This document shows positions 1 to 58,199 of a stretch of 58,199 bases of DNA, piece by piece. The notes under the pieces are model-generated. The model was not told the origin of the DNA. It searched no databases and was given only the letters and a program-made list of their open reading frames with translations. How positions within the stretch are numbered: the stretch's first letter is position 1; the number at the start of each line of letters is the position of its first letter. Origin of the DNA: Caldisericum sp. (lineage in GTDB: Bacteria > Caldisericota > Caldisericia > Caldisericales > Caldisericaceae). The stretch lies in contig JAEMPV010000062.1 in assembly GCA_022759145.1 (NCBI GenBank), positions 1 to 58,199 of the forward strand. The letters are read 5' to 3'. A program made the position numbers and the translations under genes.

Positions 1-43
1 TCACATGCGGCTTAGACCTTTCAAATTTTTCTTTAGTTGCCAT
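1..43 (-). CDS. tuf: Elongation factor Tu, N-terminal fragment (cut by window edge)
   Basis: Only the first 14 codons are inside the window. They read MATKEKFERSKPHV, the usual N-terminus of bacterial EF-Tu, which delivers aminoacyl-tRNA to the ribosome. The ATG at 43-41 is preceded by a strong AGGAGG ribosome binding site at about 56-50 that overlaps the end of fusA. The position directly after rpsL-rpsG-fusA is the classical str operon order, which supports the call despite the short fragment. Confidence 0.9.
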   Translation of the reverse strand, partial: MATKEKFERSKPHV

Positions 44-53
44 GTTGTACCTC

Positions 54-2135
54 CTAAATTTCTCCTTTGGCTTTCTTTAAAATTTCTTCCTGAACAGCAG
101 CAGGGACTTTCTCATACTTATGGAATACCATCGAGAAAGAACCCCTACCCTGAGTAAGTGTTCTTAAAACAGTCGTATAACCAAACATGCTCTCAAGAGG
201 AATAAGTGCTTGCACAATAACAGTGTTTCCTCTTTCGATCATTCCCTTAACACTTCCACGTCTTGCATTAACGCTATTTATAACTTCACCCAAAAAAGTC
301 ATCGGCACTATTATCTCAACGCTCATAATTGGCTCAAGAAGATATGGAGAGGCTGAAGAGACAGCATCCTTGAAAGCCTTTGATGCTGCAATTTTAAATG
401 CAAGTTCAGAAGAGTCAACAGGGTGATATGAACCATCAACAAGTTCAACATAAACTCCATACACGGGGAATCCAAGCAATGGACCGTTCTCTGATGCAAT
501 CTTAACGCCTTCTTCAATTGCAGGAATGAAGTCTTTAGGTATAACACCACCCTTTGTCTTATCTTCAAAAACTACACCTTTGTCAGGGTCGATAGGTGAT
601 ACATGAAGGACAACATGTCCATACTGACCATGACCACCCGTCTGTCTTATATACTTACCTTCCGCTTTTGCAGAACCTGCTATTGCTTCTTTATAAGCAA
701 CCTGCGGCTTTCCAACACGAGCCTCAACATTGTATTCCCTGAATAATCTGTCAACTATAATTTCGAGATGCAGTTCTCCCATACCTGAAATTATAGTTTC
801 AGATGTATCCTCATCGTATTTTATCTTGAAGGTAGGGTCTTCAATTGCAAACTTAGCAAGAGCCTGAGATAGCTTTTCCTGATCAGCCCTTGTCTTTGGT
901 TCAATTGCAACTGAAACAACAGGCTCTGGGAATTTTATATCTTCAAGAACAAGCGGCATGTTAACATCGGAAATAGTATGCCCCGTTATTGCGTTCTTAA
1001 CTCCTACAATTGCACCTAAGTCTCCTGCTCTGAGGTAATCAACATCTTCTCTTTTGTTTGCGTGTAATCTCAGCAACCTTGCAACTCTCTGTTTTTCATT
1101 GGTTGTTGCGTTTAAAACATAACTACCTTTTTCGAGTGTCCCAGAATAAACTCGCACAAAACTGAGAATACCAGAATAAGGATCAGCCATAACTTTAAAA
1201 ACGAGAGCAGCAAGTGGTCCTGAAGGGTCTGGTTTAAGTTGGATAGTTTGCCCGTCTTTTGTAGTTGCAATAACATCTCCTCTATCAATAGGAGATGGAA
1301 GGTATTCGCAAATTCCATCAAGAAGCATTTGAATTCCTTTGTTTCTGAAGGATGAACCTACAAAAACAGGAAAAGCAACACCGCTAACGGTTGCACGTCT
1401 AATTGCCTGTTTAAGGATATCCTTTGGAATACTTCCTGTTTCAAGGTAAAGTTCAAGTGCATCTTCATCAACATCAGCAACACTTTCAAGCATCTTTTCT
1501 CTGTATTTTTCAAACTTGTCTTTATAGTTTTCTGGAATTTCCGTTTCTTTGAATTCTTCGCCTGTTTCTGAAGTATAAATGTATGCCTTTCCCTCTATAA
1601 GATCAATAACCCCAACAAACTCATCTTCTTCACCAAGTGGTATTTGAACTGGGATAATTTTTACATTAAGCCTTTCATCAATACTCTTAAGGGTATCTTC
1701 ATACGATGCACCAAGTCTATCCATTTTGTTAATGTAAATTATTCTGGGGACTTTGTGCATCGTTGCCTGTCTCCAGACCGCTTCAGATTGGGCTTCAACG
1801 CCCTCTACTGCAGAGAAAATAACTACGGCTCCGTCGAGCACTCTAAGTGACCTTTCAACTTCTGCCGTAAAGTCAACATGGCCGGGCGTATCAATAATGT
1901 TAATCTGGTGTCCCTTCCAGAAGCAAGTGGTAACAGCAGAAGTAATAGTAATACCCCTCTCCTTTTCCTGTACCATCCAGTCCATAACAGTATTCCCATC
2001 GTCAACATTGCCCATCTTGTATGTAGTCCCGGTATAATACAAAATCCTTTCGGTTGTTGTTGTTTTACCGGCGTCAATGTGGGCAATAATTCCGATGTTT
2101 CTAATTTTTTCAAGAGGGGTATCGATGTTACTCAT
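54..2135 (-). CDS. fusA: Elongation factor G
   Basis: This is the canonical translocase GTPase of the ribosome, 693 residues, the normal length. All G motifs are intact: the P-loop AHIDAGKT at 18-25, switch I RGITI at 60-64, DTPGH with the catalytic His at 82-86, and NKMD at 136-139. Domains III-V follow, including the GGHGQYGHV segment of domain IV. A TTG lies one codon upstream (2138) but the ATG at 2135 is better placed after the AGGTGA ribosome binding site. It is the third gene of the str operon, 10 bases after rpsG and 10 bases before tuf. A second, divergent EF-G-like gene lies at 6885-8909, and this copy is the one with the full catalytic set. Confidence 0.97.
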
Positions 2136-2145
2136 CAACTTTCAC

Positions 2146-2616
2146 CTACCAACGTAAATGAGCATAAGACCTGTTAGCCTCTGCCATTTTGTGCAGATCT
2201 ATCTTTTTCTTATATGCTGCACCTGTTTCATTAGAAGCGTTAATGATCTCGTCTGCTAATTTTTCTTCCATTCTCTTTCCCTTAACACTTCTTGCTGCCT
2301 CAATAATCCACTTTATTGCAAGTTTTTGTCCTCTTTCTTTTTCAATTTCGATTGGAATCTGGTAAGTTGCACCACCAACTCTTCTTGGCTTAACCTCAAC
2401 AAGGGGTCTTACTTTCTCTAAAGCAAGTTCAAAAACTTCAAGAGGGTCTTTGCCTGTCTTTTCTTTTACAATGTCAAATGAAGCATAAACAATTTTCTCA
2501 GCAAGACTCTTCCTGCCGCCCTTCATAACATTGTTAATGAGTTTTGCGACCATTACATTATCGTAAACTGGGTCGCCTTCAATTTCTCTTTTTGGAGCTG
2601 GTCCTCTACGAGGCAT
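2146..2616 (-). CDS. rpsG: 30S ribosomal protein S7
   Basis: This is a 156-residue S7, the primary 16S rRNA-binding protein that organises the head of the small subunit, at the usual length. The N-terminus [16 protein letters not shown] and the segment [15 protein letters not shown] are typical. Its start codon overlaps the stop of rpsL by one base (TAATG), so translation is probably coupled to S12. It sits in the str operon between rpsL and fusA. In E. coli S7 represses its own operon. I did not identify a matching RNA site here. Confidence 0.97.
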
Positions 2617-2999
2617 TACGCACCTCCCTTTTTGGGCTTCTTAGCACCGTACTTGGATCTTCCACGCATTCTTCCTTCAACACCCGCTGCATCAAGTGCG
2701 CCACGAATAATGTGGTATCTTACACCTGGAAGGTCTTTAACCCTTCCACCACGCACCAACACCATAGAGTGCTCTTGAAGATTGTGTCCAATTCCTGGAA
2801 TATAGGCAATAACTTCTTCACCATTTGTAAGCCTGACCTTTGCAATCTTACGCAAGGCCGAATTAGGCTTTTTAGGGGTCATTGTTCTTACTTGAATACA
2901 TACACCCCTTTTCTGTGGACACCCTTGTAAAGCCGGTGTCTTGCTTTTTTCCTTAGTCCTTTCTCTCGGACTTCTTACTAATTGGTTAAAAGTCGGCAT
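2616..2999 (-). CDS. rpsL: 30S ribosomal protein S12
   Basis: S12 sits in the decoding centre of the small subunit. The product is 127 residues. It carries [11 protein letters not shown] and [13 protein letters not shown], the two loops that touch the A site and in which streptomycin-resistance changes occur. Both key lysines are the wild-type residues, so streptomycin sensitivity is expected at this site. It is the first gene of the str operon. A GGAGGAT ribosome binding site precedes the ATG, and a consensus promoter lies about 40-65 bases upstream (3040-3067). rpoC ends just beyond that promoter at 3077. Confidence 0.97.
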
Positions 3000-3039
3000 A
3001 ACAATATCCTCCTAATTAAATTCTTTCACACAGTTTAAA

Positions 3040-3067
3040 ATTATAGCAAAATTATTTTAATTGTCAA
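3040..3067 (-). promoter_or_regulatory. Promoter of the str operon
   Basis: On the minus strand a perfect -35 TTGACA (3067-3062) and a perfect -10 TATAAT (3045-3040) are separated by 16 bases, which predicts a start near 3033 and a leader of about 33 bases before rpsL. The site lies wholly in the 77-base gap between rpoC and rpsL. Ribosomal and elongation-factor genes can therefore be transcribed independently of rpoBC. Confidence 0.85.
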
Positions 3068-3076
3068 TAATACCAT

Positions 3077-6000
3077 TTATTCTTCAAAATCCATATTTGT
3101 GCCTGCTGGGATTTTCTTACCAACAATAATAGATTCCTTCATTCCACGAAGGAGATCTATCTTTCCCTTAATCGCAGCCTCTGCTAAAACTCTTGGTGTT
3201 TCCTGGAAGGATGCAGCAGACAAGAAGCTATCTGAAGAAAGTGCTGCTTTGGTAATGCCCTGTACTAACAGTTTAAATTTTGCAATTCTCTTTCCTTCAG
3301 CTTTCATTTTCCTATTTTCTCTCAAAACATCTTCTTTGTTAACAACTTCACCTTCGTAGAAGTTGGTATCTCCAGAGTCAACTATCTCAACCTTGTCAAA
3401 CATTCTCTTCAGGATAACTTCAATATGTTTTATGTTAATATCGACGCCTTGAGACTTATAGACCTTTTCAATTTCCTGGAGGAGATACCTTGCAGTAAAG
3501 TTCATACCTTTAATATCGAGAATTTCTCTTGGATCAAGTGGTCCATCACTTAAGATGTCACCAACCCTCACATAATCTCCGGTTTTTACATTGAGTTTCT
3601 TATCACGAGGCGCAGGAATCTTAATCTTTTCTCCCTTTTCTCCTGTTATTGTAATCAACTGCCTCAACTTATCAGAAGTTACTTCAACTTTTCCTTTCAT
3701 AGGAGAAACAATTGCCTTCCCTTTAGGAGCACGAGCAGAGAAAAGTTCTTCTACCCTTGGAAGACCCTGTGTAATATCCTGACTTGCAACACCACCAGTA
3801 TGGAAGGTTCTAAGGGTTAACTGAGTTCCTGGTTCACCAATCGACTCCGCTGCAACAACACCCACTGCCTCTCCAACTTTAACAATGTCTCTATTGGATA
3901 GATCTACGCCGTAGCATTTTGCACAAACACCATGTTCAACATTGCAAGTAATTGGAGATCTAACCTTTACTTTTCTTACACCGAGGCTCTCAATTAATTT
4001 TGCTTTCTCTTTTGTAATGAGTTCGTTCTTTCTAACAATAGGTTCAACGCTTTCATCAAAAACTTCAATTTCTTTTATCTTTGATTTTTCAAGAATTTCA
4101 AGCACACCTTCTGTTATTTTTCTGCCTTTCTCGACAACTAATTCGCCATTATCATATACGGATTCTGCAAGAACGTATCCAATTGCTTTCTTATTAGCCT
4201 TAACTTTCTTTGGGGTAGTAGGAGGATAAATGTTTTCGGCAGCATATCGTCCCCAAATTTGTTCGGCTAAGGTTATAACTGGCTTATCGTAGTTATCACC
4301 TTCGACAATTGGCTGAACATCAATACCATTAACAAAGTCTTCAATAAGGATAGACTTTATTCCAAGTTTGTCCAAAAGGCTTGCTTGTTCTGATGAAATT
4401 GTGTCACCTTTTCGTATAAAAGCCATATTGGTGTTCGGATCAACCACATCTTCGGCTGCAACTTTAAGTATCACTTTTGAAGAAAGAGGCTCAATCAATT
4501 CGTCGCCAACCATTGTTGCCTTGACACGTCTAACGGCACAATCATCTTCTTTTACAATAATACCATGCGCAACATCTACGAGCCTTCTCGTAAGATATCC
4601 AGAGTCAGCCGTCCTCAAAGCAGTGTCAGCCTGTCCTTTTCTTGCACCGTGGGTTGAAAGGAAGTATTCAAGAACAGTAAGACCTTCTCTTAAATTTGAA
4701 AGAATTGGGAATTCGATAATCTTACCTGTTGGACCTGCCATAAGTCCACGAATACCAGCCATCTGCGTAATCTGAGTAGGGCTTCCTCTTGCACCTGATA
4801 TAGCCATCATGTAAACTGGGTCAAAGTTATCGAAATTATTAAAAACAAGTTGCTGAATTCTCTCCGAAGCCTTTCTCCAGATTTCAACTACAGCCTGATA
4901 CCTCTGGTCTTCAGACAGTAAACCTTCTTCGTATTGCTGGTTAATATGCTCAACCTGCTTTTGTGCTTCTTTTATAACTTCGTCTCTTTCTTTAGGAATT
5001 TTTACATCATCCAAACCAATACTAATTCCACTATAAGTTGCAAATTTGAAACCAATATCCTTTAGGTTATCCAAGAGTATATCAGTTTTAACGAGACCAT
5101 ATCTATCGTAAAATTCGGATATGATTTTTTCTAACTGCTTTTTACCAACAACTTCGTTAATGAAAGGATAATCATCATCACCATCAAAAATACCTTCCCT
5201 CAATTTCATATTGAAGATTACTCTTCCAACAGTTGTTTCAAAGACTTCTCCTCTAAAACTAAATCTTATAGTTTCATGAAGTTTCAATAGACCCTTTTCG
5301 TATAGTAGTTCAACAAGATGAGGATCATCATAAATACGCTTGCTCTTTAACTCCTCACCCTTGGAAAGGGTTAGGTAGTAAACACCTATGACCATATCCT
5401 GGACAGGCGTATCGAGAGGACCACCATGCGCAGGAGATAGGATATTATGTGATGAAAGCATAAGCATTTTTGCTTCCATCTGCGATTGCAAAGATAATGG
5501 CAAGTGTATTGCCATCTGGTCACCATCGAAGTCAGCATTGAAAGGAGTACATACAAGTGGAGATATCTGGAGAGCCTTTCCCTCAATCAAAACGGGCTTA
5601 AATGCCTGAATACTCAATCTGTGGAGAGTAGGTGCACGGTTAAGAAGCACAACATAATTCTTTGATAAGTCTTCAACTGCTTTCCAAACCTCTGGTGTTG
5701 GGTTTTCAATGAGTTCTTTTGCCTTCTTCTTGTTGTATCCAAGTTTCGACAATTCATAAGTAACAAATGGCTTAAAAAGTTCAAGTGCCATCTCTTTAGG
5801 AACACCGCACTCATCAATCCTTAACTCAGGACCAACAACTATAACGGCTCTTCCTGAGTAATCAACTCTCTTTCCAAGAAGATTTTCCCTGAATCTACCT
5901 TCTTTTCCTTTGAGAATATCAGTTAGTGATCTAAGAGGCCTTTTATTTGCATTAACAACTGGATATGACTTTCTTCCATTATCAAAGAGGGCGTCAACTG

Positions 6001-6868
6001 CTTCCTGTAACATCCTCTTTTCGTTCTCAAGCATAATGTCAGGTGCGTTAACTTCGTAAAGTTTCTTTAGACGGTTATTTCTATTTATTACCCTTCTGTA
6101 CAGTTCATTGAGGTCGTCAGAAGCATATTTACCACCCTCAAGAGGCACTAAAGGTCTAAGATCTGGTGGTATAACTGGAACCACAGTTAGAACCATATCC
6201 TGAGGCTTTCTGTTATTATTTAGCAAGCCTTCAACAACGCTCAGGAGTCTAACTGCACTACTCTTTTCCTGTGTAGATCCATTCTTCAACTTGTTCAGTG
6301 CATCTTCTCTTAATTTATTTAAATCTACTTTTTCAAGAAGTTCCTTGATTGCCTCTCCACCCTTCTTTGCAACAAAATCAAGATTTTCTTCGAATCTATA
6401 CATATAGTATTCTTCCTCGGAGAGGACTTGTTTAAATCTCAACTTTGTCTTCTTTGGGTCGATTACAACATATGCCACAAAGTAAATAATTTTCTCTACA
6501 TCCTGCGACTTCATATCCAGCAGGAGAGCAATATAATTGATATTGTTCTTAAAATACCAGATATGTGCAACAGGAGTTGCAAGTTGTATGTGCCCGAAAC
6601 GCTCCCTTCTTACTGAGGATGGAAGAATTTCAACTCCGCAGCTTGGACACTTCAATCCTTCGTATTGCTTGCCTTTCAACTTTCCACAATGGCATTGGTA
6701 CGAGTGAACTGGTCCAAAAATTTTCTCACAGAACAAACCATCTGGCTCTGGTAAATAATTTCTATAACTGTAAGTATCACCTCTTTTTACTTCCCCATGT
6801 GACCAGGAAAGTATTTCTTCTTCTGAGGCTAACAAAATCTTTAATGCTTTTATATCCGCTTTATTCAA
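3077..6868 (-). CDS. rpoC: RNA polymerase beta' subunit
   Basis: This is the largest catalytic subunit of RNA polymerase, about 1263 residues. Near the N-terminus is the zinc site [19 protein letters not shown]. The active-site motif NADFDGDQM, whose three Asp hold the catalytic magnesium, is near residue 443. The second zinc site is split: one Cys near residue 776 (DDCAVRR) and [11 protein letters not shown] near 975. That spacing is far wider than the roughly 75 residues in E. coli, because about 120 extra residues carrying repeated beta-beta' modules are inserted between them. A GTG at 6877 lies inside the AGGGGGTG ribosome binding site (6882-6875), so the TTG at 6868, six bases after that site, is the likelier start. 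The next gene upstream is not rpoB but an EF-G-like GTPase, 16 bases away. Confidence 0.96.
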
Positions 6869-6884
6869 AAGGTCCACCCCCTAT

Positions 6885-8909
6885 TTACTCTTCGGATTCT
6901 TTCTTATTGTGTTCCGATTCTTGTATTATTTTTTCAGCAATCTTTGGAGGAACAGGTTCATAGTGAGAATGCTCCATCTTAAACTCACCCGTTCCTTGAG
7001 TTATCGAGTTGAGATCGTTTGCATAGTTCAACATTTCAGCGAGAGGAACATATGCTTCAATAATTTGCTTTCCATTTTCGCTTCTCATTCCAATAACTCT
7101 TCCTCTCTTTGCATTGAGGTCACCTATCACATCACCCATGTACTGTTCATCAACTATTACAACAACTTTCTCAATTGGTTCAAGGAGAATTGAATTTCCC
7201 TGTTCTAAAGCCTTTTTGAGAGCCATCGACCCTGCAATCTTAAATGCAAGTTCCGAAGAATCAACAGGGTGATAAGAACCATCTACAACTGCAACTCCAA
7301 TATCTGTAACTGGATACCCTGCAAGAATTCCTTCTTCCATTGCCTCTTTAACACCCTTTTCTACAGCAGGGATGTACTGCTTTGGTATAGCACCACCGAA
7401 AATTCTACTTTCAAAACTGTATTCCTTGCCTCTTTCGAGAGGTTCAACCTCTAAGAAGCAATGCCCGTACTGACCGTGTCCTCCTGTTTGTTTCTTGTAC
7501 TTTCCTTCTACTTTTACCTTTGTTGTAATAGTTTCACGATATGGAACCTTAGGAACGGTAAGTTCAATGTTAACACCATAACGTCCACTTAACTTTTCCA
7601 TAATTACCGATAGATGAGTCTCTCCAATACCAGAAATGAGTTGTTCTTTTGTTTCCAAATTTTTGGATATTTTTACTGTCGGGTCTTCTTCGGTTATCTT
7701 GGAAAGTCCGATACTCATTCTATCCTCGTCAGTTTTTGTTTTGGGCCTCATTGCCCTTGTGAGCATTGGCTCAGGAAATTCTATTTTCGGAAACTCTATT
7801 GGGTTGTCTTTATCGCAAAGGGTATCATTTGTTTGAGTCACTGTAAGCTTTGTAATAACGGCAATGTCTCCTGCTATCACCTCATCAACAGGTTCCTGGT
7901 TTGAACCAATCATAAAAACAATCTGTCCGGTCTTTTCAAGAGCACCTTTAGATGAGTTGTAAACAGTCGAGTTCGACTTTAATACACCTGAGTACACTTT
8001 AGTAAAAGATAGCTTTCCAACATATGGGTCAGAAAGAGTTTTAAATACAAATGCTGACAAAAATTCATCAACTGCAACTCTTCTTTTCTCTTCTTCTTTG
8101 GTATTGGGGTTGATACCAATAACTTCTCCTAATTCTTCAGGGCTCATCATCACATCAACTGCAAAATTGAGAAGTTCGTCTAAACCAACAAGACTTGTTG
8201 CAGAGCCAAAAAGAATAGGGAACAAATTTCCTTTTATGTATGCATTTTTTAAACCTTTGTTAACTTCTTCCTGAGTAAGTTCCTCTCCACCAAGATACTT
8301 CTCGAGGAGTGCATCATCGGACTCTGCTGCAATTTCCATTAGTTCATGCTTAAAATTATCAAGATTTTGATTTTCAAATACTGATGAGACTTTAGTAAAT
8401 TTTCCTCCTTCGAAAACAGGGTAGTTTAAAGGAATCGCCTTAGGGCCAAAAAAGTCTCTTACAACACTAAGGATATGTTCGACATCAACACCTTCGACAT
8501 CAATCTTATTTATGAAAATTGCACGAGGTTTGTTTTCTTTTTCAAGAAACTTCCAATACTTTTTAGTCTGAATTTCAATACCGCTTGTTGCGTTTACAAG
8601 CATCACGGCATTTTCAGCAGCTCTTATACCACTTAACACCTCGCCTACAAAATCAGCATATCCTGGTGTGTCAAGGAAATTAACTTTAACGCCGTTATGT
8701 TCAACAGGAACAATTGAAAGGCTTATACTGAATTTTCTATTCTTTTCTTCGGGTTGATAATCAGAGACGGTGTTTCCATCCTCAACCCTTCCCATTCTTG
8801 AGATTACCTTTTTCTTAAAAAGAATTGCTTCTAACAAAGTAGTTTTTCCTGCATTCCCATGCGAAACAAGAACTACATTTCTAATCTTGTTAGTTGCTTG
8901 AGCCTTCAT
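6885..8909 (-). CDS. EF-G-like translational GTPase (EF-G paralogue)
   Basis: This is a 674-residue five-domain EF-G homologue that differs at catalytic positions. The P-loop is SHGNAGKT (16-23), switch I reads RKFSI (58-62) in place of RGITI, and G3 is DTPGY (80-84), so the catalytic His of canonical EF-G is a Tyr. NKID at 134-137 is intact. These traits match the family often called EF-G2 or EF-G-like, of uncertain function. Members lacking the His have been reported to bind GTP with little hydrolysis, so a role other than ordinary translocation is likely. The gene starts with ATG after GGAGGAG and overlaps the 3' end of rpoB by 20 bases. rpoC follows 16 bases after its stop. Being sandwiched between rpoB and rpoC is very unusual and implies equimolar expression with RNA polymerase. 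Confidence 0.9.
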   Translation of the reverse strand: MKAQATNKIRNVVLVSHGNAGKTTLLEAILFKKKVISRMGRVEDGNTVSDYQPEEKNRKFSISLSIVPVEHNGVKVNFLDTPGYADFVGEVLSGIRAAENAVMLVNATSGIEIQTKKYWKFLEKENKPRAIFINKIDVEGVDVEHILSVVRDFFGPKAIPLNYPVFEGGKFTKVSSVFENQNLDNFKHELMEIAAESDDALLEKYLGGEELTQEEVNKGLKNAYIKGNLFPILFGSATSLVGLDELLNFAVDVMMSPEELGEVIGINPNTKEEEKRRVAVDEFLSAFVFKTLSDPYVGKLSFTKVYSGVLKSNSTVYNSSKGALEKTGQIVFMIGSNQEPVDEVIAGDIAVITKLTVTQTNDTLCDKDNPIEFPKIEFPEPMLTRAMRPKTKTDEDRMSIGLSKITEEDPTVKISKNLETKEQLISGIGETHLSVIMEKLSGRYGVNIELTVPKVPYRETITTKVKVEGKYKKQTGGHGQYGHCFLEVEPLERGKEYSFESRIFGGAIPKQYIPAVEKGVKEAMEEGILAGYPVTDIGVAVVDGSYHPVDSSELAFKIAGSMALKKALEQGNSILLEPIEKVVVIVDEQYMGDVIGDLNAKRGRVIGMRSENGKQIIEAYVPLAEMLNYANDLNSITQGTGEFKMEHSHYEPVPPKIAEKIIQESEHNKKESEE

Positions 8910-11900
8910 CTAACTCCTCCTTCACCATTTTTCCAAGATTTATTTTTGTTGTTATTTTAGGTAAGAAAGGTTCTTTGACCTTCTTTTCTTCTTTCTTCTC
9001 AGGCAGTACCTTCAAGTCTATAGCAAGACCTCTTAATGTTCTTTGCAAAACATTGAATGATTCAGGAATACCGGTTTCAAATATTGTTACGCCCTTTGAT
9101 ATTGCTTCATATGCACGTTTCCTTCCCTCAAGGTCGTCAGACTTAATAGTGAGCATTTCGTGTAGAAGATTTGCAGCACCATATGCTTCAAGAGCCCAAA
9201 CTTCCATCTCACCGAGTCTTTGGCCACCAAATTGTGCCTTACCTCCAACTGGCTGTTGTGTAATAAGCGTGTATTTGCCAACCGCTCTTGCGTGTATCTT
9301 ATCTTCTGCAAGGTGATTGAGTTTCAAGAAGTACGCTTCGCCAACAGTTACTTTATATTCAAAAGGTTTTCCTGTTCGTCCATCATACACAGTCATTTGT
9401 CCAGACTCATCAAGATTTGCCTTCTTTAGAAGAGACCTTACATCTTTTTCTGATGCGCCAATAAAGGAAGGTGTTACAACTCTCACATTCAGATTTCTTG
9501 CAGCAATTCCAAGATTTGCTTCTAATATCTGCCCTATATTCATTCTTGAAGGAACTCCAAGTGGACTTACGATAATATCAACGGTAGTTCCATCTTCAAG
9601 ATAAGGAAGGTCTTCTTCCGGGACAATTTTACTTACAACACCTTTATTTCCATGACGACCAGCGAGTTTATCACCAACGATTATTTTCCTCTTCTTTGCA
9701 ACAAATATCTTAATTACCTTCAGGGCATTCTTAGTGAGCTCGTAACCCTCTTCCCTTGAGAAAACCTGGACATCGATAACTACACCCCCTTCTCCAGGAG
9801 GGACTACAAAAGAACTATTCTTAAGATTACTGTTTCTGTTACTCCACAAACTTCTCCAAATTTTCGCTTCGTTAGATTCTTCTTCTTCTGGGAACGGGGT
9901 AACTTTTCCTACAAGAACATCTCCTGGTTTTACCTTTGAACCAACCTTTACGATACCTTTCTCGTCGAGGAAACGAAGGGCTTCTTTTCTTACATCCCTT
10001 ATATCAGGGGTAAGTTCTTCTGGACCTTGCTCAGTTTCATGAACTTCAACGGTATATTCCTTAATATGAACAGAAGTTAATCTATCTTCGCTTACTAATT
10101 TTCTGCTTATAACAATAGCATCCTGATAATTGTACCCATACCATGAAAGATATGCGATAAGAACATTAATGCCAAGAGCCATTTCCCCATTTTTCGTTGC
10201 ATAACCATCTGCAAGAGGCATACCCTTTTTAACAATATCGCCTTTCTTTACAATCGGCCTTTCGTTTCTGCAGGTGTCCTGATTTGTCCTTTCGAATTTT
10301 CTTAATCGATAAACAACTTCCTCTCTTACCCTGACTTTATTAACGCCTGCCTCTGCAAGTTTTCTTAACTTATCTAAGGTAATTAGCTCGCCTGCTTTTA
10401 TAATAACTTCGTCTTTTTCGTTTGTGTAATCCTTTGCAACAACCCTGTCAAGGAGGTCCTCGTTAATCTTGCCAAGATTGAATGTTTCGACTTCCTGTGG
10501 TGAATAAACAAGTAAGTCTGTAACACCCTTATCATAGAGTTCGTTTAGAAGTTCCTCTGTTATTTGAGGCTCGAATCTTAGAGTTCTCTTCGTATTTGTT
10601 AATGTCCCAAAGAGGCTTTTTCCAATTATATTTTTGCCCAACGCAGTTAACTCAAGCTTAAAGACAGGCTTTGTAACTATATTACCATCCTCTTCAACCT
10701 TGATTTCTTTAACACCGCTTTGCTCATAAAGCCTGTTCAACTTTGTATCCGATATTTTTTGCCCTTCTTCAATAAGAGGTTTACCTTTTTTACTTACAAT
10801 AGTTTCCTTTGCAACAAGACCAATAAGGTCATCGTTTCTCTCTTTATCAAAGCAATTTGTTATAGCAAACTTCTGGATTTTATCTGATTCTATAATAGAA
10901 ATTTGTTCAATACCGTGTGTTATAAGTTTATCGATAACCTGTGGAGTTATCTTTTCACCAACAAGTTTGTAATAATCTTCAATCTCAGGCTTTATATCTA
11001 AGAGCACTATCTCTTTCTGCTTTGCTCTATTGAGTAAACTTTGCTTAAGGTCTGATGCTTCTCTATAAACAGAAACATCAACTGATTTTGCATCATTAGG
11101 AACAATATGTATCTCGCTTCCATCAACATAAGAAACAATTCCGTCGTGTTGAGAGAGAGGAAGGTCGAGGTCATCTATTGCAATTTTCCCCTCGTAACCT
11201 GTAGAAACCCTTGGAAGTTCTGGATCTAAAAGCGGGACAGCCTGTCGCTGCATGTTGCAACCCATTAACGCCCTGTTTGCATCGTCGTGTTCAAGGAAAG
11301 GAATAAGAGACGCAGATGGGCTAATAACCTGTTGTGGAGAAACATCCATAAGTTGAACCGCATCTTTTGAAACAAGTTGAGGAAGAATTTCACCAGATTC
11401 AGTTCTCTTTCTTGCAATAACAAGTTCTGCAGTTATTCTTCCTTTGTCATCAACGGGGGTATTAGCCTGGGCAATAATATATTTTTCTTCTTCGTCTGCA
11501 GTTAGATAAACAATTTCGTCAGTAACAACACCATCTTTTACAATCCTATAAGGAGTTGTTATAAAACCATATTCATTAACGCTTGCAAACATCGTAGGAG
11601 AGTTAATAAGCCCTATGTTCTGACCTTCAGGAGTTTCAATAGGACAAATTCGACCATAGTGCGAGGAGTGAACATCTCTTACTTCGATACCTGCTCTTTT
11701 TCTGTGCAATCCTCCTGCACCAAGCGATGTAAGCCTTCTCTTGTGAGTTAACGAGGCAAGAGGGTTTGTTTCCTCCATAAACTGGGATAACTGGCTTACA
11801 CCAAAGAACTGTCTTAGCTGCCCTGTAATTGCCTTGTTGCTAAAGATGGAGGGAATTGTAATTTCCTCAGGCTTTTTGATTGCAATTGCCTCTTTAGCAC

Positions 11901-13086
11901 TTCTCTGGACCTTTAATGCACCTTTCTCAAATTCCTCTGCAATGAGTTCGCCAACTGTTCTTACACGCCTGTTTGCAAGGCTATCTATATCATCTTCTTT
12001 TTCTATTCGCTCTCTAACTTTAATCAAGTGAGAGATAATATCTGTAAAATCATCTTTAGTAAGGATGTGGTCGTCTCTTTCGACATTGAACTTCTTATTA
12101 ATTTTGTACCTTGAAACCGGATAATACTCATTTCTTCTCGGATCCATCAAAATGTTATGGACAAGTTCGTCTGCAGCTTCTGGTGTGACCCTTTCTTTTG
12201 GATGGAAAATCTTGTATATTTCAATTTTTGCTTCTTCAGAATTATTTGTTTTATCTTTTTTAAGAGTTTGTTCAACCCAATAATCGTAACCTTCAACTTT
12301 TAAAGTGGCACGAAGAATATTAGCCTCACGCATTTTTTCAAAAGACTCTTCTGTAAGGATTGTTCCACTCTTTAAGATAACTTTACCTTCTGAATTTTTA
12401 ATATCCTCAATGAGTTTCTTTCCGAGTACTACATCATATGAAAAAGGAGATGTGGTCAACACATCAACACTCATCGTCTGGTAGAACTTTTCAAGAATTT
12501 CCTCGTTATTCTTGAAACCAATTGCCTTTAATACTACCGTAACTGGAAGTTTTTTCATCCCCTTCTTTAAACGGATGTACATAACATTATCTTTTCCAAC
12601 TTCCATTTCCATCCAGTTTCCTCTATCAGGGATAATGGTTACTATATAATTAGTAAAACCACTTTCAACATCTTTTTCGGTCTGGAAATAAACGCCAGGA
12701 GACCTTATCAATTGTTGAACTACAACCCTCTTTTTCCCGTTAATGATAAAAGTGCCATCGGGAAGCATTTTCGGAATATCCGCAAGTAAAGCTTCCTGTT
12801 CCTTTATCTCACCAGTGTTTTTGTAAATTAGCCTGAATTTCCCCTTGATTGTTGCTTCATATGTAGTTCCAACTCTAACGCAATATTCAGGCGTTTTTAC
12901 AGGATCAACAACCGAATAAGATACAAATTCAACTCTTATATTTTTCGTATCTATTGGGAATATTCTCTTTAGAATTTCCCCAATCCCCTCATTTAAAAAT
13001 TTTTCGTAGGACGAGATTTGAACATTTAACAAATCAGGCAAAGGTATACTCAATTTCGTTTTTCTAAGGTCTAAAATTTTATCCAT
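8890..13086 (-). CDS. rpoB: RNA polymerase beta subunit
   Basis: This is the second catalytic subunit of RNA polymerase, about 1398 residues and so longer than most. The rifampicin-pocket region lies near residues 425-465. It reads FMEETNPL and [13 protein letters not shown], with Glu and Thr where E. coli has D516 and S531. Between IHIVPN (about 662) and [14 protein letters not shown] (about 925) there is an insertion of roughly 260 residues built of repeated modules that resemble those in RpoC. The C-terminus has the conserved [20 protein letters not shown] segment. Two adjacent ATGs exist at 13089 and 13086. The second has the better spacing to AAGGAGG (four bases). The gene is not preceded by rplKAJL as in many bacteria but by moaC, and it has its own promoter at 13118-13145. 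Confidence 0.97.
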   Translation of the reverse strand: [1398 protein letters not shown]

Positions 13087-13117
13087 CATACCTCCTTAAG
13101 CAAATACGCAATTTGTT

Positions 13118-13145
13118 ATTATACAAAAATTTTAAGATTAGTCAA
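13118..13145 (-). promoter_or_regulatory. Promoter of rpoB-GTPase-rpoC
   Basis: On the minus strand TTGACT (13145-13140) and a perfect TATAAT (13123-13118) are 16 bases apart, just after the moaC stop codon. The start would be near 13111, giving a leader of about 25 bases with an AAGGAGG site. No hairpin terminator is visible between moaC and this promoter, so read-through from the long upstream operon is possible. Confidence 0.8.
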
Positions 13146-13147
13146 GT

Positions 13148-13618
13148 TTATTTTTCTCTCCTATATGTGCCAGATTTTCCTCCAGTCTTCTCCAAAAGAT
13201 ATATATCCTTTATTTCTATATTTTTATCAATTGATTTACACATATCGTAAATCGTAAGTGCCGCAACAGAAACACTTGTAAGAGCTTCCATCTCTGCCCC
13301 TGTTTTCCCTTTTAACTCCACAAAACTCTCAATCTCAATTGATGGAGGTTCGTCAATTAATCTGAATGTTAAGTCAGAAAAGGTAAGATTAAGAGGGTGG
13401 CATAGTGGTATTAAATCAGAAACTTTTTTCGAAGCCATAATGCCTGCAATTTTAGCAACAGTCAAAACTTCCCCTTTGTGAATTTCCCCTTGTTTAATTT
13501 TCTCAAGCGTTTCTCCTGATAAGATAACCCTCGCAAAACCCCTTGCAGTTCTTACGGTTTCATCCTTATTCGTTACATCAACCATGTATGCCTTGCCGTG
13601 TTCATCAAATTGACTCAT
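13148..13618 (-). CDS. moaC: Cyclic pyranopterin monophosphate synthase
   Basis: MoaC converts the MoaA product into cyclic pyranopterin monophosphate in molybdenum cofactor synthesis. The 156-residue product contains the active-site segments KKVSDLIPLCHPL and GKTGAEMEALTSV and the lysine loop LEKTGGKSG near the C-terminus. An ATG at 13630 lies within the GGAGGG ribosome binding site, so the ATG at 13618 (MSQFDEHG), one base after the moaA stop, is the likely start. It is the last gene of a very long co-directional run that begins at the decarboxylase at 27674. It presumably serves the formate dehydrogenase encoded at 55557-58199. Confidence 0.95.
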   Translation of the reverse strand: MSQFDEHGKAYMVDVTNKDETVRTARGFARVILSGETLEKIKQGEIHKGEVLTVAKIAGIMASKKVSDLIPLCHPLNLTFSDLTFRLIDEPPSIEIESFVELKGKTGAEMEALTSVSVAALTIYDMCKSIDKNIEIKDIYLLEKTGGKSGTYRREK

Positions 13619-13619
13619 A

Positions 13620-14582
13620 TTACCCTCCAAGTTCCCTCATATTTTCTATAAATTCCTTAGAGCCAATTTTAATTTCTCCGTGCGCTTCTGGTTTTACGGA
13701 AACTGCATCCTCGAATTTGCTCTTAAGTAATTCAATATCCCTATTCTTTACCGCATCTTTTATATCGATATTCATTCCTGAAAACAAACAAGGGTAAATT
13801 TTAAAGTTTGAGGTAAGACGCAATCTGTTGCAGGTTGAGCAAAAATGTTGACTTATAGCAGTAATGAAACCAATTTTTCCTTTGAAACCATCAATTTTAT
13901 AATACCTTGCCACTTCGTGAGCAACATCAGAATCTTTTTCTAAATGATATTCCTTATTTATTATACTATATGCCTCTTTAAAACTCATAAAATGCATATC
14001 AAAAAATGAATTGCCCTTAACAGGCATAAGTTCAATAAACCTCACGATAACATCATTATCCTTCGTCAAATTTGTAATAGAAATAAGGTCATCTTCGTTT
14101 ATCCCTTTGAGAAGAACGGTATTAATTTTTATAGGGGTTAGCCCTGCATCAAGTGCTGCCTTAATTCCTTCTACAACATCCTCAAGTTTGCCTGAGGAAG
14201 TTATATAAGCAAATGTATCATTTCTAAGCGAATCAAGACTTATGTTGACTCTTGTAAGGTTTGCTTTTTTTAAGTCGTATGCTACATCCTTCAGTCTATA
14301 GGCGTTTGTTGTTAAAACAATCTCTTCGAAGCCTGTAGAAGAAGCTGTCTTGACTATTTCTACGATGTCATTTCGGACAAGAGGTTCTCCTCCTGTTATC
14401 CGAACCTTCCTGAAACCAAGACTGTGGATGCCTTTCAATACAAATGCTATATCTTCAAGAGTTGGCTCTGTTGCAATTGCATCATCTTTATAGGTAGTGC
14501 AATATAGACATCTAAAGTTGCACCTTTCAGTTACGGAAAATCTGAGATAGTATATACCCCTTCCAAATCTGTCCTTAAGCAA
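13620..14582 (-). CDS. moaA: GTP 3',8-cyclase (molybdenum cofactor synthesis)
   Basis: MoaA is a radical SAM enzyme that starts molybdopterin synthesis from GTP. The 320-residue product has the N-terminal SAM cluster CNFRCLYC at 21-28, followed by ITGGEPL. A second cluster lies in the C-terminal half (FCSTCNRLRL plus a Cys about 15 residues on). It ends in the Gly-Gly tail (RELGG) that MoaA needs for activity. The start is TTG at 14582, six bases after a GGGAGG site, and it overlaps the end of the endonuclease Q gene by eight bases. moaC follows after one base. Confidence 0.95.
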   Translation of the reverse strand: MLKDRFGRGIYYLRFSVTERCNFRCLYCTTYKDDAIATEPTLEDIAFVLKGIHSLGFRKVRITGGEPLVRNDIVEIVKTASSTGFEEIVLTTNAYRLKDVAYDLKKANLTRVNISLDSLRNDTFAYITSSGKLEDVVEGIKAALDAGLTPIKINTVLLKGINEDDLISITNLTKDNDVIVRFIELMPVKGNSFFDMHFMSFKEAYSIINKEYHLEKDSDVAHEVARYYKIDGFKGKIGFITAISQHFCSTCNRLRLTSNFKIYPCLFSGMNIDIKDAVKNRDIELLKSKFEDAVSVKPEAHGEIKIGSKEFIENMRELGG

Positions 14583-15729
14583 TATTTACCTCCCAATTCC
14601 CATAAACTCCATCATATCCACAATCAAATGTTAAATTTCCCTCTCTTATTGCCCGCAAATAGATTATAGCATGCTCATTTAAAATTGTCGAAAGGTCTTC
14701 AATATCTGAAAACAGAAGAACATTTAACTCATTTCCAAACTCAGTTATAAGCTCAAAATAAATTCTTTCTTGATGTTCTTTTTTGTAAGACTTTTGAAGA
14801 ATCTCCATAAGAGGAATAAAATAAAAGTACTTAATACCTGAAAAATTGTCCCTGGTGTCTTTGAGTTCCGAAACTCTGTGTAAGACACCTTTCGTAAGAG
14901 GTTTACCGCATACGGGACACAATGAGATAGAATTGTCATCTGTTTTAAATTTACACTTTCTATGTCCGTCAAGATAGTATTTCCCTAACTGTGGAAAATT
15001 TTCTATTGTGAAAGTTTTTTCCCTGTCCTTCAAGTTTTCAAATAATTCTTTAAAACTCTTGGAGAGTTTTGTTGCTGTAGCTTCTCTTCCAATGTGAGCA
15101 GGTGAATGAGAATCAGAACTCGATAATACTGGATATTGTCTTAATTCTTCAATTGAATAAACCATTTTGGGGTCAGCGCTCAAACCTGTTTCTATAAAAA
15201 GATTATCCACATAATCGGTTTCGAAGATTTCAGAAATACTCCGGAAACCATTCGAACTTCCCAGAGCACCATAGTGAGGAGTAAAAATATGCGCTAAGAT
15301 TATTTGTATCTCTGGATTTATATCTCTTACACGCCTCAAAAACTCCTTTGGCGTAATCCTTATATTGGGGCGTGCAATATTATTAAAACTGGTAATATTT
15401 TTGAAAGTTTGTTCGAAATTTTCTACATCTTTAAATGTGGGGAACGCTAAAACTATATGAAACCTCTTAAGGTTATCTTTTTCAAATACAAGATTGACCT
15501 CGCCTGTAAGAATAAAGGGGAAATCTTCATAATAATAGAAGCCATTATCATATTCAAGAAGACCTTCTAACAATTTTCTCCACTCTGGAAGAAAAATGTC
15601 GCCTGTTCCTAAAATTGTTACCCCCTTAAGTTTTGCGTTTTCCACCATATGTGGAATATCCATCAAACTACTTGAAGGAATACTATACAAAGAATGCAAA
15701 TGGTAATCTATGACATCTATCTCTTGCAT
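14575..15729 (-). CDS. Endonuclease Q family protein (PHP domain plus zinc-binding domain)
   Basis: The 384-residue protein has a PHP metal-dependent phosphoesterase fold. The likely metal ligands are HLH at 10-12, Asp of GTGD, Glu of LTGEV, His of LAHIF and Asp/His of SSDSHSP. A later Cys-rich part, HRKC followed by CPVCGKPLTKGVLHRV, matches the zinc domain of endonuclease Q. That enzyme cuts DNA 5' of deaminated bases such as uracil and hypoxanthine and was characterised in Thermococcales. It fits a thermophile, where deamination is frequent. Biochemical activity is inferred from the motifs. The gene overlaps the glycosyltransferase upstream by 13 bases and moaA downstream by 8, so it is co-expressed with genes of unrelated function. 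Confidence 0.8.
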   Translation of the reverse strand: MQEIDVIDYHLHSLYSIPSSSLMDIPHMVENAKLKGVTILGTGDIFLPEWRKLLEGLLEYDNGFYYYEDFPFILTGEVNLVFEKDNLKRFHIVLAFPTFKDVENFEQTFKNITSFNNIARPNIRITPKEFLRRVRDINPEIQIILAHIFTPHYGALGSSNGFRSISEIFETDYVDNLFIETGLSADPKMVYSIEELRQYPVLSSSDSHSPAHIGREATATKLSKSFKELFENLKDREKTFTIENFPQLGKYYLDGHRKCKFKTDDNSISLCPVCGKPLTKGVLHRVSELKDTRDNFSGIKYFYFIPLMEILQKSYKKEHQERIYFELITEFGNELNVLLFSDIEDLSTILNEHAIIYLRAIREGNLTFDCGYDGVYGNWEVNIA

Positions 15730-16388
15730 CTAAAAAAGGCAAGTTTCAATGTGACCCACAGAAATTTAAGCGGGTCAATAATCTGGTTAATCTTACTTTT
15801 TGCTCTCTCTGTATATATAGTATTTATTTCCACAAAACCAATCTTAAAGCCGCATCTTGCTGCCTTTATTAGCATCTCTGTATCAAGTTGATATCTTTTT
15901 GTTTCGAATGTAATTTTCTTAACAACCTCTGTTCTTAAAACTCTGTATCCCGACTGGCTATCCAGAATTTTTGTTCCACATATAAGGCTTACAAGAAATG
16001 AGGATACGCTATTTGCAAAAATTCTTAACGGAGGCATAAGTTCAGGAGAAAATTTTCTTGCACCAACAACTATATCGTACCCCTCGTTAAGTTTCTTGAG
16101 AAGTTTCGGAAGTTCATCAGGGTCGTGCTGTCCATCGGCATCAAGAAGCGCAATTGTATCAAAATTGTGCTCTATTGCATACTTAAACCCTATTTTAAGT
16201 GCATCAGCCTTTCCAAGATTTACCTCATTTCGTATAACTACTGCACCTAAAGATTCGGCAACTTCTTTCGTGTTATCACTTGAGCCATCATCAATAACAA
16301 GGACAAGGTCTACATACTTTTTGGTTTTAACAATTACATCTTTTATGTTGTGCGCTTCATCCTTAGCAGGAATAATTGCTATGAGCAT
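15717..16388 (-). CDS. Family 2 glycosyltransferase (polyprenyl-phosphate sugar synthase type)
   Basis: This is a 223-residue cytoplasmic or membrane-peripheral GT-A fold enzyme. It starts with IAIIPAKDEAHNI, then VIDDGSSDNT and the metal-binding LDADGQHDPDELP, the pattern of dolichyl/undecaprenyl-phosphate mannosyl- or glucosyltransferases. It lacks the C-terminal membrane helices some of these have. It overlaps the acyltransferase gene upstream by ten bases, so the pair may build an acylated glycolipid. The donor sugar and acceptor cannot be told from sequence. Confidence 0.85.
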   Translation of the reverse strand: MLIAIIPAKDEAHNIKDVIVKTKKYVDLVLVIDDGSSDNTKEVAESLGAVVIRNEVNLGKADALKIGFKYAIEHNFDTIALLDADGQHDPDELPKLLKKLNEGYDIVVGARKFSPELMPPLRIFANSVSSFLVSLICGTKILDSQSGYRVLRTEVVKKITFETKRYQLDTEMLIKAARCGFKIGFVEINTIYTERAKSKINQIIDPLKFLWVTLKLAFFRCKR

Positions 16389-17236
16389 TTATACTCCTCA
16401 AAGTAATCAAAGAAATGGAACCATTGAGTTGGATACATTCTCACAAACTTTTCAAGAACGCTTGCAAATTTTGATACATACTGTTTTGAAAATTCACTTT
16501 CTTCAAGGCTAAAATCGATATCGAATTTCTCTGAAAAATAAACTTTGTAGCCATCGCGTTCTCTTATAAGAGTTGCAAAAACACTGTTTACTTTCGTTCT
16601 GTAAGCAAGAACTGAAGCACCCTTCGGGAAGGTAACATTTTTCCCAAAGAATTTTACGCAAACGCCATCTTTGTTTATATCCCTATCGCTTACGATTGTT
16701 GCAATATCTCCGTTTTTTACTCCCTTATATGCACCGATAAACCCTCCCTGAAAGGGATGGACAATAACATTGAATCTTTTTCTTAGCTCCTCATAGAACT
16801 TTTCCACATTTTCTTCTTTTTGCGGAAGACCAATTCCGTGCGCCCTAAAGCCGAGCGAACCAACAAGAACACCTGCAACCTCCCAATTACCAAGATGCGC
16901 AGTTGGAATAACAAGACCTTTACCTCCCTTAAGTTCATTAAGTTTGCTTAAAACTTCTTCTTTTGGTGTGAGTATCTTTATCTTATCAAAACCCTTCACA
17001 ACAACTATAAAGTAGTCAGCAATGTTTAGGGCAAATTGTTTGTAAAAATCTAATCCCAAAAGAAATAACTTAACTCCACTTTCGTTTGTTATATTCCTCA
17101 GGTTTCTGAGAACATAGACCTTCTTCCTATCAAACAAAAATGAAAAAAAGCCAAGTACCCTTGCTGTAAAATAGATAACGTGCACTGGCAAAAGCTCTAC
17201 ATACTTCTTACCTAATTTATATAAGAAGGAGAGCAC
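16379..17236 (-). CDS. LpxL/HtrB-type lysophospholipid or lipid A acyltransferase
   Basis: The 285-residue protein has an N-terminal hydrophobic segment (about 18-35) and the catalytic AHLGNWE motif (H-x4-E) of the LpxL/HtrB superfamily. That superfamily also includes the phosphatidylinositol mannoside acyltransferases. VSDRDINKDG and FFGKNVTFPKGA match the later conserved blocks. It would act at the inner face of the cytoplasmic membrane on a lipid A-like or glycolipid substrate. The start is GTG at 17236, after GGAGG ten bases upstream. No other lipid A genes are in the window, so the substrate is open. Confidence 0.8.
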   Translation of the reverse strand: MLSFLYKLGKKYVELLPVHVIYFTARVLGFFSFLFDRKKVYVLRNLRNITNESGVKLFLLGLDFYKQFALNIADYFIVVVKGFDKIKILTPKEEVLSKLNELKGGKGLVIPTAHLGNWEVAGVLVGSLGFRAHGIGLPQKEENVEKFYEELRKRFNVIVHPFQGGFIGAYKGVKNGDIATIVSDRDINKDGVCVKFFGKNVTFPKGASVLAYRTKVNSVFATLIRERDGYKVYFSEKFDIDFSLEESEFSKQYVSKFASVLEKFVRMYPTQWFHFFDYFEEYKCS

Positions 17237-17242
17237 AGAGAT

Positions 17243-17767
17243 TTATCCTCCAAATTTATTTTTAAACCACAATAATCCAACAAGGGTTTTCCCGTCTATA
17301 ATCTTACCTTCATCAAGCATCTTCATCGCTTCATCAACATTAACCAAAACTGTATTCAGTTCCTCTCCTGGATCGAAGTTGGTTTTTCCTTTTTCAAAAT
17401 CATCTGCATAGAACATATAAAGTTTTTCATCAACAAAGCCAGGAGAAGGATAAAACTCAAAAACAAACTTCAAGTTTTTAGGGATAAGCCCTGTTTCTTC
17501 TTCAAGTTCCCTTATTGCGCACCTTTCGGGTGTCTCGTTTTCTTCGATTCGTCCTGCAGGAAACTCTAAAATAAAATCCTCTAAGGTGGGTCTAAACTGT
17601 TTAACAAAAATAAATTTTCCATTATAAACAGGAACAATAAAAGAGGCACTCCCTCCATATGTTACAACTTCCCTTACCCAGACACTTCCATCGGAGTTTT
17701 CAACTTCTTTTCTTACTATCGATAGTAATTTACCCTTAAATACAATCTCTTTTCTAAGGACTTTCAT
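17243..17767 (-). CDS. Nudix hydrolase, ADP-ribose pyrophosphatase type
   Basis: This 174-residue Nudix protein has the full box GRIEENE followed by REL-EEETGL (pattern Gx5Ex7REUxEExGU) near residues 68-90. Residues before it, [17 protein letters not shown], are typical of ADP-ribose pyrophosphatases of the NudF type, which split ADP-ribose into AMP and ribose 5-phosphate. It starts with ATG seven bases after atpD and is followed after six bases by the acyltransferase, so it continues the V-ATPase operon. The exact nucleotide substrate is inferred from family resemblance. Confidence 0.85.
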
Positions 17768-17774
17768 TTCTTAA

Positions 17775-18395
17775 TTAGTGCCCTCGTATAATATCCTTCA
17801 TTTTCAAAAGTCTTGCGATATTTTCTCTATCCATCTCCTCCAATTTGCTTTCTATGTATTTAACGGTTTCCTCAAGGTTTGGAATCAAGACATATTCAAG
17901 AGCATTTACTCTTCTTCTAACCTTTGCGACTTCAAGAGCAATAGAATAGAGTTCTTGTTCTAAGGATGCAAGTTCAACCATTCTTTCGATAAGTTTAAGT
18001 ATCTCAAGGAAAGTATAGTCAAGCATAACAGGCGTAAGAGAATATGGATAGGCAATAGGAGAACCTTCAACTTTTGTAGAAAATGCAGGATATTTTACAT
18101 TCATCACCTGAACCAATTTTGAGGAAATATCCAGATGAAAGTTTCCGCCCTCAAGAAGAGAATCAAGGACATCTTCAGGAATATCCTGCGTTGAAATTTC
18201 AAACTTTTTAAGTGCAAGTACAAACTCTTCATCAAAACTCTTTCTCAAATCGATATATCTTTTAGAAACATCGAGGAAATTCTTCATCAAGCCTTCAAGT
18301 TTATCCTTTAAAAGTTTGTGTCCTCGCCTTGCAAGCTGGAGCCTCTCTTTTAACCGGAGAAGCTCCATTCTTGTTGGATTTACATTAAGAAGCAT
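17775..18395 (-). CDS. atpD: V-type ATPase subunit D (central rotor stalk)
   Basis: The 206-residue protein is almost entirely helical and begins [16 protein letters not shown], the signature start of V/A-type subunit D. D forms the long coiled-coil rotor that turns inside the A3B3 head. The C-terminal region [21 protein letters not shown] is also conserved. It overlaps atpB by 11 bases. It is the last ATPase subunit gene of the cluster, as in Enterococcus ntpD. Confidence 0.95.
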
Positions 18396-19788
18396 TTTCC
18401 TTTACCTCTTGCTTCAGGTATTTAGATAGATATTTCTCAATAAATTGAGGTTTTACTCTCTTCAATTCTTCAACTGGTAACATTGAAAGAAGTTTCCAGC
18501 CAATCTCGAGAGTCTCCTCAATCGACCTATTTTCATATTCGCCCTGTCTTACAAAATTTCTTTCGAATTCATCCGCAAACTTTACATGCAATAGGTCTGA
18601 TGGAGTCAACGCACTTTCACCCAAAACTGTCAAAAGTTCCCTTGCTTCCCTTCCTCTTGCATAACTTGCAAAAAGCTGGTTCATAATACTTGCATGATCT
18701 TCTCTTGTTTTGTTAGGACCAATTCCCTTATCTTTTAATCTTGACAAACTTGGAAGGACATCAATCGGTGGGTATATTCCCTGCTGGTACAAACTTCTGC
18801 TAAGGAAAATCTGCCCTTCTGTAATGTAACCCGTGAGGTCAGGGATTGGGTGAGTTTTATCATCCTCAGGCATTGTTAAAACAGGGATTTGTGTAATAGA
18901 ACCTTTCTTCCCTTTAATTCTTCCTGCTCTTTCATATATCGTTGCAAGGTCGGTATACATATATCCTGGGTATCCACGTCTTCCTGGGACCTCTTTTCTT
19001 GCAGCGGATATTTCACGAAGTGCTTCGCAGTAGTTAGTCATATCGGTCATAATAACAAGAACATGCATGCCAAGTTCAAAAGCAAGATATTCTGCTGCTG
19101 TAAGCCCAAAACGAGGTGTTGCTATCCTTTCAATAACAGGGTCATTTCCAAGGTTTATAAACATAACTGAACGCTCTAATGCACCAGATTCCCTAAAACT
19201 CTGGATAAAGAAATTCGCTTCTTCAAAGTTTATACCCATTGCAACAAAAACTACTGCAAATTTTTCCTCTTTACCCAATACCTTCGCCTGTCTTGCAATT
19301 TGCGCTGCAAGTTGTGCGTGAGGCAAACCTGATCCAGAGAAAATAGGAAGTTTCTGTCCCCTTACAAGCGTATTCAAACCGTCGATTGCAGATACACCAG
19401 TCTGGATAAATTCAGAAGGATAATCTCTTGCATAAGGGTTGATAGGGCTTCCGTTAATATCGAGTTTTTTCTCAGGAATTATTGGAGGTGCACCATCTAT
19501 TGGCTTTCCAGAACCATCAAAAATTCTTCCCAAAATATCAGGAGAAACACCCAACTCAACACCATGCCCTAAAAATTTTACCTTAACTTCCCCGAGGCTT
19601 AAGCCGGATGTTCCTTCAAAAACCTGAATAAGAGCCATATTTCCATTAACTTCAAGGACTTGGCCTCGTTTAATGGTCCCATCTTGTGTTTTAATCTCTA
19701 CGATTTCGTTATATGTTGCTTTTTCTACATTATCTACAACGAGTAATGGTCCTGCAATCTCCTTAGCAGTTGTGTACTCTTTAGGCAT
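18385..19788 (-). CDS. atpB: V-type ATPase subunit B (regulatory head subunit)
   Basis: This non-catalytic head subunit of the V1 sector is 467 residues. It carries [18 protein letters not shown] where catalytic subunits have a P-loop, which identifies it as B and not A. The blocks VARGQ-like [10 protein letters not shown] and [20 protein letters not shown] are typical. A GTG at 19800 lies upstream, but the ATG at 19788 follows a GAGGTGG site and overlaps the atpA stop by eight bases, so it is preferred. The product alternates with subunit A in the hexameric head. Confidence 0.96.
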
Positions 19789-21556
19789 ATTCCACCTCAC
19801 TCAGAAGCGATTCAAAAGATTGTTTTATTTTTTCTTCAATCTCATCAAATTTCTCAAGGGCCTTTTCAGATATGAACTTAGCTCTTGAAATATCAACTCT
19901 TACGGGAAGAGAAATAATTTTCTCTAATTCTACACCTTTCTTAAGTGCGTCTTCAGCAAGTTCAGCAAAAGTAAATATCAACTTTATCATTCTGTACTGC
20001 TTCTTAAGCGATGTGTATGTATCTTCCGGGTCAAATGCATCCTGCTGAAGGAAGTCTTCCCTTATGGAACGCGCAATTTCAAGTGTGAGTCTGTCTTGAG
20101 GCGAAAGTGCATCAATTCCAACAAGCCTAACCATTTCCTGAAGTTCTGCTTCTTTTCTCAGTATAGAAAGAGCCCTTGCTCTGTAATCGTTCCATCCAGG
20201 ACCTGCATTTTTTTCATAAAATGCTTTTAACTCGTCTGCATACATAGAATAACTCCTAAGCCAGTGAATTGCAGGGAAATGTCTTGCATACGCTAAAGAT
20301 GCATCAAGCGACCAGAAAACTCTTACTGTTCTTAATGTTGCCTGGACTACCGGGTCTGAAAGATCCCCACCAGGAGGGGATACAGCACCAATAACACTCA
20401 AACTCGAAACTTTTTCCTCATTACCAAGTATGTAAACTTTTCCTGCTCTTTCATAGAAGGAAGATATACGGGATGCAAGATATGCAGGATAGCCTTCTTC
20501 TCCTGGCATTTCCTCAAGACGACCCGACATTTCTCTCATCGCTTCAGCCCAACGGGATGTTGAGTCTGCCATAAGGGCGACATTATAACCCATATCTCTA
20601 TAGTACTCTGCGATGGTTATTCCTGTAAATACCGAAGCCTCACGAGCGGCAACAGGCATATTTGATGTGTTTGCAACAAGAACAGTTCTTTCCATTAATG
20701 GACGTCCGCTCTTAGGGTCTTTAAGTTCCGGGAATTCAATGAGAACATCGGTCATCTCATTTCCGCGTTCTCCGCAACCAATGAAAACAATTACATCTGC
20801 GTCTGCCCATTTGGACAACTGGTGTTGGACAACGGTCTTTCCGCTTCCAAAAGGACCAGGAACACAAGCAGTCCCACCTTTTGCAATAGGAAAGAACATA
20901 TCAATCGACCTCTGTCCTGTGACAAGTGGCTCATCAGGTGGAATACGATTCTTTGAGGGTCTTGCAAATCTTACCGGCCACTTATGATACATCTTCAACT
21001 CAATTTCCTTATCTCCATCAGAAAGTACTGCAATAACAGTTTCAACATTATAATCGCCTTCGGAAACAATACTTTTTACTTTTCCTTTAACATTTGGTGG
21101 AACAAGAATCTTGTGTTTTATAAGCGGTGTTTCCTGGACTTCACCAAGTACACTTCCAGGCGTCAATTCATCAGACTCTTTTACTTTCGGCACGAAGTGC
21201 CACAGTTTCTCTCTGTTTAATGGTGCAGCAAAAATCCCTCTCTGAACGAACTCTCCAAATTTTGCCATAAGTTCGTCAAGAGGTCTTTGAACACCATCAT
21301 AGATGGAGCCAATAAGCCCAGGTCCAAGTTCAACGCTCAGAGGCATTCCTGTAGAAAATACAGGCTCACCGGGACCAATACCTGAAGTATCCTCGTAAAC
21401 CTGTATTGAGGACAAATTACCTCTTACTTCTATTATTTCTCCAAAAAGCCTCTTATCCCCAACATATACCATTTCATACATTTTTGCATTGGGGATATCG
21501 CTTGCAACCACAAGAGGCCCTGCAACTTTTACAATCTTACCTACTCTTTCCTCCAT
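19781..21556 (-). CDS. atpA: V-type ATPase subunit A (catalytic head subunit)
   Basis: This catalytic subunit is 591 residues, the usual length. It has the P-loop GPFGSGKTV near residue 237 and the extended non-homologous region characteristic of V/A-type A subunits. [14 protein letters not shown] and [19 protein letters not shown] are diagnostic. Two ATGs exist at 21562 and 21556. The second is seven bases after GGAG and is preferred. It overlaps atpB at its end. In bacteria such enzymes either make ATP or pump ions. The K subunit here suggests sodium coupling. Confidence 0.97.
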
Positions 21557-21567
21557 ATCCATTCTCC

Positions 21568-21885
21568 TTAAGCGTTTTTACCTAAAATATTTATACCTAC
21601 TGCCTTCTCGACAACTTCTCCTATCATTTTAACAGTCTCTCCGCTTGCTTCAATTGTTGGAAGCATCATAATAGCAGGCATAGGTACAGTTTTCTTACTT
21701 ATAATTTCCTTTACCACATCTGCATAGGTTTCTTCTGTTAGAATTATTGAATAAGTGCTAACTTTAATAAGTTCTTTTAACTTTGAAGCAACTTCTGCAC
21801 TTGTTTTTGTAGCATACATCTCAATACCAAAACTTTTTAGCAGTATTCCAAGTCTTTTATTTCCGACAAACGCTACTTTATTCAT
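21568..21885 (-). CDS. atpF: V-type ATPase subunit F (central stalk)
   Basis: A small 105-residue protein, with MNKVAFVGNKRLGILLKSFGI at the start and a Rossmann-like alternation typical of subunit F (NtpG in Enterococcus). It binds subunit D in the rotor. A TTG at 21891 is in frame, but ATG at 21885 has GGAG seven bases upstream. It overlaps the end of atpC by eight bases, and atpA follows within 12 bases. Confidence 0.9.
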   Translation of the reverse strand: MNKVAFVGNKRLGILLKSFGIEMYATKTSAEVASKLKELIKVSTYSIILTEETYADVVKEIISKKTVPMPAIMMLPTIEASGETVKMIGEVVEKAVGINILGKNA

Positions 21886-22828
21886 ACGCAAACTCCAGTT
21901 CAGGTATTTCCTTCGGATTTACTCCGTAATAAAGAGCATAAGTAAGTTTCTCTAACAAACTTGTTTCAAAATTCAACCTCAAAAGATAAACAAAGATAGG
22001 CTCAATTCCCTCGTTAAGATATTTGCCTTTTGCGAATGCTTCTTTTAGCGTATTATAAGTAAGTATCTTGTATGACTCTTCAAGATGCTCTTCGAAATAC
22101 AACCTCTTAGATTCATCAAGGAATCTTTCAAAATCAGAATAATTTCCGAACTTAGACAAAAAATCCTTCAAATCAAGGTGAGACTCTATGTAGGACAAAA
22201 CCTCGTTGAAGTTTTCCTGCGTAATGAAATTATTTTTTACAAAGTTGTAATTCCTCATAAGTGTTACTAAAATCGTATTTTTAACAAATGATTCGTAAAA
22301 ATCAATTATAAATGGACTTTGGGTTTTCTTTGAAGACCTCAAAAGGAAATTAAGGTAATGGACATCAACTACAAGAGGCTTTATATAGGTTGGATAATCC
22401 TTCTTAAGTTCTTCAAAGCATCCTCTTATCTCCTCAGGAAGTAATTCATCACCTTTCAAGAGAGAATTTACAAATTCATCTTCGGTGTACTCAGAAATAT
22501 CACCCAAAACAATTTTCTTTAATAGAAGAAAATATTTACTTGAGTTAAAAAAGACATTTATAAAGTCCCCAAGTCCAAACTTCTCAAACTCCTCAAATTC
22601 TTTTTCTTTTCTTCTTTGAATTCCGTTTTTAACAGAATTGAAACTTCTCTCTGCGATGAAATCCTTGTAGGGATAGTTTTGCAAAAAATCAACAAATTCA
22701 TCAAAATTCTTCTCAACAAGTTCTCTGTAAAGATTTTCGCTTATTAAGTTTGTCTCAATTACTTTTATCCTACCGCAAAGGAAATCGTAATAACCCTTTG
22801 GCTCTATTTTAAAAGAAAATGTAACCAT
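21878..22828 (-). CDS. atpC: V-type ATPase subunit C (rotor-to-ring adaptor)
   Basis: A 316-residue, mostly helical protein without membrane segments. It matches the V/A-type C (yeast d-like) subunit that sits as a funnel between the central stalk and the membrane ring. The N-terminal YYDFLCGRIKVIE resembles the first of its three repeats. Sequence conservation in this family is weak, and the position between atpE and atpF, as in the Enterococcus ntp operon, gives much of the support. It directly abuts atpE with no gap. Confidence 0.88.
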   Translation of the reverse strand: MVTFSFKIEPKGYYDFLCGRIKVIETNLISENLYRELVEKNFDEFVDFLQNYPYKDFIAERSFNSVKNGIQRRKEKEFEEFEKFGLGDFINVFFNSSKYFLLLKKIVLGDISEYTEDEFVNSLLKGDELLPEEIRGCFEELKKDYPTYIKPLVVDVHYLNFLLRSSKKTQSPFIIDFYESFVKNTILVTLMRNYNFVKNNFITQENFNEVLSYIESHLDLKDFLSKFGNYSDFERFLDESKRLYFEEHLEESYKILTYNTLKEAFAKGKYLNEGIEPIFVYLLRLNFETSLLEKLTYALYYGVNPKEIPELEFAYE

Positions 22829-23407
22829 TTATCCAAAAATCTCCTTTGCAATTTCAATTTCTTTTTCTTCCCTAAATGCATTAATTATCGAATCAAGAGA
22901 GTCATCAACTTCATAACTTTCAGTTTTAATAATAACACCACCATCTATATCAATGGGAGAATCTGCAACTTTTACGTTCTTTAATTTGAGTTCGTGCACA
23001 ACAAATTTTTCAATTTCTTTTCTGAACTTCTTAAGGTCGCTCTCATTAAGGTATATCGTTGCGTAATCCACCAAATCGTTCTTTAAGGCATTAAAAAGTA
23101 ACTTTAAGTAAGACTTTTCGTCCTTCAATAGTTCGCCCTTTAATTTTTCGAAAAACTCTTCAAGGATTTTCTTTTTTCTTAAAAGTTTTTCTTTCTCAAT
23201 TTTAGAAATCTCTATAGTTTTTTCTCGTGCTATTTCCTTGTCAATTTCCTTCTTAGTCTTATTTAGTTTTATTTCATATTCTTCGTTCAGAGTCTTTTCG
23301 AACTCTTTTAACTCGTTCTCTAATTCAATTTTTGCTGCCTCAATCATCTTATCTGCCTTCTTTTTTGCAGAGTCGATTATGAGGTCTCTAACTTTTTCAA
23401 TACCCAT
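22829..23407 (-). CDS. atpE: V-type ATPase subunit E (peripheral stalk)
   Basis: A 192-residue protein. The N-terminal ~110 residues are a highly charged coiled coil rich in Lys and Glu, and the C-terminal globular part includes DIDGGVIIKTESYEVDDSLDSI-type residues (the DGG motif is typical of E). It pairs with the small coiled-coil subunit encoded at 25891-26223 to form the stator. atpK lies six bases upstream. Confidence 0.9.
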   Translation of the reverse strand: MGIEKVRDLIIDSAKKKADKMIEAAKIELENELKEFEKTLNEEYEIKLNKTKKEIDKEIAREKTIEISKIEKEKLLRKKKILEEFFEKLKGELLKDEKSYLKLLFNALKNDLVDYATIYLNESDLKKFRKEIEKFVVHELKLKNVKVADSPIDIDGGVIIKTESYEVDDSLDSIINAFREEKEIEIAKEIFG

Positions 23408-23413
23408 ATCCGA

Positions 23414-23899
23414 TTAGAATACTGCCTTTGAAACCCAAAGTGAAAGCAAAACTCCAGAAAGAAGTCCAAGAATAGCGTATGTTTCAACAAGTGCAGGAAG
23501 TAATATTGCACGGCCACTTTCTTCAGGTCTCTTTGCAGTTAAGTCAATCGCACTTATTGCTGAATGAGCCTGGTCAAGTGCTGTCTTAAATTCAACAAAT
23601 CCAATAAGAATTCCTACAAGTAACATTACAATGCCTTGTGCAAGGCTTGCCTTTGGAGTTCCTGCGATAAAGCCAAAGAACTGAAGCATAAGGAACATTA
23701 CAACAAATGCATAGAACCCCTGAGTTCCTGGAAGTGCCATAGCGACAAGCATTTTACCAAAAAGTTCTGGCTTTTCTGAAAGAGCTCCACCTGCATGTGC
23801 AGTTGTTCTTCTAATTCCAATACTGGAGCCAATTGCTCCCATTACAGCAGTAATAGCAGCACTAAATGCAACTAACATTACACCGTTAATTCCGTTCAT
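23414..23899 (-). CDS. atpK: V-type ATPase subunit K (membrane rotor ring, duplicated hairpin)
   Basis: This is a 161-residue, four-helix membrane protein made of two fused c-type hairpins. Only the second hairpin has the ion-binding carboxylate (E139 in LPALVET). The first has LPGTQ at 56-60. Residues L56, T59, Q60, Q110 and E139 match the five sodium ligands of Enterococcus hirae NtpK (L61, T64, Q65, Q110, E139), so sodium coupling is predicted. An upstream ATG at 23917 lies over the GGAGG site, so ATG 23899 (MNGINGVML), one base after the atpI stop, is chosen. Confidence 0.95.
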   Translation of the reverse strand: MNGINGVMLVAFSAAITAVMGAIGSSIGIRRTTAHAGGALSEKPELFGKMLVAMALPGTQGFYAFVVMFLMLQFFGFIAGTPKASLAQGIVMLLVGILIGFVEFKTALDQAHSAISAIDLTAKRPEESGRAILLPALVETYAILGLLSGVLLSLWVSKAVF

Positions 23900-23900
23900 T

Positions 23901-25910
23901 TTACCTAACCTCCTCATGTTTTTTGTTTAATCTTATATTTTTAAATTCAAACCCAAGGGGCTTGAATTCATAACCACCAAGGTCATAGAACCTACCAAAA
24001 AATTCAAGAAAATTCAAACGCATCGAGTGTATGAAGGCACCCAAGATGTTCATAAATAGGGCAAACGAATGTAGCGCAAGGAGTACCAAAATTGTAACTA
24101 AAACTCCAACAGGTCCAAACATTTCTCCAATTACTTTTGCCATAAGATTAAAGGACGAAGCAAGAATACCAGAACTTAAACCAAGTGCAAACAATCTTAA
24201 ATAGGAAAGGGAATCGCCAAGAAAACCTGATATACCATAAGAACTTCTTATGCCATACAGGTTTACAAGGGCTGCAATTGGCTTGAATAGAGGGGTTCTT
24301 ATGGACATCCAGCCTCCAATAAGAATAAGTATTAACCCTCCTATAAGAAGTATATTATCTATTAACTTGAGAGTTGGGTTTGTCCCAACGAGAACAAGCA
24401 GCACAAGTCCCGGTAAGAAAAGAAGCCACCCAAGACCGTTAAAAATTGCATCTAAGAAACTTCTATTTTTTATTTTAACTATTATACTAATGAGTATCCC
24501 GATCATTTGTGATATAAAGCCAATAATAAGGGAAAGAACCATAAATTTAACTGAACCGTCAGGTGAAGCAGGATCAATTATCATCAATTTTGACATAACT
24601 TTTGTAAGAATGAAGTTGGGGAAATATGTGGGAAGAAGGTTGCCAAAAAAGGAATTTGTAAAAATCCCTACCACAACAGACATCAAACCCCCATAGAAAA
24701 GTATCATAAAGAATTTCCATGCTCCGATGTTTTTCCTATACTTATTTGCATATATAAGACCAAAAAGCGCTAAGATAAGTCCATATCCTGCATCTCCAAG
24801 CGCAAAACCAAAGAAAGTTGTAAACAATATAGCAACAACCATCGTTGGATCTATATTGCTATAAGAAGGTAAACCAAATAACCTTATAAGAAATTCAAAA
24901 GGCCTAAATATAATAGAATTTCTAAGGCTCACAGGAATAAGGTCGTTAGGTCCAGTTTCAAGTTCAAGCATTGTAAAATTAAGTTTATCTGCAATACTCT
25001 CTAATTCATTAAATTGATTTTCTTTAACATATCCCCTAACAACAAGGGCTGTTTTTCCTTCAAGGAAATGAGATATTGACTTTTCTTTAAGTGAAAGCGA
25101 ACGATAATAATCTTCTAAAATTAGAAGGTTTCTCTTTTCTTTAAACAATTCGGTTACCTTTGAAGTAATTATTCCACGCTCTTCCTCAAGCTTTCTAAAT
25201 GATTTTTCGATGCTTTCTGCTTCCTCTTCAAAGTACCCTGAAAAATCCTGTGGTGGAGTTAAGATTTCAATAGAGTAGTCCTTGATAAGTTCCAAAACTA
25301 TGTCTCTCTTTTCATTTAAATAAAGAACAAATATCATACTTTTGTTTTTGTCAGACCTAAAAACATACACAAATAGGTTTTCTGCTCTTTCATCGCTATT
25401 AAATTTTTCGAGTTCTTTAGTTTTTATTGTGCCTATAAAAGAAGAGGTTCTTTTTGTCCCTTTGAGAATTGAAAACTGGAACGGGAAACCTGAAAAAACC
25501 ATTAAATTCTTTTTAGCATCAAGGAGTTTTGCACTCTCTCCCTCAATTTCATGAAATCTATTTTTTAGCGAAATAATCTCTTTATAAAATTTATCAAGAT
25601 TGAAATTATTTATAACACTGTTAAATTCATCAATATCGACATCAAAATCTTGAGGTAAGAATCCCTGGATGAAACCCCGTTTATCAAGGTTGAACTCTTT
25701 GAATACAGAAAGAATTGAAGAAATCTTATAAAGTTCGTCTTCAAAAGTTTTCTCCGGAATTGATGCCTTGAAATTTGAGTAATTTGAAAGAATTTCTTCG
25801 GAAACGCTTTCAATATGGAATGTATTTAATTCAAAAAGGGTATCTAAAAGCGTCTTTTTCTTATCTACACTTCCAATGAGTGCAACTTTTTTAACCTTCT
25901 CTATTGCCAT
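23901..25910 (-). CDS. atpI: V-type ATPase subunit I (membrane stator, a-type)
   Basis: A 669-residue protein with a soluble N-terminal half of about 350 residues, which includes a coiled coil, and a C-terminal membrane half with about seven helices. GFALGDAGYGLILALFG and the late SYLRLFALGLSSGI segment, with the essential Arg that faces the rotor carboxylate, are family signatures. It forms the ion half-channels. It overlaps the upstream stalk subunit by 20 bases and is followed by atpK. Confidence 0.95.
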   Translation of the reverse strand: MAIEKVKKVALIGSVDKKKTLLDTLFELNTFHIESVSEEILSNYSNFKASIPEKTFEDELYKISSILSVFKEFNLDKRGFIQGFLPQDFDVDIDEFNSVINNFNLDKFYKEIISLKNRFHEIEGESAKLLDAKKNLMVFSGFPFQFSILKGTKRTSSFIGTIKTKELEKFNSDERAENLFVYVFRSDKNKSMIFVLYLNEKRDIVLELIKDYSIEILTPPQDFSGYFEEEAESIEKSFRKLEEERGIITSKVTELFKEKRNLLILEDYYRSLSLKEKSISHFLEGKTALVVRGYVKENQFNELESIADKLNFTMLELETGPNDLIPVSLRNSIIFRPFEFLIRLFGLPSYSNIDPTMVVAILFTTFFGFALGDAGYGLILALFGLIYANKYRKNIGAWKFFMILFYGGLMSVVVGIFTNSFFGNLLPTYFPNFILTKVMSKLMIIDPASPDGSVKFMVLSLIIGFISQMIGILISIIVKIKNRSFLDAIFNGLGWLLFLPGLVLLVLVGTNPTLKLIDNILLIGGLILILIGGWMSIRTPLFKPIAALVNLYGIRSSYGISGFLGDSLSYLRLFALGLSSGILASSFNLMAKVIGEMFGPVGVLVTILVLLALHSFALFMNILGAFIHSMRLNFLEFFGRFYDLGGYEFKPLGFEFKNIRLNKKHEEVR

Positions 25911-26223
25911 AGTCTAAAACCTCTTTTGTGTATTTTTGAAGAAGGTCATGCTCTTTTAACTCAGACTGCTTCTCAAGATTCTCAAGTTCTTTCAAAAAAT
26001 TAGCTTTGAAAGTATCGATTTCTTTTCTTAAATTGCTAAACTGGATGCTTTTGTAGTTTTCAATTTCTGCATTTAACTTTTCTTCCATCCCAGACTTCAA
26101 TTCCTGCATTTTTTTCTTGTAGTTTTCTCTCAAAGCTTTTACGGTTTCTTCTGCATCCTTAAGGATCTTTTCGCCTTCTTCTTCAAACTCCCTTACCGTG
26201 TTTAATAGGTCTCTTTCAAGCAT
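25891..26223 (-). CDS. atpH: V-type ATPase small peripheral-stalk subunit (G/H type)
   Basis: A 110-residue protein predicted to be one long coiled coil rich in Glu and Lys. Its position as the first gene of the ATPase set, directly before atpI, is that of ntpF in Enterococcus, so it is read as the partner of subunit E in the stator. Sequence alone would only say coiled coil. It starts two bases after the decarboxylase stop codon and overlaps atpI by 20 bases. Confidence 0.8.
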   Translation of the reverse strand: MLERDLLNTVREFEEEGEKILKDAEETVKALRENYKKKMQELKSGMEEKLNAEIENYKSIQFSNLRKEIDTFKANFLKELENLEKQSELKEHDLLQKYTKEVLDYGNREG

Positions 26224-26225
26224 AG

Positions 26226-27674
26226 TTACTCTCCTTTCACGACCCTTATTGCAATTTCACTTCCATATCTAATAGACCCTTGAACAAGACCGCCTTTTTC
26301 AAAAACCTCCTGCGTAAACTCTATACATTCGTCATTTATTATCATTCCTGGTGCAAGAACGGGGATACCAGGCGGATATGGAGCAACAATACCCCACGAA
26401 ACTTTTCCCTTAGACTCTCTTAAAGGAACAACCTCAAACTCTTTTTGGAACGCTTCGAAAGGAAGCATTGCAAACTGAGGCGCTTCAGGGAATTTTGGCA
26501 TCCTAACACTGCTTTTCTCTTTTCTTGGTTCTATTCTCTTAAGCACAGAAACTAAAGTATCTATATCCCTCTTTGATGTCCCAATTGTGATAAACAGGAG
26601 GACATTCTGGAGGTCTGCAAGTTCTATTTCAATGCCATTCTTATTTAAAATGTGCTCAAACTCAAATCCCGAGTACCCTAACTCCTGAACATTGATTGTG
26701 AGTTTTATTGGGTCAAAAGCATAAATATCTTTCCCATTAACGATTTTTTCAGTAATGACTTTGAATCCATCAAGTTGTGAAATGCGCTCTCTTGCATACT
26801 CTGCAACTTCAATTGCTTTGTCCCACATTTCTTTTCCATGGAGAGCCATTTCACGCCTTGCAACATCCAGAGCAGTCATAAAAATATAAGAAGGACTTGA
26901 ACTCTCGATAATACTCAATATTTGTTCGATTCTATCTATATTCACATCTTTAGATGGTATATGCAAGAATGATGTTTGAGTAAGTGTTGGAAGCGTTTTG
27001 TGTGCGCTCTGAGTTACCAAATCTGCACCTAAATATATTGCAGATTTTGGAAACTTTGGATTAAAGGGGAAATGGGCACCATGCGCTTCATCAACAAGCG
27101 CACGCATTCCGTTATCATGGGCAAGGTCAATTATATCTTTTATCCTTCCCTGTAAACCATAGTAGTTTGGTGTAGTTACTAAAACTGCTCTTGCATCAGG
27201 GTTTTCCTTTATTGCCTTTTCAATCGACTCTGGAGTTACATTAGTTATAATCCCAAATTCCTCGTTGAACTCAGGCTGGACAAAAACTGGTTTCGCCTTT
27301 GCAAGAACAATTCCACCAATAACAGACCTGTGAGAATTTCTTCCTATTATTATTTTTTCATTTTCTCTAACCGAATCAAGAATCATCGCATGAACGCCAG
27401 CAGTCGTGCCATTAACAAGGAAAATAGTTGCCTCAGTCCCATACAGGCTACTTGCAAGGTTTTCTGCTTCTCTTATAACACCCTGGGCATAATGAAGATA
27501 ATCAAGACCTGAAACTTCCGTTAAATCGAAATCAAAAAACTTGTCGCCAAAGAGCCTTTTTAATATCTTCGGTGCTCCTTTCCCTTGAGAGTGACCGGGC
27601 ATATGGAAAGGAATCATTTTACGCTTGATGTATTTCGAGACTGCTTCGTATAAAGGCGCACGCTCTTGTTCCAC
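26226..27674 (-). CDS. Orn/Lys/Arg decarboxylase family protein (PLP-dependent)
   Basis: This is a 482-residue fold-type I PLP enzyme. The N-terminal MIPFHMPGHSQGKG, the cofactor segment DEAHGAHFPF and the PLP lysine in SAHKTLPTLTQ (near residue 223) match the group that includes Bacillus SpeA, the biosynthetic arginine decarboxylase. It would feed polyamine synthesis, which matters in thermophiles. Lysine or ornithine as substrate cannot be excluded. An ATG at 27686 is in frame, but GGAGG overlaps it. The GTG at 27674, five bases after GGAGG, is the likelier start. The gene lies about 27 bases after the tRNA-Pro(CGG) and two bases before the V-ATPase genes, so it seems to be the first protein gene of that operon. 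Confidence 0.9.
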   Translation of the reverse strand: MEQERAPLYEAVSKYIKRKMIPFHMPGHSQGKGAPKILKRLFGDKFFDFDLTEVSGLDYLHYAQGVIREAENLASSLYGTEATIFLVNGTTAGVHAMILDSVRENEKIIIGRNSHRSVIGGIVLAKAKPVFVQPEFNEEFGIITNVTPESIEKAIKENPDARAVLVTTPNYYGLQGRIKDIIDLAHDNGMRALVDEAHGAHFPFNPKFPKSAIYLGADLVTQSAHKTLPTLTQTSFLHIPSKDVNIDRIEQILSIIESSSPSYIFMTALDVARREMALHGKEMWDKAIEVAEYARERISQLDGFKVITEKIVNGKDIYAFDPIKLTINVQELGYSGFEFEHILNKNGIEIELADLQNVLLFITIGTSKRDIDTLVSVLKRIEPRKEKSSVRMPKFPEAPQFAMLPFEAFQKEFEVVPLRESKGKVSWGIVAPYPPGIPVLAPGMIINDECIEFTQEVFEKGGLVQGSIRYGSEIAIRVVKGE

Positions 27675-27701
27675 TCTTACCTCCATATTCTTATTCGTTA
27701 A

Positions 27702-27779
27702 TGGTCGGGATGGTGGGATTCGAACCCACGACCTCTTGGTCCCGAACCAAGCGCTCTAACCAAACTGGGCCACATCCCG
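27702..27779 (-). tRNA. tRNA-Pro, anticodon CGG
   Basis: This is a 78-base cloverleaf. The acceptor CGGGATG pairs with CATCCCG, and the 3' ACCA is encoded. The anticodon stem CTTGG/CCAAG encloses the loop TTCGGGA, so the anticodon is CGG, reading CCG. The T arm is GTGGGTTCGAATCCCAC. C1-G72 is the usual proline identity pair. It is only three bases from the tRNA-Pro(GGG) upstream and shares its promoter. Confidence 0.95.
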
Positions 27780-27782
27780 TAG

Positions 27783-27860
27783 TGGTCGGGGCGAGAAGAT
27801 TCGAACTTCCGACCCCCTGCACCCCATGCAGGTGCGCTTACCAAACTGCGCCACGCCCCG
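27783..27860 (-). tRNA. tRNA-Pro, anticodon GGG
   Basis: This is a 78-base cloverleaf. The acceptor CGGGGCG pairs with CGCCCCG, followed by an encoded ACCA. The anticodon stem CCTGC/GCAGG encloses ATGGGGT, so the anticodon is GGG, reading CCC and CCU. C1-G72 is again proline-like. It is the first of two tandem proline tRNAs and lies about 20 bases after a predicted transcription start. Confidence 0.95.
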
Positions 27861-27885
27861 ACAACCTAACTTATTGACCCGATAA

Positions 27886-27913
27886 ATTATATGAAAACTT
27901 TTTAAATTTGCAA
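27886..27913 (-). promoter_or_regulatory. Promoter of the tRNA-Pro pair and probably of the decarboxylase/V-ATPase operon
   Basis: On the minus strand TTGCAA (27913-27908) and a perfect TATAAT (27891-27886) are 16 bases apart, between rnpB and tRNA-Pro(GGG). Transcription would start near 27879. No other promoter-like pair was seen between tRNA-Pro(CGG) and the decarboxylase start, so the long downstream operon may begin here. Confidence 0.65.
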
Positions 27914-27921
27914 CACTTTAA

Positions 27922-28263
27922 AAGCCTTAAGCAGAGAATAAGCCGGATTCTGTACCTCGAAACCGAGGTGGTAGTCATTTATCTAAGCGGCCAACCCGGT
28001 AGCATGAGGAGGGCTACTCTTCGCTACCCTATTTGGCCTTGCTCCGGGTGGGGTTTACCATGCGTAGCCCTGTCACCAGGACTACCGGTGGTCTCTTACA
28101 CCGCCTTTTCACCCTTACCTTCCAAATGGAAGGCGGTTTATTTTCTGTGGCACTTTCCCTGGGGTCACCCCCGCTTGGATTTCCCAAGCACCCTGCCCTC
28201 AGGAGTCCGGACTTTCCTCAGAAGGTGTTAACCTTCTGCGACTACCTTCCCTACTTAAGGCTT
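27922..28263 (-). ncRNA. rnpB: RNase P RNA
   Basis: This is the catalytic RNA that trims tRNA 5' leaders, about 340 bases, type A. On the minus strand it shows GAGGAAAGTCCGGACTCC near the 5' end, GGCACAGAAAATAAACCGCC, the CCA-binding GGTAAACCCC, and ACAGAATCCGGCTTA near the 3' end, all hallmarks of bacterial rnpB. The ends are set by a P1 helix in which AAGCCTTAAG (28263-28254) pairs with CTTAAGGCTT (27931-27922). The start lies five bases after the stop of the upstream coding gene. tRNA genes, its substrates, lie on both sides. Confidence 0.95.
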
Positions 28264-28267
28264 AAAA

Positions 28268-28981
28268 CTATTCTATCTTTAAGTATAGTATTTTTCCACA
28301 AATTTCGCAACGTATAATAGCGTCGCCCTTTGTTTCTTTCAAAAGTTCAACAGCTTCAAGAGACAACTTTACGCCACAATTTCCACAATGACCGTGATCA
28401 ACTTCCGTTATTGCGCCATCTGGAAAATCTTCTCTTACAGAAAGGTATTCCCTTACGAAATCACTTGGGAGACTTGAAAGGACGCTTTCAAATTCCTTTT
28501 CTATTGTTCCTTTCTCTTCTTTAATTTCACGTTCGAGTCTTTCGTACTCATCTTTAACATTTTCGTATCTGCTGTTCAATTCTTTAATTTTGTTGTTAAT
28601 TTCGTTTATCTTATCGTCTTTTTCCTTGATTTCTGTTTCAACAAAAGAAAGACTCTTCTTCAACTCCTCAAGTTTTGTAGTTAAATTTTCCTCAGTTTTC
28701 TTTGCTGCTTTTAATTCCTTTTGTGTCTTAAATTGGTTCGATTCAATTGCAGATTGAATACTTTTAAGTTCACGCTCAGTTTCTTCAATTTCACGTTCAA
28801 TCTCGTTTTTTCTCTTTACAAATCCAGATTTTGAAAGATTTATTTCATCAATTTCGCCTGAAAGTTCTTTAACCTGTTCCTCAATATTGAGTTCCTCTTC
28901 GATTTCTTTAACTCGTTTTTCCTTCGCTTTAGTAAGGGACAGTTTAGTTTCTATTTCGTAAAGTTTCTCAAGATATGACAT
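28268..28981 (-). CDS. Coiled-coil protein with C-terminal C4 zinc ribbon (DUF164/zf-RING_7 type)
   Basis: This is a 237-residue protein. Residues 1 to about 170 are a long coiled coil made of Glu/Lys/Ile heptads. The C-terminus has CGNC and CEIC pairs about 27 residues apart that would bind one zinc. This layout matches a widespread bacterial family of unclear function, sometimes suggested to bind nucleic acids or to act in secretion. The reading frame stays open upstream through the neighbouring tRNA, but the ATG at 28981 after GGAGGAAATT is clearly the start. It lies 15 bases after the tRNA and holds the rnpB promoter in its 3' end. Confidence 0.85.
   Translation of the reverse strand: MSYLEKLYEIETKLSLTKAKEKRVKEIEEELNIEEQVKELSGEIDEINLSKSGFVKRKNEIEREIEETERELKSIQSAIESNQFKTQKELKAAKKTEENLTTKLEELKKSLSFVETEIKEKDDKINEINNKIKELNSRYENVKDEYERLEREIKEEKGTIEKEFESVLSSLPSDFVREYLSVREDFPDGAITEVDHGHCGNCGVKLSLEAVELLKETKGDAIIRCEICGKILYLKIE
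28282..28310 (-). promoter_or_regulatory. Promoter of rnpB, inside the upstream coding sequence
   Basis: On the minus strand TTGCGA (28310-28305) and TATACT (28287-28282) are 17 bases apart and predict a start near 28275, about 12 bases before the P1 helix. The elements are within the last 15 codons of the zinc-ribbon gene. Confidence 0.6.
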
Positions 28982-28996
28982 AATTTCCTCCAAAAA

Positions 28997-29071
28997 TGGT
29001 GGGCCCGCTTGGATTCGAACCAAGAACCAATTGGTTATGAGCCAACCGCTCTGCCGTTGAGCTACGGGCCC
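28997..29071 (-). tRNA. tRNA with CAU anticodon (elongator Met or lysidine-modified Ile2)
   Basis: This is a 75-base cloverleaf. The acceptor GGGCCCG pairs with CGGGCCC, ACCA is encoded, and the D arm AGCTC...GAGC is short. The anticodon stem GTTGG/CCAAT encloses CTCATAA, so the anticodon is CAU. The G1-C72 pair rules out initiator tRNA. Whether it is Met or Ile2 cannot be settled by eye. Confidence 0.93.
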
Positions 29072-29089
29072 AGATTCAAGTGCATAACT

Positions 29090-29118
29090 ATTTTACACAA
29101 AAGTAATTTTTAGTCAAG
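29090..29118 (-). promoter_or_regulatory. Promoter of the CAU tRNA and zinc-ribbon gene
   Basis: On the minus strand TTGACT (29118-29113) and TAAAAT (29095-29090) are 17 bases apart, about 20 bases before the tRNA and just after the terminator of the peptide transporter operon. Confidence 0.7.
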
Positions 29119-29122
29119 AGCA

Positions 29123-29150
29123 AAATTGAGGGGAGTTTCCTCCCCTCAAG
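29123..29150 (-). terminator. Rho-independent terminator of the opp operon
   Basis: On the minus strand TTGAGGGGAG, a GAAA tetraloop and CTCCCCTCAA form a perfect 10-bp stem followed by TTTTG. It lies 23 bases after the last transporter gene and before the tRNA promoter. Confidence 0.9.
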
Positions 29151-29172
29151 AAGAATAATTCATCTATAAAAA

Positions 29173-30165
29173 TTACTTTGAGTACTCTGCTACTTTGCCC
29201 TCTTTTACAAAGTGGCAGGCAACATAGTGACCTGAGCCAACATCGATTAATGGTGGCTCTTTTTCTGCGCAAATATCCTTTGCGAATCGGCAACGAGTTC
29301 TAAACCTACAACCAGATGGAGGATTGATTGGCGATGGAATATCTCCCTGAAGGAGTATCCTCTCCTTCTTTATCTCTGGGTCTGGTATGGGGATTGCAGA
29401 AAGAAGTGCCTGTGTATATGGATGAAGAGGTGTTGTAAATAGTTCTTTTGTCTCTGCAACTTCCATAAGTTTTCCAAGGTACATAACACCAATTCTATCG
29501 GAAACATGTCTTACAACAGCGAGGTTATGTGCAACAAGCAGATATGTTAAAGCAAGTTTTTGCTGTAACTCGAGAAGAAGGTTTAAAACCTGTGCCTGAA
29601 TTGATGCATCAAGTGCAGATACGGGCTCGTCTGCTACAATAAATTTAGGATTTAATACGATTGCTCTTGCAATACCTATCCTCTGTCTCTGACCGCCCGA
29701 AAATTCGTGTGGATATCTTCTCAGATACTCAGGGCGAAGCCCTACAAGTTTCATTATTTCAACAACTCTTTCTTCCTGCTCTTTCCTGTCGCCAATACGA
29801 TGCACCAGAAGGGGCTCACGAATTATTTCACCTATAGGCATCCTCGGATTAAGTGAACCATAGGGGTCCTGGAATATAATCTGCATTTCCCTTCGTATAG
29901 GTCTCAATTTACTTTCAGGAAGTTTTGTAATATCTTTGCCATCAAAGATAATTTTACCTTTTGTTGGCTCTATTAGTCTAATTATTGTTTTTCCAGCAGT
30001 GGTCTTTCCACTTCCACTTTCTCCCACAAGTCCAAATGTTTCTCCTTCAAAAATATGGAAACTTATGTCATCAACAGCCTTAACCCAGCCTACCGGCCTT
30101 GAAAAAACACCACCCAAAACAGGGAAGTGCTTAACAAGATTCTGAACCTCAAGTAATTTTTTCAT
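29173..30165 (-). CDS. oppF: Oligopeptide/dipeptide ABC transporter ATPase (OppF/DppF type)
   Basis: A 330-residue ABC ATPase that powers uptake with the two permeases upstream. It has Walker [10 protein letters not shown], the Q-loop [10 protein letters not shown], the signature [14 protein letters not shown] and Walker [13 protein letters not shown]. The C-terminal extension has the four-Cys segment starting [15 protein letters not shown], typical of peptide importers. In some relatives these Cys hold an Fe-S cluster. The ATG overlaps the oppD stop by four bases. It is the last gene before a strong terminator. Substrate (peptide or nickel or sugar) is not fixed by sequence, but the SBP family favours peptides. 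Confidence 0.93.
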
Positions 30166-31163
30166 GCGTTAGCCTCCTTCTCCACAGCAACCGGATGGAA
30201 ACACCTTACAAGGTGCCCTGGTTCAATTTCAACAAGTTCTGGCATCTCTTTTCTACAACGTTCAGTTGCAAATGGGCATCTTGGGTTGAAGTGACAGCCA
30301 CTTGGCATCCTGTACGGGTTTGGAACCATTCCTTCTATCGCTGGAAGTGGTGTTTTTGTCTTTTCAGTCTTCAAACTCGGGACTGAACTTAAAAGCCCAT
30401 AGGTATATGGATGTCGTGGACGCTTAAAAATCGAATACACATCGCCATATTCAACTATTTTTCCAGTGTATGCAACTGCAACTGAATTCGCCATTTCTGC
30501 AACAAGAGCAAGGTCGTGAGTTATAAAAAGTATTGCCATTCCTGTTTTTCTCTGGAGGTCTTTCATAAGTTCAAGGATTTGCGCCTGAATTGTTACATCC
30601 AATGCAGTAGTTGCTTCATCTGAGATAAGAAGATCGGGGTTACAGGACATAGCCATTGCAATCATTACCCTCTGTCTCATTCCACCGCTCAACTCGTGTG
30701 GATATTGGTTAAATCGTCTCTCGGGCTCTGGAATTCCAACAAGCCTCAAGAGTTCTATTGTTTTCTTCTTTGCTTCTTCCTCACTTACATCCTGGTGTAC
30801 TAAGATTGCTTCCATTATCTGATCGCCAACAGTATAAACAGGGTTAAGCGAGGTCATAGGCTCCTGGAAGATCATTCCAATTTCAGCACCTCTAATTTTT
30901 CTCATTTGTTCTGGTGTTTTCTTCACAAGGTCTTCGCCTTTAAAGATAATTTCTCCACCAACAATTTTCCCAGGCACATCAACAAGCTGCATAATCGACA
31001 TTGATGCAACCGATTTTCCACAGCCACTTTCTCCAACAAGCCCGAGAACTTCACCCTTGTGAATTGTAAAACTCATTCCGTCAACTGCCTTAACAACTCC
31101 GTCATCTGTAAAAAAGTATGTCTTAAGATCTCTTACATCAAGTAAAACTTCTCCTCTTTCCAT
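30162..31163 (-). CDS. oppD: Oligopeptide/dipeptide ABC transporter ATPase (OppD/DppD type)
   Basis: A 333-residue partner ATPase. It has Walker A GESGCGKS, the Q-loop [10 protein letters not shown], the signature [14 protein letters not shown] and Walker [13 protein letters not shown]. The C-terminal domain again has four Cys ([15 protein letters not shown] and RCFHP). It would form a heterodimer with the OppF homologue. It begins seven bases after oppC and overlaps oppF by four. Confidence 0.93.
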
Positions 31164-31170
31164 CTCTCAC

Positions 31171-32064
31171 CTACCTATATAACCTTGGGTCCATAGCATC
31201 TCTTAATCCATCGCCAAGGTAGTTAAAAGCAAGAACTGTTATAAACATAGCAATACCTGGGGACCACACAAGCCATGGTGCAATCGCCATAGCATACTCG
31301 GCATTTTGAAGCATATTTCCCCAGGAAGGTGTTGGAGGCATAACACCGAAGCCAAGGAAACTCAGTGCTGCCTCATAAATAATATTTCCACCTACACCAA
31401 GTGTTGCAGATACGATAATTGGTGCAAGGGAATTTGGAAGTATATGTCTCCAGATAATTCTGTTGTTCGAAACACCTATCGCTCGTGCTGCTTCAACATA
31501 CTCATTTTCTCTTAACGAAAGGAACATTCCTCTTACTATTCTTGCGTCGGTCATCCAGCCAAATATTGCAATGACCAATACAATTTTCCAGACACCAGAG
31601 CCAGGAATAACAGCAGAAAGAACGATTAAAAGTGGCATAACAGGTATTGAGAACATGATATCCGTGAATCTCATAAGAAGAGTATCGAGGATTCCGCCAT
31701 AATAGCCAGCATATGCTCCTACAATTATTCCTATAACAAGAGCAGAAAAAACTGAAGAAAATCCAACCAAAAGTGAAATTCTTCCACCATATAGTAGACG
31801 CGTCAAAACATCTCTTCCAAGTTCATCTGTCCCAAGTGGGTGTTTCAAACTTGGTGGCTGCATAACTTCTTCAGTTGAACCAAGTGCTGCAACATGATAA
31901 GGGGAAAGATAGGGTCCAACAACACAAGCAAGTATTATGAGAATCAATACAACAAGCGAAATCATTGCAAGTTTGTGCTTTCTTAATCTTTTCCCAACAA
32001 GATACCAGTATGTTTCAACTCTACCGGTTAATACTTCTTCTACTTTTGTCGCTTCAACTGCCAT
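31171..32064 (-). CDS. oppC: Peptide ABC transporter permease (OppC/DppC type)
   Basis: A 297-residue inner-membrane permease with about six membrane helices. The N-terminal helix follows a basic segment (KRLRKHKLAM). HPLGTDELGRDVLTRLLYGGR is the typical DppC motif, given here only as a family marker, and the EAA loop EAARAIGVSNNRIIWRHILP contacts the ATPases. It starts ten bases after oppB with GGAGG spacing. It is part of a four-gene transporter following the SLH-bearing binding protein. Confidence 0.93.
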   Translation of the reverse strand: MAVEATKVEEVLTGRVETYWYLVGKRLRKHKLAMISLVVLILIILACVVGPYLSPYHVAALGSTEEVMQPPSLKHPLGTDELGRDVLTRLLYGGRISLLVGFSSVFSALVIGIIVGAYAGYYGGILDTLLMRFTDIMFSIPVMPLLIVLSAVIPGSGVWKIVLVIAIFGWMTDARIVRGMFLSLRENEYVEAARAIGVSNNRIIWRHILPNSLAPIIVSATLGVGGNIIYEAALSFLGFGVMPPTPSWGNMLQNAEYAMAIAPWLVWSPGIAMFITVLAFNYLGDGLRDAMDPRLYR

Positions 32065-32074
32065 ATCATACCTC

Positions 32075-33043
32075 CTAACTGTACCTTATACGAGGATCAA
32101 CAACAGCGTAAAGTAAATCTGCAATAAGGTTACCAATTATAAGAAGGGTGGATTCAAGAATCAAACAAACCATCGCAACAGGATAGTCGTTTGAAAGCAT
32201 TGCTTGAACTGTAAGCCTTCCCATACCTGGAATGCTGAAAATAGTTTCGGTTATTGTAGCGCCAGATATAACTGCAGGTAAGGAAAGTCCTAAAAGTGTA
32301 ATAATCGGAATAAGTGCGTTCCTTAAAGCATGTTTAAAAATAACAGTCCTTTCAGGAAGTCCTTTTGCTCTTGCGGTTCTTACATAGTCCTGCTTTATAA
32401 CCTCAAGCATGGAACTTCTTGCATAACGCATCCAGGAACCCATATCAAAAAGGGAAAGAACAGTCACGGGTAGAATCATATATTTCAACTGGTCCAGGAA
32501 TCTTACCCAAAAAGGCGCTGTTTCAATTCCTGGAGTCATTACTCCTCCTATTGGAAGCCAACCCAATCTAACTCCAAAAATCATCATAAGAATAAAGCCA
32601 AACCAGAATGTCGGCATCGACATACCAAAAAATGCAATAAAAGTAAAGAAATAATCAAAGAATGTGTACTGGTGAAGTGCAGAATAAATACCAATAGGAA
32701 CAGCAATAACAAAAGAAATAACTAATGATGCAATAGAAAACCTTAAAGTATAATTTATAGCAGTTCCTATTAATTCCGTTACTGGTTTACCACCTGCAAA
32801 AATGGAAACACCCCAGTTGCCTGTAATCATTGACCAGAACCACTTAAAGAACCTTATATAAACAGGTCTGTCAAACCCCCAGGCATGTCTTAATCTTTCA
32901 ACATCCGCTGGCTTAATCCTTGGATTTAACAGCATCTCCTTAAAAGGATCACCAACTAAACTTAAAACAAAAAATGTAACAAGTGCAACCCCTATAAAAA
33001 GCGGTATCATTTGCAGAATTCTTCTTATAAGATAGTTTCTCAC
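32075..33043 (-). CDS. oppB: Peptide ABC transporter permease (OppB/DppB type)
   Basis: A 322-residue permease with about six membrane helices. It starts MRNYLIRRILQMIPLFIGV, typical of DppB, and has the loop RTARAKGLPERTVIFKHALR for ATPase contact. The start is GTG at 33043. A strong hairpin (33066-33097) separates it from the binding-protein gene, so its expression is probably lower than that of the binding protein. Confidence 0.93.
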   Translation of the reverse strand: MRNYLIRRILQMIPLFIGVALVTFFVLSLVGDPFKEMLLNPRIKPADVERLRHAWGFDRPVYIRFFKWFWSMITGNWGVSIFAGGKPVTELIGTAINYTLRFSIASLVISFVIAVPIGIYSALHQYTFFDYFFTFIAFFGMSMPTFWFGFILMMIFGVRLGWLPIGGVMTPGIETAPFWVRFLDQLKYMILPVTVLSLFDMGSWMRYARSSMLEVIKQDYVRTARAKGLPERTVIFKHALRNALIPIITLLGLSLPAVISGATITETIFSIPGMGRLTVQAMLSNDYPVAMVCLILESTLLIIGNLIADLLYAVVDPRIRYS

Positions 33044-33065
33044 TTTTTCCTAAGCCTCCTTGCCT

Positions 33066-33097
33066 TAAAAATAGGGGGCCTCTTTGCGGAGGCCCCC
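33066..33097 (-). terminator. Hairpin between binding-protein and permease genes (partial terminator)
   Basis: On the minus strand GGGGGCCTC, the six-base loop CGCAAA and GAGGCCCCC form a perfect 9-bp GC-rich stem followed by TATTTTTAA. Its place between the solute-binding protein and the first permease suggests attenuation or 3'-end stabilisation, so that the binding protein is made in excess. Confidence 0.8.
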
Positions 33098-33120
33098 GCA
33101 AAGTCACACTAAACTATATA

Positions 33121-35343
33121 TTATTTCTTCTCCCAATACCAGAGTTCTGAGTTGTATGTATAAGTTATTGTCGATGAAAGAACAAATCCAAAACCAGCCA
33201 TTGCAAGATTCTTCTTTACTGTAAAGATATCAGTCCACTGGTTCAAGCCAATTTGAGGAACAAGATCTGCAAGTCTTTGCTCTGCAATGTAGTAGTTCTT
33301 CTGACGGACTGTTGGGTCAACTTCGTGAGTTGCTTTGTAGATTGCATCGTCAAGGGTTGGGTCAGAAATACCCATGTAGTTCTGACCTTGCCAGTTATTT
33401 GCTTCTGTTGGGATTTGTGAGGAGTGATAGAGCGTAAATCCACCTGGATCAAGTGGGTCGCCACCCCATGCAAACATTGCAATTTGGAACATTCTGTGAG
33501 TTGTGTATGTACCAAAGAAGTAAGTAGAAGACAAGAATTTTGTCTGGATGTCGATACCAATCTTCTTAAGTTGTGCTTGTATTACAGTTGCTTCGTCCTT
33601 TCTATCCTGACGGGTTGTTGTTGAAAGTTCAAGAGTTAACTTCTTACCATCTTTGTACCTGTAACCATCTGAACCCATCTTCCAGCCTGCATCATCAAGA
33701 AGTTTATTTGCCATCGCAGGGTCATAACCTGGAAGAACTGCTTTTGGATTCCTGTAGTATTCGTTTAAAAGACCGATGTATGGCCAATGAACTACCTTTC
33801 TTTGACCTAAGAATACACGGTTGTTGAGGTCATCATAGTCAATACCGTAAGCAATTGCTTTACGAACTCTTACATCTGAAAGAATTGGATCTGTGACATT
33901 AAGTTCAAAGTGCTCCCAGTAGGCTGATGGGATTCTTTGAACGTTAATTGTAGGAATCTTCTCTGCTTGTGCTGCTTCTTTAACACCAAGACCAAGGAGA
34001 GTAAGGTCAAGTTTTCCTGCAAGGACGTTCATAAGCATTGTATTTGTATCTGGTATCCACTGATAAACAAATTTTTGTATAAGTGGCTTTGAACCAGCCC
34101 AACCAAACCAGTATGGATTTGGAACAAGGGAGAGATATGAACCCTGAACCCACTGTTCAATCTTATATGGACCACAGTGAACGGGTTTATTTGCTAAATC
34201 TGATGAAGTAATTTGTTCAAGAGGGGTTGAAGCCCAGAAGTGCTTTGGATAAATTGGAAGTCCACCATTTGCATACGGTGTTGTTTCTTTCCAGGTTACA
34301 ACCATTGTATATGGATCTGGAAATTCAATCTTTTCAATTTTATCAAACGGGTCGGTTGTTGGGATTTGAGGAATTTTACCCGAAAGGATGATATCGTAAA
34401 CTGCAAAGTTAATATCATCTTTATAGTTTACAGGAACTCCATCAGACCACTTTACACCCTTCCTGAGATAGTAAGTAGTCTTCATCCACGTTTTCCCATT
34501 CACATCGTACGTTGTCCAGGTGCCATCCTTAAAGTTAGGCACATTAAGAGCCATACGTGGTGCAAGTGTTCCATTCGGATATTCAAAAATAAGACCATCC
34601 TGATACTGTGCTACAATATTCATTGCAGCAGTCATTGATGTAGCAAACCCAAGTAAGGAATCAGGTTCCTGTGTTTGTCCAATAATAACAGTTCCGCCAA
34701 CTTGTGGAGGAACCATAATCTTATAGATTGCAAATGCGCATTCTGCTCTTGTTGCTGCCATTGTTGGGTCAACAGTTCCTTCCTTCATGTGATAGGTAAG
34801 AATCTGGATATCAGGTCTGTATGCAAGAGTTACTGCACCAACTGCCCACGATGCAATCTTTTTCCAGTCATTTGCCCAAACGATTGGTTCGCCTTTCCAG
34901 GCATTTGCTTCTGCTTCTTTACCAAGTACTCTTACTCCAAGAACCGCAAGTTCTTGTCTTGTAATGGAGTTTGCTGGCTTGAATGTGCCATCAGCATAAC
35001 CTTTAATATAACCTGCTTTTACTGCTGCTTCAACATAACCAAATGACCAACGATCTGCCCCTACATCTTTAAATGTTGGAGTTGCAGGTTTTACCTCTTT
35101 CAAGCCTTTTGCGATGCAAATCATTTTCGCAAACTGCTCTCTTGTTACTGGATCTTCTGGCTTAAAAGTGCCATCTGAATAACCTGCAATAACACCCTTT
35201 GATACGAGGTAGTCAATCTGGTCTTTTGCCCAGTAATCAGCAGGTACATCTTTAAAACCTGCAGCAGAAACTGGCAATGGTCTTACCGCAAAAAGCGTTA
35301 AAACCATTGCTAATGCCAATACTACTCCTAATACTTTCTTCAT
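33121..35343 (-). CDS. Peptide-binding protein (SBP family 5) with three N-terminal SLH motifs
   Basis: A 740-residue secreted protein. A Sec signal (1-27) ends VSA-AG with no lipobox Cys. Three SLH motifs follow at about 29-75, 86-135 and 155-210. Each keeps the TR pair (VTREQ, ITRQE, ATRAE), though the third is degenerate. The rest, from about 215, is an OppA/DppA-type solute-binding domain (YYLRKGVKWSDGVPV and related blocks). Most such proteins are lipid-anchored or free, while this one would be bound to the cell wall or its polymer. The ATG at 35343 has GGAGG seven bases upstream. An in-frame TTG at 35403 follows a perfect AAAGGAGGTGA and would add 20 residues, so the start is uncertain. 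It precedes the Opp permeases and follows an ECF sigma factor. Confidence 0.93.
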   Translation of the reverse strand: MKKVLGVVLALAMVLTLFAVRPLPVSAAGFKDVPADYWAKDQIDYLVSKGVIAGYSDGTFKPEDPVTREQFAKMICIAKGLKEVKPATPTFKDVGADRWSFGYVEAAVKAGYIKGYADGTFKPANSITRQELAVLGVRVLGKEAEANAWKGEPIVWANDWKKIASWAVGAVTLAYRPDIQILTYHMKEGTVDPTMAATRAECAFAIYKIMVPPQVGGTVIIGQTQEPDSLLGFATSMTAAMNIVAQYQDGLIFEYPNGTLAPRMALNVPNFKDGTWTTYDVNGKTWMKTTYYLRKGVKWSDGVPVNYKDDINFAVYDIILSGKIPQIPTTDPFDKIEKIEFPDPYTMVVTWKETTPYANGGLPIYPKHFWASTPLEQITSSDLANKPVHCGPYKIEQWVQGSYLSLVPNPYWFGWAGSKPLIQKFVYQWIPDTNTMLMNVLAGKLDLTLLGLGVKEAAQAEKIPTINVQRIPSAYWEHFELNVTDPILSDVRVRKAIAYGIDYDDLNNRVFLGQRKVVHWPYIGLLNEYYRNPKAVLPGYDPAMANKLLDDAGWKMGSDGYRYKDGKKLTLELSTTTRQDRKDEATVIQAQLKKIGIDIQTKFLSSTYFFGTYTTHRMFQIAMFAWGGDPLDPGGFTLYHSSQIPTEANNWQGQNYMGISDPTLDDAIYKATHEVDPTVRQKNYYIAEQRLADLVPQIGLNQWTDIFTVKKNLAMAGFGFVLSSTITYTYNSELWYWEKK

Positions 35344-35378
35344 CCTCATACCTCCTTCTTCTTTTAGTTTTTTTAACG

Positions 35379-35395
35379 AAACTTTTCGAAAGTTT
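35379..35395. repeat. Inverted repeat in the leader of the SLH binding-protein gene
   Basis: AAACTTT, three bases and AAAGTTT form a perfect 7-bp inverted repeat. It lies between two Shine-Dalgarno sequences that could serve the SLH binding-protein gene. The half-site GAAAGTT recurs twice just upstream on the minus strand (about 35402-35408 and 35422-35429), so it could be an RNA hairpin or a protein-binding site. Confidence 0.45.
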
Positions 35396-35415
35396 TTTGC
35401 CAACTTTCACCTCCT

Positions 35416-35850
35416 TTAATGTAAACTTTCAAAACCTAATGGTAACTGCAAACTCCATATATTATTATACAGAAATTGTCGAGATTGCAAATATAAAGAA
35501 AACTTAACTTGATAAAGTGTTTTTTCATTGCTTTTGTAAACCTGGTCAAAAGTTAGGTGCTCAAAATTATTGAGAGGCGATACATCAAACAATACTTCAA
35601 ATATTTTTAAAAGTACAGATAAAATATAAGAGTTTTCCTTACCCTTCTCTTCTCTAAAAGAGCTGAGAGCTTTCAAAAAAACTTTCTCTTTGGATTCTTG
35701 AGGATTGCGTTTCTTTTCTTTTAAAAGCATTGCAACTTCAAAGACATCAACATCCTGAGATGTAAATTTACTGAAATCAGGTGTTTCATCTTTCAAAAAC
35801 TTATCTAACACCTTATCAAATTCATCAAATTTTTCATCCATATTACTCAT
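35416..35850 (-). CDS. Unknown protein following the ECF sigma gene (candidate anti-sigma or sigma partner)
   Basis: A 144-residue protein that I do not recognise. It starts MSNMDEKFDEFDKVLDKFLKD, is acidic in its N-terminal third and Phe/Leu-rich later, and has no membrane helix, no Cys motif and no signal peptide. It overlaps the end of the ECF sigma gene by eight bases, which is the normal position for an anti-sigma factor. A soluble product without a zinc motif would be an unusual one. A promoter for the next gene appears to lie within its 3' end. The function is inferred from position only. Confidence 0.75.
   Translation of the reverse strand: MSNMDEKFDEFDKVLDKFLKDETPDFSKFTSQDVDVFEVAMLLKEKKRNPQESKEKVFLKALSSFREEKGKENSYILSVLLKIFEVLFDVSPLNNFEHLTFDQVYKSNEKTLYQVKFSLYLQSRQFLYNNIWSLQLPLGFESLH
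35464..35491 (-). promoter_or_regulatory. Possible promoter of the SLH binding-protein gene
   Basis: On the minus strand a perfect TATAAT (35469-35464) is preceded by TTGCAA at 15 bases or TTTGCA at 16 bases (35491-35485). It is inside the 3' end of the 144-residue gene and would give a leader of about 50-115 bases, depending on the start codon used. Confidence 0.5.
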
Positions 35851-36397
35851 TAATCATCTCCTCGATAATCTCTTTTAATCTTTTTAACGCCCTATACTGT
35901 AAAACCTTCGTTGCATCTTCAGTTTTGTTAAGAATGTCCGCTATCTCTTTAATGCTTTTCCTTTCATAGAAGCGCAATTTAATAATTTCTTTGTACTGCT
36001 CAGGAAGTAAATTTAATGCCTCCCTTACTAATTTGTTTATATACTCATTTGCGAAAGTTTCATATGGGTCGCTTAGAATTGGCTCATAGTACTTATCAAA
36101 CTTTTCCTCAAGGTCAAGAGTCTCTTTCCCAAGATTCCTTCTAAACCAATCTCTTACCAAATTTCTTTCAATTGCATAGAGCCAGGTATCTATGTGATAT
36201 CCATCCCTTAATTCAAACGAAGGAAGTGACTTTATAAATTTCAAAAATGTTTCAGAAGTAATATCCTCAGCAATATCTTTCATTTTAATCCTTCTATATG
36301 CATAGTTAAAAATCCTTGCATAGTAGTATTCAAAAAACTCCCTAAAAGCAACTTCATCTCCATTTTTTAACCTTTCTAAAACCTTCCTTTCGTCCAA
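35843..36397 (-). CDS. ECF-type RNA polymerase sigma factor
   Basis: A 184-residue sigma70-family protein with only regions 2 and 4. Region 2 covers about residues 10-85 (ARIFNYAYRRIKMKDIAEDITSETF, then DTWLYAIERNLVRDWFRR). Region 4 is near the C-terminus, with LPEQYKEIIKLRFYERKSIKEIA and the helix-turn-helix that follows. It lacks region 1 and most of region 3, as extracytoplasmic-function sigmas do. The start is TTG at 36397, after GGAGAAAGGA. A TGTAAC-16-CGTATA element just upstream (36410-36437) resembles ECF promoters and may mean autoregulation. The unknown gene downstream overlaps by eight bases, and the SLH binding protein follows. Confidence 0.92.
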   Translation of the reverse strand: MDERKVLERLKNGDEVAFREFFEYYYARIFNYAYRRIKMKDIAEDITSETFLKFIKSLPSFELRDGYHIDTWLYAIERNLVRDWFRRNLGKETLDLEEKFDKYYEPILSDPYETFANEYINKLVREALNLLPEQYKEIIKLRFYERKSIKEIADILNKTEDATKVLQYRALKRLKEIIEEMINE

Positions 36398-36409
36398 TCC
36401 TTTCTCCTA

Positions 36410-36437
36410 TATACGCAAAATATTCAAAAAGGTTACA
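36410..36437 (-). promoter_or_regulatory. Possible ECF-type promoter of the sigma gene
   Basis: On the minus strand TGTAAC (36437-36432) and CGTATA (36415-36410) are 16 bases apart. Bacillus SigW-type promoters read TGAAAC-16-CGTA, so this is one mismatch away in the -35. It fills the 40-base gap between the HlyD-like gene and the sigma gene, where no sigma70 consensus pair is seen. Confidence 0.55.
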
Positions 36438-37301
36438 CTAAAAATTACCAACAATTTCACCAACTTTGAAAAGTTTCGGCGTTAAAACAACTATAAATGA
36501 CTTAAACTCACTAAAATCAGGGTCATCCACCTTTACTAACAAAAGACCTGAATCATCTTGAATAATTTTAACTTTTAGGTCTTTTATCACATTTCCATTA
36601 ACGATGTAAACAAAATCTTCTCCGTTCTTTTTAACAATAGCATTCTTTGGAACTTTAAAACCATAAACAATACTATCTAAAATTTTTATACGCTTTTCCA
36701 TCGAAAAAATTTCAGGCAAAAAATCCGATATTCTGTAAAATGCATAATTCTCGTCTTTAGAAACAAACACTGCGTTAGCCTTTACAAAATCGCTTATGTA
36801 TATACTAATGGTATCGGGTGGTTGCTCATTGTATGGGATTGCAAGAATCGCATCGCTTAAAATAATTGAAGCAAAAGGTGAACCAACTTTAACATCTTTC
36901 CTTGAATTCCACTCAAACTTAAATTCGCTATTAACTGAAAGAAGTTCGTTAAAGCTCTTGCATTCCTTATTCACGAAACCCTTTAAAAGGTATCCACTTG
37001 CAGGAGAAGTAATTTCTACGATACCATTTTTTGTAGAAAGTATTGCTATAATTTCTCCTCTTTGCACATAATCAAAATTCTCTCTAAGAAACTGGACATC
37101 ACCTTCGTCGGGTGCAACAATATTAGTTGCGCAAAAAAGTAATTTAAAATTAACTTCGCTATATACTTCGTAATAAGACAAATTTACAGCATAAAATCTA
37201 ACAATATTCTTTCTAATAAAAGACCTTACATCATTTGCAAGACCGAGAAAAATGACTAATATTATAAGGATTGCAATAATTACTACAATTTTCTTTTGCA
37301 T
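36438..37301 (-). CDS. HlyD-like single-pass membrane protein at the end of the division cluster
   Basis: A 287-residue protein with one N-terminal membrane helix (about 5-24) and an extracytoplasmic part. IVAPDEGDVQFLRENFDYVQRGEIIA and ITSPASGYLLKG resemble the two halves of a biotinyl/lipoyl-like fold found in HlyD-type adaptor proteins. The C-terminal part (VPKNAIVKKNGEDFVYIVNG) looks like the adaptor membrane-proximal domain. No transporter gene is nearby. Instead it begins three bases after ftsZ. Similar HlyD-like proteins next to division genes occur in some clostridia, so a role at the division site or cell wall is possible but unproven. Confidence 0.7.
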   Translation of the reverse strand: MQKKIVVIIAILIILVIFLGLANDVRSFIRKNIVRFYAVNLSYYEVYSEVNFKLLFCATNIVAPDEGDVQFLRENFDYVQRGEIIAILSTKNGIVEITSPASGYLLKGFVNKECKSFNELLSVNSEFKFEWNSRKDVKVGSPFASIILSDAILAIPYNEQPPDTISIYISDFVKANAVFVSKDENYAFYRISDFLPEIFSMEKRIKILDSIVYGFKVPKNAIVKKNGEDFVYIVNGNVIKDLKVKIIQDDSGLLLVKVDDPDFSEFKSFIVVLTPKLFKVGEIVGNF

Positions 37302-37304
37302 TCA

Positions 37305-38357
37305 CTACTGTTTTCTTTTCCTTAAGAACGCTGGTATTTCAAAGTCACCTGTATCAAAATTTTCTTCAAATTTGACAACCTTTTCCCTGGGCTTTTCTTC
37401 CTGGACCTTGTCAAAACCTGCCGCAATAAGAGAAACCCTTACCTCATCCTCAAGATCCTCCTGAAGAACTGTCCCGAAGATAAGATTTGCGTTATCACCA
37501 ACAGTCTCCCTTACAAATGTTGAGGCTTCGTTAACTTCGTAAAGTGTCAGGTTTTTCCCACCTGTAATGTTCAGTAACACCCTTGTTGCACCTGTTATCG
37601 AATATTCAAGCAACGGACTCGAAATAGCCTGTTTTGCAGCATCAACTGCACGATTTTCTCCCCTACCTGCGCCAATTCCAAACCATGCATTTCCTGCGCC
37701 TGTAAGGGTCGTTCTTACATCAGCAAAATCAACATTTATAAGTCCTGGCTTTGTTATAATCTCAGAGATGCCCTTAACAGCGTAGAAAAGAACATTATCT
37801 GCTATCCTGAACGCCTCATTAATGGGCGTTTTCTTGTCGATTATTTTAAGGAGTTTGTCGTTAGATATAATAATAAGAGTATCAACAAACTGCAATAAAG
37901 CCTTTATTCCTTCCTCAGCTTGTTGCATTCTCTGTCTTCCCTCAAATGTAAATGGACGAGTTACAACAGCAACGGTAAGAATTCCCAACTCTTTTGCAAT
38001 TGAAGCAATAACCGGGCTTGCACCTGTCCCTGTGCCTCCACCCATACCTGCAGTAATAAAAACAAGGTCTGCCCCTTCTATAACTTTTCTAAGTTCATCT
38101 TTGCTTTCTTCGGCAGATTTTCTTCCAACTTCAGGATAACTTCCTGCACCAAGCCCTCCAGTTGTTCTTGGGCCAATCTGCACCTTCTTTTCTGCCTTGT
38201 TAAGTGAAAGCACCTGGACATCGGTATTCACCGCTATAAACTCGACACCGTCGATGCCCTCGTCGATCATCCTATTTATAGCATTACCTCCACCACCGCC
38301 AACGCCCAAAACCTTTATTCTTGCTTGCGCCGCCTTCCATGGATCCATATCAAACAT
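37305..38357 (-). CDS. ftsZ: Cell division protein FtsZ
   Basis: A tubulin-like GTPase that forms the division ring, 350 residues. It has [11 protein letters not shown] near the N-terminus, the tubulin signature [12 protein letters not shown] and the catalytic-loop region [11 protein letters not shown]. After a short linker it ends with the conserved tail EIPAFLRKR that binds FtsA. The ATG at 38357 (MFDMDPWK) has GGAGG seven bases upstream. An earlier TTG at 38375 is within the end of ftsA and is rejected. It follows ftsA by ten bases. Confidence 0.97.
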
Positions 38358-38367
38358 AAAAAACCTC

Positions 38368-39570
38368 CTATTCAAATATATCTTTTAGCCAGGAAAATCC
38401 CGAGAAATGATTCCTTGGCCTTTTTTGTTCGCTACCTTCAGAAAGCGCATAAAGAATCAAGCCTATAGAAGTTGCATATTCTGGATCGCTTAGGATATCT
38501 GAAAATGTGTATTCTCCTCTTGGAATACCTAACCTAACAGGGACTTCCAAAATAGATTCGGCTCTCTTTACGAAATTCCTGAGTTTTGAACAGCCTCCGG
38601 TAAAAACAACACCAGAGTGCAAGGCACCCCAGTAACCAGACTTTATTAACTCAAGTTTTACCGCCTGCAGGATTTCATCAACCCTTGCCGTTATAACTTC
38701 CGCAAGGTATGAAGAGTCTATTGTCAGTTTTTCTTCTGTTCCTATACGAGAAACCTCAATATTACTTCCTTCAGTATCATCGTTAGTTATTGCGAATCCA
38801 AAGTCCTTTTTGATTCTTTCTGCTTCGTCAAGCGATATGCGCAAAGCGTAGGCAATATCTTTTGTTATATATTCGCCACCAATGGGAAGTACAGATGTAT
38901 GTGCAATCGCTCCATTAACAAAAACCGCAATGTCGCCTGTTCCTGCACCTATATCTACAAGAGCAACTCCAAGTTCCTTCTCCTGTTCCTTAAGAGTTGA
39001 TAGAGATGATGCAAGGGATTGAAGGACAAAAGCCTCTTTCTTTAGAGCAACCATAGAGATTACTTTTTCAATATTGTAGAGGACCGTTGAAGAACCTGTA
39101 ACAATATGAACTTCCTCCTCCAGTTTAATGCCTGACATTCCTATGGGATTTCTTATGCCACCTTGCCCATCAATTATAAACTGCCTTGGAATCGAATGAA
39201 TCACTCGTTGATTTGCTTGAAGCAAAAGAACTCTTGCAGATTCCTCAACCCTTTTTATATCATCTTTGGAAATCTCCCTTCCCTCCTTAGATACAATTAT
39301 GCTTCCTTTATTATTAAGAGAAAAGATATGGGTTCCTGAAACCGAAACATAAACATTTTGAGCCTTTTTCCCTGCCATTGTCTCTGCGGCTTTTTTTGCC
39401 TGCATTACCGCTTCCGATGCCTTATTCAAATCAATAACTACACCTTTACTTACACTTTTGGAAGGGACAGTTCCAACACCAATAATTGAGGCATTGCCAT
39501 CACTCAGTTCCCCTATAAGAAACTTTATAGTTTGGCTGCCAAGGTCGAGTGCCGAAACGATTCTATCCAT
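38368..39570 (-). CDS. ftsA: Cell division protein FtsA
   Basis: An actin-like protein that ties FtsZ to the membrane, 400 residues. It has phosphate-binding loops [15 protein letters not shown] and [13 protein letters not shown] and the adenosine motif [12 protein letters not shown]. The C-terminal [11 protein letters not shown] is an amphipathic helix of the type used for membrane attachment. Its ATG overlaps the ftsQ stop by eight bases. Confidence 0.96.
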
Positions 39571-40171
39571 TCTCCCTCCATTTTATTACTGCTTGCAAAT
39601 TAAATCTCAAGTCGATTTTCTCCACTTTTTTTAAATCTTTAAAAACAATCTCAGTAGTTTTAAAATACTCCTTCATCTTCAAATCGTAATCCCCTTTACC
39701 CATTATAACAAAAATCCCATTTTTATCTACAAATGCAATACTTTCATCAAAAATTTCAAAACTTTTTACAACATCAAGCAAATCTTTATTTTTAAAATAC
39801 AAAAACAAATCCCCAATTTCTTTATTGTAAGATGAATGCGAAAAATTTGCAATTGCAAGAGGCAAACCTGATTCGCCTTTACTAATTAAGAATCCATTTT
39901 CTGTCAAACCATATTCTCCGTCTTTAAACCTCACATTGATTAAAGTTTTTTCGTTATAGACTATTTTTAATTTAAAAGGGGATCTTTCAAATTGAACATC
40001 TTTTTTTGGCAAAATCCCCAGATAAAAAATGCCGATTTTTCTTAAAATAGCGTCGGTTTCTATGGGGACATTAGAAGAAATACTAACATTATTTTCTAAA
40101 ACAAAAATAGGGTAAGCAAAAAAGAAGATAACCAAAACTACAAACGCAAATAAAAATATAATCTTTTTCAC
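39563..40171 (-). CDS. ftsQ: FtsQ/DivIB-like division protein
   Basis: A 202-residue protein with a single N-terminal membrane helix (about 4-24) and an extracytoplasmic domain. Similarity to FtsQ is weak, but KIDLRFNLQAVIKW near the end resembles the conserved C-terminal strand of FtsQ/DivIB, and its place between ddl and ftsA is the standard ftsQ position. It is shorter than typical FtsQ (about 250-280). It starts with GTG overlapping the ddl stop (GTGA). Confidence 0.75.
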   Translation of the reverse strand: MKKIIFLFAFVVLVIFFFAYPIFVLENNVSISSNVPIETDAILRKIGIFYLGILPKKDVQFERSPFKLKIVYNEKTLINVRFKDGEYGLTENGFLISKGESGLPLAIANFSHSSYNKEIGDLFLYFKNKDLLDVVKSFEIFDESIAFVDKNGIFVIMGKGDYDLKMKEYFKTTEIVFKDLKKVEKIDLRFNLQAVIKWRENG

Positions 40172-41097
40172 TTTTTCCTTTGAAGGACTTCCTGCACTAT
40201 AAACTCAACCAGGTCTTCAAAGGATATGTTTTCTGCTTTTGCTGCGTCTGGAACAAGGCTTGTTTCAGTAAATCCCGGAATTGTATTAACCTCAAGCACA
40301 TATACATCGTTAGAGTTTGCAATCATATCAATACGCGCAAAATCTCTTAGACCAAATTCCTTGTAAATCCTCTTTGCGTATTCTTCTGCAAGTGCTTTTT
40401 GGTAAGGACTTATTCTTGCTGGAATTATGTGTTTTGACATCGAGGGGATATATTTGGATTCGAAATCGTAAAATTCGTGAGCAGGAACAATTTCAATAAC
40501 TGGAAGAACATGAATATCAGGATAGTTCCCAATAACTGCAACGGTAATTTCAGTTCCTTTAATGTAGTCTTCAACGATAACAAGATTACTAAGTTCAAAG
40601 GCTTTTGCAAGACCTTCATTGTATGCTTCTTCGTTTTTTGCTATTGTTACCCCAATAGTAGAGCCTTGATCAACAGGTTTAATAACAAGTGTATTATTGC
40701 CTAAAAGTTCCGATACATACGAATAAGGTAATGCATTGTCTTTTACAAAATAAGCAAATGATGGAGTTTTAACATCAATTTCCCTGAACATAAATTTTGT
40801 GAAAAGTTTGTTCATGCAGAGAGCACTTGCAAAAACAGATGAGCCTGTGTAAGGAACACCTAAGAGTTCAAGAGCACCTTGCACAGTTCCATCTTCGCCA
40901 TATTTTCCGTGCAGTGCAATAAAAACAACATCGGGCTTGGTTTCTTTTACAACATCTTCAATATGGTTTTGAAAATCGTGTTCTATTACATCGTATCCCT
41001 TTGCTCTAAGAGCATTACTAATTGCTTTTCCACTTTTAATGGATATCTCTCTCTCGGAGGATTTACCTCCGTAAAGAACAAGCACTCTTATACTCAT
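40168..41097 (-). CDS. ddl: D-alanine--D-alanine ligase
   Basis: An ATP-grasp enzyme of 309 residues that makes the D-Ala-D-Ala end of the peptidoglycan stem. It has VLYGGKSSEREISIKSG at the start, HGKYGEDGTVQG, the ATP-binding KPVDQGSTIGV and the metal-binding VLEVNTIPGFT. The start and stop overlap murB and ftsQ by four bases (ATGA, GTGA). Confidence 0.96.
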   Translation of the reverse strand: MSIRVLVLYGGKSSEREISIKSGKAISNALRAKGYDVIEHDFQNHIEDVVKETKPDVVFIALHGKYGEDGTVQGALELLGVPYTGSSVFASALCMNKLFTKFMFREIDVKTPSFAYFVKDNALPYSYVSELLGNNTLVIKPVDQGSTIGVTIAKNEEAYNEGLAKAFELSNLVIVEDYIKGTEITVAVIGNYPDIHVLPVIEIVPAHEFYDFESKYIPSMSKHIIPARISPYQKALAEEYAKRIYKEFGLRDFARIDMIANSNDVYVLEVNTIPGFTETSLVPDAAKAENISFEDLVEFIVQEVLQRKK

Positions 41098-42026
41098 TTC
41101 TTCCTCTCAAGCAAGTTCAAGTTTTTAAATTTTCCCACAAGTTTTATCTCAAGTTCAAGGATAAGGTCCTTGTGCTTATACACCCTTAACTGGGCTTCTC
41201 TTATAAGGTTTACCACGTCCTGTGCTGTTGCATTCCCAAGATTAACAATAAAGTTAGCATGCTTCTCGGAAATCAAGGCATCCCCAAATCTGAGACCCTT
41301 ACATCCTGCCTCTTCAAGCACTTTACCTGCATAAGTTGTGGGTGGATTTTTAAAAACACTTCCTGCGCACGGCAAATTGTACGGCTGTTTTTCAAACCTT
41401 CCCCTGAGGCTTACCTCTCTTTCATGTAAAATTTCATCATAAGGCTTGCTTTCGAATGTTACAACTGCATTCAAAAGAATAAGAGGTTCTTCCTGCAAGA
41501 TTGAGTATCTATAATCAAAATGGAAGTCGTCATGTTTAAATCTGTAAATTTTCCCGTTATAATCCATTACATCCGCATATTCAATCCTTGTGCTTATATA
41601 ATGTGAGTTAGTTCCTGCGTTCATTGCAACAGCCCCACCAAAGGCACCTGGTATACCAAAAGCAAACTCAAATCCCCCGAGATTTCTTTTTGAGGCGTCT
41701 TCTATAAGTTTTTGCAATGGTACACCAGCCTCAACTAAAGCAATATCGTTATCAAATACCAATTTCGAGAAGCCTTCAGACATCTTAATTACAATTCCTT
41801 CAATGCCATCATCCGAAACAAGAATATTTGTGCCGTTACCAATTACGGTTACTGGAATTTTTTCTCGTCTTGCAAATTCGAGTATTCTTTTAAGGTCGTC
41901 AATATCTGAGGGAATAATTAAAATTTCCGCAGGACCTCCTATTTTAAAAGAGGTATGATTTGACATTGGTTCATTAAAATACACTCTGCCTTTTATAAGT
42001 TCTTTAACATTTTCCTGTATTTTCAT
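41094..42026 (-). CDS. murB: UDP-N-acetylenolpyruvoylglucosamine reductase
   Basis: An FAD enzyme of 310 residues that reduces the enolpyruvyl group to make UDP-MurNAc. It has NHTSFKIGGPAEIL, VIGNGTNILV for FAD, GIPGAFGGAVAMNAG, and CAGSVFKNP with the catalytic Ser, as in type II MurB. It overlaps murC and ddl by four bases. Its insertion between murC and ddl differs from the E. coli order but is common elsewhere. Confidence 0.96.
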   Translation of the reverse strand: MKIQENVKELIKGRVYFNEPMSNHTSFKIGGPAEILIIPSDIDDLKRILEFARREKIPVTVIGNGTNILVSDDGIEGIVIKMSEGFSKLVFDNDIALVEAGVPLQKLIEDASKRNLGGFEFAFGIPGAFGGAVAMNAGTNSHYISTRIEYADVMDYNGKIYRFKHDDFHFDYRYSILQEEPLILLNAVVTFESKPYDEILHEREVSLRGRFEKQPYNLPCAGSVFKNPPTTYAGKVLEEAGCKGLRFGDALISEKHANFIVNLGNATAQDVVNLIREAQLRVYKHKDLILELEIKLVGKFKNLNLLERKK

Positions 42027-43378
42027 CTTTCTCCTCTTAATTTTAGCATTATTTGTTCTGTAGCCAAATACACATCACCTGGTCCAAGGGTTACAACTAC
42101 ATCTCCTGCCTTTGCAATTCGAGAAACCAATGTTCCTACGCTTTCAAAATTAGATGCAAAGAATACATTTTTATTCGGGTTTAAAGTCTTTATCCAATCA
42201 AAAACCCTTTCGTTAGTGATACCTTCTATGGGGTTTTCAAAAGCTGTATAAATCGGAAGAACAATCACATAGTCTGCAAGATAAAAAGGCCTTGCAATTT
42301 CCTCTTTTAGAGAGAATACACGCGTATAACGGTGCGGCTGGAAAACGGCAATAATTGAAGCATTGGGATTATGTGACCTAATTGCCTTTAATGTTGCTTC
42401 AACTTCTGTTGGATGATCGGCATGGTCATCAAAAATAGTCACTCCCCTTACATTGCCAATGTATTGAAGCCTTCTTTTAGGCATAGTAAAATTGCTTAAG
42501 GCGGATTCTATTTCGGAAAAATTCACACCAAGAATCCTTCCAACAAGAATTGTTGCAAGGATATTTGAAAGATTTTGCTCTCCGAACGTGTGAACTTTTA
42601 TTAAAGGAGTTTTCTCTCCAAAAACTTGAGCCATAAATGAAGTGCCATCTTTCTCGAATGAATAATCAAGAATGTGTGCATCAAAAGAAGTATCTTTAAG
42701 ACTATAATAGTAAACTTTCTTATCAAGGAGCTTAGAAACCTCAAAGGCATTTGCATCATCACGGTTAACGACCAATTTTCCTGAATTTTTCATAAATTCT
42801 AAAAATGCATCCTTAAGTTTATCAAAACTCCAATCATATGCATTCAAATGATCTTTGTCTATATTCGTTACGACTCCGATTTCAGGTGTTAAAAGAAGAA
42901 AAGTTTTGTCGCTTTCATCTGACTCGATTACGAAATACTCCGCATGTTCCAGAAACCGAGAGTTTTTATAGTGATCTCCTCCTATGTAGGCATTTGAAAG
43001 GAATTTCTTTCCGACTACTTCGGCAATAAGAGATGTTGTTGTTGTTTTTCCATGGGTTCCCGCAACCACTATACTTTTATACCCTTTCGAAAGTTCTGCA
43101 AGTGCTTCGCCACGCTTCTCAACAGGAATCCCAAGTTCTTTTGCTTTCAGAATATGGGGGTTGTCTAAGGGAATTGCAGACGAATAAACTACTTTTTCGA
43201 TTGAAGGATCAACTCCAAATTCCTTTGGATTTATATCAACACCAAGCCCTTTAAGATAGTGGGTTGTTTCGTTTTCCTTTACATCGATCCCGTAAACGCT
43301 ATATCCGAGCGCCACATAAATCTCTGCAAGGCGCTTCATTCCAACTCCAGCCACTCCAAGCAAAAGCACTTTCTTCAT
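42023..43378 (-). CDS. murC: UDP-N-acetylmuramate--L-alanine ligase
   Basis: A cytoplasmic Mur ligase of 451 residues that adds L-Ala to UDP-MurNAc. The Rossmann start VLLGVAGVGMKRLAEI, the ATP loop VAGTHGKTTTTSLI, and DDHADHPTEVEATLKAI are characteristic of MurC. It overlaps murG and murB by four bases. Confidence 0.96.
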   Translation of the reverse strand: MKKVLLLGVAGVGMKRLAEIYVALGYSVYGIDVKENETTHYLKGLGVDINPKEFGVDPSIEKVVYSSAIPLDNPHILKAKELGIPVEKRGEALAELSKGYKSIVVAGTHGKTTTTSLIAEVVGKKFLSNAYIGGDHYKNSRFLEHAEYFVIESDESDKTFLLLTPEIGVVTNIDKDHLNAYDWSFDKLKDAFLEFMKNSGKLVVNRDDANAFEVSKLLDKKVYYYSLKDTSFDAHILDYSFEKDGTSFMAQVFGEKTPLIKVHTFGEQNLSNILATILVGRILGVNFSEIESALSNFTMPKRRLQYIGNVRGVTIFDDHADHPTEVEATLKAIRSHNPNASIIAVFQPHRYTRVFSLKEEIARPFYLADYVIVLPIYTAFENPIEGITNERVFDWIKTLNPNKNVFFASNFESVGTLVSRIAKAGDVVVTLGPGDVYLATEQIMLKLRGER

Positions 43379-44430
43379 TTACCTTCCTCTAAAACATCTG
43401 CAATTTTTTTCTCTGAATCCTTTGGATAATTTGCAGAGCAATCCATTTTTATTATATGAAAATTGTTTTTAAAATCTACTATTTTTTGCATTAATATTTC
43501 CTTATTAAGATCTTTCTCTTCAATAACACTCACACAACCAAAATTTTCAAAATACTTCGCATTGTAAAATTGATGATTATCCCTTGCATACGGAAAAGGA
43601 ACCACAATCGAGTAAATATCGTTAAGGATTAATTCAGTAAGAGTCATTGCCCCGCCCCTTGTTACAGCAATAGATGAAACCGCATATGCATAACCCATTT
43701 CGTTTAGATAAGGAAATATTCTTAAGTTTTTGTGCTCAATTTTTCCATTAAACTCTTCGAAAAATTTCGTGCCCGTAATAAATATGACCTGTATATCTTT
43801 ATCTAAAAGTTCGGGGATTATAGAAAATATAGTTTTATTTAGATTGTATGCACCACCACTTCCCCCAAAAGCAAGAAGTGTAAACTTCCTCTCAAAATTA
43901 AAAAATTTAAGCGCATTATCTTTATCAACGCTGATTACATTTTTTCGAACAGGGTTTCCAGTAAATACTCCCTTATCTAAAAAGTACTTTTTTGCATCTT
44001 CAAATCCAAGAAAAACTTTCTTTGCAAAATTCTTAAAAATGAGGTTTGTCCTTCCTGGAATTGTATTTTGTTCGTAAAGATAGATAGGAATTCCTTTAAT
44101 AATTCCTGCAATAAGAACGGGAAGGGAAACATATCCACCACCACCCAAAATTGCATCAGGATGTATTTCATTAACGATTCTTAGCGCATCAAAAAAACCT
44201 TTAGTAGAAGAAATAACAAACTTGAAAAGTTTTGAAACACTCAAGTCAAATTGAGATGCCTCTATATAACGAACCTCAAAGTTGTTCCCTTTTGCAACAG
44301 TCTCTTCAATACTTCCACGCCTTCCAACAAAAAATACATTATGACCTCTTGAACGTAATTCTTCTCCTATGGGGATAAGAGGATATATGTGCCCGCCTGT
44401 GCCTCCTCCTGCAACAAGAATTTTCATCAT
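43375..44430 (-). CDS. murG: Lipid II synthase (MurG N-acetylglucosaminyltransferase)
   Basis: A GT28 enzyme of 351 residues that adds GlcNAc to lipid I at the inner membrane face. It has the GGGTGGHIYPLIPI loop at the start, GGGGYVSLPVL, and the donor-binding TRGGAMTLTELI. Two adjacent ATGs (44430, 44427) overlap the ftsW stop, and either could be used. Confidence 0.96.
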   Translation of the reverse strand: MMKILVAGGGTGGHIYPLIPIGEELRSRGHNVFFVGRRGSIEETVAKGNNFEVRYIEASQFDLSVSKLFKFVISSTKGFFDALRIVNEIHPDAILGGGGYVSLPVLIAGIIKGIPIYLYEQNTIPGRTNLIFKNFAKKVFLGFEDAKKYFLDKGVFTGNPVRKNVISVDKDNALKFFNFERKFTLLAFGGSGGAYNLNKTIFSIIPELLDKDIQVIFITGTKFFEEFNGKIEHKNLRIFPYLNEMGYAYAVSSIAVTRGGAMTLTELILNDIYSIVVPFPYARDNHQFYNAKYFENFGCVSVIEEKDLNKEILMQKIVDFKNNFHIIKMDCSANYPKDSEKKIADVLEEGK

Positions 44431-45485
44431 TCAACCTCTGTTCTTGAGATATTAATTAGAATCCCAATGGCTATAAAATTTGCAAGCATATTATTAGCAC
44501 CGTAACTAATAAAAGGAAGCGGAACACCAGTTGTCGGCATAAGACCTAAGTTTACTGCAATATTAATTACTGCAAACCATGCAATTCCCAATGTTAACCC
44601 CAACGCAAGTATTCTTGAAAAAATCGAACGAGCATCGTAACTTATCTTAAATCCCAAATATATGATCCCAAGATACGCAAGGATAAGAAGGATTACAAAA
44701 ACCGCCCCAAACTCTTCACCAATTACAGGCAAAATAAAATCTGAAATAGAAACTGGTAAAACTGAAGGATATTTAAAAATTCCCTTCATAAAACCAACGC
44801 CTGTAATCCCTCCACGAGCAAAGGCTCTAAGTGATTGAAGTGTCTGTAATGCTTCGTCACTTGCATGCGCATATGGATTCAAAAATGCAACAACCCTCCT
44901 ATGCCACTCTTTATTAAGAGGAATCATTGCTATAACCCCAAAAAGTGAAAGCAAAGAGAAGGAGAAGAACTCAAAAAGTGGCATCCCAATAATTGAAAGT
45001 AAAGAAAATCCCGTGAGGAAAAACTGTGCTGCGCTCCCCATATCGGGCTCAAAGGCAATAAGCGCTGAAACAAGAACAATAAGTGCAAAGATAATCGCAT
45101 AAACCTTGGGGATTTGTTCTTCATCAATCTTGTCCCTGAATATGCGTGCAATTAGAAGAGAAATAACAATGTATGCAAACTGGGATGGCTGTATTGAAAA
45201 TATTCCAATAGAAATAAATCTTGAGTTACCTTTACTAAAAAGCAAATAAACCAAAGAGAGGACGAGCACTATGTATGCAATTTTAGCAAACGAAGCAAGT
45301 TTCCTATGGTTAAAGAACGCAAAGAATATCATTAAAGCATAACCAAGGATAACAGATACGATTTGTCTTAAAATCAAGTTTGGATAAACTATGCTTAAAC
45401 TTCCACTCACAATTATTCCGAACAAACTTAGGGAAACTGTAAGGAATAAAAGTGGTGTAGTGTAGGCATTTAGTATTTTTTTCAT
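44427..45485 (-). CDS. ftsW: SEDS-family lipid II polymerase FtsW
   Basis: A polytopic membrane protein of 352 residues with about ten helices. Signatures include PSQFAYIVISLLIAR, FEPDMGSAAQFF with the catalytic Asp, and TTGVPLPFISYGANNML near the end. It is the glycosyltransferase partner of the FtsI homologue in septal wall synthesis. It overlaps murD and murG by four bases. Confidence 0.95.
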   Translation of the reverse strand: MKKILNAYTTPLLFLTVSLSLFGIIVSGSLSIVYPNLILRQIVSVILGYALMIFFAFFNHRKLASFAKIAYIVLVLSLVYLLFSKGNSRFISIGIFSIQPSQFAYIVISLLIARIFRDKIDEEQIPKVYAIIFALIVLVSALIAFEPDMGSAAQFFLTGFSLLSIIGMPLFEFFSFSLLSLFGVIAMIPLNKEWHRRVVAFLNPYAHASDEALQTLQSLRAFARGGITGVGFMKGIFKYPSVLPVSISDFILPVIGEEFGAVFVILLILAYLGIIYLGFKISYDARSIFSRILALGLTLGIAWFAVINIAVNLGLMPTTGVPLPFISYGANNMLANFIAIGILINISRTEVE

Positions 45486-46828
45486 AGAGAGTTCACAATT
45501 TCTTTAAACTGGTCTCCTCTATCCTCAAAATCCCTGAACATATCAAAACTTGCACAAGCAGGTGAAAGCAATACTATATCGTTTGGCTTTGCTATACTCT
45601 TTGCAAAATCAATTGCCTCTTTCAAGCTATTAACGATAGCAAAATCATGAAAATCTGCTTTTATTGAAGCCTCTTTTAGTTGTGGTGCTGTTTGCCCTAA
45701 GAGGATTAGAAACTTCACTTTTCCTTTAAACATTTTTGCAAGTTGTGTAAAATCGTTATTCTTGCTGCTGCCACCTGCAATAAGAATTACTTTATTCTCA
45801 AAAGATTCAAGCGCTTTGATTGTTGAGTCGGGAGTAGTGGACTTTGAATCGTTTATGTAGGTTACACCATCAACAACCCTTACAAATTCAAGCCTGTGCG
45901 GTAATCCCTTGAAGGTTTTTATGCCCTTTCTTACCACATCTAATGGGACGCCCATAACAAGAGCAGAAACGACACTTGCAAGTGTATTTTGCACATTGTG
46001 AAGCCCCAAAAGTGGAATTTCACTTCTTCTTATAACTTCAACAGGTTTAGCATTTTTTGATTCTTTAAAATAAATCTTGTCATCTTTTAAATACGCTCCA
46101 CTTTGAACATTTTCCTTGAGCGAGAAGAAATAAACCTTTGGCTTTACTTTATCTGCAAGGTTTTTAACTACTTCGTCATCGTAATTAAGCACTGCAAAAT
46201 CGGATTCGTTTTGATTTAAGAAAATGCGTTTCTTTGCCTCTAAGTATTCTTCCATTGATTTATACCGATCAAGATGATCCTCTGTGAAATTGAGAAAAAC
46301 AGAAACAACAGGGTGGTATTGCTCAATCGTCTCAAGTTGGAAACAACTTGTTTCAATAACTGCAAATTTGGGATCCGGGTTTTCAAGCAATAATTCAGCG
46401 TAAGGAGTACCTAAATTTCCCCCAACAACCGTTCGTGGTTCATATAACTTAAAAATGTGTCCCGTTAAGGCAGTTGTAGTACTTTTTCCGTTTGTTCCTG
46501 TGATTGCTATAACCTTTGTGTTTGGTGCAAACATATTTGCAAATTCAAGTTCTCCTATTATTTTAACGCCCTCTGATTGCAGTTCCTTTATTATGGGAGC
46601 GATCATCGGGATTCCAGGAGAAACTACTGCAAGGTCAAAATTTTTAGATTTGTGGAAAGTATGTTTGCCTATTTCGTAAGGAATATTGTTCTCCTTGAGA
46701 AGAGGTTCGAAAGACCTTACCTCATGGTTGTCCGCTAACTCTGTTAGATAAACATCGAATCCGTGCTTCTTTGCAAGAATACTTGCAAATACACCTGACT
46801 TCCTTCCACCAACAACAAGTATTTTCAT
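45482..46828 (-). CDS. murD: UDP-N-acetylmuramoylalanine--D-glutamate ligase
   Basis: A Mur ligase of 448 residues that adds D-Glu. It has the ATP loop AITGTNGKSTTTALTGH, NLGTPYAELL, NFTEDHLDRYKSMEEY, and YINDSKSTTPDSTIKAL, all typical of MurD. It follows mraY by 13 bases and overlaps ftsW by four. Confidence 0.96.
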   Translation of the reverse strand: MKILVVGGRKSGVFASILAKKHGFDVYLTELADNHEVRSFEPLLKENNIPYEIGKHTFHKSKNFDLAVVSPGIPMIAPIIKELQSEGVKIIGELEFANMFAPNTKVIAITGTNGKSTTTALTGHIFKLYEPRTVVGGNLGTPYAELLLENPDPKFAVIETSCFQLETIEQYHPVVSVFLNFTEDHLDRYKSMEEYLEAKKRIFLNQNESDFAVLNYDDEVVKNLADKVKPKVYFFSLKENVQSGAYLKDDKIYFKESKNAKPVEVIRRSEIPLLGLHNVQNTLASVVSALVMGVPLDVVRKGIKTFKGLPHRLEFVRVVDGVTYINDSKSTTPDSTIKALESFENKVILIAGGSSKNNDFTQLAKMFKGKVKFLILLGQTAPQLKEASIKADFHDFAIVNSLKEAIDFAKSIAKPNDIVLLSPACASFDMFRDFEDRGDQFKEIVNSL

Positions 46829-46841
46829 CTATTACCTCCAA

Positions 46842-47825
46842 TCACAATCCTAAAATTTTCAAAACAATTACAATTATATTCATAAATGCTGTTATTATAC
46901 TAAATCTGTAATCGACTTTTGCCTCACTCCATCCTAAAATTTCAAAGTGGTGATGGATAGGGGTCATTTTGAATACACGCTTCCCATGGGTTGCCTTGAA
47001 GTATGCAATCTGAATAAAAATAGAAATCGCTTCAATTACCGGTATAATTGCAACAAATGGTAAATACAATTCGGTTTTAGAAATTATTGCAAGCGAAGCA
47101 ATCGCTCCACCCAAAAATGATGCCCCCAAATCTCCCATAAATATCGATGCCTTGGGACTATTGAACCACAAAAATATAAGTACTGAGACAAGCAGGGTTA
47201 TAGCAAAACCAAAAATTAAGGAGTTTTTCATAAGATAAAAAAGCACTATATACGTTAAAAGCATTATACTTGAAACACTTCCAAGCAAGCCATCTACTCC
47301 ATCCGTGAGATTAAAGGCATTAACAGAGCCAACCATAATTACAATAAAAAGTACAAAATAAAAAAACGGAGAAAATTTTAAATGAAAACCTAAAAAGACA
47401 GTCTCAAAAGTAAATAGATTTCTGAAGAAGAAGAAAATAACAATGCTTCCTATCGTAAATAAAATTAATTTTTGACTTATCGACAAACCAATTGATGAGG
47501 ATTTTCTTGAGGTTAGTACATCATCAATAAGCCCTATAAGCCCAAAAAATGTTGAAGAAATAGAAACAAAAAGAAATTGCCTCATTGTTTCAGAAGAAAA
47601 ATGTGAAACAAAAAATAAAGGAAGGAGAAAAATTATTGAAACCAAAAAGATAACACCTCCACCACGAGGTGTGCCTTCTTTCTTTTTGTGTGATTCAATC
47701 AATTCTTCACGGACATGCTGAACAAGATTTCTACTTTTGAGAAAATTTATGAGGCTTCGCTCTAAAAAGAAAAGCGCAAAAAACTCAACAATAAGTGAAA
47801 TAAGAAGCATACCCTCAATTTTCAT
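46842..47825 (-). CDS. mraY: Phospho-N-acetylmuramoyl-pentapeptide transferase
   Basis: A polytopic membrane enzyme of about 327 residues that forms lipid I on undecaprenyl phosphate. It has GTPRGGGVIFL, the catalytic LIDDVLTSRK and NLTDGVDGLLG, and MTPIHHHFEILGWSEAKV near the end. The ATG at 47825 follows AGGAGG by seven bases and overlaps the murF stop by 11. An upstream in-frame start inside murF is unlikely. Confidence 0.95.
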   Translation of the reverse strand: MKIEGMLLISLIVEFFALFFLERSLINFLKSRNLVQHVREELIESHKKKEGTPRGGGVIFLVSIIFLLPLFFVSHFSSETMRQFLFVSISSTFFGLIGLIDDVLTSRKSSSIGLSISQKLILFTIGSIVIFFFFRNLFTFETVFLGFHLKFSPFFYFVLFIVIMVGSVNAFNLTDGVDGLLGSVSSIMLLTYIVLFYLMKNSLIFGFAITLLVSVLIFLWFNSPKASIFMGDLGASFLGGAIASLAIISKTELYLPFVAIIPVIEAISIFIQIAYFKATHGKRVFKMTPIHHHFEILGWSEAKVDYRFSIITAFMNIIVIVLKILGL

Positions 47826-49167
47826 CGCTATACCTCCTGAGAAGCGCTTCAACAAACTGCTCCATCTTCATTCCACGAGAACCTTTTACTAAAAACACTG
47901 AATCTTCTGGAAAATCAAAAGAATTTAAAAAATCAATAAGGGAAGCATTATCATCAAAGTGGTACTTTTTTGTTGCAACTGCATAATCCTGCATAAATTT
48001 GGAGAAACTACCATAGGTTATTAGCATATATGGTTTTATCTTTGCAATTTCCTTTCCAACATTTTCGTGAAGTGATTTTGAAGATTCGCCAAGTTCAAGC
48101 ATATCGCCAAGTATTAAAACAATCGGATTCTTAATTCCGTTAAGCCTCTTGAGAGCAAGGTTCATAGAGACAGGGTTTGAATTATAAGTATCGTCAATTA
48201 TTGTAATTGTTCCTCTTTTAATTTTCTCTCCACGACCTTTATACGGTTTAAATTCCTTAAGAGCAGAAACAATATAGTCTGGATCAACTCCAACATAGAT
48301 TGATGCTGCAAAAATTAGTCCAACATTGTATGCAAATCCATTATATGGAACTGCAAAATCAAAAACTCTATCTTCAACATTCACCCTCAATCTCATAAAG
48401 TCGAGGTTTTCTTCTAAAATTGACATTTTAAAATTGTTTCCTTCGTTAAAGCCAACAGTAAAAACTCCTTTAACTCCAACTGAAGATGCCTTTAAAAGCG
48501 GGTCGTCTCCATTTATAAAACTAACGCCTCCATTTTCTGAAACGAACTTAACAAGTTTAAACTTCTCCTTGAGAACCCCATTTCTATCACCTAAATACTC
48601 AAGGTGAGAGTCACCAATATTTGTAATTATTGCATAATGAGGTTTAACAATATCTAAAAGGGTATCCATATCATTAGGCTTTTGAATGCCCATCTCGGCA
48701 ATAATAAAGTCTTCAAGATTCGTAACATCATTAGCAAAAAATAGGGGGAGCGAAAGGTCTGTATTTATGTTTCCTTCTGTTTTCCTTACATTGAATTTTT
48801 TAGAAAGTGCAAGGTACAAACCCTCTTTCGTTGTTGTCTTACCTGCACTTCCCGTGATACCAAAAATAGCAGAGTTAACTTTGCTGCGTGCAAAATCACC
48901 AAGGTGCTTTATAAATTCAACAGTAGAATTTACTTTAACAACAGGACCAATTGCTTCAACATCCCTCTCAACGACTGCAAGAATTGCCCCTCTACTAAAC
49001 GCATCATTTACAAAATTATGACCATCGGTATTATTTCCCTTTAACGCAATAAAAATATCGTTTGGTTTTACTATTCTTGAGTCAACGACAAAGTTATTGT
49101 GTTCGTAAGGAAAAGCAAAGTCAGAGTGGCGAATATCCTTAAATAACTCATTAAGTTCAATTTTCAT
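47815..49167 (-). CDS. murF: UDP-N-acetylmuramoyl-tripeptide--D-alanyl-D-alanine ligase
   Basis: A Mur ligase of 450 residues that adds D-Ala-D-Ala, completing the pentapeptide. It has the ATP loop FGITGSAGKTTTKEGLY, NIGDSHLEYLGDR and DDTYNSNPVSMNLAL, typical of MurF. The ATG at 49167 follows AGGTG, and an in-frame GTG at 49176 lies over that site. It overlaps murE by 11 bases, so their translation is probably coupled. Confidence 0.96.
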   Translation of the reverse strand: MKIELNELFKDIRHSDFAFPYEHNNFVVDSRIVKPNDIFIALKGNNTDGHNFVNDAFSRGAILAVVERDVEAIGPVVKVNSTVEFIKHLGDFARSKVNSAIFGITGSAGKTTTKEGLYLALSKKFNVRKTEGNINTDLSLPLFFANDVTNLEDFIIAEMGIQKPNDMDTLLDIVKPHYAIITNIGDSHLEYLGDRNGVLKEKFKLVKFVSENGGVSFINGDDPLLKASSVGVKGVFTVGFNEGNNFKMSILEENLDFMRLRVNVEDRVFDFAVPYNGFAYNVGLIFAASIYVGVDPDYIVSALKEFKPYKGRGEKIKRGTITIIDDTYNSNPVSMNLALKRLNGIKNPIVLILGDMLELGESSKSLHENVGKEIAKIKPYMLITYGSFSKFMQDYAVATKKYHFDDNASLIDFLNSFDFPEDSVFLVKGSRGMKMEQFVEALLRRYSDEN

Positions 49168-50596
49168 TGAATACACCTCTTACGATATCGATATCTCTAA
49201 AACTTATAATCTTGCCTTCCGGTAGCCGCATTTTTGATTCAACACCTCTTCCAAGAATCGCAACTACATCGCCTTTCCTTGCTTTTTTAAGCGCATACTT
49301 TATAGCATCTCTTCTATCCTGTAAAACAATATTGTCAATAGAAATGCCACTTACAACATCGTCTATTATTTCGTTAATATCATGTCCTCGCGGATCATCT
49401 GAAGTAACCACGCAAAAATCTGCATACTTACTAACAGTTTTTCCCATTAAAATTCTCTTTTCTTTGTCCGATGTCCCTACTGCACCAAAGACTACAATAA
49501 GGCGTCCATTTAAATTTTTCAAACTTTGTAAGACACTTTCGATTTCTTCAGGATTGTGCGCATAGTCAATAACAACATTTATGCCGTTAAAGTTGTATAT
49601 CTCCATTCTACCAGGAATTGAGATGGTTTTCGCAAACTCCTTTATATCGCTAAAAGAAATGCCTTCTAACATTGCAAATGAAAGAACTGCTAAAAAATTG
49701 TATGCATTGTAAGCCCCTAAAATTGGTAAAAATATTGAGCCCAGGAAGTATTCCCCTCTATACACATCGAAAGAAATAGAAGTGCCTTTTTGAGAAATAG
49801 AAGAAAAAGAAAAGTCAAATGAATTGCCCTTGCCATAGAATATAGGCGAATCAGAAACTTCAATAAATCTATCTATAAAAAGTGAATCACCATTGAGGAT
49901 GGGAGACTTTACACCTTTAAAAAAGGATACCTTTGTATCTATATAATCTTCAGGCGATTTATGATAATCGATGTGGTCGATGCCCATAGTTGCAAGAATT
50001 TTTTTATAGAAGTCTATGCCATAAATCCTTTTATCCTTAATCCCGTGCGAAGAAACCTCCATAAACACATATTTAACTCCGTGATCGCGCATATCCCTAA
50101 GATATTTGTGTAAGTCAAAAGGAAAAGGCGTTGTTGGTGGCTCAAGATCTATTAGGGAAAAACTATCTTTTATTCCGAGTCCAATTGTGCCAATAAATCC
50201 CGAAGGAATGCCTGAGTAGTTAAAAAGTCTATATAGAAGATATGTTATTGTCGTTTTACCCATTGTACCTGTAACACCAACTATCTTTAGATCCTTCGAG
50301 GGTTCTCCAAAATATAACGAGGAAATTTTTGCAAATGCTTCCCTTGCATCCGGGGCTTTTATAACAAGTATGTCTTCAGGCACTTTTACTTCTTTTTCAA
50401 CAATTACACCAACTGCGCCATTTTTCAACGCATCCAATACAAATTCATGTCCGTCTGTATTCTCTCCTTTTAGTGCAACGAATAGGTCACCCTTATCAAC
50501 CTTCCTTGAGTCAGTCTTTATCGAATGAAACTCGGCATCGAGATTTCCGTAAATCTCAAACTCTTTAAAATTTTCTTTTAAAACTCTCCCATTCAT
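49157..50596 (-). CDS. murE: UDP-MurNAc-tripeptide synthetase
   Basis: A Mur ligase of 479 residues that adds the third amino acid of the stem peptide. It has the ATP loop GVTGTMGKTTITYLLYRL, MEVSSHGIKDKR and VDYAHNPEEIESVL. The residue-selecting motif near 400 reads SDDPRGHD. Diaminopimelate enzymes usually have DNPR there, while Thermotoga maritima MurE, which uses lysine, has DDPR. The third residue therefore cannot be assigned with certainty. It overlaps ftsI and murF. Confidence 0.95.
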   Translation of the reverse strand: MNGRVLKENFKEFEIYGNLDAEFHSIKTDSRKVDKGDLFVALKGENTDGHEFVLDALKNGAVGVIVEKEVKVPEDILVIKAPDAREAFAKISSLYFGEPSKDLKIVGVTGTMGKTTITYLLYRLFNYSGIPSGFIGTIGLGIKDSFSLIDLEPPTTPFPFDLHKYLRDMRDHGVKYVFMEVSSHGIKDKRIYGIDFYKKILATMGIDHIDYHKSPEDYIDTKVSFFKGVKSPILNGDSLFIDRFIEVSDSPIFYGKGNSFDFSFSSISQKGTSISFDVYRGEYFLGSIFLPILGAYNAYNFLAVLSFAMLEGISFSDIKEFAKTISIPGRMEIYNFNGINVVIDYAHNPEEIESVLQSLKNLNGRLIVVFGAVGTSDKEKRILMGKTVSKYADFCVVTSDDPRGHDINEIIDDVVSGISIDNIVLQDRRDAIKYALKKARKGDVVAILGRGVESKMRLPEGKIISFRDIDIVRGVFNEN

Positions 50597-52284
50597 TTCC
50601 CAATCCTTAAATATTTTACAAGAAATGTTCCAATCTCAGAAAAAAGTGGTGCAGAAACTGTTGTTGAGTATTGAGGTATTGCCGTTTCATTTATGGATAC
50701 TATAACAGAGACTGATGGATCTGGGTATGGTATTGCGCCAAAGAAACTGTAGATGAGTTTTGAGTGAGAGTACCCACCAGTTGGATTTATCTTTTGGGCT
50801 GTTCCTGTTTTCCCCATAACCTTATAACCTTCAATTCTTGCTTTTGGTGCGCCTTTTTCAACAACATCAACCATAGCGCTCTTAATAAGGTCAAGGTTTG
50901 TTTTACTTCCAATTGTCCTCTTCAAGATCGGGGTCGATGAATAAATAATTTTACCCGAGTTATCAAGAACCTCCTTTATAATATGTGGCGTGTAGAGTTT
51001 GCCTCCATTCACTATTGTATTAAGCGCCGAGACCATTTGAATCTGTGTAACTGCAATACCCTGTCCAAATCCCATAGTTGCCAATTCTACATCTCCAATA
51101 TCTTTAGAAGATGGCACTAAACCTTTCTCTTCGCCAAAAATCTCAATCTGAGTTGGCTCTCCAAAACCGAAAAGTCTGAAGTAATTAAGGAGTGGGTCTT
51201 TTTGGATCTTTAGTGCAACTTGTGCAAACGCAACATCGCATGAATTTACAAGAATATCCGTAAGCCCATGCTCACTGCCATGCTTTTTCCAGCACGAGAT
51301 AACTCTATCTTTTACTTTTATCGAACCACTACAGTAAAAGTCATCATCGGGCTTAAGTTTTCCCGTTTCCAAGCCTGCAAGTGCCACAATGGGTTTCATA
51401 ATTGATCCGGGTTCATAATTAAATGTTGTTGGAAGATTTGGAACTATTTTTTCAATATTTGCTGGATCAAATGAAGGATAAGATACCATGGCAAGAACTT
51501 CATTTGTATTTGGATCTGTAACAATAGCAAAACCACTCTTTGCGTTAAACTCCTCTACATACTTTTTTACAAGTTCGTAAACCTCTGACTGAATATTTAT
51601 GTCTATGGTTAATTTAACACTGTCGCCTTTAACGGGTTCTAAAATATATGTTGGAGCACCTAATAAATCTGGCTCTGCAAAATTAAAAGTTCTAAAGGAC
51701 CTCCCATTTTTCCCTTTGAGGTAATCATCCATTGAAAGTTCAATACCTGTAAGCCCAACGCCGTCAGCCCCTACAATCCCAACAAGAGGTGCTGTAATTT
51801 CTCCAAAGGGATACACTCTCTTGTAAGTTTTAGTAAAAACAACACCATCTGGGATATGGAGCGAATCGATTTTATCCTTCGTTTCTTTTGAAACAGAAGT
51901 TGAAACAAGCACATAAGACTTTGCACTGAAGATTCTGTTTAACTCCTCATTTTCAAATTTAAGATCACCTTTTATGATATTTCTCAATTTTTGAAGGGTA
52001 TCGTTTGAGATAACATTCGGGTTTATATCTAATTCAAAAGTTAGTTCGTTTGTTGCAAGCTTGACGCCATTTCTATCGAGAATTTCGCCACGTTCTGCTC
52101 TTAAGATATCGTAGCTTGGAACAACTTGTGGTGCAAATTCAGAAAGCAATTTTCCCCTGCTGAAAATAGTAAGGTCTATTACTCTGCCTATAAACGACAA
52201 AAACAACAATAAGAAAATCAAAAACGCAATTAAAAGCCTTTTCTTAAAAATATCTTCACTATTTTGCAGGGATTTCCGCGACAT
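50593..52284 (-). CDS. ftsI: Septal class B penicillin-binding protein (peptidoglycan transpeptidase)
   Basis: A 563-residue protein with one N-terminal membrane helix (about 17-37), a pedestal domain starting ERGEILDRNG, and a transpeptidase domain. The catalytic motifs are SIMK near 293, SCD near 348 (Asp where many FtsI have Asn) and KTG near 490. The gene follows ftsL with a 26-base overlap and precedes murE, so it is the division enzyme and partner of FtsW. No C-terminal PASTA domains are seen. Confidence 0.94.
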   Translation of the reverse strand: MSRKSLQNSEDIFKKRLLIAFLIFLLLFLSFIGRVIDLTIFSRGKLLSEFAPQVVPSYDILRAERGEILDRNGVKLATNELTFELDINPNVISNDTLQKLRNIIKGDLKFENEELNRIFSAKSYVLVSTSVSKETKDKIDSLHIPDGVVFTKTYKRVYPFGEITAPLVGIVGADGVGLTGIELSMDDYLKGKNGRSFRTFNFAEPDLLGAPTYILEPVKGDSVKLTIDINIQSEVYELVKKYVEEFNAKSGFAIVTDPNTNEVLAMVSYPSFDPANIEKIVPNLPTTFNYEPGSIMKPIVALAGLETGKLKPDDDFYCSGSIKVKDRVISCWKKHGSEHGLTDILVNSCDVAFAQVALKIQKDPLLNYFRLFGFGEPTQIEIFGEEKGLVPSSKDIGDVELATMGFGQGIAVTQIQMVSALNTIVNGGKLYTPHIIKEVLDNSGKIIYSSTPILKRTIGSKTNLDLIKSAMVDVVEKGAPKARIEGYKVMGKTGTAQKINPTGGYSHSKLIYSFFGAIPYPDPSVSVIVSINETAIPQYSTTVSAPLFSEIGTFLVKYLRIGK

Positions 52285-52522
52285 AGAATCTTTTTACCTC
52301 GCTCATTTTAAGTTTTTCCCTTGCAATTTTTTCAATCCTAATAGGGTCTTGTAGTTGTAGGTATATCGCTTCGAGTTTTTGATTCTGAGTTTGTATTTGT
52401 TCAATTTCTGAGTTGAGATTTGCTATTTCTTTTTTTACTTTAACCGTTGTAAAAAATAAAACACTATATATGAGAATTAATAAAAGTAACACTAAAAGCA
52501 AAGTCGTAGTCTTCATTTTCAT
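52259..52522 (-). CDS. ftsL: FtsL/DivIC-like division protein
   Basis: An 87-residue protein with one membrane helix (about 7-26) followed by a leucine-zipper-like coiled coil (NLNSEIEQIQTQNQKLEAIY) and a short tail with DPIRIEKIAREKLKM, a pattern of FtsL/DivIC proteins. Its position between rsmH and ftsI is the standard ftsL place. It overlaps both neighbours (4 and 26 bases). Confidence 0.85.
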   Translation of the reverse strand: MKMKTTTLLLVLLLLILIYSVLFFTTVKVKKEIANLNSEIEQIQTQNQKLEAIYLQLQDPIRIEKIAREKLKMSEVKRFYVAEIPAK

Positions 52523-53394
52523 GAGACTTTCTCCGCAACTCTCAATTTTGCGCTTCGAGCACGCCTATTCTTTGAAACTTCCTCTTCTGAGGGCTTTATT
52601 ACATGCTTATTAACCAACTTAAGATTTGGATTGTTTTTAAATGAAAGTTTTACCAATCTATCTTCAAGCGAGTGATAGGTAATAACCGCAATTCTTCCTT
52701 GAGGAAGCAATAACTTCGGTGCATTCTCCAAAAAGCCTTTCAGGTTGTCCATTTCTCTATTTATGTAAATCCTGAGCGCCTGAAATGTCCTTGTTGCTGG
52801 ATGAATCTTGTAGTACCCTTTGGGATAAACACCTTTTACAATTTCTGCAAGTTGTGTCGTTGTCTCAATCGGATGTTTTTTTCTTTCTTCAACAATTCTT
52901 TTTGCAATCCTATAAGCAAATGGGTCTTCACCATAGTATAAAATAATGTCTCTTAACTCATCCTCTGAAAAATTATTAACGATATCATAAGCAGTGTATC
53001 TTGTACATGGTCTGCACATTCTCATATCAAGGGGGCCTTCACGCATAAATGAGAAGCCCCTTGACTCATCTTCAAGTTGAAGAGTAGAAACACCTAAATC
53101 AGCAAGAATGTGTGTTACATTTTTAGCGTGCGGAAGAACAAGAGTTGTAATTTCCTTAAAATTACCAGGAACTATTATGAAGTTATCTCCTACCTCAAGC
53201 AGTCTTTTGCGGGCTCTTTCGATTGTTTCATAATCCATATCAATGCCTATAAGAAGCCCTTTTGGAATTCTCTTCAGAATCTCAACAGAATGCCCACCTT
53301 CTCCAAGGGTTGCATCTACAACAATTGAGTCTTCTTTCAAATTTAATAATTCAATTGTCTCATTCAATAAAACAGGTATATGATGTATTTCCAT
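52519..53394 (-). CDS. rsmH: 16S rRNA (cytosine(1402)-N4)-methyltransferase
   Basis: A SAM-dependent methyltransferase of 291 residues. It has HIPVLLNETIELL at the start, the SAM site VDATLGEGGHSVEIL, ILADLGVSTLQLEDESRGFSF, and VITYHSLEDRLVK. It is the first gene of the dcw cluster, and mraZ is absent. The ATG at 53394 lacks a Shine-Dalgarno sequence and sits only eight bases after a TATAAT, which suggests a leaderless mRNA. Confidence 0.96.
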   Translation of the reverse strand: MEIHHIPVLLNETIELLNLKEDSIVVDATLGEGGHSVEILKRIPKGLLIGIDMDYETIERARKRLLEVGDNFIIVPGNFKEITTLVLPHAKNVTHILADLGVSTLQLEDESRGFSFMREGPLDMRMCRPCTRYTAYDIVNNFSEDELRDIILYYGEDPFAYRIAKRIVEERKKHPIETTTQLAEIVKGVYPKGYYKIHPATRTFQALRIYINREMDNLKGFLENAPKLLLPQGRIAVITYHSLEDRLVKLSFKNNPNLKLVNKHVIKPSEEEVSKNRRARSAKLRVAEKVS

Positions 53395-53402
53395 CAACTG
53401 AT

Positions 53403-53408
53403 ATTATA
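53403..53408 (-). promoter_or_regulatory. Probable -10 element of the dcw operon
   Basis: TATAAT on the minus strand lies in the 33-base gap between fdhD and rsmH. No clear -35 is seen at 16-18 bases, where the sequence is A-rich. Transcription would start around 53396-53397, two or three bases before the rsmH ATG. Confidence 0.5.
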
Positions 53409-53427
53409 CAGTATTTTTGTTTTTATT

Positions 53428-54123
53428 TTAGTAAGTGATTCTTTCAGGATGTGTATAGATATTAAAACGGTTTACTCTCATGAAACCTACAAGAGTTATT
53501 CCTAAATCTTCTCCCAACTTTACTGCAAGGGTCGAAACAGCAGATTGTGAAACAATAATTTTTGAATTCATTTTGTTTGCAACTTCAACGAGAGAATAAT
53601 TAATCCTTCCTGATGTAAAAACTATCGTTTCTCTTTTTATCCCTTGGTCCACTATGTAACCTGCACACTTTAACATTGACGATAGCCTTGAAATGTCTTC
53701 ATAGTGAGCAAGTATACCATTTATATCTGAAACGGAAACAATATGAGTTCCACCTGTTTTTGCAAAAGTTTCAGAGTAAGATAATGTTTCTTTCATTAAG
53801 GAAAAAAGTTTACCTTGAGAAACAGCATTGATTTTTTCATATTCCGAATTTTCAGAATCTTTCACATTCTCAATTTCAAAATAGTAGTTTGTTGAAAATT
53901 CATTTTCTTTATATGAGAAATTTCTTATTTCCTTCTTAGACTTGATTAAGGAAGTGTTTAATAACACACCCAATCCAAGAAAATATTCATTTCCATTTGA
54001 GTAGAAAAGCGATTGGATGTGTTCTCCGTTTACATAAACATTAAGGATCTTTTCCTCAACAAGTACATCATCAAATGGGCTAATTTTTCCATTTTCAAAT
54101 CGCAAAATCCTCAATATTTTCAT
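53428..54123 (-). CDS. fdhD: FdhD-like formate dehydrogenase accessory protein, lacking the usual cysteine pair
   Basis: FdhD passes sulfur from a desulfurase to the molybdenum cofactor of formate dehydrogenase. The 231-residue product has the family blocks KTGGTHIVSVSD, TSGRINYSLVEVANKM, SQSAVSTLAVKL and GFMRVNRFNIYTHPERI. The CGxC loop that normally lies before the TGGTH block (C121 and C124 in E. coli) is absent, and the only Cys visible is in LKCAGY. It is also shorter than the 277-residue E. coli protein. It may bind the cofactor without transferring sulfur in the known way. It overlaps mobA by 29 bases. Confidence 0.88.
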   Translation of the reverse strand: MKILRILRFENGKISPFDDVLVEEKILNVYVNGEHIQSLFYSNGNEYFLGLGVLLNTSLIKSKKEIRNFSYKENEFSTNYYFEIENVKDSENSEYEKINAVSQGKLFSLMKETLSYSETFAKTGGTHIVSVSDINGILAHYEDISRLSSMLKCAGYIVDQGIKRETIVFTSGRINYSLVEVANKMNSKIIVSQSAVSTLAVKLGEDLGITLVGFMRVNRFNIYTHPERITY

Positions 54124-54706
54124 TCTTTATTATACTGCATATTCTATCAAAGTCGCTTTTGGTATTAATATTCAGAAATGAAAGCAGTTCTGGGTCGATA
54201 TCCTTAATCTTATATACCTCAAGATACTGGACTTTATCTATAAGAAGACTTCTTAATTTCAAGTCATTTACTTTTATGTTTCTTTCGACTATAGGAAGTA
54301 GTTTACTACTGTAAAAAGCAAACATGGGCTCTATAAAACCATTTTCAAGTTTTGGAATATAGGAAAAAGATTGCTCATTAAGAGTTGCTTTCATATATTC
54401 CAAAACTTCTTTTTTAATAAGAGGCATATCGCATGCAACAAGAAAAACAAAATCTACATCATTGTATAGTTTAAGCGCCGTGTAAAGACCGCCAATTGGA
54501 CCAAGAGAGGGTATTAAATCTTCTCTGAACTCGTAATTAGAAATGGGAGCCTGCCTCCCTATGAAGACAGGCTCCACTCCAAATACACTCTTAAGAATCC
54601 TGTAAGTTCTTTCAAATACCAAATTGCCATTTAGCACAAGAAAGAACTTGTCCGTCCCAAATCTTCTACTTTTTCCACCAACAAGAACAACAGGCTTAAT
54701 TTTCAT
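54095..54706 (-). CDS. mobA: Molybdenum cofactor guanylyltransferase
   Basis: A nucleotidyltransferase of 203 residues that attaches GMP to molybdopterin to make the guanine dinucleotide form used by formate dehydrogenase. It has VVLVGGKSRRFGTDK at the start, SLGPIGGLYTAL, VACDMPLI with the metal Asp, and FLNINTKSDFD near the end. Its ATG overlaps the channel gene stop by one base (TAATG). MoaA and MoaC, which make its precursor, are at 13148-14582. Confidence 0.92.
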   Translation of the reverse strand: MKIKPVVLVGGKSRRFGTDKFFLVLNGNLVFERTYRILKSVFGVEPVFIGRQAPISNYEFREDLIPSLGPIGGLYTALKLYNDVDFVFLVACDMPLIKKEVLEYMKATLNEQSFSYIPKLENGFIEPMFAFYSSKLLPIVERNIKVNDLKLRSLLIDKVQYLEVYKIKDIDPELLSFLNINTKSDFDRICSIIKNENIEDFAI

Positions 54707-55539
54707 TACTTTTTGCTTAATAAGTATACATACCAGTAAACTGCACCAACGAAAATTGCACCACCAACAAGGTTACCAAGAGTAACAGGAATAAGGTTAA
54801 CTGTGAAAAGCGTTCCCCAATTAAGATTTGCTAAATCTGCAAGAGTCTTTCCTGCAACCTCAAGTACTTTAGGATTACTCTTCAGGAAAATTCCATATGG
54901 AATAAAGAACATATTTGCAACTGAGTGTTCAAAACCGGAAGCAACGAATGCCATAATAGGGAAATAGATTGCAAAGAGTTTTCCTATTACATCTTTTGAC
55001 GCCATTGCCATCCAAACTGCCATACAGACAAGCCAGTTACAGAGAATACCTCTAAAGAATGCCTGTGCGAATGTAAGCGAAGTTTTCGAAAGAGCGACTT
55101 TCAATGCATTTGCACCAACAAGATTACCATTCAAAGACCATGTCCCTCCAAAGAAAAGGAAGGCTGCTAAAATAATTGAGCCAACGAAGTTCCCAATGTA
55201 AACAACAACCCAATTCTTTAAAAGCTCTCCCCATGTTACTTTCTTATCAAGAGCAGCAATAAGCACAAGGTTATTGCCAGTGAAGAGCTCTGCACCACCT
55301 ACAACAACCATCATAAGACCTACAGTAAAGACTGATGCAGAAAGAAACCTCGTAAAGCCGAAACCGAGTGTTGAATCAGAGCCCACAAGCAAGAAGAGTT
55401 GCGCTCCGAATGCAATGTAAACTCCTGCAAGGATTGCAAGGATAAACATCTTGAGAATGGGAAGTTTGCATTTTCCTACCCCAGTCTCGCACATTTTTGC
55501 AGCCACATCTTTTGGCGGGAAGAAATTTACATCGTTCAT
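54706..55539 (-). CDS. focA: Formate/nitrite transporter family channel (FocA type)
   Basis: A 277-residue membrane protein with six helices of the FNT fold, a pentameric channel for formate and related anions. It has AGVYIAFGAQLFLLVG, GAELFTGNNLVL, the NWVVVYIGNFVGS segment and ILCNWLVCMAVWMA. It lies 17 bases after formate dehydrogenase and one base before mobA, so formate rather than nitrite is the likely substrate. Direction of flow is not shown by sequence. Confidence 0.9.
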   Translation of the reverse strand: MNDVNFFPPKDVAAKMCETGVGKCKLPILKMFILAILAGVYIAFGAQLFLLVGSDSTLGFGFTRFLSASVFTVGLMMVVVGGAELFTGNNLVLIAALDKKVTWGELLKNWVVVYIGNFVGSIILAAFLFFGGTWSLNGNLVGANALKVALSKTSLTFAQAFFRGILCNWLVCMAVWMAMASKDVIGKLFAIYFPIMAFVASGFEHSVANMFFIPYGIFLKSNPKVLEVAGKTLADLANLNWGTLFTVNLIPVTLGNLVGGAIFVGAVYWYVYLLSKK

Positions 55540-55556
55540 AACTTACCTCCTTTTAT

Positions 55557-58199
55557 TTAAATTTTTTCAATTGCACACGCGCATGCTTTGTATTCAGGAA
55601 TTCTTGCAACCGGGTCAAGTGCATTAATTGTAAGGATATTTGCATTCGCTTCTGAGAAGTGGAAACTTACAAAAACAACTCCTTTTTTAGGCTTTGTTGA
55701 AACCTTTGCTTTTACAACGATCTCTCCTCTTCTTGTCTTTACTTTAACCTTATCACCATCATTAATACCGAGATTCTGTGCATCTTCAGGATTTATCTCA
55801 ACAAAATTTTCGGGAACAAAACTTTCAAGCACCTTTACCCTGCGAGTTTCATTCCTCGAGTGATAATGGAAAAGAATTCTTCCAGTTGTAAGGATAAACG
55901 GGTATTCACTGTCTACCGTCTCAACAGGCGGTTCAAACTCAACACCATTTATAAGCGCCTTGCCATTGGGTCGTTTAAAGTTTCCACCATAGTGCAAAAT
56001 TCTTGTACCAGGATGGGTTTCCTCTGGGCATGGCCACTGAATTGAGTATTCTTTAAGCCTTTCATATGTGATACCTTTAAATGTTGGCGTTACTTCTCTT
56101 ATTTCATTCCAAATATCTATAGCACTCTTGTATTTCATTGGATAACCCATTCTGGTTGCAACTTCACAAACAATCTCCCAATCATCTTTCACGGTTGTTG
56201 CTGGTGTTCTTGCAGGTCTAAGAAGTTGGACTCTTCTTTCGGTATTGGTAAATGTTCCATATTTTTCATATGCGGCCTTTGCCGGGAAAACAACATCTGC
56301 TATCTGGGCAGTTTCTGAGAGGAATATGTCTTGAACTGCAAGGAACTCAAGTTTTTCAAAACCTTCTTTTACATGCCTTACATCTGCCTCTGTTACAAGC
56401 GGGTTTTCACCCATTGCATACACGGCTTTTAGTTTACCCTCAAGAGCAAGCTCTCCAAACTGCGATACCGCATAGCCTATGTTTTCGGGGAGTTTTACGC
56501 CCCAGAATTCTTCGAATTTCTTTCGGACATTTTCATCTGTAACCTTCTGGTAGCCTGTATAGACATCAGGTAACGCTCCTACATCGCATGCACCTTGCAC
56601 ATTTGCCTGTCCTCTTAGTGGATCAATTCCGTTTCCTTCCTTTCCTATATGACCTGTTATCAGGGCGAGGTTTGCAATACTCAGGACGTTATCCACACCA
56701 ACATGGTGTTGGGTTATTCCCATCGTGTAGAAAATCATAGAATTTGGTCCTCGAGCATAAGCAATTGCCGCTTCCTCGATGAGTTTCTTATCTACACCTG
56801 TAATCTTCGATACATTATCAAGATCATACTTACCGCTTTCAAGAACCTTTAAAAGATTTTCAAAACCTTCGGTATGCGCTTCTATAAATTCCTTGTTAAT
56901 GAGTCCTTTGTCAATTATAACCTTCATCATGCCATTCAAAAGTGCGACATCTGTTCCTGGGTAATGCTGTATGAAAATATCTGCGTATTTTGCAAGGTCG
57001 ATATTTCTTGGATCACAGACTATAAGTTTTGCACCTTTTTTCTTTTTGTTTTCTTTTATAAACTGAGCAATCACAGGATGGGTTTCTGTTGTATTTGAGC
57101 CTATTACAAACATAACATCTGCATTCTTAATATCATCAATAGGGTTAGTTGCAGCACCAGCACCTAATGCCTTCCCAAGTCCCGCAACGGTTGAAGCGTG
57201 GCAAAGTCGTGCACAGTGGTCTATGTTATTTGTCCCGATTACTGCACGTGCAAATTTTTGTACTACATAGTTATCTTCATTTGTACATCTTGCAGAACCA
57301 AGAACACCAATTGCATCAGGTCCATACTTTTCTTTTATTTCAAGTAATCTTTTTGCAGTGTAGTCGAGAGCTTCTTCCCATGTTGCTTCCCTAAATACGC
57401 CATTTTCCTTTATAAGAGGCTTAGTTAATCTTTCAGAAGAGTTCACATATTCATAACCATATCTTCCCTTAACACAAAGCCTTTCTTTGTTGGGTTCTTT
57501 ATCTGCGCCTCTTGCCATAACAAGGTTGTTATTTTTATCTTTGTATAAGGTAACATTGCATCCAGTACCGCAATAGGCACAAACCGTGTCTGTTTTTTCG
57601 AAGTTGAATATTTTTCCTTTGCCAATACGAGGTTTTTCAATCAAAGCACCAGTTGGGCATGCCTGGACACAGGCAGCACAGAATTGGCAATCAGTCTGTT
57701 CAAGGGGAAGATTAAATGGAGTTGATACAGTAGATTTATACCCTCTCATTGCAATACCAATAGCCTCGACAATTGCCTGGTTTTCGCATGCATCTACACA
57801 ACGCCTGCAAAGAATGCACTTCTGTGGATCAAACTGTATGAAAGGATTTGAATCCCAAGGTGTTTCCTTTGGATAGACAAATGCTTCTTTTTCATCAAGA
57901 AACTGACTCTTCTTAATGCCAAATTGATACGCAAGGTCCTGAAGGACACAATCACCATCCTTGTCGCAGGTCATACAATCGAGAGGGTGATGTGCCAAAG
58001 CAAGTTCAAGATTGGTTTTTCTTGCTTCATAAAGTAGATCTGAATTAGTAGTTATATCCATTCCTTCGGCAACTTCTGTAATGCATGCTCTTTGTAGCGT
58101 TCTTGAGCCCCTCACTTCAACTACACACATACCACAGGAACCCTCTTCTGCAATACCTTCAAGATAGCATAGTGTTGGAATCTCTATGCCAATCGATTT
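55557..58199 (-). CDS. fdhA: Formate dehydrogenase alpha subunit, Cys type, with NuoG-like Fe-S domains (5' end outside window)
   Basis: The frame is open to the right edge, so the first residues are missing. Visible parts in order are a [2Fe-2S] domain (CYLEGIAEEGSCGMC), a His-Cys cluster (HHPLDCMTCDKDGDC), two [4Fe-4S] ferredoxin motifs (CILCRRC, CQFCAAC), the cluster CAYCGTGC, and the Mo/W bis-MGD domain. The catalytic residue is Cys in DHCARLCHAST, where selenoenzymes have Sec, and the following His is kept. This layout matches cytoplasmic NAD(P)- or ferredoxin-linked formate dehydrogenases of clostridia. A partner of NuoE/NuoF type would be expected upstream, outside the window. A good GGAGG site for focA follows its stop. 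Confidence 0.94.
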   Translation of the reverse strand, partial: KSIGIEIPTLCYLEGIAEEGSCGMCVVEVRGSRTLQRACITEVAEGMDITTNSDLLYEARKTNLELALAHHPLDCMTCDKDGDCVLQDLAYQFGIKKSQFLDEKEAFVYPKETPWDSNPFIQFDPQKCILCRRCVDACENQAIVEAIGIAMRGYKSTVSTPFNLPLEQTDCQFCAACVQACPTGALIEKPRIGKGKIFNFEKTDTVCAYCGTGCNVTLYKDKNNNLVMARGADKEPNKERLCVKGRYGYEYVNSSERLTKPLIKENGVFREATWEEALDYTAKRLLEIKEKYGPDAIGVLGSARCTNEDNYVVQKFARAVIGTNNIDHCARLCHASTVAGLGKALGAGAATNPIDDIKNADVMFVIGSNTTETHPVIAQFIKENKKKKGAKLIVCDPRNIDLAKYADIFIQHYPGTDVALLNGMMKVIIDKGLINKEFIEAHTEGFENLLKVLESGKYDLDNVSKITGVDKKLIEEAAIAYARGPNSMIFYTMGITQHHVGVDNVLSIANLALITGHIGKEGNGIDPLRGQANVQGACDVGALPDVYTGYQKVTDENVRKKFEEFWGVKLPENIGYAVSQFGELALEGKLKAVYAMGENPLVTEADVRHVKEGFEKLEFLAVQDIFLSETAQIADVVFPAKAAYEKYGTFTNTERRVQLLRPARTPATTVKDDWEIVCEVATRMGYPMKYKSAIDIWNEIREVTPTFKGITYERLKEYSIQWPCPEETHPGTRILHYGGNFKRPNGKALINGVEFEPPVETVDSEYPFILTTGRILFHYHSRNETRRVKVLESFVPENFVEINPEDAQNLGINDGDKVKVKTRRGEIVVKAKVSTKPKKGVVFVSFHFSEANANILTINALDPVARIPEYKACACAIEKI

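Follow-up and report, generated by a model that had tools for sequence, protein, structure and literature searches.

Gene order at the rpoB–rpoC locus

Few bacterial gene pairs are as stable as rpoB and rpoC, the adjacent genes for the two large subunits of RNA polymerase. In the window, by which we mean the whole 58,199-nucleotide stretch of Caldisericum sp. DNA that was analyzed, a gene for a 674-aa EF-G paralogue lies between them on the minus strand. Its product carries the Pfam domains GTP_EFTU, EF-G_D2, EFG_III, EFG_IV and EFG_C, and RNA polymerase domains are found on both sides. This confirms the arrangement given in a preliminary description of the sequence, including the 20-base overlap of the paralogue with rpoB, the 16 bases between its stop and the TTG start of rpoC, and the 4.7 kb that separate it from the canonical EF-G gene. 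The features of the locus, from upstream to downstream, are:

13118..13145, minus strand: promoter-like site TTGACT-16-TATAAT before rpoB (11/12 consensus matches; match to consensus only)
8890..13086 (start 13086 or 13089), minus strand: rpoB, RNA polymerase beta subunit (Pfam RNA_pol_Rpb2 domains)
8916..8922, minus strand: Shine-Dalgarno AAGGAGG of the EF-G paralogue, within the end of rpoB (sequence)
6885..8909, minus strand: EFG II (EF-G2) paralogue, 674 aa (Pfam, NCBIfam NF009381, tree and motifs, EF-G fold)
6874..6881, minus strand: Shine-Dalgarno-like GGGGGTGG before rpoC (sequence)
3077..6868, minus strand: rpoC, RNA polymerase beta' subunit, TTG start 6868 (Pfam RNA_pol_Rpb1 domains; start and spacing)
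3040..3067, minus strand: promoter-like site TTGACA-16-TATAAT before rpsL (12/12 consensus matches; match to consensus only)
2616..2999, minus strand: presumably rpsL (S12) (sequence; same place in relatives L003–L005)
2146..2616, minus strand: presumably rpsG (S7) (sequence; same place in relatives L003–L005)
54..2138, minus strand: fusA, canonical EF-G, EFG I (TIGR00484 969 bits, cut-off 659; EFG I clade)

For rpoC, the earliest start in the open reading frame listing is GTG 6877, and we adopted TTG 6868. The genes at 2616..2999 and 2146..2616 we take from their sequences to be rpsL and rpsG. The order of rpoB and rpoC followed by rpsL, rpsG and fusA is shared by the window's family (f1) with the common bacterial rpoBC and str operon arrangement; the difference in Caldisericia is the extra EF-G gene that splits rpoB from rpoC.

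The paralogue belongs with EFG II

By its sequence, the paralogue looks like an EFG II (EF-G2) of known type and an ordinary member of its family. In a tree, 19 EFG I rows form a clade with support of 100 outside which the window's paralogue falls, and the 24 EFG II rows of its class lie on one side of a branch (support 62), a group that the EFG II of the other class of the phylum does not join. Margus, Remm and Tenson (2011) listed 13 EFG II-specific positions in their tables 1 and 2 (PMC3150367). In a comparison made by hand from the alignment to Thermus thermophilus EF-G, using the bracketed numbering of that paper, 11 of the 13 positions agree (L25, S61, T291, G335, K354, D198, L246, K472, K473, E517 and G607) and two disagree (S16, where Gly is expected, and I232, where Val is expected). 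As far as the subfamily is set out in PMC3150367, the paralogue shares with it the same five EF-G domains, a G2 in which RGITI is replaced and the fourth residue is Ser, these 11 positions, a place outside the EFG I clade and an EFG I companion, here fusA at 54–2138 in the same window. An EFG II-type basic loop I is present in domain IV from residue 470.

The preliminary description had pointed to the switch I sequence RKFSI and the G3 sequence DTPGY as departures from canonical EF-G. Both are present (residues 58–62 and 80–84), but reading them as marks of a special factor is not borne out, because such changes are typical of EFG II: RGITI with DTPGH is found in 19/19 EFG I rows, the G3 His occurs in none of 51 EFG II rows versus all 19 EFG I rows, and the fourth position of G2 is Ser in 24/24 class rows, 4/4 rows of the other class and 19 of 23 other EFG II (Thr in the remaining 4). 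We therefore ruled out these departures as signs of a factor specific to RNA polymerase. The G1 and G4 motifs are present, and ribosome and GTP binding are putative functions. The paralogue differs from canonical EF-G in having RKFSI and DTPGY in place of RGITI and DTPGH and in lying outside the str operon, which begins downstream of rpoC with a promoter-like site of its own.

The EF-G2 equivalog NF009377 gives the paralogue 642.9 bits, below its curated cut-off of 890, and the EF-G subfamily model NF009381 (cut-off 583) does not discriminate, since fusA (803 bits) passes as well as the paralogue (881 bits). The paralogue and fusA score 640 and 584 with NF009891 (cut-off 597), 513.4 and 522 with NF009379 (cut-off 513), and 643 and 969 with TIGR00484 (cut-off 659.4); the paralogue thus exceeds the first threshold clearly and the second by a hair, and falls short of the third. 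NCBI naming would give 'elongation factor G' to both.

The paralogue has the same fold as T. thermophilus EF-G-2 (PDB 1WDT; Z 43.6 over 636 residues, rmsd 5.1), with 40% identity in the structural alignment and an aligned G3, DAPGY, that likewise lacks His. Among other second EF-Gs, that of Mycobacterium smegmatis (PDB 9k0z) has the same DTPGY and that of Bacteroides thetaiotaomicron (PDB 8dmf) has DCPGS, again with no His; both entries are ribosome-bound structures by their titles. PDB 7uvp holds the same sequence as 8dmf under the label TetQ. Little is known of what EFG II does, and no ribosome-dependent GTPase activity was seen for the M. smegmatis protein (PMC3832671; PMC3150367).

The rpoB–EFG II–rpoC order is conserved across Caldisericia

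Conservation in related genomes had been proposed as the test of a functional link, and the order is indeed conserved. The window's class, Caldisericia, is represented by 49 genomes: 39 have the complete triad, another 6 a contig-broken part of it, and four are not judgeable (G004, G031, G034 and G048), which leaves a judgeable set of 45 genomes from six families (f1–f6). Among the matches listed, none of the 49 contradicts the triad. A single-strain quirk is thereby ruled out, and so is misassembly, the same order also standing on the single-contig relative G009 (1,558,103 bases). A search for relatives on viral contigs found none.

The surroundings of the triad vary among families. In f1, rpoC is followed by rpsL, rpsG and fusA, and in f5 and f6 by a gene of 124–128 aa (rpsL by position), rpsG and fusA; the gene upstream of the triad in f5 encodes a symporter. 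In f2 the triad is intact though its flanks are unlike those of f1, with rplJ–rplL before and DUF554 after, and in f4 it is intact between genes for large proteins with no match to the window's proteins. The str genes do not adjoin rpoC in f2 and f4.

In the other class of the phylum, rpoB and rpoC are adjacent and EFG II lies elsewhere in 5/5 genomes (including L082, L083 and L085). Outside the phylum we compared 174 genomes, of which 14 were not judgeable: rpoB and rpoC are near each other in 159, one has them 29.6 kb apart with no EF-G between, and the triad is absent from all matches listed. We found no conserved gene neighborhood named for EFG II in PMC3150367, whose main text does not contain the word 'rpoB', in contrast to the fixed place of the gene in Caldisericia. 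A listing-level search of the open-licence literature found no earlier description of this order.

A predicted tricistronic unit

Since promoter-like sites stand before both rpoB and rpsL, the three genes are predicted to form a tricistronic unit apart from the str genes. Sites with 11–12 of 12 consensus matches occur at both places in all six f1 genomes scanned (the window and five relatives). In the same genomes, the only match before EFG II is a single overlapping one of 10/12 in L005, and the 150 bases upstream of the rpoC start hold matches of 9/12 in L003 and 10/12 in L005. A GGAGG, GGGGG or GAGG lies within 22 bases before the EFG II start in every class row compared; at least one f6 member (G047) has no clear Shine-Dalgarno before the chosen rpoC start. 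The genes are closely spaced throughout the class, with −26 to +22 bases from the rpoB stop to the EFG II start (299 in the outlier L023, where rpoB is broken) and 9 to 51 bases from the EFG II stop to the rpoC start. The suggestion that the paralogue is co-produced with RNA polymerase thus stands as a prediction from the promoter-like sites, the overlap and the Shine-Dalgarno sites, and the same status applies to the operon and to any EFG II:RNA polymerase ratio.

Sequence evolution of the paralogue

The identity of EFG II tracks that of rpoB, at 79.5 versus 77.2% within f1 and 47.8 versus 45.9% between families (8 class genomes, f2 and f4 left out). Compared with G009, 260 of 674 codons differ only synonymously and 59 change the amino acid, showing that the paralogue is under purifying selection. 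We looked for a class-wide protein signature and found none: only 1 of 142 class-conserved columns is rare in 27 other EFG II. With one row per family the count is 2 of 135; when six outgroup EFG II were drawn at random 200 times, it averaged 0.5 and reached 4 at most. Subclades have columns of their own (17 for f4–f6, 24 for f1 with f3), as does the class's own EFG I (13 of 239; 7 rows versus 12), and for that reason the protein may still carry a clade-specific surface. There is no extra domain, the length being 673–722 aa in the class versus 664–701 in other EFG II.

Interpretation

Most likely, the gene encodes an EFG II of the usual kind that acts on ribosomes, with its supply coupled to that of RNA polymerase. 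We consider it probable, though well short of certain, that a standard EFG II was placed between rpoB and rpoC early in Caldisericia and is now the middle gene of their operon. A single transcript would run from the promoter before rpoB through rpoC; EFG II would be translated from its own Shine-Dalgarno by ribosomes coming off the upstream gene, as would rpoC in most members. The ratio of EFG II to RNA polymerase would then be roughly fixed, and EFG II output would be independent of canonical EF-G, which would use the promoter before rpsL. The protein would act on ribosomes as a second translocase and not on RNA polymerase, and its GTP hydrolysis is probably altered, as is thought for other EFG II proteins. 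The fixed proportion may be what selection keeps. Such a tie is the opposite of the regulation described in PMC6989115 for Bacteroides fusA2, which has its own strongly regulated promoter and is induced 238-fold on carbon limitation.

A serious rival, which we hold to be somewhat less than an even prospect, is that EFG II was inserted once in the class ancestor and its position has no function except supplying a usable promoter. Because separation of rpoB from rpoC is very rare among bacteria, a gene caught between them would remain there without being useful in that place. The lack of a class-wide signature, the location of EFG II elsewhere in the other class and the single-sided grouping of the 24 class rows, compatible with one event, all fit this account. 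Against it, none of the 45 judgeable genomes has lost, moved or split the triad, including those of f2 and f4, in which the flanks differ on both sides. The same persistence would equally be expected if the gene were useful and simply locked into an essential operon.

It is unlikely that EFG I translocates while the paralogue works with RRF to split spent ribosomes, like the second EF-G of Borrelia. Division of labor between EF-G paralogues is documented in Borrelia and mitochondria (PMC3832671; PMC3150367), but those proteins are spdEFG and mtEFG, not EFG II, and basic loop I of the paralogue belongs to a loop of domain IV that sits, according to PMC3150367, at the decoding center in translocation.

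Less probable again is a coupling factor of the kind raised in the preliminary description. Here the paralogue would bind to RNA polymerase, or serve the ribosome that comes behind it, and would link translocation to transcription. The class-wide order with both large polymerase subunits would suit it, and EF-G can act in a transcription-translation coupling complex, since the structural matches include one from E. coli with EF-G in it (8y5r, by title). However, the single EF-G of E. coli is an EFG I according to PMC3150367, and EFG II in the class shows neither a conserved class-specific surface change nor an added domain. Beyond gene order nothing positive speaks for a ribosome-side partner, and a physical link to RNA polymerase is not supported. 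Most improbable of all is a protein dedicated to RNA polymerase during transcription, held at a fixed ratio to beta and beta' and driving translocation of the leading ribosome within complexes that couple transcription and translation, which if true would be a chromosomally encoded link between the two machines.

For the class Caldisericia, the triad is a clean shared character. As a class-wide exception to rpoB–rpoC adjacency, it also provides a natural setting in which to study the purpose of EFG II, an EF-G that is widespread but poorly understood, and to ask if its level follows that of RNA polymerase and not that of the ribosomal proteins.

The EF-G paralogue and its assignment

The window covers the opening 58 kb of a contig of 90 kb, in a genome of 1.62 Mb. 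The closest named relatives by paralogue identity are Caldisericum MAGs (72, 85 and 93%); in NCBI taxonomy C. exile belongs to the class Caldisericia of Caldisericota. Its minus-strand gene series runs moaA, moaC, rpoB, EF-G paralogue, rpoC, rpsL, rpsG and canonical fusA, where we take moaA, moaC, rpsL and rpsG to be the genes so named. The paralogue shares 20 bases with the end of rpoB, and 16 bases separate its own end from the TTG at which rpoC starts; all coordinates of the preliminary description hold.

8890-13086, minus strand: rpoB
8909-6885, minus strand: EF-G paralogue, 674 residues
6868, minus strand: TTG start of rpoC, preceded by a strong Shine-Dalgarno-like site
54-2138, minus strand: canonical fusA
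17775-25910: V/A-type ATP synthase genes (two alpha/beta-family subunits, subunit D, an I-like subunit)
27702-29071: RNase P class A RNA, between two tRNA-Pro genes and a tRNA-Met gene

Pfam finds EF-G domains in the paralogue, and its AlphaFold model (mean pLDDT 89, 19 aligned sequences) matches EF-G structures over the full length. The top match is ribosome-bound EF-G (9rtu, Z 50.3); others include Thermus EF-G-2 (1wdt, 43.6), ribosome-bound Bacteroides EF-G2 (8dmf, 43.2) and M. smegmatis EF-G2 bound to the 70S ribosome (9k0z, 42.2). The modelled structure alone expresses no preference for EF-G2 over EF-G. PDB 7uvp has a chain labelled TetQ whose sequence is identical to 8dmf, titled Bacteroides thetaiotaomicron EF-G2. 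Automatic names are not decisive, since the paralogue falls below the NCBIfam EF-G2 equivalog cut-off (643 vs 890 bits) and passes two models named 'elongation factor G', one of them by a narrow margin; both it and fusA pass NF009381.

Two trees, of 70 and 68 rows, recover the EFG I clade with support 100 and place the window gene outside it; we counted any row outside that clade as EFG II. The departures from canonical motifs noted in the preliminary description are present, but they are shared with EFG II: histidine follows DxPG in 19/19 EFG I rows and 0/51 EFG II rows (tyrosine in 36), and serine is the fourth G2 residue in all 24 class EFG II rows. Because the tree, the motifs and 11 of the 13 EFG II positions listed by Margus et al. 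2011 (PMC3150367; read off the alignment) agree, we assign the paralogue to EFG II.

Conservation of the gene order

We searched 54 genomes of the phylum, including that of the window, for the paralogue, the rpoC N-terminal domain and the rpoB C-terminal domain, and compared their positions. The preliminary description had proposed looking for the order in relatives, and it is there: of the 49 genomes in the window's class (kinship-code families f1 to f6, the window in f1), 39 have the paralogue between rpoB and rpoC. A contig end breaks the triad in six others, with the remaining part consistent (G007, G024, G025, G030, G033, G046), four could not be judged (G004, G031, G034, G048), and none of the 49 contradicts the order. 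An assembly artefact is ruled out, since genome G009 carries the triad on a single contig of 1,558,103 bases. The sole other family of the phylum, f7, belongs to another class; in 5/5 genomes rpoB and rpoC are adjacent (domain ends 119 to 254 bases apart) and the EFG II relative lies elsewhere; in the three such contexts that we inspected (loci L082, L083, L085), EF-G itself is the only match to eight window query proteins.

Outside the phylum, a first sample of 94 genomes from 94 families had rpoB–rpoC match gaps of 38 to 883 bases in 70 and one match covering both genes in 11; 13 were unjudged, four without a query match and nine without rpoB among the matches listed. A second sample took 80 of at least 108 further genomes with an rpoC place, some in families already sampled: the gap was 50 to 335 bases in 78, one had a contig break, and in genome G179 the genes are truly separated, by 29.6 kb, with no EF-G between them found by tblastn. 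This rare separation is same-strand and lies on a 3.5-Mb single contig (C1, 2063000-2098500, loci L088-L089). Apparent rpoB–rpoC fusions, with domains of both in one frame of 2,465-2,632 residues, occur in the broad sample (contigs G258:C96, G269:C25, G117:C20). Pooled, the pair is close in 159 of 174 genomes, leaving no room for a 2-kb gene, split in one and unjudged in 14. The suggested search for EF-G-like genes between rpoB and rpoC elsewhere thus yielded them in the window's class and in none of these 174 genomes (14 unjudged).

Families differ in neighbourhood while the triad is unchanged. The f1 triad is preceded by moaC and followed by rpsL-rpsG-fusA; f3 keeps the f1 upstream genes minus moaA/moaC, with fusA downstream; f5 has a sodium:solute symporter upstream, and in both f5 and f6 the str genes (rpsL, rpsG, fusA) are still downstream. 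Both flanks are unlike f1 in f2 (rplJ and rplL upstream, a DUF554 gene downstream) and f4 (large proteins on both sides, neither matching those of the window; one of them carries glucodextranase B-like and Ig-like domains). RpoB itself is about 1,400 residues long in f1 vs 1,139-1,141 in f2 (locus L073:2271-5696), the triad being constant.

Such conservation could also reflect a frozen arrangement, kept since rpoB and rpoC rarely part and without usefulness of the place. Position alone cannot separate useful from frozen, because the pair hardly ever parts; we regard freezing as a serious candidate, while leaning slightly against it.

Sequence conservation and the search for a new partner

Judged by its conservation, the paralogue is in use. 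Within f1 (6 pairs), identity is 79.5% for EFG II, 79.6% for fusA and 77.2% for rpoB; between families (22 pairs, leaving out f2 and f4) it is 47.8% for EFG II, 45.9% for rpoB, 54.0% for rpoC and 56.9% for fusA. Against G009, the 674 EFG II codons show 260 silent and 59 amino-acid-changing differences, compared with 594/85 in rpoB, 545/80 in rpoC and 281/37 in fusA; by this count EFG II evolves a little faster than its neighbours.

The preliminary description had raised a ribosome-side partner of RNA polymerase, and we looked for a class-wide protein surface. Among 142 columns conserved in the class (same in at least 22 of 24 EFG II rows), one, E468 in domain IV, is seldom seen in the 27 EFG II rows from outside the class. 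Run on EFG I vs EFG II, the identical test returned 53/209 and can therefore pick up a change of function; for the class's EFG I compared with EFG I from elsewhere it gave 13/239. With one column and a length ordinary for EFG II, a class-wide RNA polymerase surface was not seen in this comparison. Two subclades do have columns of their own, 17 in one and 24 in the other.

Predicted transcriptional organization and proposed role

Across the listed loci with all three genes (others were omitted), EFG II starts -26 to +22 bases from the rpoB stop (the outlier, L023 at 299 bases, is caused by a broken rpoB), preceded in every case by GGAGG, GGGGG or GAGG, and rpoC starts 9 to 51 bases past the EFG II stop. 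TTG is the chosen rpoC start in most listed rows.

The best two promoter-like sites in 12 kb of the window lie before rpoB (11/12) and rpsL (12/12), in a total of 29 that is no excess over the shuffled mean of 29.7. Both score 11 or 12 of 12 in the window and five other f1 genomes. In these six, the region before EFG II has a weaker match in L005 only (10/12, overlapping the start), and that before rpoC has matches in L003 (9/12) and L005 (10/12). From the strong sites before rpoB and rpsL, we predict that rpoB, EFG II and rpoC form a single tricistronic unit, distinct from that of the str genes with canonical EF-G. Co-production with RNA polymerase, proposed in the preliminary description, is predicted on the same grounds.

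The protein subfamily is known, while the operon is apparently undescribed: we found no published account of it in the open-licence literature, and rpoB goes unmentioned in the main text of PMC3150367. According to PMC3150367 and PMC3832671, Thermus EF-G-2 has GTPase activity and sustains poly(Phe) synthesis, though their descriptions of its intrinsic GTPase activity differ, and mycobacterial EFG II showed no ribosome-dependent GTPase activity; in PMC6989115, Bacteroides EFG II rises while EF-G drops under carbon limitation. By analogy with other EFG II proteins, which so far as is known work on ribosomes, the paralogue would act there too, and its expression would most simply be tied to that of RNA polymerase, possibly in a fixed ratio.

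Follow-up and report, generated by a model that had tools for sequence, protein, structure and literature searches.

Caldisericum is a little-known hot-spring bacterium. The window considered here, i.e. the whole stretch of DNA that was analysed, is a contig of 58,199 nucleotides from this genus. According to the ORF listing, its minus strand contains only one long reading frame at 33121-35403, the deduced protein of which combines SLH repeats with an OppA-type solute-binding protein (SBP). The start of this gene is ambiguous, since a GGAGG motif precedes both the TTG at 35403 and the ATG at 35343; relatives outside the genus mostly start at the equivalent of the latter codon. The features of the locus are compiled in Table 1.

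Table 1. Features of the SLH receptor locus, with positions in the window.
Feature	Position	Strand	Evidence and remarks
ftsZ, end of the division/wall cluster	37305..38375	(-)	Named from translation; synteny in relatives
Unnamed ORF	36438-37301		No Pfam match; between ftsZ and the receptor gene
ECF sigma factor	35843-36397	(-)	Sigma70_r2/r4; just upstream of the receptor gene
Small partner ORF, possible anti-sigma	35416-35850	(-)	Just upstream of the receptor gene
SLH-SBP gene as called	33121..35403	(-)	760-residue ORF, TTG start; alternative ATG start at 35343
Sec signal peptide without lipobox, MKKVLGVVLALAMVLTLFAVRPLPVSA	35263..35343	(-)	Translation and relatives
SLH repeat 1	35128..35256	(-)	PF00395, 59.5 bits; W58, G74, R88; residue conservation
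SLH repeat 2	34945..35076	(-)	PF00395, 54.3 bits; W119, G135, R149; residue conservation
SLH repeat 3, divergent	34714..34896	(-)	W186, R219, groove Gly absent; motif, conservation, helix pair of the model
OppA-type receptor domain (SBP_bac_5)	33124..34698	(-)	Pfam 6e-71; Foldseek matches
OppB permease	32075..33043	(-)	BPD_transp_1, 2.4e-44
OppC permease	31171..32064	(-)	Opp4C over the NCBI cut-off, 362.7 versus 350 bits
DppD/OppD ATPase	30162..31163	(-)	ABC_tran and oligo_HPY; forms with DppF the only oligo_HPY pair of the genome
DppF/OppF ATPase	29173..30165	(-)	Domain matches; second of the two oligo_HPY ATPases of the genome
Putative exchanged cassette: SLH3, receptor, OppB, OppC	31171..34900	(-)	Borders approx. 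34850-34940 and 31110-31250

The N-terminus of the deduced protein (MKKVLGVVLALAMVLTLFAVRPLPVSA/AG) represents a Sec-type signal with no cysteine past the hydrophobic stretch, so that the lipobox cysteine at the cleavage site that marks lipoprotein receptors is absent. Pfam matches far over the cut-offs were obtained for SLH in two stretches (4.8e-31) and for SBP_bac_5 (6e-71; 239.9 versus 32.4 bits, covering positions 15-359 of the 368 in the profile). The third SLH repeat is too divergent for detection by Pfam; its ATRAE motif is intact, and residues 165-174/199-210 of an AlphaFold model (31 relatives as input; pLDDT 88.3, pTM 0.83) form a third helix pair resembling those of SLH1 and SLH2. 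The model thus displays three alike SLH helix pairs followed by the receptor fold, and a trimer is predicted from two repeats recognized by Pfam and a third recognized by motif and modelled helix pair. A very short linker (VPPQVGG) connects SLH3 with the receptor, for which the best PDB matches of the model in Foldseek are AppA, Thermus OppA and NikZ, i.e. peptide and nickel receptors (TM <=0.88). Peptide and nickel receptors are also mixed among the best sequence matches, and no family model exceeded its equivalog cut-off. ORF, Pfam, motif and model accordingly agree with the original prediction of an OppA-type receptor with a Sec signal, no lipobox and three SLH motifs, as do the Pfam assignments with its statement that a permease is adjacent: OppB, OppC, DppD and DppF follow in the same direction. 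The co-encoded OppB/OppC and oligo_HPY ATPases are the mark of a cluster C ABC receptor.

Upstream of the receptor operon lies the order murC-murB-ddl-ftsQ-ftsA-ftsZ, with names read from the translations. The location of the operon behind this mur/fts cluster is conserved in family f1 and partly in f7 and f4, and synteny across f1 extends to the positions of the ECF sigma factor gene and the unnamed ORF. At the loci fetched from f2 and f3 the receptor operon is mostly not next to ftsZ.

Orthologues with 81-87% identity over the full length are present in three other Caldisericum genomes, one of which is a single-contig genome, which argues that the fusion is no assembly artefact; the closest named relatives are assemblies of Caldisericum exile (81-85%). 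In a scan of genome contigs both parts occurred together in two Caldisericum relatives, in one of them up to the contig end, all other matches covering either SLH or SBP_bac_5 only, and no plasmid record gave a match spanning 80% of the query. The search for further proteins pairing SLH with SBP_bac_5, proposed along with the original prediction, was successful across the phylum Caldisericota, where full-length fusions were detected in families f1, f2, f3 and f7 and a truncated copy in f5. Moreover, a sample of 399 genomes from the phylum to which a Peribacillus belongs contained five that encode full-length fusions with weaker SLH motifs, by which uniqueness of the SLH receptor to Caldisericota is ruled out. 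To our knowledge, receptors of the OppA, DppA and AppA type are free periplasmic proteins or lipoproteins, unlike the window receptor with its predicted SLH trimer. The term non-standard, which had been applied to this architecture, fits in comparison with these receptors but not within the phylum, where the architecture is usual for this importer.

A curated tally of the receptors retrieved from the phylum (an automatic hit in L100 was discarded, as its start had been chosen too far upstream, and L143 was added) yielded 38 that combine at least two SLH repeats with the lack of a lipobox at the start of the mature protein, and 15 ordinary SBP_bac_5 receptors that have both an intact start and a lipobox. 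SLH-bearing proteins occupy two positions in the receptor-domain tree: one is the main clade, the other a clade of f7 whose sister group is the lipoprotein receptors of f1-f3. This indicates that lipid and SLH anchors replaced each other at least once, in one direction or the other. The receptors of f6 are lipoproteins that keep a remnant SLH region. In the f4 receptors, homology of the N-terminal domain is still recognizable (hhalign probability 99.4%), yet neither the SLH motifs nor the conserved Arg remain. As a csaB-family gene does occur in f4, anchoring appears not to be needed in every case. A different domain combination was observed at L162 223-3081 (G012 C61), where a receptor 63% identical to the window receptor domain carries a BNR/sortilin-type beta-propeller in the place of the SLH repeats.

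In SpaA of P. alvei, pyruvylated ManNAc is bound by the Arg of one SLH repeat, the Gly of the next and the Trp of the third, and two of the grooves bind whereas the third does not (PMC6081394). The groove residues of 36 SLH receptors of Caldisericota were scored against this pattern (PMC6081394). Groove 1 (R219/G74/W119) and groove 2 (R88/G135/aromatic 186, W or Y) are complete in all 36 relatives, whereas the Gly is absent from groove 3. A wall-anchoring SLH module was taken to need Arg43-, Gly29- and Trp13-type residues in one groove or more, and grooves 1 and 2 both carry this set. They are invariant while the receptor parts of the same 36 sequences diverge by up to ~70%. The residue pattern of the window protein is therefore like that of SpaA, with two full grooves and one lacking the Gly.

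With respect to the wall polymer, the genome encodes CsaB (TIGR03609, 240.2 bits versus a curated cut-off of 213.1), TarA/TagA (NF041710, 387.2 versus 350 bits) and WecB (508.5 versus 210.2 bits), which form one cluster with a WecA/TagO-like transferase. Six proteins with SLH repeats are encoded in the draft genome, which measures 1.62 Mb and is 99% complete. SLH repeats were found in 54 of 54 genomes of the phylum and a csaB-family match in 46 of these, 23 of which exceed the cut-off. A profile search of the genome gave no match for BamA; for C. exile, a Gram-positive-type envelope has been inferred from the missing BamA despite an outer-membrane-like layer in electron micrographs (PMC4104836). 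The presence of CsaB, TarA/TagA and WecB along with the absence of BamA makes it likely, as judged from gene content, that the SLH-SBP protein is anchored to the wall through a pyruvylated polymer. The csaB-like pyruvyl transferase that the original prediction had recommended looking for is thus encoded in the genome, and its proposal of a receptor held on the wall layer gains support from the csaB cluster, the invariant grooves and the missing lipobox. Its second option, binding to peptidoglycan as in some diderms, is unlikely here in view of the BamA result and the envelope type inferred for C. exile (PMC4104836). A diderm periplasmic or outer-membrane tether of the OmpM or Deinococcus SlpA type was likewise rejected, the cargo being SBP_bac_5 and BamA having no match. 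Beside csaB, one ORF (L024 5451-6890, G000 C24) contains two TagA/TarA-type glycosyltransferase domains. In three f6 genomes the csaB matches lie within open frames of ~1000 residues (G044 C207, G045 C38, G047 C56), which suggests fusion to another domain.

Four SBP_bac_5 receptors are encoded in the genome: the window protein and a paralogue on contig C50, both with SLH repeats, a lipoprotein on C25 and a receptor on C136. The latter (L026 4277-6253, G000) is fused to copper-amine-oxidase N-terminal domains (PF07833, 6e-53) and lacks a lipobox; these domains are possibly a third kind of anchor. Only the two oligo_HPY ATPases of the window operon were found in the genome, along with four receptor-permease sets, and the single-contig genome G009 contains two such ATPases and three receptors. 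In the absence of another oligo_HPY ATPase, the simplest inference is that DppD and DppF serve all receptor-permease sets. The C50 paralogue is located between NamZ and OppBC in a peptidoglycan-recycling operon (L014 2168-17656, G000) that also specifies a GntR regulator, a NagK-like kinase, MurQ, a NagZ-like glycosidase, AnmK, NagA, NlpC/P60 and an LD-carboxypeptidase, and the gene order around this receptor is conserved in G006, G009, G010, G014 and G016. The C50 receptor probably imports wall fragments; for the window receptor such an import is possible, with a weaker case.

Comparisons across the phylum, comprising an identity table, trees with AU tests, a nucleotide scan and distance ratios, indicated that the operon is a mosaic. 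The window protein and its counterparts in other genera of the same family are 62-83% identical in the signal peptide and 69-81% in SLH1-2, whereas identity is 42-54% in SLH3 and 31-36% in the receptor. This order is reversed with respect to loci of f2 (L101, L102) and f3 (L100), with 32-39% for the signal and 62-69% for the receptor. According to the identity table, OppB and OppC track the receptor, whereas DppD and DppF track the family. The cross-family cassette group X was defined as the window genus, L100, L101 and L102, and group Y as L111 of f2 and four f1 genomes. As both groups were picked after the identities had been seen, the p-values of the AU tests are descriptive, the contrast between genes of the operon being independent of this choice: group X was rejected for the signal peptide with SLH1-2 (p 6e-6), DppD (8e-54) and DppF (5e-82), whereas it was recovered with full support in the trees of SLH3-receptor and OppB, and was not rejected for OppC (p 0.25). 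Conversely, the AU tests of SLH3-receptor, OppB and OppC rejected the grouping of family f1 (all p <1e-46), which was recovered or not rejected for the signal peptide with SLH1-2 (p 0.12), DppD and DppF. The AU pattern of group Y was like that of group X.

Nucleotide identity drops at about the SLH2/SLH3 junction and rises again around the OppC/DppD boundary, slightly inside DppD in L100. The ratio of permease to ATPase distances amounts to 1.15-1.63 within a family where the cassette is shared, 3.3-5.5 within a family where the cassettes differ, and 0.74-0.90 between families that share a cassette. Although many of the genomes are metagenome bins, the mosaic is visible within individual contigs, recurs in several independent bins and was also seen in one single-contig genome. 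The phylogenies support the view that the signal, SLH1-2 and DppD/DppF follow the families while cassettes of SLH3, receptor, OppB and OppC would be shared across them. We moderately favour an extended reading in which a chassis of SLH anchor and shared ATPases stays in place and the SLH3-receptor-OppB-OppC block has repeatedly been exchanged between families through in-frame recombination within the SLH trimer, which would yield new wall-anchored import specificities.

Taken together, it is quite probable that the window protein is the receptor of an OppBC-DppDF importer that is held on the wall by an SLH trimer instead of a lipid, and that the chassis is kept while the block is exchanged. 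The protein would be exported via Sec and cleaved by signal peptidase I, whereupon the SLH trimer may bind pyruvylated ManNAc ends of a wall polymer of the TagO/TagA/MnaA/CsaB type. As suggested by family and operon, the receptor domain would catch a peptide-like solute and deliver it to OppBC, powered by DppD/DppF, which probably energize three other OppBC pairs as well. Anchor and ATPases would constitute the chassis kept by the lineage, and exchange of the block, for which the phylogenies speak, would change the specificity. Since the linker is very short, a wall-bound receptor would have to reach the permease by flexibility of the polymer, across a thin gap or by exchange between bound and free states.

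An alternative role for the window receptor is peptidoglycan recycling, in which the wall-seated protein would bind the wall peptides or muropeptides that turnover sets free. The location behind the mur/fts genes in f1, and partly in f7 and f4, is in line with this idea, as are the SLH paralogue on C50 in its operon with MurQ, NamZ, NagZ-like, AnmK, NlpC/P60 and LD-carboxypeptidase genes and the existence of comparable receptor-bearing ABC importers elsewhere, namely YejBEF-YepA (PMC9790009) and MppA (PMC12136057). However, the receptor domains at the dcw-linked locus share only 31-36% identity between genera, so that the locus appears not to be tied to one solute, and the f2 and f3 loci fetched mostly lack ftsZ beside the operon; we consider such a dedicated role unlikely. 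Even less probable is that the SLH repeats are relics or a scaffold for folding, with the receptor free in the wall zone or loosely bound. The missing groove Gly of SLH3 and the wholly degenerate yet retained domain of f4 would fit, but 36 sequences with strongly differing receptor parts all retain every ligand residue of grooves 1 and 2, and the csaB cluster has been kept.

The mosaic itself might also have arisen from ancient tandem paralogues by lineage-specific loss and conversion of the N-terminus, with no transfer between families. Tandem SBP copies do occur in f4 and f6 (L134, L135, L136), and some genomes, such as G025, encode several SLH receptors. The distance ratios run against this scenario, which we regard as doubtful: values of 0.74-0.90 between families, compared with those within families, make the cassettes look younger and favour transfer after the family split over ancient paralogy.

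With respect to known systems, the window locus resembles the OppABCDF, DppABCDF and AppA importers (PF00496) in the receptor fold, the permease pair, the twin ATPases and the arrangement in one operon. With B. anthracis Sap and P. alvei SpaA (PMC6081394) it shares the SLH trimer, the residues of grooves 1 and 2 and genes of the csaB/tagA/mnaA type; the cargo of such SLH proteins is an S-layer lattice or a hydrolase, whereas here it is a transport receptor. Nutrient handling is also placed at the wall in Paenibacillus JDR-2, where SLH-bearing glycoside hydrolases accompany ABC importers; as described in the available part of that source (PMC4765114), it is the enzymes that bear the SLH repeats, the receptors of the importers being separate proteins, whereas in the window the repeats are on the receptor. 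The muropeptide importer YejBEF-YepA is a functional parallel to the C50 paralogue, from a Gram-negative host and with no SLH anchor mentioned in the abstract (PMC9790009). In the open-access literature no description of SLH-anchored ABC receptors or of SLH fused to solute-binding proteins was found, and database entries with the pair of SLH and SBP_bac_5 may exist. The more surprising part is the exchange of cassettes on a chassis, rather than the SLH repeats on a receptor.

In cells that have no outer membrane, the receptors of ABC importers normally carry a lipid anchor. Some importers of this phylum have a predicted wall-binding clasp in place of the lipid, by which the limit on the distance between receptor and membrane becomes testable. 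The mosaic further indicates that a receptor can be replaced without loss of the anchor fused to it and that permeases travel with the receptor while ATPases stay, which is a candidate design rule for re-targeting importers.

On contig C112 of the genome (L015, G000), the SLH repeats of the ORF at 10604-12682 are fused to an apparent 5'-nucleotidase/metallophosphatase. The same contig contains an anaerobic ribonucleotide reductase-like ORF of 1535 aa at 4532-9139, in which two intein-like inserts with LAGLIDADG-type motifs were recognized by eye.
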